Positions 1-64,000 of a stretch of 64,000 nucleotides of DNA are shown in pieces; the stretch's first letter is position 1, and each line of letters begins with the position of its first letter. The notes below the pieces were generated by a model, which ran no database searches, had not been told where the DNA came from, and was given only the letters and a program-made list of their open reading frames with translations. Position numbers and translations under genes: made by a program. The stretch covers positions 1,674,001 to 1,738,000 of the forward strand of contig JYIP02000009.1 in assembly GCA_001051155.2 (NCBI GenBank). Direction: 5' to 3'. The DNA is from Chrysoporthe austroafricana. Lineage: Eukaryota; Ascomycota; Sordariomycetes; Diaporthales; Cryphonectriaceae.

Positions 1-637
1 CATCGGCGTCAGCGTCTCCGGGACGTGGCTCCTGTGACGGCCATCACATGTCAAAAGGAACGCCATGTCCCTACCGCCTACCAAATTAGACGACACAACG
101 ATTCTGGATCGCCAGCTGTTAGGATAATCACCCTATTCCTGAGGCGTTATTAGAGGACCAGGTCGAGGAAATAGGCAAGACCCCGGCTTCTGATGAAATA
201 TAACCAGATAATTGCATTGTCTAGCCCTTCCTGTTGGCGCGGGAGCGAAAGGGGGGTGAAGCCGGATCTACTAAAAAAATCCGCTGGCCGACAAAGATTG
301 GGCCCCCGCTCCTTTCGCGACCTGCTTACACCTCCAAAGTTGAGTAGAAATCAGATTATTGAAATTTTTTTTTTTTTTCCAGAAAGAAGGGACAGCGAAG
401 GACGGAAAGCGAAAGCGTGGCGGTAGCATTGCGAGACCGAGAGCGAGGCAAAATCTACACTAGACTGTGCGGGAGCGGCCAGAGCCTCGTCTGGTTCAGC
501 CTAGCCTGACGCGGACGCGCCAGAAGCAGGCGATGTGGATGTGAATGAGAAGAAACAGAAGTTTTTCATTTGCATTGTCCCTAACATGACTTGTAGCTCT
601 AAACCGTAAACACCACGGCGACGCCCGGACAGCCGTT
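1..637. other. Left flank without a supported gene
   Basis: I see no gene here. The longest forward frame (193-426, 77 codons) is Lys/Arg/Ser-rich, includes the product of a T tract near 363-380 and has no recognisable domain. The right part is the 3' flank of the minus-strand WD40 gene that ends at 638. Confidence 0.5.
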
Positions 638-2246
638 CTACATCCAGAGACACACCTTCCCCGACGCCGTCCCGCCCACGACCCAGTTCTGCGTCGGGTG
701 CAGGTGCGCCACCGCCGGCACGGCCGTGATGCCCTCGCCGTCCAGCTGCGCGAGCTGCTCGCCGTCGGCGCCGTAGACGTCGACGAAGCGGTTCATGTTC
801 CCGATCGCCAGCTTCGGGATCCCGTCCGCCGGGTGCCGCTGCCACTGCGGCTTCAGGATCGTCACCCACCGGCCCGTCTGGTTGTTGTGCCGCACCACGT
901 GCGCCGGCTTCATCTCGTCCTCGCCCGCCGTGTGCCCCGCCGCCCAGCCCGCCGCCTCCGCGAAGTCGTAGATCTTGATCGTGTCGTCGTACGAGCTCGT
1001 CGCCACGTGGCCCGCCGAGCTCCACGACGCGTGGGACACGGAGAGCCGTGACACGTGCTCGCCGACGGCGTGCGGGTGCGGCGAGGCCTTGCCGCTGATC
1101 TTGCGCATGTCCCAGATCTTCATCGTGCGGTCCAGTGACGCCGTCACGAAGAGGTGCGGCGCCAGCGGGTGCAGGGAGAAGCCGCCGATCTTGGAGTCGC
1201 TGAGCTCCCAGATCTCGGCGTCGGCCTTGGTGCGGAAGTCGTAGCGGCCGACGGAGCCGGACAGCGTGGAGAAGACGATCGTGTTGGCGTCGCTCGACGC
1301 CATGTCGATCGAGCTGATGGGGAGGTCCTGGTCGTCGTCCGGCGCGAAGACCTGCACCGAGACCGGCGTCCCCACGCCGAGATCGAGCTTCCGGATGGAC
1401 GAGTCGTAGGAGGCTGTATATACTGCGTTGAAATCTGTGAAGGGGAAGTGGAACGACGATATGGTCCTGGCGTGCGTCTTGAAGGCGGATATCACAGGCG
1501 GCTCCACCGCGTCCTCGTCTTCATCATCTTCAACGTGAGTCACCTCCTGCGACGCGTCGAAAATACCCATGGCACCTTCCTTGTCGCCTGCAAAAATCAA
1601 GGGCTTCGTCTGGGTGGGGTGGAAGCCCATCGAGTAGATTCTCTGCGGGACGATTTTGATGTCTGGGGGAAGACATCAGCAAGCTGATCAGTGCTTCCAT
1701 GCGACGGAGGGTGATCGACTCACCGTTCACTGCCCACTTGTCGTACATCTCCAATTTATTCATGCTCTCCCGCAGCCGCCTCAGATCCTGATCCGTAGTC
1801 TGCCGTATATCGTCCTCGTCGAAAGTCCGCACGCCCGGCTCGGCTCCCATCTTGGGCAGCAGGCCTCCTAGTGAGCTGATATCGTCGGCGAACTTCCTCC
1901 CTTCGACCATGATGCTGTCTAGGCTCAGATCATCCGAGACTCTTGCCTTCTTTTCCGGCCTCTCCGGAGGCAGCAGGGCGGCCGGCACATTGTCGTCGTG
2001 TTCCCTCTTCACAGGCGCCTCGCCCTTGAGCCGTGAACTCGCCCTGGTGGCAACAGCAGGTTCCCGCTTGGGCCTCTCCCTCCTCCCGACGGGCGATCTC
2101 TTACGCCGCACCGGCTTGGGGGCAGGAGCAGGCTTGGCGATCTTGACGGCCGACTTCGAGATGTCCTTGAGTATGGCCTGGTTGGCGGCGATGTTCTGCA
2201 GCCGGCGCTGCTCGAAGAGCGAGACGCCCTCCTTCTTGGGAGGCAT
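638..2246 (-). CDS. CMR1: WD40-repeat DNA damage-binding protein CMR1 (WDR76-type)
   Basis: Two exons, complement(join(638..1662,1724..2246)), encode 515 aa, the usual size for fungal Cmr1. The 61-nt intron (1663-1723) is fixed by frame: KWAVN joins [18 protein letters not shown], a Cmr1 signature at the first WD repeat. Residues 1-174 are a charged, Lys/Arg-rich N-terminus starting MPPKKEG and holding the DKWAVN segment. The rest is a WD40 propeller with blades ending in units such as [13 protein letters not shown] and VCLWM. Cmr1 is a nuclear chromatin-associated protein linked to DNA damage and replication stress and to quality-control foci. I chose the Met at 2246 because conserved sequence starts there; an in-frame upstream extension looks like 5' leader. 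It shares a 395-bp divergent intergenic region with the Mtf2-like gene. Confidence 0.93.
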
Positions 2247-2641
2247 TCCGAATTTCTGTGAGGCCTGAAAGAGTAATTGTGTGGGTGGTGATATGGCTGG
2301 GAAATCTAGCGTGAAGACGACTCTGGGAGCAAATGAGATGGGCGAGGCGCTCACAGCGCCGTCAAAGACAAAGACCTCAGACAATGAGAGGCACTTTAAC
2401 AAACGCGTCGCGATGGGGCGCGACGGAAGCCTTTGCGCGAGTGCCACACGCTAGCACGCTCTCGACCGGGGTGGCCGGCGATAAGCAAGCCTCTTCATGC
2501 CTCTCTGTCTTATCGGGGCTCACCCCTGCAAATTTTCTTGGGCTGTCGTCGACTTCCAAGCTCCAGACCTAATTTTTGCTGCTAGTTACGCTCCACCACC
2601 CTTAACAACACCACTCTTGGTGGGACGTTGGCCGCTTCAAG
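2247..2641. promoter_or_regulatory. Divergent promoter region, CMR1 / Mtf2-like gene
   Basis: This 395-bp gap separates two start codons pointing away from each other, so both promoters and 5' leaders must lie in it. I see no clear TATA box. The forward frame crossing it is not supported as coding. Confidence 0.55.
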
Positions 2642-4048
2642 ATGCCGCCCACCACACTCACCCCGTTCCTGTACCAGACGGGGACCCTCTCGAGATGCGC
2701 GCGGGCGGCGGTCTTGCGGTCCGGCTTCCACACGACCGCCCCGCGCAGATACGACGACGACATCATCCCCTTCGAGCTGCCGCCGGACCTCGAGAGGGAC
2801 AGGAGGGGACGTGGTGACAAACGGGACACCATCACACCGACGGAGCGAATCGCCTTCGAGAACATCTTCCAAGAGATCGCGCAGAAGGGCAGGAAGCCCA
2901 AGCTGCCTAAATCCGCCCCGACAGAGGCGAAGAAGAGCGACCAGCACAAGACACCGAGCATCCTCGCGGCTCTGCAGTCGGTCGACCAAGATGGTACCAG
3001 CAGGAGAGACGTTGCCTTCAATGTGAACACCATCATAGAGGATGCAGCCTCGAAATATACCAAATCCGAACCGGGCATCAGCGGCCTCGACCCGCTGTCC
3101 CCGCTGGACTCCATATACTCGGCGGCGGAGCGGGAGAAGGCCCTTCTGCGGTTCCCCCCGACGCTGAGACAGGCTGCAAGGAGGGCGTTCGGCATGTTCG
3201 ACCCAGTACAGCCGGTGCCGACTGTCCAGCTGGAGGGTGGGGAGCAGCAGGAGCTCGGCACGGGGAGATCTCTGGACCCGGTCGAGGTGGTGGGGGCCGC
3301 GCAGTCCGAGGATAAGCTCGCCAAAACGGTGGCGGTCGAGGCAAAACGCCGTGCAGAACGGCTACGGATCAAGGAGCGGATGTCTGCGGCTCGTAATGAC
3401 TTCGAGCTCTGGGATGTGATAGAGCAGGAAGTCTTCCCCCTTGTCAACCGCCTCGGCATTGCGGATTCACCGGCGAACCCCTCCTTCAAGCCGAAGACGG
3501 TTAAGCGAACGAAGAAGAAGGCTCTGGTCGAGGAGCAGAACGAGGCCGAGCCAGAGAAGGCTGAGGAAACCGAAAATTCGGCCCAGTCCGCGCTCGACAT
3601 GGAGGTCTACGGGCCGATCTACCCACAGCTCCTGCTGGAGAGTCTCGAGCTCCTCGACGCCAAGTTCGCCCGGCCGTCGCCCTACGTCGCACACCTCCTC
3701 CCCCGCATCAAACAGCTCGGTCTGGTGTCGTACGTCCTCGGCGTGAGCACGTCCTTCTACAACCGGCTGATGTCTCAGCTGTGGAACCGCTACGGCGACG
3801 CACAGGGCGTGCTGAGCCTGCTCGAGGAGATGAGGCACGCGGGTCTGTATTTCGACGAGGAGTCCAAGTCGGTTGTCCACCGCATTGAGCAGCTGTATAC
3901 GGCCGTAGACAGGGGGGAGAAGGCGCATTTTGCCTCGAAGCTGATGGATATGCCCGAGTACGAGCCGATTCTTGCGGGCAGGCTGAGCCATTGGGTCGGC
4001 CACATTGATCGGAGTATTAAGGAGAGGAGGCTCGGGTTGGGATTCTGA
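2642..4048 (+). CDS. Mtf2/Nam1-like mitochondrial protein
   Basis: Single-exon 468-aa protein. The N-terminus (MPPTTLTPFLYQTGTLSRC, then further Arg and an FHTTAPRR segment) is Arg-rich, lacks acidic residues and looks like a mitochondrial targeting sequence. The middle is charged and probably disordered, with a Lys/Glu-rich stretch near residues 285-310. The C-terminal ~130 residues carry the fungal Mtf2-like C-terminal domain: a block with HLLPRIKQLGLVSYVLGVST, then NRLMSQLWNRYGD and LSLLEEMRHAGLYFDEES. In yeast, Mtf2/Nam1 couples mitochondrial transcription with mRNA handling and translation; the same role here is by family, not shown. The frame is intact and ends 93 bases before a dispersed repeat that marks the start of the accessory island. 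Confidence 0.88.
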   Translation: MPPTTLTPFLYQTGTLSRCARAAVLRSGFHTTAPRRYDDDIIPFELPPDLERDRRGRGDKRDTITPTERIAFENIFQEIAQKGRKPKLPKSAPTEAKKSDQHKTPSILAALQSVDQDGTSRRDVAFNVNTIIEDAASKYTKSEPGISGLDPLSPLDSIYSAAEREKALLRFPPTLRQAARRAFGMFDPVQPVPTVQLEGGEQQELGTGRSLDPVEVVGAAQSEDKLAKTVAVEAKRRAERLRIKERMSAARNDFELWDVIEQEVFPLVNRLGIADSPANPSFKPKTVKRTKKKALVEEQNEAEPEKAEETENSAQSALDMEVYGPIYPQLLLESLELLDAKFARPSPYVAHLLPRIKQLGLVSYVLGVSTSFYNRLMSQLWNRYGDAQGVLSLLEEMRHAGLYFDEESKSVVHRIEQLYTAVDRGEKAHFASKLMDMPEYEPILAGRLSHWVGHIDRSIKERRLGLGF

Positions 4049-4170
4049 GGTAATAACGGCTTCTTACCGATTTAAGCCAACTTTGAAATAATGAAAAAGT
4101 TCAATTCCTCTCCGCTAACTATTGCCTTCTACGGTACGATGCATAAATTCTTTTGAATATGCTCGCCATT

Positions 4171-4266
4171 TGATAACAAGGAGCCCTGATGTTCATTACG
4201 GCAGATAGGAGATCGTATTAATTTTCCCCTCGGCACTCTTGTATTCTTTACGGAATACCAATTTCC
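4171..4266 (+). repeat. Dispersed ~95-bp repeat, copy A
   Basis: The stretch containing ACAAGGAGCCCTGATGTTCA through TTTACGGAATACCAATTTC recurs at 31977-32072 in the same orientation with only a handful of differences. The match stops abruptly on both sides. No coding frame spans it. It may be a solo fragment of a larger element. Confidence 0.8.
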
Positions 4267-4539
4267 GGAGGAGGGAAGGGGGAGCGGGGGGTTGCCAAAT
4301 ACAGCGTGAAGTTGACCGAGGATGCAAGAAGCAGAAGAGCAGAGCTCACTAGTGCCAGAAAACAAGATAGTCGTGATGGGGATTGACTGGTTGGCAGGGC
4401 ACGGGGTGGGTAGATGAAGGGAAGGACGATCCAGCGGAGAGATGTCGTGCCTCCGAGAATATGGACGTTGGAAGGGGGAAAGAATTGCGCTCGAGAGGCA
4501 GTCGGAAAAGGTGCTGCCGGAAGGAGACTGGGCCGCGTA

Positions 4540-5110
4540 CTAACGGGGACCTGGAAGATATGAAATAACGCTGCTGGATATTTCGGATCTCTGCTCGCCG
4601 TTCAGCTTGAGATCATACCGTTGAAACTTGTCAATCCTGATAAACTCCCTAGGGGCTACGCCGTCACGAGCGGCCTCGACAAGCGGCACTGCCAGGCCCT
4701 GAGCCCGATCCAGTAGCGCTTCCAGACGTACTTCTCGACAAGCGGTAGGCTTGCCGCCCTTCATGAATGGGTACTGGCGGGAGCTCGCTCCCTCCTGATC
4801 TTCATGCCAAGGGCACTGGCGTCGCCCTTTCGGAACGCCTGAACGTCCCCCTCCTGCTCGCCCTTGATCTTCTTGCCGCGGGGCTTCTTGGCAGCGGATC
4901 CTGCCTTTCCGGTATGCCTGCCGACCTTGGTAGGGGTCTTGAGACCACCAGCAAGCACGCCAGAACCGGCAGCGCCTTTCTTCTGGTCCGGCCACTCGGG
5001 GCTCTACGGCCCCGGAAGCCGTCGTGGCCATTTGGCTGCTGGGTGCCGCTATGGTTACCAGACATGTTCGGGCCCTCGGCGAGGCTCGCAGAAGTATGAA
5101 GGCTAGGCAA
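4540..5110 (-). pseudogene. Degenerate Lys/Arg-rich ORF cluster, function unknown
   Basis: Three overlapping minus-strand frames each look partly protein-like, which suggests one frame-shifted gene. A Met at 5065 starts MSGNHSGTQQPNGHDGF in one frame. A second frame (4761-4958) carries a very basic stretch with KAGSAAKKPRGKKIKGE. A third (down to 4540) has CREVRLEALLDRAQGLAVPL and FIRIDKFQRYD. No domain is recognised with confidence. The basic block resembles a histone-tail or DNA-binding tail only in composition. It lies at the left end of the accessory island, downstream of the convergent small ORF at 5424. Confidence 0.3.
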
Positions 5111-5423
5111 GGAGGCGTCGTAGACGTGCGGCGGTAGTACTGCTGGGAAACCAGGTATTGCAGGAAGGCTTTGCTTTTCTTGACTATATAGACGAACATA
5201 AGAAATACCAGCAGCACGAAGTTATATGTCTTACTCCCTGTCTTACTTCTGGCCTAATCTTTATATCTTGGTAGGGTTGTCGGTCCGGCCCGGAGCGACC
5301 GGTCGAGGCATCCGTATAAAGCGTCGTCTGGATATTTCCGAAATAAACCTTTGTGCTCATGCAAATGGTATAAACATAACACAAAATGCCTGATAGTATC
5401 GAATTATTGTAAATATAGCGTGC

Positions 5424-5678
5424 ATGCCGAGGACGGCCAAGGCGCTGTCTGAAGCCACGAAGAGGTTTTGGGTGGTAACGGCTTTTCCTTCGGATAACCA
5501 GGAGCCCGATGACGAACCTGCCGTGCCAGGGCTGGTGCTTTGGAGGTATATCGGCGGCAAACCAGTGTACTACGTGACAGAAGGGTACGTGCTATACGGT
5601 CCATACGGGAATGTCGTGCGCGGCCAGAGAAGCCATGCATACAAAACCAGAATGACTATTACGTATCTCGCGCAGTAA
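5424..5678 (+). CDS. Small ORF of unknown function (84 aa)
   Basis: An open frame of 84 codons with balanced, Tyr/Gly-rich composition, including VLWRYIGGKPVYYVTEGYVL and YGPYGNVVRG, ending TYLAQ. It is convergent with the SNF2-type gene, whose stop lies 90 bp downstream. No homologue comes to mind and no intron is evident. It could be a real small gene or a surviving exon of a decayed one; the composition is better than that of the shadow frames nearby. Confidence 0.35.
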   Translation: MPRTAKALSEATKRFWVVTAFPSDNQEPDDEPAVPGLVLWRYIGGKPVYYVTEGYVLYGPYGNVVRGQRSHAYKTRMTITYLAQ

Positions 5679-5767
5679 ACTCGCCTAGAGGCACAAGTTC
5701 TGGATTTCTTGTTCAACACCCTATCGCCTAATACCTTTGTATTCGCGAGCGACAAACGGCGCTAGCA

Positions 5768-8700
5768 TTATACAGCAGTATCAGTACCGTAAACCGCTCG
5801 ACAGAGGGCAGACTTTGTCTCTACCGCAGCATGTCCGGACTCCTCCATTACGTTGCCCTTGGCAATCAGTATAACCTCGTTCACCGCGGCTGTCTGCCCC
5901 TGCCGGTAACACCTGCCTAGAGCCTGGCGATACTTGGAAAGCGTGCCCGGCACCTCTGCAAACCATACATTATTGATCCGTTGAAGATTATACCCCTTGC
6001 TGGCGACAGAGCTAACGGCGATCAAGATCTTGTTTTTGCTGCCAGGCGTACAAGCCTCGTTCATCCTCCTAACAACCTCGACCCGGTGCTGCGCCGAAAC
6101 GGCAGAGGCAAGAAGCCAGATTTCGATCTGAGGGGCCAATTCCTCGTCAACGGCCAGGAACATGTATGTTAACGCAGCACTAAGGGCTGCCCTGAAGAAA
6201 ATGATAGCGTGTCGTTTACCTGAACCGTCCTTCGGCGCAGTAGCCCTGTCATTATCGCAAATCATATCGAAAATCAGCCGGCGTATGCATGCAAACTTGG
6301 CCGATCCCTTCTGTAGCTCGTCTGAGAAAGACGCGAAATCCCAGGTTCTTATAGCTTCGCGGGCCGCTTGCCGGAGAGTTTGTCTGCCAGAGAGGACCGC
6401 AGTCTGGATTCGAGCCGGGGTTACCATACACTCTTTGGAACTATAGGCCTGTGGTATAGGAATTCTGGCTTCTTTGTTCTCCGGAAGGCGCATCAGGACG
6501 GCTAGGTATTCGTAGACACCGGCGCGCGAAAAGTCTACCCAGTGGCTTTTACCTGCACCTTGCGTCCTGTCGAGCATTTCCTCTATAACTGTAGCCCTCG
6601 TTGGCTTGAGCTCGTTTTCGTCGCCGGCGGCCTTCCACTTCTTAAGCTTAGCTGTCAACGACCTCTCAACGAGCGTATTAACGCTTGCCTGTAGACTGTT
6701 AAAGGCTATTTTTGTTTGGTCGTCCATGACCGGGTCCAGCTCCAGGACATTCTGGCGCAGCGCCGGCAGATCGTTAATAGAGCGCCCTCGGTATTGCTGT
6801 CCCTGGCGCAGCGCGAGTAACATACCGCGAAAAAAGCGGCCAAGGTGCTTGCTCGCCCGATCGACCGCTTCCTTTCGCTTGACAGGGTCCTGGCTCATAT
6901 TGTTGATCGCCTGCCAGTATACCTTCCGTGCGGCTCGGAGGCGGTCGACCGTCATCGGCTTCGACTCAGTGGGCGGCAATCCTCCTCTTTGACGCCCGCC
7001 CCACTGCTTCCCTTGCTGCTCGAAATGCGCGACGGCATGGTGCCAGGCCGTCGGGCCTTCCTCCACCGTAGTGCCGCACAACGTAATAAGAGAGACGGGA
7101 TGGCGTGTAGCGTTGGCAATCCGCGTAAGTACCGTAAACGCCTCAGTAGCATGACCTATACCTTTGTACAGCTGGAAATCGTCCATGATAATGACGCCCA
7201 AGAACAGTGTGCTTGTCGCGTTCGCAGATGAGCCCGCCATGGGGGGGTACGTTTCGTAGAACCGATTCACGGTTTTGAATCCCATGAGAAAGATATCGCG
7301 CGCGGTACCGTTTTTATTTTCGATCCAGAAACTCTGCAGGTCTTCATCGTCGGACGCCTCTAACGCCTCACTGGCGGCCTCCTGCGGAGCATCAAAGTCG
7401 CCCTCCTGGTCGCCAACAACGACACGGCCTGCCGTATCCTCGACCAGGCGGCGCCATCCGGCCTTGTCAACATACCTGGGAATAGTTGTAGAGCCCTCTG
7501 GAATGCTGCTGTCCAGAGCCCGAAACCGAAGGTCGTCGTCGTCGCAATAGACTTTGTCTTTCTCGGTCATCCATAACTCTCCTAGGTTCGGGGGGACAAT
7601 GATAAGGGCAGGCGAATTGGTCAGATATGTCGAGCAGATCCTGTATGATTCAGAGCTCCGAACACAAGGACACTGAACGGCGGCCGACGACCGTGAAGGA
7701 CAGACCGCATTTTCGATCTGGCCTTCTTCGGGCAGGTGTCGATGCGCCGGACCGCCAGGCGCGGCGGGGCCCCACTCTCCGCTAACTTCCTCCCAGAAAG
7801 CTGCGAGCCATGCCCTGACTCTGAGGTATATCAGGCCGATCGCAGTCTTGCCCAAGCCAATGTCGAAGCCGAGCATGGCTCCGTTTATACCGGTTGTAAT
7901 AGGATTAGCGAGGAGGTTTCGTACGGCGATGAGCTGGTACTGGTGGATAGGACGCGCGAATCCCTTTATATCATACTTGGTAGCAGAGTCTTCGGCAAGA
8001 CGGAACATGCGCCGCGTCGCAGCCCATTCTGCTTCCTTGAATCCCGTTAGACGTTGCTCCTCCGGTACTGGCCCGGCCTGGCTGCTCGCGGCTTGCGCAG
8101 TCTGCGATACGGGTGTCGTATCCTCCGCCTTATCGGATGCCAGGTCGATGGCCACAGGAGCCTCGTTGTCGGCAGGTTGGGAGCCGAGGTCTGCTTGTGG
8201 GAGCGGCGCTGCCGGGGCGGTTTCTGGCACGGAGGCCACCCCTGGCTCTGGAAAGGGCTCCTCCGCGGCTGCGGCGAGCACGGCCGCCTCGATATCAGGG
8301 GGGTTCTTCACCGGGCGCGTCGCTTGGGGTCGCAAGCGCGGGGGCTGAAAGAGGCTCCTGTAGGCTTGCGGGCACGAGCTCGGGGTACAGGGGGGTTCCT
8401 TCGACGCCAGAGACGACCTCGTCCGGCGCGTTGTTTGGAATGCTGCACACTTCGGCGAAGTAGCCGAACGACTCGCTGAAGATCGGAAAGCATACGCCCG
8501 ACCAGATCAGCTGCAAGATCGACGCAAACTTGATCTCGCTGCCGATATCGTAGCTGATACTATATCCTTCGCCGTATTCCACGACCAAGAAGACAGGGTC
8601 TTCGATCTGAATACCGCAGTCTGCAGCAAGCCATGCCCGAAACCGCGCGTAGTCAAAATGGTACGGCTGGCGCTGTTCTCCGGTGGGCATGCCTGGTCGG

Positions 8701-8954
8701 ACGAGGCTGTTCAGACCGCATAGCTGAGGCTGTCCGGGAATCCCAGCGTATACCAATACGAGCGTGTTCAGGGCGAAGCTGTGCTCCTCGCAGACGAAGC
8801 GCCGCCTTTTTGGGTTGGGGGGTTGCATTTCGTCGTCGCGAATGACGAGCTGGGAGTCCGCAGCGCCAGCCGCGCCTTCGCCCGTGGCCACAGCATCGCG
8901 AGTCGCGTCCATTGCGAAGCGATAGGCCGTTATAGCGACTATTGCGCCCGTCAC
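5768..8954 (-). CDS. SNF2-type ATPase, intact copy (module 1)
   Basis: Two frames join through a 43-nt intron (8269-8311: GTGAAG...CTGAT...GCCGCAG), giving complement(join(5768..8268,8312..8954)), 1047 aa. The N-terminal ~210 residues have no known domain (FDYARFRAWLAADCGI) and are followed by an Ala/Pro/Glu-rich linker. The ATPase core follows: Walker A in MLGFDIGLGKTAIGLIYL, a Cys pair (CPCVRSSESY), a motif II-like VIIMDDFQLYKG where DEAH is usual, motif III-like LITLCGTTVEEGP, and in lobe 2 ILIAVSSVASKGYNLQR (motif V) and QALGRCYRQGQT (motif VI). SNF2 enzymes translocate on DNA and remodel chromatin; activity here is uncertain because motif II deviates. Its product aligns along its length with the broken copy at 17.6-20.7 kb. 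It is divergent from gene X1. Confidence 0.82.
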
Positions 8955-10059
8955 CTTCGTACGTTAGTGGCTAGGGGACTGGTAGGAGAGCGCGTAGGGA
9001 AGAAGCAGCTGATTGCAAAGGAGGGAGAATGCAGGGGAGGGCGGAAAGCAGGCGCCCCGACAGGGATTTAGACTTGAAGGAGAGAAGCGAACGTTAACAG
9101 GAGAGATAGCCTACGCCAGGAAGTACATACCGTTGTGTAATATCGTAAGGTAAGGAAGGGGAGCAGGAGGTTATGGGGCTGCTGTATGGCAGGGTAGGGG
9201 GGAAAACGGCCGTCGTACAAGTCGCGTGCAGGTTGTAAGAGGGTGACGAGGTTGGCCTCGCGTACAAAGGTAATCGCGCGGCTATTCGGCAGGCAGCTGG
9301 ATTGGCATCGTCAGCATCTCGCGTACCCAGGAAAACTACAGATGAGGCAGGCACCTTTGTGTAAACCGTACAGAGATGACGGGCTGTAAGCGGTAGCTCG
9401 AGTAGTATGCCGACCACGTCTGAGGAACCGTCGACGCCGTCTTCTTTAGCAGCAGGTACTCAGGGCTTCAGAGAGCGCCAGGGAGGTGAAAAGTTATGGA
9501 AGGCTATGTGGCAAAAAACTGTGCTGCTTCCTATCGGTAGTAGAGGGGAGAAGAGAGGGTGCTGGGTAGCGGCGCGTCTTGGTAGACGAACGAAACAGGC
9601 GGTGCGCGAAGTCCAGCTAGCTAGAAGACAGAAACGAAAAGAAGCAGGGGAAGAAAGAAGTGTATGTGTATGTGTATGTGCGTATGTATGGGTGTGTGTG
9701 TGTGTTTGTGTGCGTGTGTATGTGAGAAAGAGAGAGAGAAAGAGGGTGAGAGTGAGAGTGAGAGAGATGTGAGTATAGACGAAACACAAGGCGGTAAAAA
9801 CGGGCTGCGATCCAGCTCAGCCGTACGTTCAGCGGGGGAGTAGGGGCGGTTTTGGGGGGTAGTTCTTAGCCTGCTTTGTTTTTTTCTATCCTGTTCCTGT
9901 TATTTCCCTCGGTGCCTGTTTACTGTATCGCGCTTGTATACCTTACAATTGCAGCTCTCTGCTACGAACGATCGCGCATATCTCTCTTCTACCATACCAG
10001 GACTACAGGCATTTCGCCTTCGCGCGCAACGCTCGTTCCACTCGTACTGCCTAGAGACG
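8955..10059. promoter_or_regulatory. Divergent intergenic region of module 1 with microsatellite
   Basis: About 1.1 kb separates the start of the SNF2-type gene (minus) from the start of gene X1 (plus). It should hold both promoters. The only clear structure is a GT-rich then GA-rich simple repeat at about 9655-9772. The open frames over the microsatellite are artefacts of the repeat. Confidence 0.45.
9655..9772. repeat. Compound (TG)n / (GA)n microsatellite
   Basis: A run of TGTATG/TGTGTG units changes near 9723 to GAGA/GTGAGA units on the same strand. It gives long, meaningless open frames on both strands. Confidence 0.9.
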
Positions 10060-11640
10060 ATGGATCACGACGCGCACGATTACCAGGGCGGCGCTGCCCA
10101 GAGGACGGAGGAAATGGCCACAAACCAGCCAGAAGACCGGCCGCAGCCACCCTCACGATCGTCTGCTCAGCCTGCGCATACGACGCCCGGCCGCCGCGCC
10201 CCCTCCGTTCCGCCTCGTGATCAGAGGTCGTCCCCCGGCAGACGCCTTACCATACAGACACTATCAAGTGCCGGACTAGCAGCGCGCCGACCAGACCCCG
10301 GGCTGTCCGACATGCTGCCGAGCCCACTTAGGCCCACGCAGCGCGCGAGCTTCCAGGTCCAAAGGGCTTCCGTTACCGCGACGTCCGCGAGCGTAGTATG
10401 AGCCACAAAGCCTTCCCTCGCTCCCTTGCTCACAGCTAACGCGGGCTCTTACTAGTTTCGAATACCACCCGCGGCCGGACGGCGTCCTCCTCCTCTTGAT
10501 CCTTACAACGCCAGGTCGCCAGATCCCAGTCATCCATCCCAGGCACAACTTCGTAGCGCTCAGCTCCTTTCCGCCAGACCGGTGCCGACCACACATTCCC
10601 CCCGACGCCTAGGGTTGGGCGCGTCCTCCGTCGTTCCCCAGCTACAGTCCCAGCCCGCCCTGCTGTCGACGTCGTCCGTCTCACCGCGGGAAGACCCATG
10701 CCCGTCTAGTGCCCAGGGCCCGGCAGCAGCCGCTAGCCTGCCCCAAACGCCCAGCCCAATGGGGTTGCCAGGTCCCTGCCGGCCGGGCGAAACCCAGGCG
10801 AACCCCCCAACCCCAGCCGCCTCACGTGATACCGCGGAGACGACGCCGGTCTGCGATGGTGGCAGCGGCAGCTCGCCTGACCGCAGCCTCGCCGGATCCG
10901 CGAGCCCTCTCCACGACCTACCCCTGGGCCTCGACGGCTCCGAGGACCGCCGAACGTTTTTGAAGAGACGCGCTGGTAACGCTGAGGCTGCGGGTGCCCT
11001 GGCGGCAGGAAACCCGCCCAAAAGAGCCAAGACCAGCGCGCCGCGCGCGTCTCCCGACGAGGACGGACCACGGCCCCCCCAGCCCCCGCACCGCTACGAC
11101 AATCACAGCCAGACCCCTTCCATGTGTAAACTGCTTTCTCCACTCGTACACGATACGTAACGACCAGTGCGTTGCGATCAGGGCGGCCAACGGCACGAGT
11201 ACGTATCCTTACCTCCTCGGATGAGCTTATGCTAATCGTATAACGAAGTGCGCTACGCTTGCGACCGATGCGCCAAGAGCTCTATCACCTGCGACGCGGT
11301 CCCCGATAGCGTCGCTGCCGAGATGCAGAAGTTCTGGGCGGAGAAGGATACAATGCTCAAGATACAATTTCGAACCAGGTACAAGGCACTTCGAGAGTCT
11401 GTGATGCTGGCAGACCCGACAAGCCGTACTAAGCTCGAGAAGGATATGAAGAACAAACTGTACGTATATGCCGTGAATAGCGTCGACATGTCGGAGCAGA
11501 TTAAAGAGATCCGGCACGTTATAATACAGATGATCAAAAGCGAGATCCCAATACCTGCTGGGAAAGAATGGCTCCTCGACCCGCAAATCTGGTACATGCC
11601 GTCACGAGAAGAGCTACTGCAAGGAAATGGGATATGGTAA
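10060..11640 (+). pseudogene. Gene X1: Pro/Ser-rich Cys-cluster protein (module 1)
   Basis: The start is ATG at 10060 (MDHDAHDYQGG). The frame is open to a likely 60-nt intron (about 10396-10456, GTATGAG...GCTAAC...ACTAG) and then continues in phase to 11160 as a Pro/Ser/Ala-rich region with a nuclear-localisation-like NPPKRAK. A one-step frame change, plausibly at the C run near 11074, is needed to reach CVNCFLHSYTIRNDQC. After an intron ending near 11248 the frame reads YACDRCAKSSITCD and a helical C-terminal part (FRTRYKALRESVMLADPTS, then KEWLLDPQIW), stopping at 11640. CxxC...C and CxxCx6C resemble a diverged fungal Zn cluster. Gene X2 at 22.2-23.4 kb shares the FLHS block, the TCD/SCD block and the RYKALRE block. 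It may be intact if the frame change is an intron or a sequence error. Confidence 0.5.
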
Positions 11641-12374
11641 GGCGATAGCGGGCGAGAAGGAAGGTAGGCTATTAGTTGCGCCAATATATCGCAAGAGGAC
11701 CCAACGAGCTAGCGTTGTATGAGAAGTACCAAATGACAAAGGTATCCACGCAAGCCCAATAGAAGTCCATATATCCTGCTTACAGGCAATCCCATTTCAT
11801 CTACGGTATCAGTACTGTGCCCGGGATGCCTCTCCTTACTATATAAGACAGCCGGGAGGAAGAGGCATGTCTGTGCAAGCCCTAAGAAGAAAACGATTAA
11901 AAGAATGAAAAGACAGGAAAAGGGAAGAATGATAGCAACGGGAAAGAACAGAGGGGCAGGCCTTATCTGGTCGTTCCGGGCCGGACCGAGCTTTATAGGC
12001 AGCGCCCAGCATTCCTGTAAAGGCCCTAAAAGCCCGCGGCTTTCAGTGGCGCGCTCTGCAACGGACGGCTATAGGGTTTTCCGGCCAGGTAGGTCAACTG
12101 TTTCCTACGATATCCCTAGACTACCCGATTCATAAAGGTTCTGTCAGCGGTGCCAGCGCTACCAAGACGTATCTCGTCCCTATATAACCGTTCTGCCACA
12201 GGATAACGATATATGCCGCGCCCGCGCAGGCCCTCCCCCGCCTCACGACCCCCCGCTACCTTTCGACTGCGCAAGTCCGTTCTCTTCCTCCCCCCCCCCT
12301 CTCCTCGCGCCATCCCTTTCTCCTTCTGCCCAACCACTAGCCGACTTCCCACTGCGGACGCAAATAGAGCCACC

Positions 12375-13214
12375 ATGCCTCCCTCCGTACCGCCAGATCC
12401 AGCCCCGCAAGAGCAGGACGCACCGAGCCGCAAAGCCCGACAGATCCCATGCGAGAGCTGCCTTAAGGAAGAGTTGCGAAATCTCGAAGATCGCAATTAC
12501 AAGCCCGTCTGTAAGGACCAGCTATATCAGCACCCCTGCCATATCCCTATGCCCTGTCATAATCCTGACATTTAATAGCATGCAAGAGGCAAGGCTACGT
12601 CGTGTATCCAATATGCAAAGAAGAAGACCAAGTGCGTTCCCGTGAATGCAGATAATGCCCATGTGCAGGCGTGGCTCCAGATCAAGCAGGAAGGTCCTGC
12701 GGCAGACGCTATCGCTCGCTTTGAGAAGGGCTTTCGCCTCTTGCAGCATTTCCAGCACGGCCCCGCTTCCGTATCGGCATTCCAGCAGAGCACCTTCAAC
12801 CTCATTTCCAGCAATACAGTCAATCTTATACAAACGGCCCAGAGCATGAAAGCGCTCTTCGTATATAGACCGAAACGCATCGCTAGCCCCTATACGGAAT
12901 ATTGATACGGCTTATAAGAAGCATATATCGGCGACCTGGCTCAGTATACCGCGGAGCTTCCAGCCGATCATTACAAGCGCAAGAAGCGAGCTGCTAAGAA
13001 ACTCCAAGCTTAACTATACAAGTGCAAATACCTTGACGACACCCTGGCAATGGTTGCTGATTTGGCAAGCAAAGACATCAGTGAGGTGAATGAAGTGCAT
13101 ACCCTACTATAGGTATATAAGCCCGTAGGATATGCTAGGGAGAAGCTTCTTGCTAATAAACGCCTGTAGCAAGCCGCTTATAGGAGCAAGGGCAGCGGTG
13201 CCGACGGCAGCTGA
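12375..13214 (+). pseudogene. Gene Y1: small Cys-cluster protein (module 1), RIP-broken
   Basis: ATG at 12375 sits in a strong context (CCACCATG). Exon 1 reads to PCESCLKEELRNLEDRNYKP with a further Cys; an intron of roughly 100 nt follows. The next block, KATSCIQYAKKKTKCVPV, continues in one frame as a helical region (HVQAWLQIKQEGPAADAIAR). That frame runs to 13214 but is cut by TGA at 12903 and by several TAA/TAG, for example in KKLQA-stop-LYKCKYLDD and VHTLL-stop-VYKPVGYAR. The excess of TAA/TAG at positions where Gln fits suggests C-to-T RIP. The homologue Y2 (23.5 kb) has ELRNVENAAYRPAC and ACIRYAAKKEKCSPV at matching places. The Cys spacing suggests a zinc-binding or DNA-binding fold, but no family is assigned. 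Confidence 0.5.
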
Positions 13215-13679
13215 GATAAGGCGCGGCTGGGGTTGCCCGCAGCCAGCTTATAGAAGAAATAATAGAGGTAGTACCAAAATCAGAAGAGAGAGAACAGGGG
13301 GTATTTGGGGGGGGGGGGGCGCGGGCGAGAAACCTAAGCATACTTGCGGGCGGGCTACGACCTCCTGTCTTATTTAATATCGCGAGCGCGGGAGCGTACT
13401 TCATAATTAAGTACTGTATTGGCAACTACCGCAACTCGGTCCGCGGCGGGGCGAAATATCAAATCTTATTTGACTAGCCATAAGTATCTATACGAACCCT
13501 CCCCCTGTCCATACGCTGCTTGAGAAGAAGGAAGGAAACGGAAGGGGAGAGAGGGAGGGAGGGAATGGCCGAAGCACCTACGAAATCCTGCAGCAGCCAC
13601 GCTACTTTTGACGCATTTCAAGCGAAGAGAAACCAGAGTCGTACTGCCTTCCACCCATTGCCTTACATACCTCTCCCTG

Positions 13680-14340
13680 GCCCCGCCTGTCGTTCAGACC
13701 GCTTATACCCCGAGACGTACGTACGAACAAGATAGAACGCGCGCTACAGCCCAAGATAAATGAAAACTTGCGCCAGGATTCCGCGTCTGGGCGGACACCT
13801 ACCAAATGCGCGCTTGTCTACCGACCAATATCTCGTTGCGGCTTCTACGATAAGACATAGCACGACCAAGACCCAGTAGCACTAGGCTTGGATCTCTCCT
13901 TTGACCAGTTCATCCAGGGCCTATATGCCCTGGTCCGCATATACGTCCTATATGGTCTCTTAGCGGAGATGCGTCGCTAATAGCGGTCATAGCAACGAAC
14001 TCGGCATCCTTTCGCAGGAAGCCAACGGCACAGAACTTCGAGAGGCACTATTGGAGCTGCGAAGTGTCATGCTGTCTTGGGACGTCTTGCCGGAAGAGCA
14101 ATTTCGGTCTGCCGTTTCCAGAATGCCGACGGAAGTCCTCTTTACCGACACAACGCGAGCCCATCCGATAAGCATCCGAGAGAGACTCAAGACATTTGCC
14201 AACTTCCCCTATATCGAGTACGATCCCTAGGTGAACAAGGCATGGGTGCCGCCAGGTACGCTGGAAACAGGTCGGGTATTTATGAAGGCCCTTGTGCGCC
14301 TTGCGCATATTCTGCCCCCAACCTTCCTCCTTATATAAGG
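13680..14340 (+). pseudogene. Degenerate gene of unknown function after Y1
   Basis: Two adjoining frames are strongly protein-like. The first, about 13680-13975, reads RDVRTNKIERALQPKINENL and, after a TAG, HDQDPVALGLDLSFDQFIQG. The second, about 13980-14340, reads ELGILSQEANGTELREALLE, then FANFPYIEYDP-stop-VNKAWVPPG and a further TAA. The break between frames is an indel or a lost intron. Stops are TAG/TAA where Gln is plausible. I recognise no domain and found no second copy in module 2. Confidence 0.35.
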
Positions 14341-16061
14341 TGATCCAGTACGCATGGCGGCAGCGCTTATAAGGGAGGTTAGAGAAGAGGCGGGGGCGTG
14401 GAAAGAGGCTACTTCGAGAGATTGTAACTGCGGTTCCGTCTAAAGAGGCATGGATATGCTCCTAGTCTTTTGCGTATGGGTGGGCCTTTTGAGATAGCAG
14501 GCTGTCTGCATACAGGAGCACTGCCGTCGTCTGCTCTCTTATCATCGCCGACTGCGCGACGGAAGACGTACGATCGCTTGAAGATGCTTCCTTCGTCCGC
14601 TAGGGCGCGGCGGCGACTGTCTTTAATGGTATGAAGGGAATATTTGATTTGCAGTGAACGAACGTCCCTGTCCGATGCTATTCCTGTGTGAAAGAGAGTT
14701 TGTCGCGCTAGGTGCGTCGGATTTGAAGAGCGAGTCGGGTCGTTCGCATCGATTGGACGGTATAATGGTAGTTCGGGCTTCTTCGAACTGCGCCGCCTGA
14801 CGACCGGACTTGTTTTTGGCGTATTGGGTCAGTAAGGTGCCAGGCGTTTCAGACGGTCTAGCGGGCAGGTCTGTAGCGCCTGGCGTGTTCCCCGAGCGAA
14901 GGGCAGTCGTATAAGCAGCGTAAGAGGCCTTCTGGACGACAGATGGCTTTCGTCTGGCCGTCTGGAGCCTTTTGCTCTGTAGGTTGCTCGACGTGCCCGT
15001 AAAAGCCCCAGGTGCCTCTCTTATTCTGGCTCCCTACGAAAAATGCACTGCCGTTCCGATCGCGCAAGAGGCAAATGTGATTGATTCTAGTGTAACCATG
15101 CAAGGCTGTAAAGAGCCAGGCATGGAATGACTGCTTCCCGGGTTGTGTGCTGCTCCGTCGTCTACGATGCTGGCTGCAGGTACGGACGCCTCAGGCGCAC
15201 GCACAACGGGGTAAGGGAGAGGAGGAAAGAAGAAAAGGAAAAAAGAAAAAGAATACCCCCGCCCGTCCCAAGTCCAGCAAGACAGCTGGAGTAAACCCGT
15301 TCGTTAAATGCCTTTCTTCCCCGAGCCTCTTCAAGCGACCCCCTGTAGCCAATACTGGCCGTCCCGAAGCTATTGGGCGCGAGCGTTCTCAGGTCGTCCG
15401 GTGCATGCGGGACGAGGCTTTGGCGCGCGCGGACTGCCGCAGCGATATGGCCTCTGGCTTCAGATCCCGCCTGATCGAAAGGAAGAAAGAAGCCAGCGCG
15501 GGGCCCGTGGCACTACTACCGCCATTAACTGGCAAGGCGGACGCGGACGGCGAGGGGCGACCCTAAGGCGCGAGCGACGAAGGACAAGCTCGAGGTTCCG
15601 TATACGAAGACCCGGGCTGGCCGCCGGACAATAGCACGGCAGCAAGCTCGAAATGCTCCCCGTAGCCTCCGCGGCGGCACGCGCGCGACAGCTCGACGGT
15701 CGTACGGCCGACAGAAGGCAGACAGGGGGTAAGACAGGGTCCAGGCCCTATACGGGATATCAGCGTGGGTTGTGGATAATCAAGATGCAGTATGGGCGTA
15801 TAAATAAAGCTGTCGGCAAGGCCTTAACCTGGCCTTGCTTCCTCCTATCTCTGCTTTCTTTCCCCAGACAACCACTACTGTACATGCCGGTCACAATGCC
15901 GCCTTGGCCATCCGATACATATTCGCGGGAACCATCGTAGTCTCCTCTGACCTCGTCGCCGCCCAGGCCGAAGGCTCGGGCGACCCTCCTGCGCCGACAC
16001 CCTCTACCGCATACCCAGCCACGCGGGGGCGGTATGGCGAAAAACCGTTCGCTCAGTACGG
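14341..16061. other. Region without a confidently read gene
   Basis: Short frames occur on both strands. A minus frame at 14858-15103 (GYTRINHICLLRDRNGSAFF) is followed by stops; plus-strand fragments near 14580-14700 look weakly coding. A purine-rich tract at about 15215-15260 is low complexity. The right end should contain the promoter and first codons of the histone-like gene, whose start I could not fix. Confidence 0.35.
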
Positions 16062-16730
16062 ATAGGGCCCATTTATCGTATTGGGAAGAAAAGGAAGGCG
16101 GGGCTGCCAGGTCCTTGCCCGAACTCCCGCCCTACTTTCCGCAAGCATAAAGCGCCTATTGCCGAGCAGCAGAAACGGCCGGCGGCAACCCCAAAGAGCC
16201 CCCGGGCGCGACTAGTAGCGACGATACGCAAGGCTAACAAACCGGCATTACGGAGCAACGGTTCTTCCGACACGTATAGGTTCGCCAAGAAAGCTGCGAA
16301 AAAGACAGGGAGGGGGCGGCCGCTACGCCTGCGGCAGAAGCGGCGGCTCAAGCCAGGCAGTACGTACGGCTCCGCGTACTCGTATACGGAATAAGACTAA
16401 GGAATAAGATAGCATTTTGTTAACTATAGCCTAGCACGAGCGCTACGGGAAATTAGGTATTACCAAAAGATAGTAATACCCCTATTACCTTTCGAAGCCT
16501 TTAGCCGGCTGATTCGGGAGATCGCGCTGCAAGTCGTCCCGGGCGGATAGGAAATGCGGTAATAGCGGACGGCGCTGGCATTGCTCTAGGAAATGGTCGA
16601 AGCGCATATCGTGGAAATGCTTGCGGGTAATTATAGATAACCTACCCAGGCCATACTTCTAGAGCTTATGCTAATAGAGTAGAAAAGCTGCGCAGCATTG
16701 TGCGTATTACGCGAGGCGGGTTATTGTTAG
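16062..16730 (+). pseudogene. Histone H3 variant (CENP-A-like) relic with one intron
   Basis: Exon 1, open in one frame to 16359, encodes a Lys/Arg/Pro-rich tail of about 100 residues (GKKRKAGLPG, TPKSPRARLVATIRKANKP, AKKAAKKTGRGRP, RQKRRLKPG). A 75-nt intron (16360-16434, GTACGT...TTAAC...CCTAG) joins it to exon 2. The splice creates KPGTRALREIRYYQK, 13 of 15 identical to the alpha-N entry of canonical H3. The fold continues with LLPFEAFSRLIREIAL, RTALALL-stop-EMVEAHIVEML and a last-helix region CAALCVLREAG. After REI there are 12 codons before the pair aligning with FQ/WQ, against 9 in H3, so loop 1 is long as in CENP-A. Seven in-frame stops (5 TAG, 2 TAA, no TGA); the one in LL-stop-E falls on the invariant Gln of the LQE motif. 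The start codon is unresolved; ATA at 16062 may be a mutated ATG. Now non-functional. Confidence 0.75.
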
Positions 16731-17583
16731 CCCGAAAGATATTTACTTATTTAAGAGGGTTTGTAAGGAGCTGTGCTTGCAGTTTTGTTAGTAGCAGAAG
16801 AATGAGGATATCAAGAGGGCATGGTTGGAATGACTGGTATACGGGCGAGCATACAGGCTGGCCTTCTTTCGAAGCGAAAAGGGCAAAAGAGCCTTTCGTC
16901 CGACGGGGCGCACAGGTAGACAGACGGTCGTTCCGGCTCAGTTGGCAAGGCGAAAATGGGCGAAGGGAAATATAGACCCCCCCGCACCCAACCACCCAGC
17001 CGCGGGGGACCTAGAGCGAGCATGTCAACCTTTTACGAACGATAGGCAGAAAATTTTGTCTCGATAGTTTAGGAAGATCCCTTACGGTATACTCTTCGGG
17101 GACCGGAGGGCGGCCTCCGGAAGGAAGACAGACAAAGAAAAGAGAAAAAAAAAAAAAAAAAAAAAAGGAAGGGAGGGGGATAACCCAGTTAGCCGTATTA
17201 GAGGGTTGGGGGGTTACAATATCTTACTCCCAGTCTTACCCCTCGTTATAACTACTAATACCAGAAAGCAGGTAGCCCGACGGGGCAACGATAACTGACT
17301 GACCTGATGCTGGCTCTTTCTCGGTGCTAGCCATATGTATTCGTCCCCCGTCTTGCGTTCGTAGCCCGCCTTTCCGAGCTGCTCTTTGCCACCAGAAAGC
17401 GTCTCTATCGGGCCGGAGCGAGATCTGCGGACCCCCTTCTCCCCGCCCGGGGAGGCGCAAGAAAGCAGGGGCTTGGAAGAAGAGGAGCCATTGCGCCATT
17501 GCGCGTCTACTGTACCACATCGCAATTTATATGCCTGTCCGCAGCCTCGGCGTGAATTCAGCTACTGGACTCTAGGACTATTT
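16731..17583. other. Gap between H3-like relic and SNF2 copy 2, with poly(A) tract
   Basis: I see no gene. A run of 22 A lies at about 17145-17166, preceded by GAAA-rich sequence. Short frames on both strands have no recognisable content. The right part is the 3' flank of the minus-strand SNF2 relic. Confidence 0.4.
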
Positions 17584-20500
17584 ATGACAGGCCCCGCGGA
17601 TCTAGCACAGCCCTATCCCTTTTGCTTTCCGTTTCGTCCAAAAGATCAACCCCGTATACGAATCTCGCAATCGTATCCTTAGCTCTTATCAGGCTATAAC
17701 CAACCTTCTCTATATCATTTTCATTCTCGACAAGAGTAAAGACGCGGACTTCCATCTGTTAGTTCTGCCTATTTACCTTGCTTTCCGCTTGCATTTTCTT
17801 CGAGAGCGTTAAAGGCATTTCGGCAAGAATCAGATAATTAGCCCGCTGGATATTAAACCCTTCGGCGCCGACAGCGATCATGGTAATGAGGACCTTGTTG
17901 CGGGTATCCTGTGTACAGTCCTTGTTCATATAGGCTACGGTTGCATACCATTCCACCATATTCCCTGTCGAAAACATAAACAGGGGCTCGATGCAGTCTC
18001 GCAGCATAAGATGCTGGACGAGGAGCATGTACGTTACGGCCGCGCTGATCGGCTAGCTGAAGAAGAGGATCGCGTGCCGCTTGCCAAAGCCGTCCTGGGG
18101 CGCCGTACGAGGGTTGTTGTCGTCGATCATCTGCTATAGCAGCCGCTCGAGCTCGGCCCACTTGGCTGACGTCCTCTTGAGCTTCTCGGCGTACTTTTGG
18201 AAATCCCATTTCTGGATTGCCTTATCGACCTCGCTCTGCCTAGGGGCGGGCGTGGCTAGTTCCTTGCATACCTTTACCGGGGTTATAGCGGTTACCCTAC
18301 TCTCGAGTATGCCGCGATCGACCGCCTTCTGTGTTAGCAGGACGGCGAGGTAGGGGTACATGGAGACGCGGAGCAGGTCGACATAGACCGACCTCGGTTT
18401 GCCCTCGTTGCCGCCGTACAGGCACTTCTCTCGGACGGCCTGTAGTGTAGGTTCTGGTTTACGCCCAGGCCTTTTTTTCCACTCTGCGTGCTTCCGGTCG
18501 TACTGCAACTTCGCAGCTTCATCGACGCTGGCTACTATCTTTTCAACCGCGGTATGCGTAGGCTTGTCCTTCAACGACGGCAATGCCCTAATCGTCCTCC
18601 TGCAAGGGGGCAGGGGGAGGAGGGGCCGGCCTCGATAGGTCCCGTCGCGGCGCAGAGCTAACAGGAAGAGCCGGAACCAGGACACGAGCGGCCTGGTAGC
18701 TTCCTTGGCCTCTTCGATAGGCAGGTTATTGTAAGCGATCTCGCGGATGAGGCCTAACTACGTCTTCCGGACCGCGCAATACGTATCGACCGTTAGCGCG
18801 TAGGGCGATCCAGGGCGGCATCTCAAGCGCCGCGCCGCGCTCCACTTTTCGTATTCTGCGGCAAAGTGCTCGATCGGACGCTCCCATGCCGAAGGTCCTT
18901 CTTCCAGAGTCGTGCCGCAGAGCGTAATCAGCGTAACAGGGTGCGCGGCAGCCTCGCTGAGCCTTCCGAGCATAGAAAAAGGAACCGTATTCGCCGTCGA
19001 GCCTTTGTAGTGCTCGTCCATGATCACGACGCCGGTCGTAAACTGAGTGCCCTGGCTTGTTCCGATCCTGGGATATTGGTCGAGAAAGGCACGCAGCTGC
19101 GTTCGGGTGACGAGGAAGATATATTGCGCGCTACCTGGTTGGCATGCAACGACTGTCTTCCAGAACCTCTCGTTCTTCCCGCCACGGCCTCTCTGCTTCT
19201 GCTGGACGCGGCCTTGGGTTTCGCTGAGGAAACGAGAGTGCTCCTGCTCCTGCGTCCGCTTCTCGGGCATCGCCGAAGGGTTAGGATAATTCTTGAGGAA
19301 AGTGTAGAACTTGATAAAATTGGTCTCTTTATGGTTGTCGTTATAGATATCCTCCATCTCGTCCAGCCAGCTCCCTGCCAGGCCCGGGGGGATACAGATA
19401 AGCGCCGGCGAGTCGGTTAGGTAGCTCGTACAGATCTAGTACGACTCGGAGTCCTGCACGCAAGGACATTCGATAAGGCACTGGTCCTGCGAAGGGCAGC
19501 CAGCGCCTGCGGGCGGATTGCTCTTGGGGAGATGCTTGCGCGTACCGGAAAGGTTATCGTTCGCCCATTCCTGCTTTACCTCGGCCTATCGTTGCGCGAA
19601 GCGCGCTTTCACTTTCAGGTATACGAGGCATATTATAGTCTTCTCAAGGCCGATATCAAACCCGAGCATGCCCCCGTTCACGCCGTTCGTAATAGAATTA
19701 ATAAAGAGATTGCGGATAGCGATCAGCTAGTACATATGTATCGGCCGCGCTATACCCCCGATAATATATTTGGCACTGCGGTTCTCTTTGAGGCCGAATA
19801 TGCGGAAAGTTCGCTGAAAGTTTTCCATATTGAAGCCCGTTAGCTGCATAGCTTCCGAATCCCCCGCGGGACCCAGGGCCATAGTGATATTAACCGCCTG
19901 GGGAGGGCTATCGGCAGCCGGCTCCTCGCTCATGAGGTCGATCATATCAGGCGCGTCCCGCGCCGGGAGCTTATCGGAAAGCAGCGCCTCCTGCCTGGCG
20001 CCTAACCCTTCGGCGTCTTCGGGGTCTTCCTGCGCATCCTGCTCGTCGGCCGTATCCTGCTCATCGGCCGCGGGCTGCTCATCGGCCGCGGGCTGCTCAT
20101 CGGCCGCGGGCTGCTCATCGGCCGCGGGCTGCTCATCGGCCGCGGGCTGCTTGTCGCCCGCAGGCTGCTCGTCGCCCGCAGGCTGCTCGTCGGCCACAGC
20201 CTGTTGGCCGTCCTTTTCCGCGGCGGGCGCATCTTCCTCGGACGCCACCTCCCCGCGGTCGGGTCTGACATTGATATAGTCACCCCATAATTCGTCGTAA
20301 CGAGATAGGCAGATTTTGCGATCCGCAAGCAGCTGGAAAACTATTCCGAAATCCTATCTGTTTCGGATATCAAACGCGACCGACTCGTTCCGCATGCGCA
20401 CATAGAGGTTGAAGGGGACCTCTGGCAGGAGGCCAGCGGCTTCCGACAGCCATATCCGAAATTTTTCGTAGTCGTACCGGCCCGCCTGCCCTCACTCGGC

Positions 20501-20690
20501 CGGCGGCTGGACGGTCTTATAGAGAAGGCTGAGACTGCAATGGGTTAATACGGAATCGACTTCGTAAAGAAAGAAGAGCCTGTCGAGGTTATAGGGCGCC
20601 TCCCTGGTATCCCGTCGCTATTCTTGGATAGAAAGGGGCCGGTACGCTCGCGAGTCTGGACGACTGCACGGTAGTCATTGTCGACGCTGC
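17584..20690 (-). pseudogene. SNF2-type ATPase relic (module 2)
   Basis: Reading leftward from near 20690, blocks align in order with the intact copy: YDYEKFRIWLSEAAGL, RPIHMY-stop-LIAIRNLF, MLGFDIGLEKT, CPCVQDSESY-stop-IC, YLTDSPALICIPPG, VVIMDEHYKG, VTLITLCGTTLEEGPSAW, GKRHAILFFS-stop-PISAAV, VLITMIAVGAEGFNIQRANY and VNRQN-stop-QMEVRVFTL. There are many in-frame stops, nearly all TAG/TAA. HMY-stop-LIA faces HQYQLIA, so that TAG replaces Gln. Walker A reads GLEKT instead of GLGKT, a G-to-A change removing the glycine before Lys. The protein differs widely from copy 1, so the duplication predates the decay. A hexapeptide minisatellite sits in its linker. It is divergent from gene X2. Confidence 0.8.
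20042..20206 (-). repeat. 18-bp minisatellite coding QPAADE-type hexapeptides
   Basis: Five near-perfect copies of TCATCGGCCGCGGGCTGC in tandem, flanked by three diverged units with GTCGCCCGCAGG or GTCGGCCACAGC. On the minus strand they encode DEQPAA/DKQPAG/DEQPAG repeats in the linker of the SNF2 relic. The intact copy in module 1 lacks the repeat. Confidence 0.9.
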
Positions 20691-22230
20691 CGGCAGCAGG
20701 CGGCGGCGGGGGACGTCCTATATCAGAAAGGAGGACGGCAGCGCTGCTAGGCGCTTGGCCTCGCGGCGCGGACGCAGCCTCGGATAAAGGGTTTATCGCT
20801 ACCGTAACCAGAGGCTTGGTATAGGGCGGGCCGTAGCTGCGAAAGAAATCTAGTCAGTAGAAATATTAGTGCGGGAAAAGCGCGCTAAGGCAGCGCAAAA
20901 TGCAGCAGTAATACGATACTGCCGTTACGCAAGACGTGATGGCGCGTACTGCAAGTAAGTGCGCCGGATACGTACTAGGAGTAAGGTAAGATGTGCGAGG
21001 CAAGGCGCTTGGAAAGGCTCTTGAGGTCTTGCTATCGAAACGGGCCTGGGCGAAAAATAGGCCGCGAAAACGTAAACTGAAACGGTTGCTGGTTAGCTGG
21101 CAGATAGCAGCTTGGCGCATACTGCCAAGTGAAAGGGAGCTGAGCTTTTGACAAGGAGCTTTTGGGAAGTAGGGAAGGGGAAGGGAGGGGGGAGAGAGCT
21201 GTATGGGGCTAGCAGGCTAGGGAAGCTGGCTGGATGGGTCGAAGAATAAAAGAGGCAGGAAGGGAAGAACGGGCCTTAGTAAAAATCCGAAACGCCAACG
21301 CCGGGCACGCGGGAATTACCTCGATAGCGCGTTCCAAGGAGACGGCCAAGCAGCTGCGTGAAAACTTCTTCCGAAGGTAGTGCAGGCGAAGCGCTCGAAA
21401 ATATGTGAAGAGCAGGCGATAGCAGGTCTCTAAAGAACGGTACTAGGGAAGAAGGCTGGATAAAAAGGATAGAAGGCAAAAAGGAGGAGGAAGAGGAAGA
21501 GGAAAAGGAGGAGGAGGAGAAAAAGGAGGAGGAGGAGGAGGGCCGCCGCTATAAGCAGGGCATGCGGTCGAGGCTGGAAGTTCCCTTTGCCCGTATAGAT
21601 AAATCAGACGTACTGGTACTTGCTATAATAAAGGCAGTCGGCGAAGCATTCGAGAGCAGGAAGGGGATAAAACAAACGGGCGTAGCGGATATTAAATGCC
21701 GGAGTATGGGTAGTGCAAAAGGCAGCCGTAAAGGATAGCAAATCGTAATCAATGCCCTAGCAGGGCGTTAAGTAAAAGAAGAAAAAGAAGAAGAAGAAGA
21801 AGGACTAAGTGAAGCTTTGTATAACTGCAAAAGGTCCGCTAGCCTGCGCGAGCGTACAAGAAGACCCGCGCCTCTGTCCTGGCCGAGCGAAAAGCTTGTT
21901 TCGATTGAATTCGGAAACGACAGGGCAAGAGCGTAAGGAGAAGCTTGCTTTTCGTCGCTATTACTCTTACTTTACATTTTCTTCTTCTTTGGCTTGCCCG
22001 TACAGCTTAGAATATAGGGAAGCGGCAGTATTCTCCTACAAAAAGGCCAGGATAAGTAGGGCGCGCTGCTTCTGCCAAAATTCCTGCTTCCAGCACGTCC
22101 TGTACGCAGCAGCATAAGCCCTCTTTTCAACCGCAATCTCTTCGTCCTTCCAGAAAGGCGCTCGGCTGCTCAGACAGCCTTAACTGCCGCCCCAGCCTGG
22201 ACAAGACCCAGTCGCTACGGCTCTGCCAAT
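20691..22230. promoter_or_regulatory. Divergent intergenic region of module 2 with polypurine tract
   Basis: About 1.5 kb between the start region of the SNF2 relic and the start of X2. I find no supported gene. A polypurine tract of GGA/GAA units spans about 21471-21545, and GAAGAAGAA lies at about 21779-21802. Its position matches the divergent promoter region of module 1. Confidence 0.4.
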
Positions 22231-23400
22231 ATGGCTACCGAGAACCCTCGGGCGGACGAGGATAACGACGCAACCGGCCGTAACCTTTCGTCTGACTCCG
22301 TTCGAGCAATGCCGCCCCGCTAGGCCCAGTACAGCCGGCGCCCACCCCTTCTAGCACAACCCGCTCTGCCGCCCTTTCGTCGTGCTGCGATACTGCGAAA
22401 CTCTCCCGGCACTATTGCATCGCCTGGGCGCGACGTTCGGTCGCCGTTTAAGCCCAGTCCTTATCCGGTCTTACGCCAGGAGCTGCAACCCTTCGCCACG
22501 CCAGCCCGGCCAGTCCCACAACAGCCGCCTGCACTTCCTGTCTGTCGATCGCCCTCCTCCCCTCCCCGGGACCGTCCTGTATTACCCTATAGCGGCTAAC
22601 ATACAATACCTCTGATAGGTTTCTCGTGCAAAGCGGCTCGTCCCGGCCGTGCTTACGATAACCGACAGCGGGCGCGACAGAGCGCTCTTGCTAGAGCCTT
22701 ATCGAGCTTTGGCCCCCGCCCGACTGGCGTCGCCCACGCGCGGGCTGCTAGGTATGCCGATAGCGAGCTTCGCAGCTAATGCCGGCCAGGACAGGCAGCA
22801 CAGCTCGTCCGAAACCGACCGCGCCTAGATTGCGTCAGGCGCGAACGCTACGCCGCGCATGAACTGTTTCCTCCACAGCGCGACATCCGATAGCCACCAG
22901 TGCATACGGCGAAGACGCCGAGACGGTAGCAGTATGTCCTCCCCTCCCCTCCCCCCTGGTAGTTCGCCACGCGCCCGGCTGATACCGTTCTTTCAGCCTT
23001 GTACGCATGTGCGTAGTATGCGGACTGCAGCATTAGTTGCGATCCGGTGCCCGAGGCCGTCGCGAAAGAGATAAGGGCGTCTTGGGAAAGCAAGGCCGTC
23101 GAGACCGAGACGACATTCCGCTCCAAGTACAAAGCCTTGCGAGAGGCGATCCTGCTCGCGGACTCGACAAGTCCCGCCCAGGCCGAGAGGAATATGCGGG
23201 AGAAGCTTACGGTAAACGCGACGAACGGCTTCCGAGCGAAATGCCGGATCAGAGCATTTCGCCATATCGTCGGGACGATAATGCAAGGCGGGGCCGCTGC
23301 GCCGGCCGAGGCCCGCTGGCTCCTCGACCCCGCGCTCTGGAATATTTCAGAAGACGATACGCCGTCCGACCGCTCTAAGCGCAAGCGCCGAGAGACATAG
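22231..23400 (+). pseudogene. Gene X2: Cys-cluster protein relic (module 2)
   Basis: ATG at 22231 opens MATENPRADEDNDATGR and a Pro/Arg-rich region broken by TAG at 22321 and later TAA/TAG. The conserved blocks of X1 recur in order: NCFLHSATSDSHQC (X1 CVNCFLHSYTIRNDQC; the first Cys is replaced here), SCDPVPEAVAKEIR (X1 TCDAVPDSVAAEMQ), FRSKYKALREAILLADSTS and RWLLDPALWNISED. The last exon (from about 23030) is open to TAG at 23400 and ends in a basic KRKRRET tail. Frame breaks and missing Cys mark it as decayed. Conserved gene order (SNF2 minus, X plus, Y plus) proves it is the module 2 partner of X1. Confidence 0.6.
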
Positions 23401-23446
23401 TTTACAATCTAGATCCTTCGTGTACGGCTATCTCTCTCTGTCCCTC

Positions 23447-23469
23447 TTTTTTTTTTTTTTTTTTTTTTT
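23447..23469. repeat. Poly(T) tract
   Basis: A run of 23 T between X2 and Y2, followed by GTTCC. It lies 47 bases past the X2 stop. Confidence 0.9.
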
Positions 23470-23507
23470 GTTCCTCCCAAGCTACGCGCTCTAGTGGTCC
23501 AGCGAGC

Positions 23508-24110
23508 ATGGCGTCGACTCCCACGCCAGGCAATAAGGCGGCCCTCCGCGGCGACCTTCGAAAGAGCCCGTATGCGAGCAGCTTGCGGGAAGAGCTGCGA
23601 AACGTGGAAAACGCGGCCTATAGACCAGCCTGCTACTATCAGCTATATACGCTCCCCTATCCGCCCCTCCCCCCAACTCCCCTCCTCTCCTCTCCCCCGG
23701 GCCCTGCGGCGCCTTGCACTTTCGGCGCCTTGCTGATCTCCCGCAGGAGCGCAGGCCAAAGCTTGCATCCGCTACGCCGCGAAGAAGGAGAAATGCAGCC
23801 CCGTGGACCCGCAGCACCCGCTCGTGCGGGCATGGCTGGACGGCAGGCAGGCAGGCCAAGACATAAACCCGATCGAGCGTTTCGATAAGGCACGCCGTCT
23901 GCAATAATATCTACTGCACGGCGCGGCCGCGGTGCTGCGGCTGCACGAGAATGCGTATCGGCTGGCTGTCAGCAGCATAAATACCCTGACGACGACCGCT
24001 GACGTGCTTGAGGAGCTTTTCGTATGCAGCAGCCCCCGAAGTGGTTGGCTCGTGGCGCCGCTAGAGAGCAGCCCTGCACCCCGCCTTGCTCTCTGGTCTA
24101 TACCACTCGC
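23508..24110 (+). pseudogene. Gene Y2: small Cys-cluster protein relic (module 2)
   Basis: ATG at 23508 starts MASTPTPGNKAALRGDLRKS, then SSLREELRNVENAAYRPAC, matching SCLKEELRNLEDRNYKPVC of Y1 with its first two Cys changed (SPYASS against IPCESC). A pyrimidine-rich stretch ending CTCCCGCAG looks like an intron, after which KACIRYAAKKEKCSPVDPQ matches KATSCIQYAKKKTKCVPVN. The helical part follows (VRAWLDGRQAGQDINPIERF), then a TAA in RRLQ-stop-YLLHGAA, and a C-terminus shorter than in Y1. Loss of Cys and the stop indicate decay. Confidence 0.55.
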
Positions 24111-25024
24111 TCCGGGCCGGAGCGAGCGCGGCCTTGGACCGCAGGGCAGGTAGGGCGGCTGGGCCGCACGAGTCACGAGATGAGCATGGCACACTGCCAT
24201 GCTAATGACTGGCCGCCTTACATCCCTCCCCCCCTTCCCTAGTGCCCCCTATAACAGCGCATTCCTACCTGCTCCCGTGCGGCAAAGGCCGCTTATCTAT
24301 CCTGCTGCGCGCAACCCCTCTTCCGATAAAGCCACAGCTCATACGCAATACCTAACCGCGAGGCTGGCTGGGAAGGTGTCCTGAAGGCAGCTCTGGGGAC
24401 AAGGCGTGAGGACTGGCGCTGGCATACGGCTGGGCCTGTAGCGAGCGGCGATGCGGAGGGATAATCGCCACGATGCTGCGAATACGGCCGCCGGTGGCCT
24501 AGACAGCGCTCGGGCAAGCGCTTCTGGCGGCAGCGGCGGCGGCGCGATTACGAGCGAAGGACGCTGCATACGGTACGCCCGTACATATGGCGCGGGACGG
24601 GAGCTAGGCTGAGGAGAGTTGCGACGAGGCTGGCAAAGCGACGAGGCTAGCAGGGCCAACGACAGAAACCACTACCAGAACCGGCAAGAAGCCTTACGAT
24701 ATCGTCGTCTCCCCACTCACTCTCTGCTACAAAATACGTTATCTCCCAGACGCCTACCCCTCTTTCATTCTTTTTGCCTGCTTCTTCACCTGCCCGCTTC
24801 CTCACCTGCCCGCTTCGAGCGCGTACGCCCCTTTTCCTTTTTACAAAGCCATTCTCCCTCCTTCCTATAAACAATCAGAGCGATAGCTACAAGAAATCCC
24901 AAGACATCCCAAGATATCCCGCCGCCAGTGCCTCTGCTGCCCGTCTTGCCTTAATAACTATCTTTATACCCCTGCTCCTAACGCTTCGTCCCCCGACGCT
25001 ATACGCGGCGCGAATCCCTTCATT
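24111..25024. other. Region without a supported gene
   Basis: No frame with recognisable content on either strand. The stretch is GC-rich on the left and pyrimidine-rich near 24760-24870. It likely contains the promoter of the F-box gene at its right end. Confidence 0.4.
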
Positions 25025-26738
25025 ATGGTAGCATAGCAAGTGCAGAGGGATCTGGAGAGCTTCGTTCTCGAAGTAGAGACGGAGGCGAACCAGGTACTAC
25101 TCGATCGCCTCGCCCAGGAGGCGCGCTACGATGGCGCGAGCTCAGCCCAACCTCAGGTAGTGGTCACCAGTCCCTTTGGCAAGCTGCCATAGGAACTGCA
25201 GTACATGATCGCTGCGCACCTCGACCTGCGCGAGCTGGCCCGCTTGCGGAAAACCTGCCGCACCTTCTTTCGCAATTTCCTAAGCCTCTACCAGAAATAG
25301 TGCGCGGCAGCGAATGACTTCGTCTTGGTCGACCTATTCTTCCCCCAGCTGTCAATCGGCCTTCCGGCGACCGCACTACAGCGTGCTTTGAGTCCTGGCT
25401 ACGACGTCCGCCAGTATATGAGAAATTATGGAAGGTTCGGCCGCGTGCCGCAGCCTGCTATCCCCTGGTACGCCCCCCCCTTTTCCCCCGACAGCTTCCT
25501 GCGACAGGCTGACCGGTATATCCAGGAGGCTGCGCGCCGACGTCCCTGCCAGTCCCTTCCGAACCTGCTGCGAGTTGGAAGCGGTCTTTCACGAGGGTCT
25601 GAAGCTCGCTCGGCGGCGGCCCGAGTCCCAGGCCTTTCCTCGCTTTACTGCGATAGCGCTACGCGTATTATCTGCGCTCCCGGACGCGATCGGTAGCAAT
25701 GTGCAGGTCGGTACCCCGTTCGGAAAAAGCCTGGCGTTCAGAGAGGCTTCGGCTCCCCGATCGCCTCCTGCGAACGCCCGGAAGGCGCTGACGAAGATCC
25801 TCACCCTAGTAATGGCCTTCACGATTAATAACCAGGCGCAGAAGTCCGTGCTGCTGAAGCTGGGTATCCTGCTCGTAACTAAAGGCGCGGACGTCTTCTC
25901 CTACGACAACATACGCCGCATGCTACGAGCCAAGCTCAGATTCCTGGCGAGTGAGTACGAGACGATTAACGAGCCCGATAAGTGGCCGCGGGCTGCCGGG
26001 AATGCACCTTACCCCGTATGGCCCTTCCAGCTCTCGACACTGGATATGCTCGGGATGCCCATCTACTCCTTTATCGCATTTTTCACGTAGCACGGACCGG
26101 CGAAAGGCTTTGCCTCAGCAGACCTCGGCGCAGCCGCGGTCGAGGCGTTCGCGCTATCGGCTCTAGACCCCGATATCGAGAGAATGCCTATATACGACGA
26201 GGAGCCCGGCAGCGATAACAACATAAGCGTCCGGTATCACGTGCCCTTCATACCGCACGTCGTACTCTGCCTGGTCCGCTGCTTTATAACCGCCTATGCC
26301 GGCCCGGGCAACGTCGGCATACTGGATGCCTCTTACAACCCGCGGCTTGTTATACGCATCGAGGAGGCCATCGCATATCTGTTGGCGCGCGACCCCTCTC
26401 AAGGACGGCACTGCGTCGTCTGCCGGGACATTACGGACCGTACGCCCTCCCCCCACGGCGACCTCAGCAGGGTCCCCCTTACGCACTTCTTGGCAGCATT
26501 CGATTTTAGGGCAGCGCTGGGCATGCTCGCCGGCAAGGGCGCCACGGACGCTATAAGGGTAGTAGATGGTGCTAGCAACCCAGCGTCCTTTTACGCGCGC
26601 AGCTTTCGTACCATGCATTACCTGGTCGGGGACCGCGACGATCGCTACCTCGCGACCAACCCGGCAGGCCAGACCATTGTAAGGGGTTCGGCGGAGCCTA
26701 AGCTCCGAACTCCGTTCTTAGCCACATTTCGTCACTAG
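25025..26738 (+). pseudogene. F-box protein gene, RIP-broken
   Basis: ATG at 25025 is followed by TAG after two codons, then a helical lead (RDLESFVLEVETEANQVLLD) and an F-box: FGKLP-stop-ELQYMIAAHLDLREL, ARLRKTCRTFFRNFLSLYQK. The first stop falls at a position often Gln in LPxE motifs; another TAG follows YQK. The frame continues to about 25500, shifts by an indel near 25500-25560, and then stays open to 26738 except for one TAG at 26088. The long C-terminal part (KALTKILTLVMAFTINNQAQ, HCVVCRDITDRTP) has no known domain. F-box proteins recruit substrates to SCF ubiquitin ligases. It lies just beyond module 2 in the same orientation as X2 and Y2, and I saw no equivalent in module 1. Confidence 0.6.
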
Positions 26739-26802
26739 AGTCATCTAGCTAGAAAACTTAGACAGAACAACAACAAGCAGAGAAAACTCGACCAATAGAC
26801 CC

Positions 26803-27884
26803 TTATTCATGCAGCATATTCATCTCGGCATCACGACTAAGGACGCTGCTGTCGCGCGTGCTGCTCTGCGTCTTCCTCTTCTTGTTGGGGGTGGCGGCTC
26901 TGGACCCGCCACCTCCATAGAGCTCATCGAGCTGATCAGGCTGCATTGTTTCTACCACCCATTTCACTGACTTATGATCAGCCTGGACGCGAATAATGGT
27001 CCTAGGTGTTGGCGACGTAATGAACGGCTTAGCGAACTGTATTACCGTCCATGCAAAACGAGCGAACAGATATTCCCTAGCTTGCCTATTGCCAGGGAGA
27101 TGGAGTTCGACATTATGGTACCAGGTGAAGAATTCGGGTGCTGCTATAGGATCAAAACCGTGTACGACATATCGGTCGCCTTTGGATGTAATCGTCCAAT
27201 ATCGGGAATCGAGCCACCAATATATGTCGTTACGGAAGTTGATCATATTTCTGGAATCTTCAGTATCTCTCCGATCCCGTCCGTATGCGCTCATCCCATT
27301 ATTCTTAAACCAATTGCCTTCTTCTCGAGGTATGAGATGGGCTTCCGCTTTCGAATAAGATGAGGCGGTAAGGACACAAGAATGAAATGGATAGCTAAGT
27401 GAAAGAGAAGGCCAGGAAGTAGGGACATGGCCGTGAGGAAATGGCCAGTCGCGAAATGAAGGCACAACGGGATACATTGGCGAACCTGTCGCAGAGGAAG
27501 TTAGTCATATAGCAGACGAACATTGCTATCGTCGCCCTGGGATGATAACCTACTGTCAATAACAAAGTAATACTCTTTGCATAACAGCACATCATCATGC
27601 GGGGTCGTAACCGGTATCTGTCCGTCTCTGTCTAGAGCGAGACGGCCTGACCAAGCATTGTTTGCAACGATCTGACAGGCGACGAGGGCTGTTGCATGCC
27701 AAACTCCCAGACGAGGCGGATTGCCCGTGTCCGCCACTGCGTCAACGCGTGCTAGGCTCAAGAGCTTATTGTTGGGAGCGTCGTAACCAGGGTGCAGGAA
27801 TTGGATGGGCGACATATCGGATGTTGTAAGGGCAGGTAGTGTCAACGAGGGACGAACAATGGCTGGCCGTGGATTGGCGGCCAT
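26803..27884 (-). CDS. Fungal HNH_2-type nuclease-domain protein
   Basis: Two frames make one gene. The 5' part (27884 to about 27522) starts MAANPRPAIVRPSL and contains IQFLHPGYDAPNNKLLSLAR and ALVACQIVANNAW, the N-terminal signature of a common fungal HNH family. The 3' part (27485-26803) contains YPVVPSFRDWPFPHG, the HNH_2-like segment AHLIPREEGNWFKNNGM with DSRNMINFRNDIYWWLDSRY, and a basic tail PNKKRKTQ. The junction at 27486-27521 is unresolved: GTTCGT...GACTAAC...GACAG looks like an intron, but at 36 nt it is very short and leaves the phase off by one, so a 1-nt indel is equally likely. Molecular function in fungi is not established. This gene may mark the right edge of the island. Confidence 0.7.
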
Positions 27885-28097
27885 GGTTCATGTGATGGTG
27901 AGCGGACTGATGGTGAGCGGACTGATGTTGGGGGATGAAATGATGGAAACGGGTGTTGTTTTGTTGTTTTTCCTTTGTTGCTGTTTTTCCTTTGTTTAGA
28001 AATGCTAATTGAGCTTTCCGGCCAGCACGACTGAAGATGAATCATGACTGTCGATTACCTAATCCGTTACCTAATCCGTCGGGCAATGCAAATTATT

Positions 28098-28604
28098 CAA
28101 TGGAGCGGAGGACAGGCCGGAAGCGGCTTGCTGCTGACGGGCCGGCCGGAGCGGAGTGTTCTAAACTCTGTTCTCTGCAAATAATTCCTGAGGAGGGATT
28201 GGTCAGTTTTGAAATTGCCTATTTAGGAAATCTTAGTATGGTAGGTAGTGGGAAGGCGCCGCAGGCAGGCAGGCAAGGGGGGTCTAGGGGGTTCTCCCCT
28301 GGAATATTGCTAGAGCTCCTGAAACCTGAAAATTCTACTATATTTACATACAAATAAGCTAGGCCAAGCTATCAACCTTACAACCAATACTGTCGCTATT
28401 GATATCAATAGTACTGCCGCTATTAACGATACCGCCGCTATCGACAGCAATGCCGCCCGAAAGTAACGGAATTAGCATCGATTTCTAGCAGGTAAGCTTC
28501 AATATCCCCCCCTCCTATTGCTCGTTACGGGGACAGGTAATTACAGCGCAGTTACGAGTACATAAGAACATTCCGCTTCCGGTCCCGTCCTCCGCTCCGT
28601 TAAT
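28098..28604 (+). mobile_element. MITE-like element with ~28-bp terminal inverted repeats, copy 1
   Basis: The left end AATGGAGCGGAGGACAGG, continuing CCGGAAGCGG, is nearly the reverse complement of the right end CCGCTTCCGGTCCCGTCCTC, continuing CGCTCCGTT. The interior has no coding frame but contains ACAAATAATTCCTGAGGA, TTACATACAAATAAGCT and irregular repeats of ACCGCTATCGA type. Full and partial relatives lie at 61350-61930 and 49655-49880. Size, terminal inverted repeats and lack of coding capacity indicate a non-autonomous DNA transposon. The target-site duplication was not resolved. Confidence 0.8.
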
Positions 28605-28901
28605 TCTTAACCGCTTCGCATCCGTTAATTCTTTAACAAATTGGCTTTACTGGGGATTAAAAAATAAACGAAAAAATTTGTCCTACTCCCCGAAGCTTGC
28701 GGATGGCCGAGTAGGGCAAATTTAGCGGAGCGGTTTCGTTTATTTTATAATACAAGGCAAGGTGCCGTTATCTGCCGCCTTGCTGATTACTAAGTGAGCC
28801 ATAGGCAATTTTGTTCGATCTCAGTCCTCTTTCATTTCATCTTGTATTCGATGAGTGCTGGATATCTCCTCAAATGCAAATTCTTGGACGTCGTCTATAG
28901 A
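28605..28901. other. AT-rich intergenic sequence
   Basis: No gene is seen. An imperfect inverted repeat built on TAAACGAAA/TTTCGTTTA and TTGTCCTACTC/GAGTAGGGCAA lies at about 28660-28745. Confidence 0.35.
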
Positions 28902-29739
28902 TTATTGATTGCATTGCATGTCTTTCATAAGCCCCCCTCCCAAAAAAAAAAGGAAACCACTAAATACCGAAGACATCGTCGCCAGGTCTATTTCCTCCTG
29001 AATCTCCTGGCCCTCGGCCTCGTTCTCCTCATCCTCTTCACCCCCTTCCAAGCCCACATTTCCAAAGGCTTCATAAAACATGCTTTCTTCGTTAAGGTCG
29101 CGTCGGCTGGCCATACGGGTGAGAAGCGTCTTGGAATGGCTGCAATCTGTATCTTCGTATTTTGGAATGTCTAAAGGTTTCCTTCGTTACCTAGCAAACT
29201 TCTCGCAAGGCAAAAAAGGCCATTTAAATTACCTTTATTGACTTCGAAGGCTTGAAGGAACGGCTGATGAGGGTCGAGTGCCAATATAGTTGATTTAGCA
29301 GCTTGCGGGCATCCTCTTCCAACATGTGAACATCCTCTTCCGGGTCGATTTGTATTTCTTTGTTGACTAACAGACGCTTTAGCGCCCTATAAAGACGGCG
29401 AACCGGGCCTACAGCCTCTGTCTCGAGGCTATCGTGACTTATGCGGGCGGTAGTTTGGTTGAATGAATGTCCCGCCACACGGTCCAGGTCTTCTCGTACC
29501 TCTTCCATGGCTTCTTCTTTCGACATGCCTTTTCGGGCTTTATACCCCTTGCGCTTGCTTGTAGCGGTAGCAGTAGTGTCCAAAAGCCTGATACGGCTGC
29601 TGCCAGGCACGAGCTTGCCGTAATTCAGCGACGCCATCGTATTCAAGCCCACCACGGCGAAGCTCACTCTCAAGCCCCTACCGTCGAGGAGCTGCGGCTT
29701 CAGATACGACAACGCAAGACCCATATCCCTCTTTTGCAA
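28902..29739 (-). CDS. Possible spliced gene of unknown function
   Basis: A 171-codon frame (29739-29224) starts MQKRDMGLALSYLKPQLLDG and has a charged helical part with KEEAMEEVREDLDRVAG and EEDVHMLEEDARKLLNQLYW. After SIK a donor-like GTAATT could lead to the next minus frame (29114-28902), an acidic C-terminus rich in Glu/Asp (EEDEENEAEGQEIQEEID). I could not make the splice phase fit exactly. No domain is recognised. An antisense frame overlaps the first part and is also open, so which strand is real is unsure. Confidence 0.35.
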
Positions 29740-30548
29740 GAGGAACTTGACGATGGCAGTACTGCTTTCCCTGGCGGTAGAGACGATCCGCAGTATCCTG
29801 ACCCCTTCTCAGCCCAAGCTCAACCTGCTTATTTCGAATGCAGCATCTGCCATATCCCTCACGCCTGGCATCGTCGAGTAAACGTAGCCCAGGTCGAGGT
29901 TTACGGTCTGATCCGCTAGTGGTGCAATGCTCAGATAACCGATTTCGACCTCGCCGCAGAGCTGAGATGGTATGGCCAGGGCGATTACGAAACGCCGCGT
30001 ACTAATTTCGTCGCAGTAAGAGACGAGCTGTATGTCGACGTCGAGCGTGAGCGGTACGAGGAGGAGATTTGCCGCGAGTGCCGACTTCCGAGCTATATCT
30101 CGATCAGTCTGACAGAGGATCTTCGAGGTTGTCGTCGCCAGTATCAAGCCCCCGCAGTCCTTACAGCCCTCTGGCCAGCCATTTTTCGAACCCCTTCAAC
30201 CCGTCTCCCTATTCTCCCTTGCTACCAGGCTTTCCGTTCCCTGGCAGCCGTACTGCTTCTGTGGCAGCTCGCCAAGCCGCAGCTGCTGCCTCGCGAGAAG
30301 TTCGAGAGCAACGGCTGGACGATAACTTTACCTTTCCTGGTCCCCAGTGGCCCCTTCCTGATAGCGCGTCGGCTGCTGAACGATACGTCGCGCTGCAGGC
30401 AGACGCTATCAGCGACGTCGACAAAGAACTCCTCGGCCAGTTTTACCTGACGCCCGAGTCCTTCTTTCCGAGAATCTCTATACGCCCTGGGGCTTGGTCA
30501 ACGGTGCCTCTGGCACCGTTGAGAAGCTGGCTTGGAAGGAGGGCGTAG
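29640..30548 (+). pseudogene. Fragmented ORF series, function unknown
   Basis: Successive plus-strand frames look coding but change phase: EELRLQIRQRKTHIPLLQEE near 29680, TDFDLAAELRWYGQGDYETP to about 30110, and a 159-codon frame 30069-30548 with SREVREQRLDDNFTFPGPQW and ELLGQFYLTPESFFPRISI. Stops between blocks are TAG/TAA/TGA. It may be one decayed gene or retroelement structural ORF. No domain recognised. Confidence 0.3.
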
Positions 30549-31976
30549 ACTGGTGAGAGACGAGCCCTCACGTCGTTTTCGTCTGTTTCGACAAGTAAGC
30601 ACTTTTCTCCCCTGATTTTAATAGAGGCTGCTATGGTTCCTTACATAAGGGAGTTTCTTTGCCGCGGATGTTGGATCCGGGCGGTCCTGGCTACCACGAC
30701 AACCTGACAACACGCGGGCGGGCGCATCGTCCGCATTCCAGACTCGGTAGGGCCCGAACCAAATTATCAGCTACTTGTAGGTCCAGTCGGATCCTCCAGC
30801 TACATATCTATTCCAGCTGCACATCTGCTTGCAGGTGCGGCTCTACACCAACAACCCTAGGGATGAACCTTGGGGTATAGCTCTCACCTGGCTTATGGCT
30901 CCAGTATATATTGAAGCAGCAAGTGATTAGCTACGTCTATCTACATGGAAATAGGTTAGGGAAGAACGGCAAGAGCGGAGCAGGAGGACGTAGAGGTAAG
31001 GAGTAGTATCGCCATTGGTGGAGGCTGAGCTGTGTTCGAAACCCTCTCGATAGATAGACTGGCTCTTGCAACGAGCCGGCTTCATCGTACAGGTAGGTCG
31101 CCAGCAGGACCGCGTGCCCTGCGCTATCCCCTCGGCTCCAAGGTCGGGACACTGTGACTACTGAGATAGCTAGAGACAAGAAGAAACCGAGATCATTATC
31201 GCCGGCTGCACCCGACCCTATCAGGATAACCGGTATACGAGATCTCAAGACTAAGTTACCCCGGCCTTTTCCCCTTCCTGCCCGTAGCGACAAGTCGAAA
31301 CATCACTGGCTGCACCCGACCCTATCAGGATGACCAGCACACGCCACCCTCGCCCGTGACTCGTTGCCTTTTTGTCCTTTGCCCCTCGCCTCGAGGAGGG
31401 GCCTGATCTGTAGAGCATAAAAACTGCTGCCAGCTGCGCCCGGCCTTGTCAAGACGAACCGGCATGTGTAGATGTAGACCTCATGTGGGAACCAGCTTCC
31501 TGCTCCACCTACCTTGCCCTGGGCCGACGTCTTCCCGCCGCACTGGCGCCGGCTGTAGCATGGGTGTTAGCGACCTTGGACTTAACCCTGGTATTGGAGC
31601 CCGCTTTGGACTTGGTGATGGCCCTGGCCTTGCTGCCGATAATCGTGTTGGTAGCATCGCCACCCGTTGGCCTTGGTGTTGGCAGGTCGCTGCCTTGGCC
31701 TGTCGGTCGCGGCGGCGACGGCGGCGCCAGCAGCAGCCTCTGGAGCTTTGGAGTGGGCCGCCTTCTGCTGCAGGTGGGGTTCGCAGCGCTGCCCGAGAGC
31801 TGGAGGCGGGTGACGCGGAGTGAGGTATGGAGCGGGTGATGACAGAGTGCTAGGCACCTATTTTCCAATCCCGCTGCTTCTGTTGCATTTGATACGCCAT
31901 TAAGCGAAGGAACAACGGTGATGATTTCGCCAAGAGTGGATTGATGAATACTGTGTACAGGGGCCGTCTATCAAAG
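30549..31976. other. Repeat-bearing region without a supported gene
   Basis: Overlapping open frames on both strands around 31450-31870 are low-complexity Arg/Pro/Ala or Leu/Val sequences and look like shadows. The region contains three spaced copies of a 30-bp unit, described separately. Confidence 0.35.
31201..31464 (+). repeat. Three spaced copies of a ~32-bp unit
   Basis: GCTGCACCCGACCCTATCAG with a GGATAACCGG tail (31204 on), GCTGCACCCGACCCTATCAG with GATGACCAGC (31307 on) and GCTGCGCCCGGCCTTGTCAA with GACGAACCGG (31434 on). Spacing is about 103 and 127 bp. The sequence between copies does not match, so these are interspersed short units rather than one tandem array. Confidence 0.7.
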
Positions 31977-32072
31977 TGACAACAAGGAGCCCTGATGTTC
32001 ATTACGGCAGACAGGAGATCGTATTGATTTTTCCCTCGGCACTCTTGTGTTCTTTACGGAATACCAATTTCA
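31977..32072 (+). repeat. Dispersed ~95-bp repeat, copy B
   Basis: Same orientation and nearly the same sequence as 4171-4266 (ACAAGGAGCCCTGATGTTCA to TTTACGGAATACCAATTTC). Flanks differ completely. This places the same short repeat at two sites 27.8 kb apart. Confidence 0.8.
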
Positions 32073-32378
32073 ATGAACGTTTCCGTGAATATCTCAATCT
32101 CAATCACATGGTGCGGAGCGTCCAATGAAGCACACCACCACTATTAGTCCCTCCCGCGTCGGCAGCCTAACAATACAATGAAACTAAGAATGCTCCCGAC
32201 ATACGGCCCCCTGCATTTTATCCCGTACCTGAAACTGGGTGTCCGTCATCTGCTCATCAACCACATGAATCCTATCATTCTCATCTCCCGTAAACTTATC
32301 GTTGGGCCATTTGATAGAAATGTCCCGAGGTCACTCGCCGCACGAAACCTTGTCACCCGCACCCAAAGTGATTACGCC

Positions 32379-33232
32379 CTAGGCCTCACGCATAATGTTC
32401 TGGATCTTGCCCACGACGTTGGCCAATTTCAGGTTCCTGCCGACGTAGAAACGCGGGATGCTGTCGCCATTAGTCCAACGCCGGGGGCCGAAGTCCGTAA
32501 TCATGGGACGGAACACGTCGGGGACGTCCAGGATCTCGAAGCAGGACTGGAGGTCGTACTGCTTTCCCGGAACCTGACGAGCGACGACCCTATTCAAAGC
32601 ACCAGTCCAGTCAGTATCAGCCCGGGCGAAAGAAATGCGGAGGGGGCTACTCACCATCCGCGAGCCTCCGCGACGTGAACAGTGAACATCATCATCTGTC
32701 CCAGGCCGGCGCTTCCGAGCTCAAGGATGTTGCAGAACTCATCCGCGGTGCGCTCCGCGCCGAACAGCTCCTTTGACCAGCCCATCATAGTCTCGGCTGG
32801 CTCGTCGCAGCGCGTCATGGCGACGCGGTAGGTAGCGTTCATGTCCACCACGGCGCGTATCCCCAGCAGGACGCTGCCCTTGATTTCGAAATCCGTACTG
32901 GGATGGTCTCCGAGGCGGTGGATGTGAAAGTCCGCCTGGGGGAACAGGATGCAGAGGGCGGGAAGGCAGATGCCGCGGAGGCGCATTTTCTTGGGCGGCT
33001 CGGCACTAGAAGGCTGCTGGGTATCATTGCTGCCGTCGTCCTGAGGCGTCTCGGGGATTTGGCCTGCGTCGACGGCGGCGCCCATCTCGGCCTCCAGCGT
33101 AACGCTCCTGTTCCTGTCGCCGTAGACCTGGGCCGGGCCCGGGACGGTCTTAGGATTCGTCGTCAATATCTGTGCGGCGGTCTGGGCATCCGGTATACTT
33201 ACAAGGTCGATGATCTCAACGTTATCAGACAT
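32379..33232 (-). CDS. Two-exon protein of unknown function (262 aa)
   Basis: complement(join(32379..32589,32655..33232)); the 65-nt intron (GTGAGT...ACTGAC...AATAG) joins HVAEARG to WVVARQVPGKQYD in phase. The protein starts MSDNVEIIDLVSIPDAQ, has a polar region to about residue 80, then RGICLPALCILFPQADFHIH, a GSVLLGIRAVVDMNATYRVA segment and a C-terminus FEILDVPDVFRPMITDFGP. There is no signal peptide or membrane helix. The frame is intact and codon use looks normal, so I regard it as a live gene. I do not recognise a family. Confidence 0.6.
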
Positions 33233-34859
33233 CTTGATCGTGCTCGGTAAAGTGACAGATATCCGTGGAAGGAGCTTAGAAGGGTACAGTTACTGGTATG
33301 TATTGCTCAAGAGTCAGGACGAAGCCGTCAGCCTTGTAGTGCGAACAGGAGGAAGGCTTGAGAAGTTCGGGCAACAGCCTATCGAAGAGATACACAAGGA
33401 TGAAATGTCACAACGATAGTATGGATTGTGGTTTTCGCAGGTATTCCGAGTGCGAAGGTGAAGAGATCTGCGAGAGAGCAGACGGAAATAGAGGATGTGA
33501 AGGAGGTGACTCGAACTTGAGGAGAGAGCCCGGCTGACTAAAGTATCCCGAGCTAGAAATTGCGTTCAAATCTCTTAAACTTTGGAAGACCGCGCCAATT
33601 TTCTTGGAGAACTCGAAGATCTAAGATACGATCAAGAAAAGCCAGCTCTCTATGCCATTATTTCACCTAAGATTGTACCGAATAAACGTTTACTGCTGCA
33701 GTCTCAAGAACCCCGCCCCCACTTTGAGCTCGTCTCGCCTGCTAGGCGGTCTGTAACCTTGGGTTCCCTTTGCAAGAGGTCAACCCAGGAATGCCACAGC
33801 GGTTGGGTTATCCGAGTATGGCAAAGACCAGACTACACCTGGCAGGAATTGGGTAGATAATATAGAACTATATTCCATGGCCAGCAGGTGGGATGATCAA
33901 GAAATGGCAAATACTTGTATCCTACTTTCAGAGGCTTCGTACAACCTCAAAGAAGGAGCAGTGACGGGCCGGCCGCGATTGATGCTCCAGGACCTTGTCG
34001 TGGTTGAACGCGGTTAGCACTGACTGCGATGATAGCTACTTCCACTGTAATAAGTATGTAATAAATTTAGGAATCTAAGAAGCTGTTCACTAAAGGCATT
34101 GCTTGTAAGCTTCAGAATGTATTCAAAGTCTCTCAAAAGCGTAACAACCACGGTTATGTAGTGAATCGTGCTTTCTAACAATCCAAGTATTCAAATTTAA
34201 AGTATTGTGATAACCCAAGTTTTATCTGTCGAGAGAGATACCCAAGAGGAATTATAACATCGAGAAATTTGAGTTCAGAGACTCTAAGGGCGTCATCCAA
34301 GAATCTGTACTCAGTACCGAAAGGTATCGGCTTATGCGCAATGATGACCTGAAGTTGCACTTTCTGCTGCGATTCAAAACCACCACTTGGTCTCCTCTTT
34401 CATGCTGAAGATACGGCATGGTCTTGTAGTTCAGCAGCTGAAGTGTATTGCTTCGAGAGCGGATGGAGCCTTGGAGTGTTTTTCGCGGTCAGGTTCTCGT
34501 GGACGCAAGCCTGCCGGAGCCAGGTCAGTGTTATCTCGTCCGACCTTCCTCCATGTTCAAATTTACGCATATGGACCATAGTGGAAGCCGACCAAAGAGT
34601 TACAAGAAGTAGAGCCTCGGATCCCGCAGGTCATCCTGATCATTCTGATGCCAGTTGTGTTGGCGAAGGCACGTTCTTGGAGGTCGTTCGAGCGGTGTCG
34701 CTGGAAATTTGGAGGGGAGAACTGCGGAACAAGCTCAGGAGGGAATGTATCGGTGACTTGACACAACGGTTTGCGATCGAAGGCTTGTTATGATCTCCCA
34801 GAACAAGGACCTCCAAACTCTGATAATGGTGGCTCCACCATTCCAGGCTTCAACCCATC
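33233..34859. other. AT-richer gap without a supported gene
   Basis: Only short frames occur on either strand (best 33582-33860 plus, 34387-34793 plus), none with a recognisable motif. It includes the 5' flank of the gene ending at 33232 and the 3' flank of the MFS gene. Confidence 0.4.
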
Positions 34860-37207
34860 TCATGTCTCCTCCCCATCGGAATCTGAATATTGAGATCCCT
34901 CCTCTCTTGATGAACACGAGCTGAGGTTCATACCAGCAGCCAGAATGACGATACCAACCGCCACCGCACAAGGCAGGACTACGCGAATCCTTAGTCGGAA
35001 CTCTTCCAGGTATGGGCGGATCCGTGGCTTAACTTACAGAACGTAATATGCATAGCATACTCGAAAGCGTCGAGCACTTTGGCACGAAGGCCGTCCTCGA
35101 GAAGCCTTATGCTCTGCAGGTCCCGCAGCGCATCGGCGATGATCTAAACTCCCGTCAGCCACGGTGTCAGCCAACGAGATACGGAAGGCTGACCGACCTG
35201 TTCAGTAGCTTCGGAGTGGCCCAGGCCCGCTCGCACCCTTGTCTTTACTACCGACCGTGTGATGGTTGACATGAGGGCCATCCCTAGGTCTCCACCGAAT
35301 GTCTCAACGAGGTAGTACAGTGCTAGAGTCTGTGGCCACCCTGCACCCTGTCAGCATCAGGAAGCCGGTCGGCTCCGACATGCTCGATCACTCACATTGC
35401 TTTTGTGTGCTCGAGAGGGTCGCATATAGAAGGCAGCTCTGCCACGCGCCTGTACATATCCCGAAGCCGACGAGGAACGGCGCGTAAGGCGCCAGCTCGG
35501 GCTCTTCAACTCATCAAGTCAGCTTCTCATACATCTACGGGGGAAGGGCATAGGGCTGACTTATAACTCTAGTGGCGTAGAGTAGGCAAAAGCATTCTAG
35601 GATCACTGCGTCCACCAGCATGATGCGTTGTACGGGGAAGGCCTCGGTCTTGATCAGGTAGCCTCCGAGGATCGCGCCGACGGGAAAGCCCAGGAAGACA
35701 CAGGTCAATGCCCAATCTTCAAAGGCCGGCTTCTCGAAGGCACGAACCTGAGCGTATGAGGGAATGATGAAAACGATCTGTCGATCTGGTCAGCGTTATG
35801 AACACTTCCGCAGAGGTGGGTGTGCTCGTACGCAGTTGAGGACCATAATTACGCCAAATACCTGGAACAGAACCTTCAGGTACTTGATCTTGAAAACAGG
35901 CCGCATGTCCACTATCGGGACCCGGGCAGCTTTAGCCTCAAACACCACGAAGAGGCAGATGAAGAGCGGGCTACAGAAGAGGAGTGTGATCTCGACCGGA
36001 TGCGCCCAGCTCAGGAAATTGTCCCCTAGTGTCACAGCAATGAGCGGGATGGTCACGGCAAGCTGGAGCAGAACCCAGCCCTCGACATCTACGCGCGGCA
36101 TCTTGGAGTTGCCCTTCTGGAGCAGGGGTGATTGTGAATACTCCGGCCTTGAGCTGATAGATGCGAAAGAGAAGAGGACCAAGCCGATCCCGAGGACAGT
36201 AAACGCAAACTCAAGAAAGAAGACGCTTGTTTATCGTCAGTGTGCGCCGCATCTGTCGGACTGGGCTCACTTGACTCACGAGTGCCAGGAAAAGCGCCGA
36301 AACATCCAGGCGCCGACGGGCCCCGCGATCATGCTTGTGCCCATCTCGATGCAGGTTACGAAGCTTTCCCAGATGGCGAGCTGCTTCATGCCCACGATCT
36401 CTGCATCCCGGGATCAGCCAGAGAGCGTGCCAACAATTTAAGGCGCCTACCATTAATTGTAATCATCGAGAGCAGGGTGATTCCAGAGGACCCGAGCCCA
36501 AGGGCGAACCTTGAACATAAGAGCTGCCAGAAAGAGGTGCTCGTCGCACTTCGGCGTGTCAGTTAACACGTTTCGGTGGAAGGCGGAGTACAGGAACGAG
36601 CTCAGGCATACCACAAGGCCGATGCAGCCGCGAAGGCGCTGTACGCGACAAGCATCATCCGTTTCATTCCAAAAGACTTGAGGAGGTATGAGTACTGCGA
36701 AAGCGTTAGCACGCCCAATATTCCATCGTGGAACGACAAAAGATCCCACAAACCAGGGGCACAAAGGCTGCCGAGCATATCGACGCCGTGAGCATGATCC
36801 ACGGCGCGTCTTTAAAGTGCTGAAGATCCGAGGCTAGCACATGGGCATCAGCAAGAGCGCAGCAATCCGGGGGGGGGGGACTTCCGCCTGCGACGCACCG
36901 AGACGCGGGTAGTTGGTCGCCAGGAAGGCGATGTCGAATGCCTTGACGATGATTCTGCGCCATGCTGTCAGCAGGTAGGAGAGAGGGGTTCGGGTCTTGC
37001 ATACCCAGCTAGGAGAGCAGGCCCGATCCAGATGAGGAGCCCAGCAGAACTGGGGCTGTCATCACAGGCACCGTCCGCGGCGCGCTGCGGGAGCAGGCTG
37101 TCGTTCTCATTGCTATCCGCGGCCTCGCTTCCCCCTTGAGCTGCATCATCGGTCTGCAAACGGTCGCTTGTCCGCGGCAGCCTGCCGTTCTGCCTTGCTG
37201 CACTCAT
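34860..37207 (-). CDS. MFS transporter, drug:H+ antiporter-like, multi-exon
   Basis: About ten short exons join in phase. Met at 37207 (MSAARQNGRLPRTSDR) opens a polar N-terminus. TM1 is LIWIGPALLAG joined to IIVKAFDIAFLATNYPRL, followed by SDLQHFKDAPWIMLTASICS and YSYLLKSFGMKRMMLVAYSA, the motif A region of the family in diverged form. Later helices include GSSGITLLSMITIN, MGTSMIAGPVGAWMFRRFSW, VFFLEFAFTVLGIGLVLFSF, WVLLQLAVTIPLIAVTLGDN, FLGFPVGAILGGYLIKTEAF and ALYYLVETFGGDLGMALMST. The last helix VVLPCAVAVGIVILAAGMN precedes an acidic tail and stop at 34860. Such proteins export small molecules or handle basic amino acids; the substrate is unknown. I found no in-frame stop once introns are removed, so it may be active. 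Confidence 0.78.
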
Positions 37208-37618
37208 AGTTATCGCTGATAGTTCTCGCACGACGCTGTTGTCGACTTGGTGTGGAATGCAGGATAACGTAGTCTTGCCCGTGGGGTTACACTACCACTA
37301 CCTTATTCCCGCTCACGCCGCTCGGTGGTTTTTCCTGGCAGCCCCTGCGATCCTTCATGCAGGCAGCCGAGACATCCACTGAGAAATGACAGTTACAAAA
37401 CCCCCATGGAATAATTACACCCTGAATTATATACGAGACCTCGCACCTGTGTCCTGGTGGCGCCTACCTGCCTAGCGGTCGAGCACGCGTGTAAGAAAGG
37501 CGGCGGTTGGATTTTAGTAAATAGTGCTGTGAAGCAGTTATGTATTGTTTCTCTCTGAACCTAAATTGGGTATGAGTGCAGTGTCTGCTCCGAGCTCCAA
37601 ACCTCCCTTTTCAGACAG
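37208..37618. other. Promoter side of the MFS gene; no gene seen
   Basis: No frame with recognisable content. The stretch should hold the MFS promoter and the 3' flank of the small gene to its right. Confidence 0.35.
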
Positions 37619-38325
37619 TTAATATTCCCTCCAAACCCAGCCCAGATGAGTTCTGCGCAAAAAATGAGATGTTAAATGCATGCTTTTGATCTTACGAACT
37701 CCAACGTAAGAAATGCAGCGAACCCAGAAAAGTAAACCCTGAAACGAACTGTCTTCGAGGTCGATAGACAGGTAAAATGCAAGGAAGAAATCGGTAACTG
37801 GAAACGCTGCTCTTATATGGTCCCAGGGCTGCCACCCACTGATCAAAGATTTGAGCCTATTCTCCTCCCTCGTTAGTGACGTCCAAGGTGCAGGAATCGC
37901 GTTCTGCACACAATCAACGTAATACTCATGGCAACAATACCCGCCCCCCCCCCTCGAACGGCTTACTTCCGCGTTGAGCCTCCTTAAGAGCCATGCTGAC
38001 CACTCCTCCGCGGTTTCTTCCCGCTATGATGCTGCACCCGTTCCCACCTGGACTGGCTCTGTGCCTCGATCTCACCCAGGTGGCGCTCGAGCATGCTGAC
38101 CCTCTCCCGCGTGGCCTCGGCCTGCACGTGTTCAGAGAGGCTGCTGCGTGTGGAATAGTGCTGCTCCGTGTTGAGGGATGTAGGAGCGAAGACCCCCCCG
38201 AGAAGCATGAGGTCCGAGGCTGGCGCTGTCTGGTTGGCGTGGTTGGTTCCGGCTGTTCCTCGTCTTGGGACCTCAGCTGCCCAGGAGCCGGTCCCCGCCA
38301 GGGTCTGGTCGTCGTGGCTGGACAT
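37619..38325 (-). CDS. Probable small spliced gene, unknown function
   Basis: A 113-codon frame from 38325 starts MSSHDDQTLAGTGSWAAEVP and contains a coiled-coil-like ATRERVSMLERHLGEIEAQS. A second block, TAEEWSAWLLRRLNAE, ends at a GTAAGC donor and, after an intron ending TGTGCAG, continues in phase as NAIPAPWTSLTREENRLKSL then ISGWQPWDHIR. A one-base frame change between the two blocks near 38020 is unexplained, so the model may contain another intron or an indel. No family recognised. Confidence 0.35.
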
Positions 38326-39432
38326 CGTTTGTTGTGGCTTTAGTGGTGCCTTCCCTTCTTTGGAAATGTGTCAATAGTTCTGTGCAACAAGGGCGGTAAG
38401 TTTCATCTTACTAGGTGTGGGAGTACTCGTCATAGGATGAAATGTCGACATGTTCTAAAGTGATAGATGATAGCCTTGATAGTACAAAGGTTCTAGATTT
38501 AGACGGATCGGAATTTACAATCTGAGGGACCTGGCGATGCCATGTGGTCGAAAGTAAGCTGCGGCACGGATACTGATTGATTATATCATGTGCTATCGAA
38601 GCCATCACGATTTCCCAAAGCGGTAGTCGGGATTAAGCTTTCAACCACAGCGAATGAGCAAAGGGGACAATAGAAAGGAGCTTCGCATCTGTGACTCACG
38701 CCAGAAGTGAGCCTTACGTTGCGCGTCCGATTTCCCAATACGAGATATTACAAAGTCCTCATGACATTCCGAGACGTAATAATAAGCACTGCACCCACGC
38801 TGTCAACGTAGGTTCCTGAGCGGTCACTCTACAGACCATAAAATTTTTTTTCTTCGACCACAGGTCTGCACCGCCCGGATTCGCCTCAACCTTTTTAATC
38901 CTTTACAGCTCGCTGCGTCTTTGCGACTAACCTAGACATCAGTGCTGTCTTCCCGATTGCCTATTTTAGCCGCAACTCGCCCTGCCGCACAACATCGTTC
39001 CGGTAACCAAGCCCGATTAGGGAGGGTCTGCTGTATGCCGTCATCCACCTAATAAGCCCGATAATAACCTCTAACAGGCAAGGAAAAACAAAGAAAAGAG
39101 AGCCCAACCGAGTAACGACAGACACTACGCATGCTCCTTCATCCGCCTGCCGTCAGCTGCCGCTTTTTTTTTTTTTAAGGCCACGACCAGCGAGGCGTAC
39201 TGAGAACGCGCGGAAAAGAGCAAACATTGGGGCGTCAGGCATCAGCAGCATGCTGTAAGCACTAGGGCTCATGCCGACTCCGCGGTAGTGTCGCGCGTGC
39301 TCGCGCGCGTGCTCGTGAAGAGGCATGACCGACGTTGGGCAGAAATAGCGCCAGCCCGAATGCGCGATACCAGGAGGCTAGCTTTCCGCAGTCTGGACGA
39401 AGACCATGCCTCGCGCCATGGCACCTTGGGGT
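38326..39432. other. Gap without a supported gene
   Basis: No coding content seen. A T run lies at about 39163-39176. The far right is the 3' flank of the acetyltransferase gene. Confidence 0.4.
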
Positions 39433-40360
39433 TTACAACAGGGGGCTCCTTGCCAGAGGTGGCCTCTCGACGATGGCGTCTGCAAGGCCGCACTGGTGGT
39501 TTGTCCTCCGCCCCCCGGTCTGGGGAGCAGGGGAGGGCCAGACGGTGGGTGCATCAAGGACCTCCTTCACCATCACGTCGATATCTACCTTCTCCTCCTC
39601 GCCGTCCACCTGCGCCGTCACTAATCCGACAGGCTTATAGCCAAGGTGCTCGTAGAGCAGCTTGCCCATCGGGCTCGCCGTGACGGTCAGAGCCCAGTCC
39701 CCCCTCCGGATGGCCTCCCTCTCGCCCCACTGGCACAGCATGGTCCCGGCGCCGCGGCGGCGGAAGTCAGGGTGTGTGATGAGCCATTGCAGGCTCATCT
39801 GCTTGTTTCCGTACCTGGCGAAGTACTCGCGGAAAGCCTCACACATCGTGTCGGCATATTCTTTCATGTGCTGCGGGTTGGCATCGCGCCGCTCGTGGAT
39901 GCCGTCATCTAGCAACAACGGCAACAATCCCACCAGTCAGCTGCGGCCCTGAGAAATTTCCAGGCGGCAGGCAGTTGCGTCGCATACCTTTGCTCGCGGG
40001 CTTGATGTCTACAGCGGTGTCCCAGACGGCATAAGCAATGGGCCGGTCCATGATGACCGCCTGGTCTCGTCCATGGTCGCGGGGACCGGCCCACCAGTCA
40101 GCCGCAGCCGCCACAGGCTGGGTCGCGACCAGCACGGCGAACTTCTTGGGCTGGTCGACGTACCCCTCGTACTCGCGCCTCGTCCACTTCCAAAAGTCGT
40201 CCGGGTACCGGTCCCTATAGGGGTACTTGTAGTCACAGCCTGGGTCGTCGGGGAAGCCGGCCTGGGCGATGCCGGTGATGGCGTCTAGGTCGTGCTTGTC
40301 AGCGGCGCGGATGCTGATCGGCCCCGACAGCGCCTCGAGCGTGGAGGATCCCACGCCCAT
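39433..40360 (-). CDS. GNAT-family N-acetyltransferase
   Basis: complement(join(39433..39908,39988..40360)) gives 282 aa. The 79-nt intron (GTATGC...GCTGACTGG...GCTAG) joins KPASK to DDGIHERRDAN in phase. The start MGVGSSTLEALSGPISIRAA is followed by DKHDLDAITGIAQAGF, typical of strand 1 and helix 1 of fungal GNAT proteins. The acetyl-CoA pyrophosphate loop region is LITHPDFRRRGAGTMLCQWG (RRxGxG-type RRRGAG), and the fold ends with ASPMGKLLYEHLGYKPVGLV. It would transfer acetyl from acetyl-CoA to an amine; the substrate is unknown. It is divergent from the Zn-cluster gene across 553 bp, so the two may share regulation. Confidence 0.85.
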
Positions 40361-40913
40361 AGCATAGCATCCCCCAGGAGGTCGGCCGATTGGTCCACGC
40401 GTCGTGGTGCGCGAACCTCTGCGGTGCTGGCAGGGAGGGGTGAGGCTTCTGGTGGTTGGCTGATGGTGGATGGAGACGGAGCCGCTAGGCAGGCCGACAG
40501 AGTCAAGGGATGGGATGAGGAGAAGTAAGCCCTGGTTCTTCTGCCTTGTTGCCTCACGGGCACCCAAGGGGGCTGGGCCCACCAGCACATTTATGCCTAA
40601 CGCTCAGCCAGGCGATGTAGTGCATAGTGTGCTCCCGACTACCCAAAAGGGTAATCATAAGCTGAGCTGGGGTATCCCGCAGCTGAGGGTCGCACGGCAT
40701 GCATGCTGTATGTGTCCTCACATTTCAAAACGTCTCGCCCGCCTCGCTCTGAGACCGTAATGTCGCATGATTGATCGGGCCTTAAATTCTCTGGCCATCC
40801 CAGCCAGGTCCGAGAGATAAGCTTGCGTCTGTGTTCCGGAATACCGCTCGAGTCGAGACGCAACTCCGGTCCGGGCGACTCGACGAGCTGCAGGTGGTCT
40901 CTGATAGCCAACC
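40361..40913. promoter_or_regulatory. Divergent promoter region, GNAT / Zn-cluster gene
   Basis: The gap separates outward-pointing start codons. Open frames inside it are continuous with upstream extensions of the GNAT frame and are probably leader. No clear operator or CGG-spaced palindrome was identified. Confidence 0.4.
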
Positions 40914-43358
40914 ATGCGCGCCCCGGATCAGCTCCCTCCCGGCAGCCTCGCCGCCCTCGATGAGGTCTTCCTCACCGCAAGTTGTAGTTCCGGCGACGTA
41001 CTGGCTGACTTCCTCGATGCGGATGGCCTGGAGGGGGTGTCTCCAGCCCGTGTCCCAACAGGGCACCAGCAGAGCCTGTCCCCCATCGACGAGATGGACC
41101 TGGACACAGAGCCGGACGACATAGAACTCCTGGACGCGTCCCTGCTGTGGCTCACTTCGTTCCAGCAAAGACCTTTGGCCTTAGCCTTGCCGCCAGTAAG
41201 CAGCCGCCGAAGCTCCGCGAGCCTGAGCCCTTTCAACACTTTTTCGCCCGATACCCCCTCGGCAGTCACCATCACGTTCGACACTCCCTCGACGCACATC
41301 ATCTCGCTCAACACCCCCTCGACGCACACCATCTCGCCGGATACCCTGTCGTCCCTGACCACTGATCACCATGCCTCTGTGGAGCCGGAGCCGCCGCTTC
41401 AGGTCGTCCAGTACAGCCCCGGCGCGTCTCGGAAGAAGCTGGGAGCCGGGACCGGACGCAAGGCGCAGCCCAGTGCCAGACAGCGTAGGTGTCGAGGGCC
41501 AACTAAGAGGTCGGATGTCTTGGTGAACGACGCGGTATGGGCTCTAAACTGCACTTTCGGGCATGCTTATGCTTCACCACTCTGACTTGCCTTTGCTACC
41601 AGGACCCGAAGACCTCCACCGTAAAAGATATCAACGGCAAGATCGCTGGTACCATGACTGTCTTTGGCCTCAACCAAGTCATCCGCGCACCGCGAACGAT
41701 CAAAGAGCTGCGCGCGACAAAGAACACGAGGCTCATAGGCGCGTGCGAGAGATGCAGGAAGCTGCAACACCGCGTAAGTAAACCCGTAAGCCGTTTAGCA
41801 TGGCAGCGTGATTCACCTATGGACTACAGTGCACAAGGCCGGAGGACCTGGACAATGTGTACCAACCTTGCGGCCGGTGCAGATTGTGGAATGCCAAGTC
41901 CTATACGAAATACGTAAACTGCATTCAGTACCATCCTTGCATACGGGCAAGCCTGCTTGATCTTCATCTACACAGGAAAGGTAAGCGGCAGCCTGCCGTT
42001 GTGGCTGGGCATAGTCTTCTAACATCGACAGGTCCAACAATACGTGACGATCTTTCCCCTTGGTTCCTCGAGAAACAGAAGCTCCTATTGGAGTCCCAGG
42101 AGGAGACCCCTAGCCACCCCTTACGCCTCACGCAGACGTATGGAGAGCCCTACGATGATGCGCTCCGCCTCAGGGTCTCTCGCTTTGAGAAGAAGCCCGG
42201 AGACAAAACGGCTTACTTCTGGACGGACTCGTCTGGGAAGCCTCGATCTATGGAAATGCCGCCCTATTTCATCAGCAACCTGAAGGAAGCGCGGGAGAAC
42301 CTTGCTGAGTTTACCAAGCGCGTTCGTTCTGTCTACATCGAGGCACATGTGGCAGACTCGAATCCTATTGTTCACCAGACGTTCCAAGTCGCTCTCAATA
42401 CTGCCGCCTTCGGTCAGGTAGGGACCAGTTTCCTTCTTGGGTTCACCAGCTGCGCTGACGGGCTCTCTGAACAGGAAACGCTGGTGTCAGATGCTCTGGA
42501 TATCTGGGTTGCAGCACGCTTGATCGAGACACAGTTCCACGTGTTTGAGGGCGGGTTCCCCATAGGAATGGAGCACGTAAACGAGCCTAGGCATCCGTTT
42601 GATGGCTTCACACCCGTGACACCTATAATGGATTCCCAGCTTGATGACTTGGTCATCCGTGACCTGATCCAGCCGTCCTGTGATCGCTTTCTGCGACATT
42701 TAAAGTACAAAATAGAGCAGTGCAGACGAGAGAACTGGCTAGAGATTTACCTCGCCATATTCATCATGATGTCAAACATGGGGCTGATATTGAAGGATAT
42801 GACCACTCAAGCAAGATGGAAAGGCTTAAAGGTTAGCACTTTTTCTCATTTGGACCTGCCTATCAAACCACCTCTCTCCTAGATAATGTGCTCCATTTCC
42901 GGGGCTAATTCGGTAATTAGCCAGGCAATCGCGGCGGAACGCTCACGCAGGGCTTCATGCACGCGTGCAAGACCATGTTGGCCTACTTTCACTTTGCATG
43001 TGCCGGTTCGAAACCCATTTCAATAGTCTTTAACGAGACCAGAAATACCAGAAACAGAAGTTACAACGGGATGACGGCAGACCAAATCAAGTATCTGCGG
43101 GACATCAGGCAGGAGATCCTTCGGCAAGGTCGGTTTTGTCCTGGAGCCACACAGCCCTTGAGGATAGATTTTGTGGACTAATGGGAAAGCCTCATAGAAA
43201 CCAAGCTCGCCAAATGGAATGAGCTGTCCATGTACGATGACGAGCTGTACTGGTGTTATCAGCTCCTGGTAGAAGACTGGCGCGGCGACATCCCTTACGC
43301 CGCCGGGGAGATCGACGATTTCCGGGAAGAGGACTTTCTTTCGTCTTCAACTACGTAG
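40914..43358 (+). CDS. Atypical Zn-cluster (Cys6-like) protein with late nonsense codon
   Basis: Exons: 40914-41534, 41603-41773, 41830-41980, 42032-42417, 42475-42831 and probably 42951-43181; five introns fixed by phase, the last (42832-42950) less certain. The first exon is Ser/Thr/Pro-rich with Asp/Glu blocks and a basic end. ACERCRKLQHRC spliced to TRPEDLDNVYQPCGRCRLWN, then VNCIQYHPC, gives a CxxCx6C...CxxC...C array like a fungal Zn2Cys6 motif with long spacing. The C-terminal part (PFDGFTPVTPIMDSQLDDLV, LAYFHFACAGSKPISIVFNE) is typical of a large uncharacterised fungal family. TAA at 43179 stops the frame at 638 aa, yet the same frame continues WESLIETKLAKWNELSMYDD to TAG at 43356, so Gln-to-stop truncation is likely. 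Probably a transcription factor. Confidence 0.7.
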
Positions 43359-43840
43359 CCTCGCATGGCCCACCATCTTGCGTTCGGCTGGTGTGCGCCG
43401 CGCGGACTTTCCTCGGCTAGTGCATCAACCCGTGCCGTATCAACACAACGTAGCATTTATAGGCTGATCTTACTGCAGAATCAGGCTGAGTCTCCGTCTT
43501 GTGATGACATCTTCACACAACCCCCGCTGGACCGGTGAAGCGTGATTTGCCAACTCCCCACGCCCCTCCGCAGACTTTGACACATTGCGATCCGATAAGG
43601 AAGGCCTGTATCGTCGATTGGATAGTACACCTAGATATAGGAGATATAGGATTGCCTGAGAAGAGGGGTTGGGATCACTTTTCAGCCGGGCTCGCAGAGC
43701 CTCATTTTCTGGCAGCCGTCCCAAGGGGAAGCCTTCGTGTATAAGTACATGTGTGTGTAGACATGGACAAGTACGGGTGAAGGGCAGAGTTCGCAGCACC
43801 AACATCCTCACAAGATCATTACAAACTAGCTCGTTACAAA
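43359..43840. other. Intergenic region before the dioxygenase
   Basis: No gene seen; it should contain the promoter of the dioxygenase gene. Confidence 0.4.
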
Positions 43841-45317
43841 ATGGCCGCCGCGGCTACCGTACAGGCCCATGGCCTGGACTATGACTCCCCGACTTTGTTC
43901 CGGGGTCCTCCTTCTGCGCAGCCTCCCCAGGAGGCTGACGGCCAAGCCAGCACTGCCTTGCCCGGCTTTCCGTCCCGTTACACGGGCGAGCGGGTCTGGA
44001 CCGGCTCGGAGATGTCCCTGAAGCAAGACGAGTGGACCACCGTGCTGTCCGAGCAAGACCAGGGTCACATCGTCAAAGCCCTGCGCCGTTTCCAGGGTGA
44101 GATGCTTTCGTGGTCTATCACTATGTTGCCCCGGCACACAGCTCACACATGATAGGTCTGGGCCTCGGCCCTGAGGCGATGAGTCCTGAGACGTTCCCCC
44201 TGCCGCCGGAGCTCAGCGACAGGCTGAGGAAGATCTCGCATGACTGCCATGAGGGCCGTGGATTCGGCGTCCTCCGGGGGCTGCGCCCTGGAGACTTTAC
44301 GGATGAAGAGAACGTGCTGGTCCTCGCTGGCGTCTCGTCGCATGTCGCTCCCGTGCGAGGATTTCAGGACATCAACCGAGAGCTGGTGACTTGTACGTGC
44401 CGGGTCCCACACAAAGAACAGTGGAGAGGCTATTCGACTGACTGACTGCTGCATACAGGCCATGTCATTAGCGAGGATACGAGACCTGGCGCCCAGGAGC
44501 AGAAGCTGCGGCCGGCGTTCACCAACGGGCGCCTGGTAAGGCTATGTGTTCCGTCGTCAACATCAGCCGTCAACTGACTCGTCACGTAGGCATTCCACAC
44601 TGATATCGGGGACATCCTCACCCTGTTCAACCTAGGTGTCTCGGAGAGCGGTGGAAAGACCATGATCGCCAGCTCCTCCCAGATCTACAATAGCCTCGCG
44701 GCCATGCGGCCCGATCTCCTCCGGGAGCTCGGTGAGAAATGGGTGTTCTCCAAGTGCGCAGCCCCAGACATGCACACCCCACCACTACCACTCAAGCTGA
44801 CTGACTCTCCCACAGCTCCATGGACTACCACACGGACGGCACGCCGTTCGTCCTCAACGCCGGCGGCGACCGCCTCGTCTTCCAGTACTCACGGCTCCCC
44901 ATCACCGGGTTCCGCAACGAGGGCGTCAACTCGAGCCTGCCGCCCGTCTCCGACCGGCGCCTCGAGGCCATGGCCCTCCTCGAGGACCTCGCCTGGGAGC
45001 ACGCCTTCCCGCTGCCTTGCGAGCGGGGCGACGTGGCGTTCATCAACAACCTGTGCCTGATGCACGCGCGAACTGCCTTCGACCTGGATGCCGAAGGGCG
45101 GCCGCTGCCGTCGGCGCGGCATGTCGTCAAGCTGATGCTGCGTGATCCGGCGCTGGCATGGGAGCTGCCCGCGGCGTTGGACTGGCAGGTTCAGCGCGTG
45201 TATGGGCCGAACCGGGAGGATGGGGGCAGGAGGGAGAAGTGGCATTTGACTATCCATGATGAGAAGATGCCGGAGGGCAGAATGTGGGCTGGGTCGGGGA
45301 GCCTGGCCAACGGGTAA
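43841..45317 (+). CDS. TauD/TfdA-like Fe(II)/2-oxoglutarate dioxygenase
   Basis: Five exons, 43841-44096, 44156-44392, 44459-44535, 44590-44753 and 44816-45317, total 411 aa with every junction in phase. The iron-binding facial triad is visible: HTD in LAFHTDIGD and a distal His in LCLMHARTAF. The 2OG-binding Arg is probably the one in the C-terminal RHVVKLMLRD. The fold markers EGRGFGVLRGLRP and SESGGKTMIASSSQIYN agree with fungal TauD/TfdA proteins. Such enzymes hydroxylate or desulfonate small substrates; fungal members also act in secondary metabolism. No signal peptide, so cytosolic. The frame is intact. It lies next to a Zn-cluster gene and a GNAT gene. Confidence 0.9.
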
Positions 45318-48168
45318 AATCTGGTGCAGTGGATTACCATGCCAGGAAGACCTCTTAGTCTGAGCATAGTGCCTTTTCCTTGATCATAGCTTTCATCCTC
45401 AAGGCAGATTGTAGAGGAATAGGGAGCTTTTCGTCCAATCAGAGTTTCAGTGTTGCAAACACCAAGAGTACCACATTGCCAAGATACCTGAGACTTGTGC
45501 AGACTGAAGACAGAGGCGATTAACTACAATATTGAGCTAGCATCCAAGCGAAAAGGCAACACAGAACAAAACCAAGCTGGCACAAATTCACATTGCGCTA
45601 GCAGCTATGATGAACAGCGGCGTCAACCATGCAGTCTTACCATCCTCTTTGAGACAAGAGGAAGACATATAATCAGGATCCCACAATACTTGTACCTATC
45701 GGCTAGCTTAGCAAGTCTTCCGCATGTGGTTAACAAAATGCCTCGGTATCGAGATGTACTCCTGCCAATCACCTCAACGACATCTTAGGTCATCCAGAAT
45801 CCTCGTGAAGAAGAGGTGCCATTTTAATAGACGGTCAATAGTGTCAGCATGTGGTCCATTCAAGTAATACTCCCCTATACTTAATAGCGCCTTTGGCCAT
45901 CAACTAAGCGTCCGTCTCCTTTTGAACAACCGTATATTCTTCTCTGTCCTTCTCTATCTTGGGTATATACTTTTATGCTCCTTCTTCTGCCGCGTTCACC
46001 GAATTGGTCTCAACACCACTTATTATTCCGGCTTTACAAACTGTAACTAGTACAGTAGCAGCAGGGCCTCCGCCTGATGTCGACCACTCCAATGAGAACA
46101 ACTAGAGGTTGACTTATATGCCATCTCTATCATTGGCTTCACCCATGCCGAGCTATTAGTACCATCCTTTGGACGTCTCACCTCTAAATCACCTTCCCGC
46201 TCGAGGACTTGCTATGGGATGCTGACCTCAATAGCAGCATAGACCACAGGTCATCCATAGTCAGTTGGAAGTGATCTCTCATTTTGAGAGGTATAGATCC
46301 TGCAGTATAGATCCTTCCACAAGTCATACTACCCGGACAATGGCTCTCCGGTTGAGCATTGGAACATGAGTCAGCATGTGCTTACATACCTCAACATGAC
46401 CCTTTATACGAAAACCATATCCCAATCTTCCGAGTCAAACGACTCAAACGTTGCTTCAGTGCCTGAAGCGTCGAGGCCAAATAAACCCAATGTCCCACCT
46501 AAGCGGCTGTTAGCGCCAAAGGCATGTCCAGTCATAATCAAGGATATTCTCACGCTACGAATGGCAATGGTAGCAATTGGGGCGGTGCATCCGTGGAGAT
46601 CAAGGGTGAGGTTGGCTCACCTCAGCCATGTGATCAGCCAGAATACTCCCCAAATCCAACGGTCCAGACGCAAGGTCTCGATATCCCCAAAATACAAAAA
46701 AAGGAAAACGTAAGTTCTCTCGAAGTAACCTACACTATGTTGAAACTCTTTCTTTGCGTGTGTGAAAAGTTCGGGGGCTAAGGAGCCTCGTGATAACGAT
46801 GAGAAAAAAGCTATTGAAGAGGTAACGAGGTCCTTCAATAACGACGAAACATTTCAAGGCTTTGAAGTACAGCTTACACTGTTCTGACGAATTCGGAAAA
46901 TCAGGTTGTGACGGGTGGCCACCGCCAAGGCACTCTCAAGTATCAGAAGTTCCTGCTGCTGAAGGACTGCGACAACTCGTCCGACACTTATTACCCAAAT
47001 CGTAATTACAACCAACATGGTGTGGGCGGGCCTGCTGTCTCCTAGGCACTATACATGTTCCCTATATAGCGCGCAAGGCTAAATGTGGGGGATGGAGCTC
47101 TCCTAATAGATGATCCAGAACGAAAGGCAATAAGACAAAATAAATACAACGAAGGGAACCCAGAACTATCCCTATACTCCGATCAGAGCAGAAAGGACAG
47201 AACTGGGACGTCTCAAGGCCTGGCAAGGCAAAGAACTGAAGTGCTGCGAATCAGGATCTTTTGACAGAAGTGCATTTTGATTCATGTCCGACCATGCCAC
47301 TCTCTCGTCCTCTGGAGAGGATGAGGAACGGGCATAGCCTATATATATCTATCAGAGACCCTGATCAGAGCTAGAAAAATGGCACGGATGTTGAATCAGG
47401 CCAGGGGTCAGAACCGGAATCCCTGTTCCCTACGACAATGGCCTATGCAGCCAAGGTCAGAATAAACGAGGAGGGACGTTGCCTGCGTAAGAGCTACGTT
47501 ACCTACTAGAGGGCGCTTCGCGCTCTGGCTCAAGACGTCTACCTGGAGAAGAGAAACTTGGGTCCATAGAAGATGGCTGAAATTACATGGACCAGAGTTG
47601 TATAAGGTTATGGAATCCATAATTACAGTTGCGTTTGGGGAGAGTTATGCTAATGACTTCAAGGCCCCAACCAGGATTTCTTCGAAATTATGGGATTCCA
47701 TGGCATCCAAATCGATGCGGCCAATTGGACGTGGGAGGGGTGGACGGCCGAGGTAGCAGCAGTAACTGCGAAAGCGATCGAGTAGCGGGGTAGCAGAATT
47801 ACAGATCGTTCCGATTCAGAGCTGGACGTGGATGGAGGGCAATCATATGTGAATTACAGGGCGGGCGAAGGTATAGATTATACCTACCTGTCACTATTCG
47901 GCGAACTCGTTAGCCTTCAACGTAGCTCATTAGCCGGCCTTGAAACCAACAGCCATGTAGGTAAATAGAGGCTATTAAGGAGGTGTTTTGCTCGGCAACC
48001 ATCTGAGGGACAATGATTTCCCCTTCAATCTGCATTAACGCCGAACTTTGAATAGCAGGAGTGCTTCCAAGAAGCCACCGAAGCCTGCTCTCGTTCCACA
48101 ATCCTGTGGCAATTTAGTTGGCCCCCCCCCAACCCCCGAGCGTAAATAGGCAGAGACTCCAAGCTTTC
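45318..48168. other. Long gap, no supported gene
   Basis: Only short frames (45495-45788, 46366-46838 on either strand, 47408-47620) with no motif and frequent stops. Base composition is more AT-rich than in the flanking genes. I cannot exclude remnants of decayed elements, but nothing could be aligned by eye with the repeats identified elsewhere. Confidence 0.45.
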
Positions 48169-49227
48169 TCAGGGATTCAAACTTCCGTTTCCTAACCTGA
48201 ATGCCTCTACCCTCTTCTTCTCCGCCTCGGTTCCACGCCAGGTTCGACCATGGAGATGCCTCAGACACAGCTGTTTCCCGTTGTCAGGGTAGTAAAGCCA
48301 GCACGCCCATTTCCTCCACTCGCCCTCCTTCATCTGATTTCTTGCTCGCTGCCCGATGTGGTCCTCGATGAAAGCGCCACGCGGCATGGCCAGCCGCGAG
48401 GGAAAGACTCGATCAAGGTAGTGAGAAGTAGACGCGATGTGGCTCTTGTCGTACCAGAAGAAGAGGGGCGTCAGAGGGATGGTAATGTCGGGATGAGACG
48501 GCGGCTTGAAGTCTTGTCTCAGAGCGGCGGTAAGCTGCCGCAGGGCGGGATGGGGAGTGACATGCCCTGAATCTGCATACCCAAGCATTCTGACTGATGG
48601 AAGGCAGACGTATTTGACTGGCACCTCCGCGCTGCCCTCCGACGTCCTCATGGCATCGACGATCGCCTCCACAGGAATGCCGGCGTTCAATCTCCAGTCA
48701 TGCTGCTGCACCCAGACGTAAGGTGTCTCGACCAACCTCAACGCCGACCGCACCGCCAGACCAAATCCCAGGCGCCCCGTAGGCTCGATGAATGTGACTC
48801 GCCTATCCTCCGTTCTCTTGGCCGTGAAGGTGGTGAAGTTTGGGTTGGCAGGCGTGCCTGGAGAGCCGAACTCCGCTTTCCCCTCCTCCGCTGCCAGAGA
48901 CGCACTGCCTGGATCCTCAAAGCCGGCAAATCGCCGCAGAACCACGTTCTTAACGTTCTCTTTATACAGCGGGAAGGCTGCAGCACCTTCTGCGGTCACA
49001 TAGCCCTTCTTCAGGCGATTCGCTGGGGCTACCTTTTCATACTTGTCGAAGACCACCACCATCCTACATTTGAGGAGTAAGGGGCAGTGTTCTCGGAAAG
49101 ACTCCAGGATACTGTCCACAAGCTCGGTGGACGGGGCTGAGGGTGTCGGGGATGTGGTGAGGATGATGGTCAGAGACTCCGGTATTGTTGCCAAGCCGGA
49201 TTCGGGTCTTGGTTCAGACATCCTCAT
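48169..49227 (-). CDS. Conserved fungal protein, glycosyltransferase-like (352 aa)
   Basis: Single exon, MRMSEPRPESGLATIPESL to GNGSLNP. The N-terminal half has a GT-A-like layout: SLTIILTTSPTPSAPSTELV, then CRMVVVFDKYEKV, then RLGFGLAVRSALRLVETPYV followed by WVQQHDWRL, where Asp in HDW could be part of the nucleotide-sugar/metal site. The C-terminal half includes PLTPLFFWYDKSHIAS and AFIEDHIGQRARNQM, with WACWLYYPDNGKQLCLRHL. I know this arrangement from uncharacterised fungal proteins; a transferase role is an inference from the fold-like pattern, not an established function. No signal peptide or membrane helix. The frame is intact. Either Met1 or Met3 could start. Confidence 0.65.
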   Translation of the reverse strand: MRMSEPRPESGLATIPESLTIILTTSPTPSAPSTELVDSILESFREHCPLLLKCRMVVVFDKYEKVAPANRLKKGYVTAEGAAAFPLYKENVKNVVLRRFAGFEDPGSASLAAEEGKAEFGSPGTPANPNFTTFTAKRTEDRRVTFIEPTGRLGFGLAVRSALRLVETPYVWVQQHDWRLNAGIPVEAIVDAMRTSEGSAEVPVKYVCLPSVRMLGYADSGHVTPHPALRQLTAALRQDFKPPSHPDITIPLTPLFFWYDKSHIASTSHYLDRVFPSRLAMPRGAFIEDHIGQRARNQMKEGEWRKWACWLYYPDNGKQLCLRHLHGRTWRGTEAEKKRVEAFRLGNGSLNP

Positions 49228-49654
49228 TAGAATGTGACTGCAACACAGGGCCCTAAATACCCCTCACCAGAGCCTGCATATACCACCAGCACAGAGGATG
49301 GCTCCGCTCTCTCTCTGTGTCAGGCCGGGGGGACAGCTTGGGCCAGGATCGGATTGGCTCTCAGAGAACGCTCGTGATCGACAGCTCCATAGCCTTACCC
49401 GGACGAGCTCACTCTCGCCCTCTGAAGTCGTGGAGGAATCGTCTGCTCTTCGCGGCGAGTCAGAAACACGGGTGATTCATTCGCTCGCGTCCGCTACCTC
49501 TCTTGTAATTTTTCTTTGCGGGTTGTGTGAAGCCTGACTTGGCGAAGTCGGCATCGACTTGACGCGAGGCCAAAACTCGGATTTTCGACTGACGTTGAGA
49601 GGGTTAGGGTCAATTTTTCGGCAGACCAGCCGAAACCCCTCTTACTTTCTTGAT

Positions 49655-49880
49655 TATCCAACGGAGCGGAATATTTTAAATACTGTTCTCTGCAGAAGTT
49701 TCTCGAAGATGGATTGGTCGGTTTTGAAATCTGAGAGAGGGATTGGTCAAATTCCACGTGTGAAAGTACTTATAGGGCCCCTTCCCTCAGATGAATTCTT
49801 ACGTAGTAGTTGAAAAGGGTAGTCGAAAAGGGTTGAAGAGGAAGGCGTGCTATCGCGTAATAGGTAGTAAGCAATAATCA
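49655..49880 (+). mobile_element. MITE-like element, partial copy 3
   Basis: CCAACGGAGCGGAATATTTT, TACTGTTCTCTGCAGAAG, GATTGGTCGGTTTTGAAAT and ATTCCACGTGTGAAAGT correspond to segments in the same order at 61405-61505, and TAGTAGTTGAAAAGGGTAGT with AGGAAGGCGTGCTATCGCG match 61530-61580. The left inverted-repeat arm and the right half are missing. It sits directly left of the carrier-protein relic. Confidence 0.65.
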
Positions 49881-49929
49881 GGCGTCGAGAGCAGGCAACA
49901 GGGATTCAAAAAGTTTTTTCTTGGATCCG

Positions 49930-50216
49930 GACCAATGCCGAGGGCCTGCTCGTGTCCGTGGAGGTCTGGGACCGCCTGCTGCACTTCGACGATGTGCTGC
50001 GCACAGCCCAGGGCATCTCGGGTATTCGTCGGCTCGCAGAGACGTTAAGGAACCCGGAGGTGGCAGACTTGCGGAATTCTGGACTGGCTGGTGTTGGCTG
50101 AGCTGCGGAACTGGGTTGGGAGGGAGACTGGCGTCGAGTTGACACTAGCCGCCATCACACAGGCCGAGAGCCTGAGGGCGCTTGCGGCGGAGATCTTAGC
50201 GCAGAGGGAGGGCTAG
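49930..50216 (+). pseudogene. Polyketide synthase / NRPS carrier-protein relic
   Basis: One frame ends LDWLVLAELRNWVGRETGVE, then LTLAAITQAESLRALAAEIL and AQREG before TAG at 50214-50216. This matches the second half of an acyl carrier domain (LDSLVxxELRNW...L...SLxxLA). The Ser that carries phosphopantetheine is Trp here (LDW for LDS). The upstream open frame (GLLVSVEVWDRLLHFDDVLR) is in another phase, so an indel separates them. The fragment starts within 60 bp of the MITE remnant. It is too short to name the parent enzyme. Confidence 0.45.
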
Positions 50217-50795
50217 TAAGTTGGTAATGAGCTATACAAGTTCACAAGTTACTATCTCTTACTATTATAATTATTATATACGTGATACGAGGCAGATGTC
50301 GCTCTAGAGGGAGAGGTAGGGTTTCTCTCGTAGATTTTACCTCATTTTATATTACTTATCTATGATGATCACTTACCCTACTTACCCGTGAACGTAGCCG
50401 TGGAAGGGTTTATATTAGCAGTATGGTGTGGAGGAATTGGTCAAAGACCCTTCGAGTGCAATCATCACTAGCCGTGAAGCTTTCTCAATGGATGCTAAGA
50501 TCCGACGAAATACTTAGGCTGACTACTGAAGAACTATGAGGAGAATCTATCTGACAGCAAGGGGATTCCATCCTTCATCTCTTGAGATCCTGGATTACAT
50601 TTGCTGTGAACACTCAAGAGCCTCGCGTCTTAGTCATCGAGGCTCTTGAAACACGTGACTTAGTGTCCCTTACGTAAGAGAGTCTTGGTCCTTGACGTAT
50701 GTGTTCTCCACTTAATCAGTACGGAACGACATTCTAAGACTTACCTCAACATACCCAAGTGACGATATCCTTGAGAACAATAATAACCTGTTGCG
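50217..50795. other. AT-rich intergenic region
   Basis: No gene seen. Contains an AT-rich stretch near 50245-50290 and, at its right end, the promoter of the F-box gene. Confidence 0.4.
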
Positions 50796-52004
50796 ATGGT
50801 GCAAAAATTTCGACTTGCAGCTCCCCGAGCGAGGAGGGCCATACACCGCGGCCATAAGTTCCGAGAGTTTCTCTTGGACGGGTCAGCCCAGGTGCTCGTA
50901 CGCCTCCTCGCCGTCCCCGTTGGGCCGCAGATTCCCGAACCTCTACCAGCAAATTCCGGAAACGACTGTGGTGCCACCCAGACGGCCTCTGGCGACTCGC
51001 CCCCGGAGGCCCGGGTGGACGGACGAGCGAAGCGCAAAGCCGACGGCGAGCTGCTTGCCGGCTCCCCACCACACAACAAGCGAGCCAAAACCCAAGGTGG
51101 TCGCGATGCTCTCACCTTTTCCGACCTCCCCCCAGAGGTTCACCAGCTTGTCTTTGATCAAATCGAGTTCATCGAAGATGCCATCTGCCTCGGTCTCACA
51201 AGCCGATACTTCTGGACCTTCGGTCGAGATTGCCTTAACGCCTATTACATGTCGCTGTTAGGACAATGGGCCGGTGAGAATATCGTGTGCGTGGGAGAAG
51301 AGACCCAACCGGACGACTATCCTCCCAATCTATTCTCGGACGAGGAGCTGGATGAGTTGCGTCCACAGCGGAACAACGTGCAGATCGACGATGACGTGCT
51401 CCCATACGTATCATGCGACCGACCATTTACGCTTTACCACTTTGCCCTTCCTTCCGAATCCTACCCAGAAGAAGTCGACAGTCTCTTAGGAAAGTCGTCA
51501 CGCATATATTCTCGCTGCAAAGACCGAAGCAAAGACAAAGACCCAGCATTTCAGGCCATGTATTCAGAAATAGTCGTCTCAGAGTCGAGATACTACCCCA
51601 AAAACCAGCCGTGGATTCTTCGAAACCTTACGACAAAGGAATTTGTCCGCCCGGAACCCGTTGCCATAGAACCGAGATACATTCGGGGCCCCTATATCAC
51701 GCTTTTGGGCTTCGGCGAGGTCGTCCTGTCACGCATCTGCTGGTCAACTTCCCCACCTACCGATATGAACCTCAGGACGTTTGAACCGAGGGGGCAATGG
51801 GCAGGGCATCGCTTCGACATCACTACGCTAGCGAGGCACGAGCGCGAGACTGATAGTGTGGAATGGAGAGACGTGAGCAGCGAGGTTGAAGAGGAACTTG
51901 CCGACATCTGGTCGGGTGAATACGGCGCCGATTTGCGTTCGGAGGTCTGCTACTGGTATCAGAAACGACCGAACAGGGGCTACCACGACGTGATCCCTCC
52001 CTGA
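50796..52004 (+). CDS. F-box domain-containing protein, intact
   Basis: A 402-aa single-exon frame. The first ~75 residues are basic and low in similarity to anything; the conserved part starts at KRKADGELLAGSPPHNKRAK. The F-box-like segment is LTFSDLPPEVHQLVFDQIEF, then IEDAICLGLTSRYFWTFGRD. The C-terminal half (SKDKDPAFQAMYSEIVVSES, PWILRNLTTKEFVRPEPVAI, ITLLGFGEVVLSRICWSTS) agrees with a large fungal F-box family. Such proteins choose substrates for SCF ubiquitin ligases; targets are unknown. No in-frame stop interrupts it, unlike the F-box relic at 25 kb, and the two do not look like close copies. The true start may be further downstream or upstream of an unseen intron. Confidence 0.7.
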   Translation: MVQKFRLAAPRARRAIHRGHKFREFLLDGSAQVLVRLLAVPVGPQIPEPLPANSGNDCGATQTASGDSPPEARVDGRAKRKADGELLAGSPPHNKRAKTQGGRDALTFSDLPPEVHQLVFDQIEFIEDAICLGLTSRYFWTFGRDCLNAYYMSLLGQWAGENIVCVGEETQPDDYPPNLFSDEELDELRPQRNNVQIDDDVLPYVSCDRPFTLYHFALPSESYPEEVDSLLGKSSRIYSRCKDRSKDKDPAFQAMYSEIVVSESRYYPKNQPWILRNLTTKEFVRPEPVAIEPRYIRGPYITLLGFGEVVLSRICWSTSPPTDMNLRTFEPRGQWAGHRFDITTLARHERETDSVEWRDVSSEVEEELADIWSGEYGADLRSEVCYWYQKRPNRGYHDVIPP

Positions 52005-52261
52005 AGGCAGCCCCCCGAGAGCGGGGCATCTTCCTTGGAGGTGGGTTCTGTCGATTGCGGCTATTGAACCGGATGCTGTATGCCTAACAGGAATAGTGGT
52101 CAGGTAGAGAGGGAACACGGCACCAAGACTCCGGATGTACGCCGAAGGCTGTGCTCAGAATCTACGACGCAGCGGCGGCTAGGCGTTTGTTGTCGTCAAA
52201 GGAGGGGAGGAAGGAGAGTATAAAGAGAGAAGCGAGGGGGGCGTGGTCTGCTTTCCGGCGT
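52005..52261. other. Short gap
   Basis: No gene is seen. This is the 3' flank of the F-box gene and the left edge of the kinase-related relics. Confidence 0.4.
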
Positions 52262-53480
52262 TTACAGATAGTACGGTCCTGCATGGCGTTGACAGCCGGG
52301 GAGGTAGGGGACAGGCTTGATGCGGTCGAGGTCGAAGTCGTTAGTTTCTAGTGAGAGTTCGAATCGCAGAAGATCGCCTCGAAGGGTGCCATGACCCGTT
52401 CGGGAGGGAAGCAAGCGGGCAGCGGGGAGATTTTGTACTGTTGATAGAAAGACAAGCATGAGTTCTTGGAGGTCTATATAGTAGTTAGAAGAGCTTAACT
52501 TGAATAATACTGGACTGGACCGTCTGTCTTACCTTCTCGGCTAAGCGCGTCTAGAATACAGGAGATGTTCCTGTCCTTACAAACCGATTTGAACGAAGTC
52601 CTGAGGCATCAAGTCCATTCCCAATGGGATTGCCTTCAATGATCTCTGACCGCGACTGATCTGCCATTGCGGATGTGACGGCGCGGCAGACTTGATCTAC
52701 GATAAGCGTATCGTCGGGACTGTCGGCGAGGGCGGCATTCAGGAGAGGCTTAATGTGGTCGAGATTGAATTTGTCGGAGCTGGCGGCGTTCAAGTTTTGA
52801 ATATCGGTACGAAGGGCAATGCAGCCTGTCTTTGATGGCAGCGACTAAATCGCAGGAAGGCGCTGTAGGCTCGAGAGAAGGTCAACGGCGAGGCTTTGGA
52901 GATCTATGTAATAGTTAGAGGAACCTAGCTTGAATGTTACTGGACCGTCGTACCTTCTCGGTCAAGCTGACCAAGCGCGTCTGGAGTACGGGAGATGCTC
53001 TTAACTTCGCAAAGCGAACTGAAGCGCGGGCGGGTAAAATCAAGATCAAGGCCTTTTCCGATAGGACGATTAGCAATGATCTTTGATTGCGATTGATCTG
53101 CCAGGGTAACAGACCCTGCCTCCACGAGCACGATATTCCAGATCAATCCGTTGGGTTGGTTGAAATCTGCATTCAGGCGCGGGTTGATATTGACATGGTC
53201 GAGGATGCCGTTCTCAGAACAGACCGCGGAAAGGAATGTGTGGAGATGGTTAGGGATGTCGAAGCTCGTCCTTAATCAGGCTGGCAGACCGCAGAAAGGT
53301 GTCGGAGTGATGATGGGAGTTCGAGAGCGAGGTCCTGTATATCTGCTACCAGTCAGAGGGGCGCTAATACAGGACAGGTGAGGTGAGGTGGGGTGCATGG
53401 TTTGCATTACCTTCTGATTCCAGGCGCCTAGCCCGTCCAGAGCGCAAAAAGTGCCCAGGTATCCAAGGTGCCAGGTGCTG
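52262..53480 (-). pseudogene. Tandem relics of a FunK1-type kinase N-terminal module
   Basis: The minus strand carries at least three related, decayed units in a row. Unit near 52490-52262: YYIDLQELMLVFLSTVQNLP, later FELSLETNDFDLDRIKPV. Unit near 52920-52551: YYIDLQSLAVDLLSSLQRLP, later KFNLDHIKPLLNAALADSPD, DDTLIVDQVCRAVT. Unit near 53260-52937: HVNINPRLNADFNQPNGLIW, SVTLADQSQSKIIANRPIGK. The order YYIDLQ...FDLDxIxPLL...LIWDQVYxAVT recalls the N-terminal part of fungal FunK1/Sgk2-like kinases. No kinase catalytic core (HRD, DFG) is visible. Frames are broken by stops and shifts. Confidence 0.45.
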
Positions 53481-55357
53481 TACGACAGAACTGTCGTCGT
53501 GCTCTGTTACGAGGCGAACTCGGAGGCGTCTCCTCAGGTACGGGTTTAGATATGGTCTATGCGTATCCCATCCAGCCACATGCCAACCGACCACTCAGCC
53601 ACAGATATCTTCATTCCCTCACCATCCCGGGATCCACAAAGATTTGGTCAGGGTCGTTTAGTAGCGTGTCAGGCAAGCTTAACGTAACAAAACTTGCCCT
53701 TAGCCGTGCGACACACTTGGCTGAAGAGATTCTAGAGACAGGTTAGTAGAATTTCGAGTTTTGTCTAGTCGGACAAAGCGTCAAAGGAGGGCCACCTACT
53801 ATAATGACAAGTGGCTGACCATAGTGTGCTCCAACGTTTGACCAAGCAGGGGAAGGCCGGCCCTTGGCTCCACCCAAGGGAACGGATACGATTACGTAAC
53901 CATACTGAACACGTCGCCAACGGCTTTCGTGTGTAAGCCAGTTCGTGCTCTCTCGAGACGTTGAATATCAGTGTCATTATCGTTATCCAGTTCGTGCTCG
54001 TGATACTTGAGAACGGACACAACTCGCGATGCTCTCCGCATCGCGCGGCAGCATCGTACGCCTTCGCCTTCGCCCCGCACACGATCGCGGAAGGTGCAGC
54101 AGGTATGACTCGCATGAGACGGGCTATTCCCACCTTCATGAGCGTCAGGCTGAGCGAGGTCTTCGCCCGGCGGGCAGCGCAGCCTCACCCCTTTTACTGC
54201 CCTTGCGCGGGACGGGAACAAGTGGGCTCTTTGGCTGCTGCCTGTCTCTCTGCAAGGTATTTACGAGCTCACTAGTAGGGATGATGCGCGCGAGCTGATT
54301 CGTGATGATGGCTGGATCAGCACTCAGCCGAACAAGGAGTTCTTTATGGCAGGTTGACGAGTTGTGCCATGCTGGACGGAATACGAGGATAGGATCAGGC
54401 TCCGGGTGGAAACGCTATGCAGACAACGCGTATGCATGTAGCCTTTCCCGCGAAGCGACGTTTACCCGACAAGAAACTTGAGCATAGAATTAGAGTCTGC
54501 TATATCGGCCTGCCTTTGCATGCCCTCTCCTATGTTCTGTAGTCTGTGGACAAATGGATAATGCTCAGACAGAATGCATGTTGTATTATCATTTATATCT
54601 CGCGGTCGGATAATTGTCCGTGGTACGTGCCGTGCGGATTTATTACCGGGCCCACACCACCAATATCAGATTGAAGCTTGGTACCTGGCTGCAGCTCTTC
54701 AGCACCTTAAGATCAGCCCGAGCTGAAAGTGTCTGGGAAATGGTAAAGGCTGCCGGAGTGATCACAAGGGATATTGGAGTGAACATATCTTGCATGGCAG
54801 GCTCCTCCGCGTCTCCGAGGAGATGTTGGATCCGGGAGCACCAATATTTCGGGACCTCGCCGGCGCTTATGCAAAAATCCTGAGAGCTTGAAGATACCTG
54901 CGAGATATCCAAGCATTGAATCAAAGTCAGGGCAAATCAACGTTAAATCTGCCTTAATTTTGCACGAGGATATTATTTTTGCAATAGTCACAAAATTCGT
55001 TCCCATGATGACTGGTTGAGTATCCGTGTGGCGTAGCATCAGGTCGCTCCGGCTGCAATGCAGGTCCATTGCAGTGCTGGTCGGAGCCTTCTTAGGGAGT
55101 CAATGGATATTTAGGTCCATTTTATTGTTCAGCGCAGTGGGGTCCTGTGCCAGAGGCGGCTGACCGCTGGATTAGCAGTGCTCCGCGAAGCATTCTCATA
55201 ATTACAAACCCCCATCTGCCGCAACCAGCTCGAAAGGCTGAGTATTCTCTTACCTGATTCTAAAGAGGCCACACAATTGGGAATCGAGGTCTTCCGACCA
55301 ATTTTGTTAATTTCGTACTCTTGAATTGTCGAAACTCAGTCATTTTCACCTCCCAGT
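53481..55357. other. Gap without a supported gene
   Basis: Short frames only. A fragment near 54260-54360 (ELTSRDDARELIRDDGWIST) and another near 54370-54420 (RVVPCWTEYEDRIRLRVETL) look like pieces of a decayed coding sequence but cannot be assigned. The right end holds the promoter of the large CorA-like gene. Confidence 0.35.
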
Positions 55358-58300
55358 ATGGATCAAGGACCCCAAGGGGATCACTCAGATCAACCTACTC
55401 CGGCACCCGGCCAGCTGTCTCAAGAGAGTGACGCTGCAAACAATGCATCTCCGCATGAGTCTGTACTTCCTTGGAAGTTCCAATGGGAAGACTCCCCCCC
55501 TGGGCAGGAAGTGGAGCAGTACATCTACGGTCGGTTCTCCTATACACATCACTGCATCTGTGCATCGCCCTGACTTGACCATGAAGGCAAGAATGATTCG
55601 ACGAAAGACAATCCTACCCAAGACCACGCTTCCCAGGACACCTCGACCAAGAATACGCTTACCCAGGGCTCGGGGTTTAAACAGCCCTACGCGCACAGCG
55701 ATGAAGACCACGGCATCGGAAAGCCACCCCAAACTCGTGGTGCTAGAGACACTTTGTCTTTCGGCGACCGGGGCACGACTGCCACTGCCGGCGCCTATGG
55801 GCAGCTGGTCCATTTCAGTCAATTCCTCAACTGCGGCAGTTCGGGGATGTTTTCCCTTGATCACGAGGATGTCGGAGAGCCAGCCTCTGGATTATGGAGG
55901 CTAGATAGCTTGGAGACGATAGCGAGAAGCGATTCACAGTTTCGTACGTCAGACTCTAGGTACGGATTACATTTCCCCGATCTAGGGCCACCAATGTCAT
56001 TTCCAGACTTGAGTTGGGTCCACTGGAGGTGGCCACGTTACGAATACAAACAAGGTGCCTTCGAGGCAGCGAAAGGTCTAAGGCTCATCATCCAGTGGAT
56101 GGTACAGGGTAATATCCTGTTGCAACATTGCATTCTGGAGAATTGCGGTGGTAGGCCTCTCACTGTTAAAGCTTCCTTTTCCAAACAGATGGTCATCCGA
56201 GATTTGGATCATGCAGACATAAATTATAAATTCAACAATGTGGAGCGACGGAACGACCTCAGAGAGCGCGGCATGCGACCTGGCCCAAGGGGCTTCAGCT
56301 GGCTGTGTTCCCGCAAAGGTCATGATGGCAAGGGTCATGATGGCGATGCCGAGCAACATCCTCGACCAGAAGACTCCACAGTACCATGGGGAGTAGCTGC
56401 AGTGGTAGCGCTTTCGGTCGATGGAACTTTTCAAAAGTTTGACTCAAGCTCATGGAACCTGAAACTCAGGGGCACAGAATCCAATGAAGGCACCGTCGTG
56501 AAGAAGGTAACTGTGGGTTACAAGATGATCAAGGTCTCGGATTCCACAGACTGGAAGGCTTGCACCTTCACGAGAGAAGAGATGGCACCAACGTCGCTTA
56601 ACAAAATTGCAGCCTCTACGACACATTGCCAGTCATATCCTCAACGAAAGAAACAGTCGGTGTGGACGATGTCGACAATTCCAAATGCGAGTACATCGGA
56701 GGAAAAGAAGGACCTTGTGGATGATCCCAAAGCAGAAGCATACAGTGAATCATCCCAAATCGACTCACTCGACTTCGCATTATGGAGAAACCTTGAGCAC
56801 ATTCTGTCTGTCTGTGCTATCCCTGTACCAGAGCCTCACTCGCAGGGTGCGGAACAAGAATCCAATCTGGATACCTGGGCAAAAGTGGTACCCGTGGCAT
56901 TGACGTGTGGTGACATGTCAAGCCACAGGGTTTGCACGTCCTCAAGTTTGTGCGTATCTCTCCTTGATTTACCCAAAGTCTTTTAGACGCAGGCTATTGA
57001 ACTCCTTCTGACGATCTTCGCAGCCTCGCTTTCAGGTTTCTGGTCGAAGCTGCAAAGCGTCTGAATAGTCTTCCACAAGACAAGTACAGAGCAACTTATG
57101 TGCAGTCAATTCTGAAGCGTATCCATGAGACATGCCAGGGGCATCTCAAGTGGCTGAGCCTCTGCGAAAAGGAACATGAATTTAAGGTTTTTCCAGCTAA
57201 TCACTGGGTCACCGGCAAGAAATTCGCGCATTTCCCCTCCAGTACCTCATGGACTCCGCGAACTCCCTCTGCTACATGGGAGGACCATGGCAATGAATGG
57301 ATCACTCCAAATGGTCCCATTGACACTGCTTTTCAGATCCTAAAGGCAGCAGATTATGCGAGCCTAATCAGATACCCGACTACATATGATATACCAGAAT
57401 TACCGAAATTGGTGGCAGCTTGGGCATCACCATGGGTGCAAGCGCTCCATAAATTCGACAAACGCGGGAAGTATACATGGCCCCATGCCAGGAATGAAGA
57501 GTCCAACGTCTTCAGGCTCAGCGATCATGTATGGATCTGGATGGCTTTGAAATCGTTGGAAGATGATGGAGTAGATGCCTGGTCACTTCTGCAAAATGAA
57601 CAAGATGGGAATATGTCTCTTAGGCTCAGGGTGCTTTTCGGGTTTGGGGATGAATTTGATGTGCGCGTGTTGTGGAGAACGCTGGGGGCCAGCAAAGTTC
57701 AGCGCGAAATCCTCCGTCGCTTTACAACCCGGGACGATAAATCCCAAACGCGAATGCTTGCCATGACCCGGTCTTTGCAAAGTTCCAGATTTTGTTTCGA
57801 CTCTAGCGACACCGTTGTGTTTTACGGACAAGCTCTGGGGCTCTTCAACACTGAGGATCAATCAATCCGCGAGCCATGGGAGGAGACTCTCCAGTCTCAA
57901 CTCAGATACGAGGGAAACCAAGACTCAGAATGGGGTGATACTTTACGTTACGGTCTTGAAATTCTTCTGCGAGCTTCGACCGTCCCCATCAAGAACACAA
58001 CACCAAATACGCAACTCGAGAATGCTCGCAGGGTCCTTATCAAGCATAAAGTCCCGAAACAGCGACCACGGTGTACTCTCAGGTCCCTAATCGAACGCAC
58101 AGCACCAGATGAGCGACTCAAGAATGCGGCGAAAGTTGTGCTTGATACCATGAGCTTCAGTGGTTTCTTCCCCGCAAGGTTGGACACAATGACCAAAACC
58201 CCTCTGAGCTTACTAGAGAGTTATGCCTTTGGGGACTGGAGTATAGACTATCACTTCTACTCCAGCTTTGAAATCCCTCTCATACTTCTCACTAGTGCTG

Positions 58301-60628
58301 AGGCCATATTTTCCGATTCCCAGAAACGGAACCCATTCAGAACGCCACCCTTCTCAAGAAAGAAGAGCACCAGGCTCAACAGCCCGTCAGAGGGGTCCAA
58401 GAACTCCGAAAACCTCGTGGAGATTGACGATGAATGGCTGTTCGAATATCCGCAGTTTCTTGAGGATAGATCGACTCCTCCAGATGAGCTAAATAATATC
58501 CACCTCATAGAAGACTTCTTCAACAACATTAACCGCGACGCGACACGGCAAGTGAATGCGGCTGATGACCCCAAGAAGTCAGCCGAGATGCAAAAGCTAC
58601 TCGACCACAGCACGGGTTCCAAATTTACGGTAATTGACATTTGCGGTAAGAAAGATACAAGACTGAGGAGGTTGATAGAGAAAGAGAACGGAAAATCATA
58701 TCGTGTTTTCGATCTGCCTGCAAATGCTCGGAAAGCCATTGCGAGTCCACGAGCTGCTGCAGATTCCAAAAAGCGTCTTATTCACTTCTACCGCGGCAAT
58801 CTCAAAGACGCTTTCCTGTGCTATGTCTGTACGCAAGGACAGGAGCAGGACAATATCATGGACTTCTTCCAACGGCACAACAACTATAGGAAGTATTTCT
58901 ACGATTATTGCGCAAGGACGTCAAATACATGGGAGACCGAGTTTCACCTGAGCTTTTACCAGCTGGTGGATGGATCCGAAGATCCGTGCCCTGGTATATC
59001 TCTGGCCCAGGTTATAAAATTTCCAGGAAATGGATCAAAGTTAATTGCGCGGGCAGCAATCGGCTTTCGCTTCGATGGCGACCTCTTTGACCGCTATTGG
59101 ACGGGTACTATCCTTGAAGGTCTTCCTATCACAGAAGAGACACTGTTTATTGATGGAATCAAAGGCAGTATCGAGTCCAAAGAATGGCGACAGAGGAAAG
59201 TGCTTGAGCGGCAATTGCTTTCCATGATGCTTTCGAAGGTGGCTAAATACACCAGGAAGATATTGGAGGAAGTCAAAAGCGAGTTAGGTGTTGAAGGGAG
59301 CCTCTTCTATTACTCCATATCCAGCAGCGATGACTATGCTTCATGGAGCGCTCGCTGGAAGACATACGAGCCAATTCTTCAGATACTCGAAGATGACCTT
59401 GTAGCGACGTAGGAGTACATTGGGCAGTGGAAACGCAGGGAGGATGATAGGGGCAGTGTGAGGCCGCGATGGAGCTTGAACGATGAGCGGAAGTACCGCG
59501 AAGCCATCAACAAGGAGATCCGTGCATTGAGACGCCATATAGATCGGGTGCGCCACATGCGGAGCGATATACAGACGCTGCGCCAGTTTTACAAGGACCA
59601 GCTTACGAACGCCCGGGAGGACATTGATTTCCGCGACAATGTCAACATTACATACTTCACACGTATGTAACTATTGTTTTCGCCCCACTGGGTTTCGGCG
59701 CCGGCATTTTCAGCATGAACGGAGCTCCGTCGGGTGCCGCGCTACAAGGCATGGTCATCTGTGCTCTGATTGCTCTTGCGCTCACTGCAGTCGCTCTCGG
59801 CAATGCCAAGTCCGTGGGCGCTGCCGCCAGAGGCATCTCTAACGGGATCAAGAAATACACCAAAGTTGCGATGGAGTCCAGTCTGATGAACAATGACATG
59901 AAAGGTGGCGAGGAAAAGCGTCAGACGAAGACCGCTTCCACTGAGATGGAGGTGACCAGAGGCTCATGGCATCTGACGTTCTGGCTTGCCTACCTTCTCC
60001 TTGAAATTCCCGCTAAGAGAGTCGCGGTCGCCTGCCGGATTTTGGGGGGAGAGCGACTAGAGAAATGCATGAAGACCGAAGACCGACAAGCTGGAGTAAG
60101 CAGTTCAGCTGGAGCAGGCAGTACAGCCGGAGCAGGCAGTGCAGTCGGAGCAGGCAGTGCGGCCGAAGCAAGCAGCGCAGGACGCCAGGCCTCCCTTCAC
60201 AAGATGGCCAACATTCTCCGCGTTGTGTTCGCGGTTGTCCTTCTGCCCTTTGTCTCGATCACATGGATCTTCCAACTGCTCGTCTGCAACGTCGCAGACG
60301 GTCTGATATTTCTCGGAGGTGAGCGAAGACGATCACTACTCGCCCTATTGCTTTGACTTAGGTTTTTGATCGCTTGCTAACATTACATCCAGCCTGGCTG
60401 CAAAGAAAAGTTGGTCGCAAGCAGGAACCCGCAGATACGTCCGTCAAGAAACTTATAGGTCAATTGACAGAGCCACCGCGACCTATACGGACGCTATACC
60501 ACGGATGGAAAAGTAATGACGGCAGCGATGAGAAGAACAAGGACCAGAAGGATGCAGCAAATCTTACTCCCGAAGACGGTGTCGTGCCTCAAAACGCACC
60601 CGCTGCGGAACGGGGCTCCGGAGCTTGA
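55358..60628 (+). pseudogene. Very large fungal CorA-like membrane protein, two lesions
   Basis: Start ATG 55358 (MDQGPQGDHSDQPTPAPG). Introns 55530-55586, 56950-57023 and 60319-60392 all preserve phase. The long soluble part (LSFGDRGTTATAGAYGQLVH, YKFNNVERRNDLRERG, FLAFRFLVEAAKRLNSLPQD, EFHLSFYQLVDG) belongs to an uncharacterised fungal family; the C-terminus is CorA-like: LRQFYKDQLTNAREDID,FRDNVNITYFT, then VTIVFAPLGFGAGIFSMNGA with an SMNG in place of GMN, a second helix (MVICALIALALTAVALGNA) and two more hydrophobic segments. Lesion 1: TAG at 59410-59412 between LVAT and EYIGQWKRR. Lesion 2: an extra AC at about 59659-59662 shifts the frame inside the conserved YFTYVT. Both sides remain open, so inactivation is recent or a sequence error. 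Without the lesions it would be about 1690 aa. Confidence 0.7.
60098..60182 (+). repeat. 18-bp coding minisatellite in the CorA-like gene
   Basis: About 4.5 units of GCAGGCAGTRCAGYCGGA encode AGS(T/A)AGAGSA-type repeats in a loop between two membrane segments. The Ala/Gly/Ser loop may vary in length between strains. Confidence 0.8.
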
Positions 60629-61349
60629 GACTTCGGTATTCCTCTGATTCAAATCTTGGAAGGGCAGACCGCTGCGGTGTAATGGCCACTGCTCGTCATC
60701 CCTCGCATGTTTGGAGGTCCAGAGCGAGTGGAACCTGCTTGGATGGTCCAGGCATGTCAAGCTTCGGGTGCAGCCTAGGCATGGTCCTCGCATTCATAGG
60801 TTCCAACGTCATCTGCGCCTCAGGAAGAAAACCTTTGCTGGGTTGTGGATTCATCAGGCCATAGACACACGCAAGTGAAGGTCTAGTGACCCCGCCTATC
60901 ACTGGAGTAGGAAGCCACGAAGAAGTTGCTGTGGAGCCTAGATCTGTCCGAGGGGGCATCTCGCCGTCTACTTAAATCACTCAGACGATATCCGCGGCGG
61001 CCTGTTGCGGCAGCATCTGATGGGATGCGACAGAGACGCAGTGCTCTCCAGCCAGCATCAGCATCGAGTCTCGAAATGTTTTTGGGGGCTTCGAAGAAGC
61101 ATCGCTGGATATTTGGGGGGGGGGGTATTTGGGCACGGTTTCCTCTACTTTCAACATCCTACGGTGCGGTGGCCTAGGGCCTGAAATAATTTCGCTTCAT
61201 TCCAAATTCATGCCCAAACTTATTAGGCGAATCGTTAGTCTCAAATCAAATGGTTTCCTGGATCATAGAGGCCGTGAAATTCTCGGGCATGTTGTTGCCA
61301 TCTCGCACGCAATCCGCCATTTTTGCAAGATTTAATGTATGGCTTGATT
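60629..61349. other. 3' flank of the CorA-like gene; no gene
   Basis: No coding content seen. A run of nine or more G lies at about 61116-61125. Confidence 0.4.
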
Positions 61350-61930
61350 CAATGGACCGGAGTACGGGCCGGAGGCGGCTTGCCGCTTCCGGGCCGGCCG
61401 GAGCGGAGTGTTCTGAACTCTGTTGTCTACAAATAATTCCTGAGGAGAGATTGGTTAGTTTTCGAAATGCGAGGGAGCTACTGGTCGAATTCCACGTGCG
61501 GATATATCTACAGGTTTAATAAAATCCTACGTGATGGTTGAAGAGGGTAGTTGAGAAGGAAGACGTGCTATTGCGATTTCCTATTCAGGAAATCTTGGTA
61601 TGGTGAGTGGTGGTAGGTGGTAGGCAATAGGCGGGCGCCGTACACAGGCAAAAGGGGTCCAGGGGGTCCGCCCTGGGATATTGCCAGAGCTTCTGAAAAT
61701 TGAAAATACTGTGTTTACATACAAATAAGCTGTACCAAGCTGTCGAACTTAAAACCAACACCACCGCTATCACTATTGATAGCACTATCGCTATCGACAA
61801 CGGCGTCGCTATCACTATAAATAATGCTATTGGCATCCATTTCAGGCAAGTAAGCTTTCATAACCCCATTGCTCGTTAATAATACACAAAGAACACTCCG
61901 CTTCCGGTCCCATCTTCGGCTCTGTTGATT
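61350..61930 (+). mobile_element. MITE-like element, copy 2
   Basis: Same order of blocks as copy 1: CAATGGACCGGAGTACGGGC at the left end, GGGCCGGCCGGAGCGGAGTG, ACAAATAATTCCTGAGGAG, TTACATACAAATAAGCTG, irregular CGCTATC-type repeats and CCGCTTCCGGTCCCATCTTC at the right end. The inverted ends are more diverged than in copy 1. An extra ~75-bp block around 61480-61560, shared with the partial copy at 49.7 kb, is absent from copy 1, so copy 1 carries an internal deletion. Confidence 0.75.
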
Positions 61931-62064
61931 ATTTATCCGCTCATTTGCCCGGCTAACAATTGAACTCACGAGAATACTAGCTGGTAATTAAATGAGTCGT
62001 TTAAGACTATTTTACTAGGTCATGATGGAGACATGGACAGCTGAACTACGGGCATTTTATCACC

Positions 62065-62649
62065 ATGGGTACGGCAAATCGTTTTCTGAAAACATCGTAC
62101 AGTACGGACGTATATTGGTGCCAGCCCGGTGGAACGAATGTGGACCTCATGCGCGGGAGATCGATATCATGGGCGCAAGACCGAATGTGCCTACCTACAG
62201 GAATTCCAATCTCCCGAGCGCTGTCCCTTGGTCTGGGGGAAGAGGTAGACCAATGTAGCCACAACAGACTAGAGACAATGACTAAGGCCCTCATGTTCTC
62301 GTCAATGTTGTACTCTCACGGATGCGTCTGTCACGTTCGAGTGCGTGATCCGCAAGCGTCAGTAGCAGATCGGTGGGACTATGGAACTGCATGCAAACTG
62401 ACCGAGGTGCGAAAGTCACCGCAACAGCACTGCTTCTTTTGCGGCTATAACAGGACATTCAGTTTGATAGAAACTTTAGAAGGGTTCCTGCTGAATAGGA
62501 CGTCTTGGCCAGACCTCAAGGCCAGATATGGTGACCTGAATTTGAATCCATATTTCATCTCTCCACTCTATTCTCGTAATTTTATAGATTTTGGCTGGAT
62601 GATGTTATTTGATGTTCCTTCAGAGACCAAGGACATGACATTCAACTGA
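62065..62649 (+). CDS. Open frame of 194 codons, unknown
   Basis: MGTANRFLKTSYSTDVYWCQ to TKDMTFN, with SHGCVCHVRVRDPQ, QQHCFFCGYNRTFSLIETLE and FGWMMLFDVPS. Several Cys/His could form a small metal site but no known pattern fits. No intron is obvious and no homologue comes to mind. It may be a decayed gene with a fortuitously open frame. Confidence 0.3.
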   Translation: MGTANRFLKTSYSTDVYWCQPGGTNVDLMRGRSISWAQDRMCLPTGIPISRALSLGLGEEVDQCSHNRLETMTKALMFSSMLYSHGCVCHVRVRDPQASVADRWDYGTACKLTEVRKSPQQHCFFCGYNRTFSLIETLEGFLLNRTSWPDLKARYGDLNLNPYFISPLYSRNFIDFGWMMLFDVPSETKDMTFN

Positions 62650-63316
62650 AAAGTCTCCGTAGCGTCGTGTACGGGCCATGTCTCCGCTGCAGTGCTTGCG
62701 AAGGGGCGGGCTGATCTCGGGGATGATAAGGGGTGAATTAAGCTTCTGATTGTAATTAATACGTACAGTACCCTGAATCAACGATATAACCAAGCAGGTC
62801 GTCTTTTTGTGGACATTCTGAAATCCGTTTCGAGGTCCATATGTTGGTGAAAACTAATATTCTGAGCTATGCTGCTCGAGGCCTTGGGTTGATGGGATCT
62901 AAAGACACTCTAATTATAAGGCATGTCCGGCTTGAGGTCTGTAGTCTTTTACAAAATGATAACTTTATTCGTTTTTGTTTGCTTATTCCTGTCCATAGTG
63001 TATAGTTGAGGACTGCCAGGTTATCTTTATCTCCCCGGAGATATGTTGAATATATAAACACGTGCTACGACTCAATTGTGTGCTTCGCAGCCAGTCTGTA
63101 TCTTGACAGAACGGGACTTCTCAGTCATCAGCGGCAGCCCCTTGATTGCTTCCTGCCCTTTTGTACTGTTTTTCGTCAACGTGTGACATCGAATTGCAGC
63201 AGCCTCCAGCGTCCGCTGCAGTTCTCGTATTATTAGAATCGAACCCTGGCGTTATTCCTGGTCCGAAGGTACAACGGGCCCCTCGTAGGCTCGTTCATCT
63301 TCAGGACCATGCTCTT
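62650..63316. other. AT-rich gap
   Basis: No supported gene; it forms the 3' flank of the membrane protein gene to the right. Confidence 0.4.
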
Positions 63317-64000
63317 TCAACTATCACCCAATTGTTGACTGATTCTTAGACCCGCGAGGTCGAGATCGTCGCCCATTGTCTCTGAACCATGTTGAGAATG
63401 CCCATGAGACATGTGAAATGCGCGTGTATCTGACAGTGTGTCGGGGAGGTTCGAGCGTCCGGTCGATTTCGGTGGAATGGGGCTGGCTCGGTTCGTGGTG
63501 GAGCTTAGACGTCCAACAGCGGCGTGATGCAAGCCGCCTTCATGCAAAGCCATGTCAGAGCGATGACTGCCTACATGATCGTGGAATGTGACCCAGTAGA
63601 CCATCAGGGCGGAGAAGAGAACTGAGCGTTAAGGTATTAATAGGTGCTAGGATTCTCATGCGGCATCCAGTGTGGAAGAGTAACGTGACGAGAAGTATTA
63701 TATTGCAAGGCAGGCCAAGAAAACTCACCATCGCTATTACAGCACAGGAGACATAGCCACCCTGGCTCACCATCGAGAGCTGTTAAGACGGACAAATTTC
63801 TGTGATAGAGAGATGGTAAGTTTAGCTGCTAGGGCATTTGAAGGCCGACAGCGCCGAGGACTCACACAATGCTACTCAAGAGAGTGCAGAGAGACCCAAT
63901 GAATGTCCGCACTGCCACTCTATGGACTTTTGCACTCCACTGCGTTTTCTCTTTGCTCCTGAAGGAATGCAATGCTAGCGAAGAGATCGTCAGTAGTTTA
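63317..64000 (-). CDS. Fungal integral membrane protein, 3' part (cut by window edge)
   Basis: Three exons in phase: 64000(partial)-63867, 63799-63729 and 63621-63317. They read SKEKTQWSAKVHRVAVRTFI and GSLCTLLSSIV, then NLSVLTALDGEPGWLCLLCC with NSD, then VLFSALMVYWVTFHDHVGSH and a His/Ser-rich cytosolic tail ending LRISQQLGDS. The pattern (RVAxRTFIGS...LLSSxxNL...L.GEPGWxCLxCCNxD...LFSALVxxWVT) is that of the last helices of a widespread uncharacterised fungal multi-span membrane family. Upstream helices lie beyond the window. Function unknown. Confidence 0.65.

Follow-up and report, generated by a model that had tools for sequence, protein, structure and literature searches.

The window analysed here is a 64-kb stretch of DNA (contig C22, positions 1674001-1738000) from a genome of 48.15 Mb in 22 contigs, which resembles that of a filamentous fungus in its short introns, DUF3435 matches and CenH3. 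The forward strand of the window contains the remains of a histone gene that can be read in three exons. Exon 1 (16062..16359, with a putative start) is an open frame running from a basic tail to KPG; exon 2 (16435..16626) covers alpha-N, alpha-1, loop 1 and alpha-2, carries the histone matches and contains four in-frame stops (three TAG, one TAA and no TGA); exon 3 (16688..16791), recognised from the frames and from PDB and profile matches, holds a remnant of the last helix, CAYYARRVIVSPKDIYLFKRV, and a stop. Intron 1 (16360..16434), a 75-nt phase 1 GT-AG intron of the form GTACGT...CTAG, was found as the earlier note had described it: its removal joins KPGT to RALREIR and gives KPGTRALREIRYYQK, which is identical at 13 of 15 positions to KPGTVALREIRRYQK of the host H3, and at 11 of 15 to the host CenH3. 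The RLIREIA, ALL-stop-E and last-helix motifs named in that note are likewise all present in the frames, while its end of the locus at 16730 has to be moved, as the final frame runs on to the stop at 16789-16791.

The putative intron 2 (16627..16687, forward strand, 61 nt, GTAATT...AAAAG, with a weak acceptor) was picked for its fit, as splicing it out brings the last helix into frame and lets the fold be aligned gaplessly with the host CenH3; otherwise, 16627-16687 is a frame-shifting insertion. The long basic tail that had been proposed is borne out by composition (K+R 31%, D+E 2%) but not by length, since its frame is open over 147 codons and, among 500 random 3-kb sequences matched in composition, 60 contained a frame as long, so that it is the make-up, and not the open length, that speaks for the tail. 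No ATG start is present in the open tail frame. The relic is a broken gene, and no histone is made from it today.

There is good support for placing the relic in the histone H3 family. Once its stops are masked and intron 1 is spliced out, it matches the Pfam Histone family (PF00125) with 38 bits and an E value of 2.2e-9 (cut-off 26.4 bits), so the search proposed in the earlier note does give a significant histone fold, while the 37 residues of exon 2 up to the first stop reach only E 0.25. In a phmmer search of the PDB, solved H3-family chains are matched across the whole fold (E 2.4e-15), with H3.Y as the top match; among the 60 listed of 176 PDB matches there are H3 types and two H3/CENP-A chimeras only, and no natural CENP-A chain. 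All six frames of the 64-kb window were also scanned, unspliced, with a profile built from host H3 and host CenH3, which gave three matches at E <= 1, all of them at the relic (1.1e-9, 0.026 and 0.67). When the host CenH3 was used as a query against the whole genome (E <= 10), three loci were recovered, namely CenH3 itself, H3 and the relic (4.6e-5). The relic is absent from the eight matches (E <= 0.001) that the Pfam search of the whole genome listed after scoring 14 candidates.

Centromere-type or canonical histone

CenH3 is usually a single essential gene. CenH3 paralogues are known from other eukaryotes, and a loop 1 that is longer than in H3 by two to three or more residues is a feature of CENP-A. 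The host carries both an intact CenH3 (G000:C17:3397.3-3397.7 kb) and an intact H3 (G000:C16:2605.6-2606.0 kb); the top solved match of the former is Cnp1 (9lrv), which we take to be the S. pombe protein. Measured from REIA to R(F/W)Q, loop 1 has 10 residues in the relic, 10 in the host CenH3 and 7 in the host H3, so the three extra residues noticed earlier are indeed there. Read with the putative intron 2, the relic gives a gapless alignment of 92 residues with the host CenH3, of which 40 are identical, and it differs from that gene in being broken, in having its introns elsewhere and in altered LFEDTN and ARRIRG regions; by eye, the two tails are unlike. With the host H3 the relic shares the fold and the KPGT-ALREIR-YQK block at 13 of 15 positions, but the introns differ, only 38 of 89 residues are identical and three residues of loop 1 stay unpaired in the alignment. 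The near-invariant core and 7-residue loop 1 that mark canonical H3 are both absent from the relic.

Scores and tree are less one-sided. Over the whole fold, the CenH3 profile gives 62.9 bits and the H3 profile 61.5, while exon 2 alone favours CenH3 by 7.4 bits (36.0 vs 28.6). A tree of eight sequences leaves the relic outside the CenH3 group: its branch has a length of 1.5 and sits next to human H3 plus CenH3, with a support of 33. Of the columns that distinguish host H3 from CenH3, 26 could be scored (four are gaps in H3 and one is an end effect); in these the relic agrees with CenH3 at 5, with H3 at 3 and with neither at 18. Codons for W and Q become stops through RIP; three of the four stops in exon 2 are found where the host CenH3 reads W or Q, and at the start of alpha-2, where CenH3 has W-Q and H3 has F-Q, both codons of the relic are stops.

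It is possible that the relic was a non-centromeric, diverged H3 variant, i.e., a fast-evolving paralogue in which loop 1 became longer independently, although this is less likely than the CenH3 type. It would account for the near-tied profiles, for a small tree that does not join the relic with CenH3, for H3.Y as the top PDB match and for the 18 of 26 diagnostic columns that fit neither class. Against it stand a loop 1 of exactly the host CenH3 length within 92 gapless residues, the preference of exon 2 and the stops at the W-Q of CenH3. Judging from these sequence comparisons, the relic is likely to be of the CenH3 type; of the earlier description as a CENP-A-like gene the loop length is retained, while the profiles and the small tree give it less weight than was stated. 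The situation resembles that of the Cid paralogues of Drosophila, which are CenH3 duplicates, in that an extra, diverged CenH3-type gene occurs beside the essential one; unlike those, the relic is dead, fungal and located within a repeat-bounded island.

The surrounding segment

The relic is located between two direct copies of a 95-base repeat, both on the forward strand (4171..4265, 3' of an Mtf2 gene, and 31977..32071), which are 95% identical and enclose 27.8 kb. The flanking Mtf2-family gene frame lies at 2606..4048 on the same strand (PF19189, 104.8 bits). Exactly two copies of the repeat were found in the 48 Mb by a genome search that passes over very common words, and the five differences between them are all transitions, four of the CpA/TpA type. 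From the repeat alone, the 27.8-kb segment looks inserted; no terminal inverted repeat was found for it.

Between the repeat copies there are two modules, each made up of a SNF2-like helicase and the genes X and Y. In the first, the helicase is an open frame of 912 codons on the reverse strand (5771..8506) and is accompanied by X and Y at 11.2-12.9 kb, with copy A of gene X at 11236..11637 and pieces of copy A of gene Y at 12207..12902, both on the forward strand. The helicase of the second module (17645..20059, reverse strand) is 37% identical to the first and broken by seven in-frame stops, six TAG and one TAA, and its 3' end is turned toward the histone relic; its X and Y lie at 23.0-23.9 kb, with copy B of gene X at 23017..23397, 38-39% identical to copy A, and pieces of copy B of gene Y at 23379..23904, again on the forward strand. 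The SNF2 ATPase that had been proposed as a neighbour is thus only in part what was found: a broken helicase does adjoin the histone, but the protein is best described by its helicase-C part, the open copy scoring 34.9 bits for Helicase_C (cut-off 23.5) and 12.2 bits for SNF2-rel_dom, below the cut-off of 24.9, with NCBIfam matches far under cut-off. The six-frame scan of the window placed no histone beside the open helicase, and the relic adjoins the module of the broken one only.

Several further elements were recorded in and around the segment. An 18-base tandem repeat of ADEQPA units (19730-20353) lies within the N-terminal region of the broken helicase, and at 14489..15017, on the reverse strand, DNA comparison showed a partial copy, 69% identical in nucleotides, of a gene at G000:C17:2598505-2599023. 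Outside the island, gene X has further relatives at G000:C17:2983732-2983917 and G000:C21:1994997-1995101, which are 34% and 46% identical to it over part of the sequence; no histone was found in the 9.9 kb around each of them. An HNH_2 endonuclease gene within the island (26806-27894) shares 80-88% DNA identity with a copy on another contig (G000:C16:4055190-4056360), and the part of the island from 26.8 to 32.0 kb has an RIP-like index of -0.34, i.e., the signal is absent, so this part may have moved more recently.

Elements of the Starship type, which in fungi carry a DUF3435 captain at one end, offer a comparison. Matches to DUF3435 do occur in this genome (at least 23), but among those listed there is none on contig C22, and the 95-base flanking repeat far exceeds the target repeats of Starships, which are usually far shorter. 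No transposase or recombinase was identified in the frames scanned.

Decay, divergence and origin of the relic

The RIP-like index of the relic is +0.58, compared with -0.53 and -0.54 in the left and right flanks of the island; the broken and the open helicase have values of -0.08 and -0.20, respectively. For 9.0-26.8 kb overall it is low (+0.06). Of the RIP-hit accessory island suggested earlier, a bounded segment, duplicated modules and RIP-like decay of the relic are thus supported, and the damage to the island as a whole is weaker than was stated. The genome contains matches to C5 DNA methylases, several of them stop-free, and 15 of the 23 listed DUF3435 matches are interrupted in frame by one or more TAG or TAA stops, which fits RIP being at work in this fungus without proving it. 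Compared with the host CenH3, the relic has 134 differences in 276 bases. Since only 40 of these belong to the C>T or G>A class, and 14 of the 40 produce TpA, RIP accounts for the stops but not for the divergence. There is no second DNA-level copy of the relic in the genome at E <= 1, and therefore the partner for RIP may have been lost, or the damage may have spread from the neighbours.

The distribution of the changes points to a long coding history. Where host H3 and CenH3 agree on a base, the relic departs from them at 27 of 70 sites in first codon position, at 17 of 71 in second and at 38 of 50 in third; this excess at third positions is significant (Fisher p 3.9e-8, and 1.6e-5 once C>T and G>A changes are set aside), although codon bias of the host genes may add to it. 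A copy that had split off long ago and drifted neutrally ever since should show about equal change at all three positions, and a recent copy little change at third positions. When the same changes were redistributed at random 2000 times, amino acid identity with CenH3 averaged 23.3 (sd 3.1, maximum 36), while the observed value is 40. As the changes are concentrated at third codon positions, the relic evolved as a coding gene before its death, and we conclude from the sequence that protein-coding evolution probably lasted for long and was followed by breakage. Host H3 and CenH3 have the RL|V intron in common; the relic lacks it and has introns at other places, and therefore it did not arise by recent copying of one of these genes. 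Viral contigs yielded no relatives.

With a probability of about 0.6, we read the relic as a pseudogene of a deeply diverged H3 variant, most likely of the CenH3 type, within the inserted-looking 27.8-kb segment. Formation of nucleosomes by H3-like proteins with H4 is established for the H3 family, and the live ancestor would have encoded such a protein, pairing with H4 and replacing H3 in some nucleosomes. Its gene may have arrived with the segment that lies between the two 95-base repeat copies, or diversified within it, and the repeat-mutating defence of the fungus would then have killed it. As the repeat copies are 95% alike and the relic differs from CenH3 at almost half of its bases, the divergence of the histone seems to predate the arrival of the segment; gene conversion could have produced the same picture.

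The same contrast bears on the possibility that the relic is an old duplicate of the host CenH3, which drifted and died in place while the island resulted from unrelated events. The equal loop length, the collinear fold and the CenH3 paralogues of other eukaryotes are in agreement with this, but the missing RL|V intron, the introns that the host CenH3 does not have and a divergence so much greater than that of the flanking repeats speak against it, and we consider it possible but, like the non-centromeric variant, less likely than the preferred reading.

A foreign-looking, long-constrained extra H3/CenH3-type gene in an accessory island would be a rare instance in which a mobile segment brings its own chromatin. 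With a single intact relative, roles of such histones in marking centromeres, in silencing the element or in biased inheritance would become testable; what has been observed so far is the fossil alone. The fuller version, in which a mobile or accessory segment once carried a centromere-type histone with its own helicase and the small proteins X and Y as a private-chromatin cassette that the host silenced by RIP, seems to us rather improbable. More improbable again, and not directly supported, is the selfish chromatin or segregation role put forward in the earlier note, in which the relic would be a working part of an element that biases inheritance through its own centromere-type histone and remodeller: the adjoining histone and helicase relics, the repeat-bounded segment and the two helicase-X-Y modules would suit it, yet the histone is broken and lies beside one module only, the frames scanned gave no transposase or recombinase, and none of the DUF3435 captain matches listed is on contig C22. 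A recent processed or duplicated copy of a core histone, for which nothing beyond the similarity speaks, was ruled out by the relic's own introns, the 38 of 50 changed third positions and the lack of a DNA-level match at E <= 1, in agreement with the earlier expectation that the gene is not a mere copy of the host H3.

Two minor features of the window complete the description. Two long open frames of 470 and 803 codons, with no Pfam or NCBIfam match, lie next to each other at 55574-59412, and three places (28095-28615, 49662-49831 and 61347-61941) contain pieces, 67-89% identical, of a dispersed repeat whose length reaches about 520 bases.
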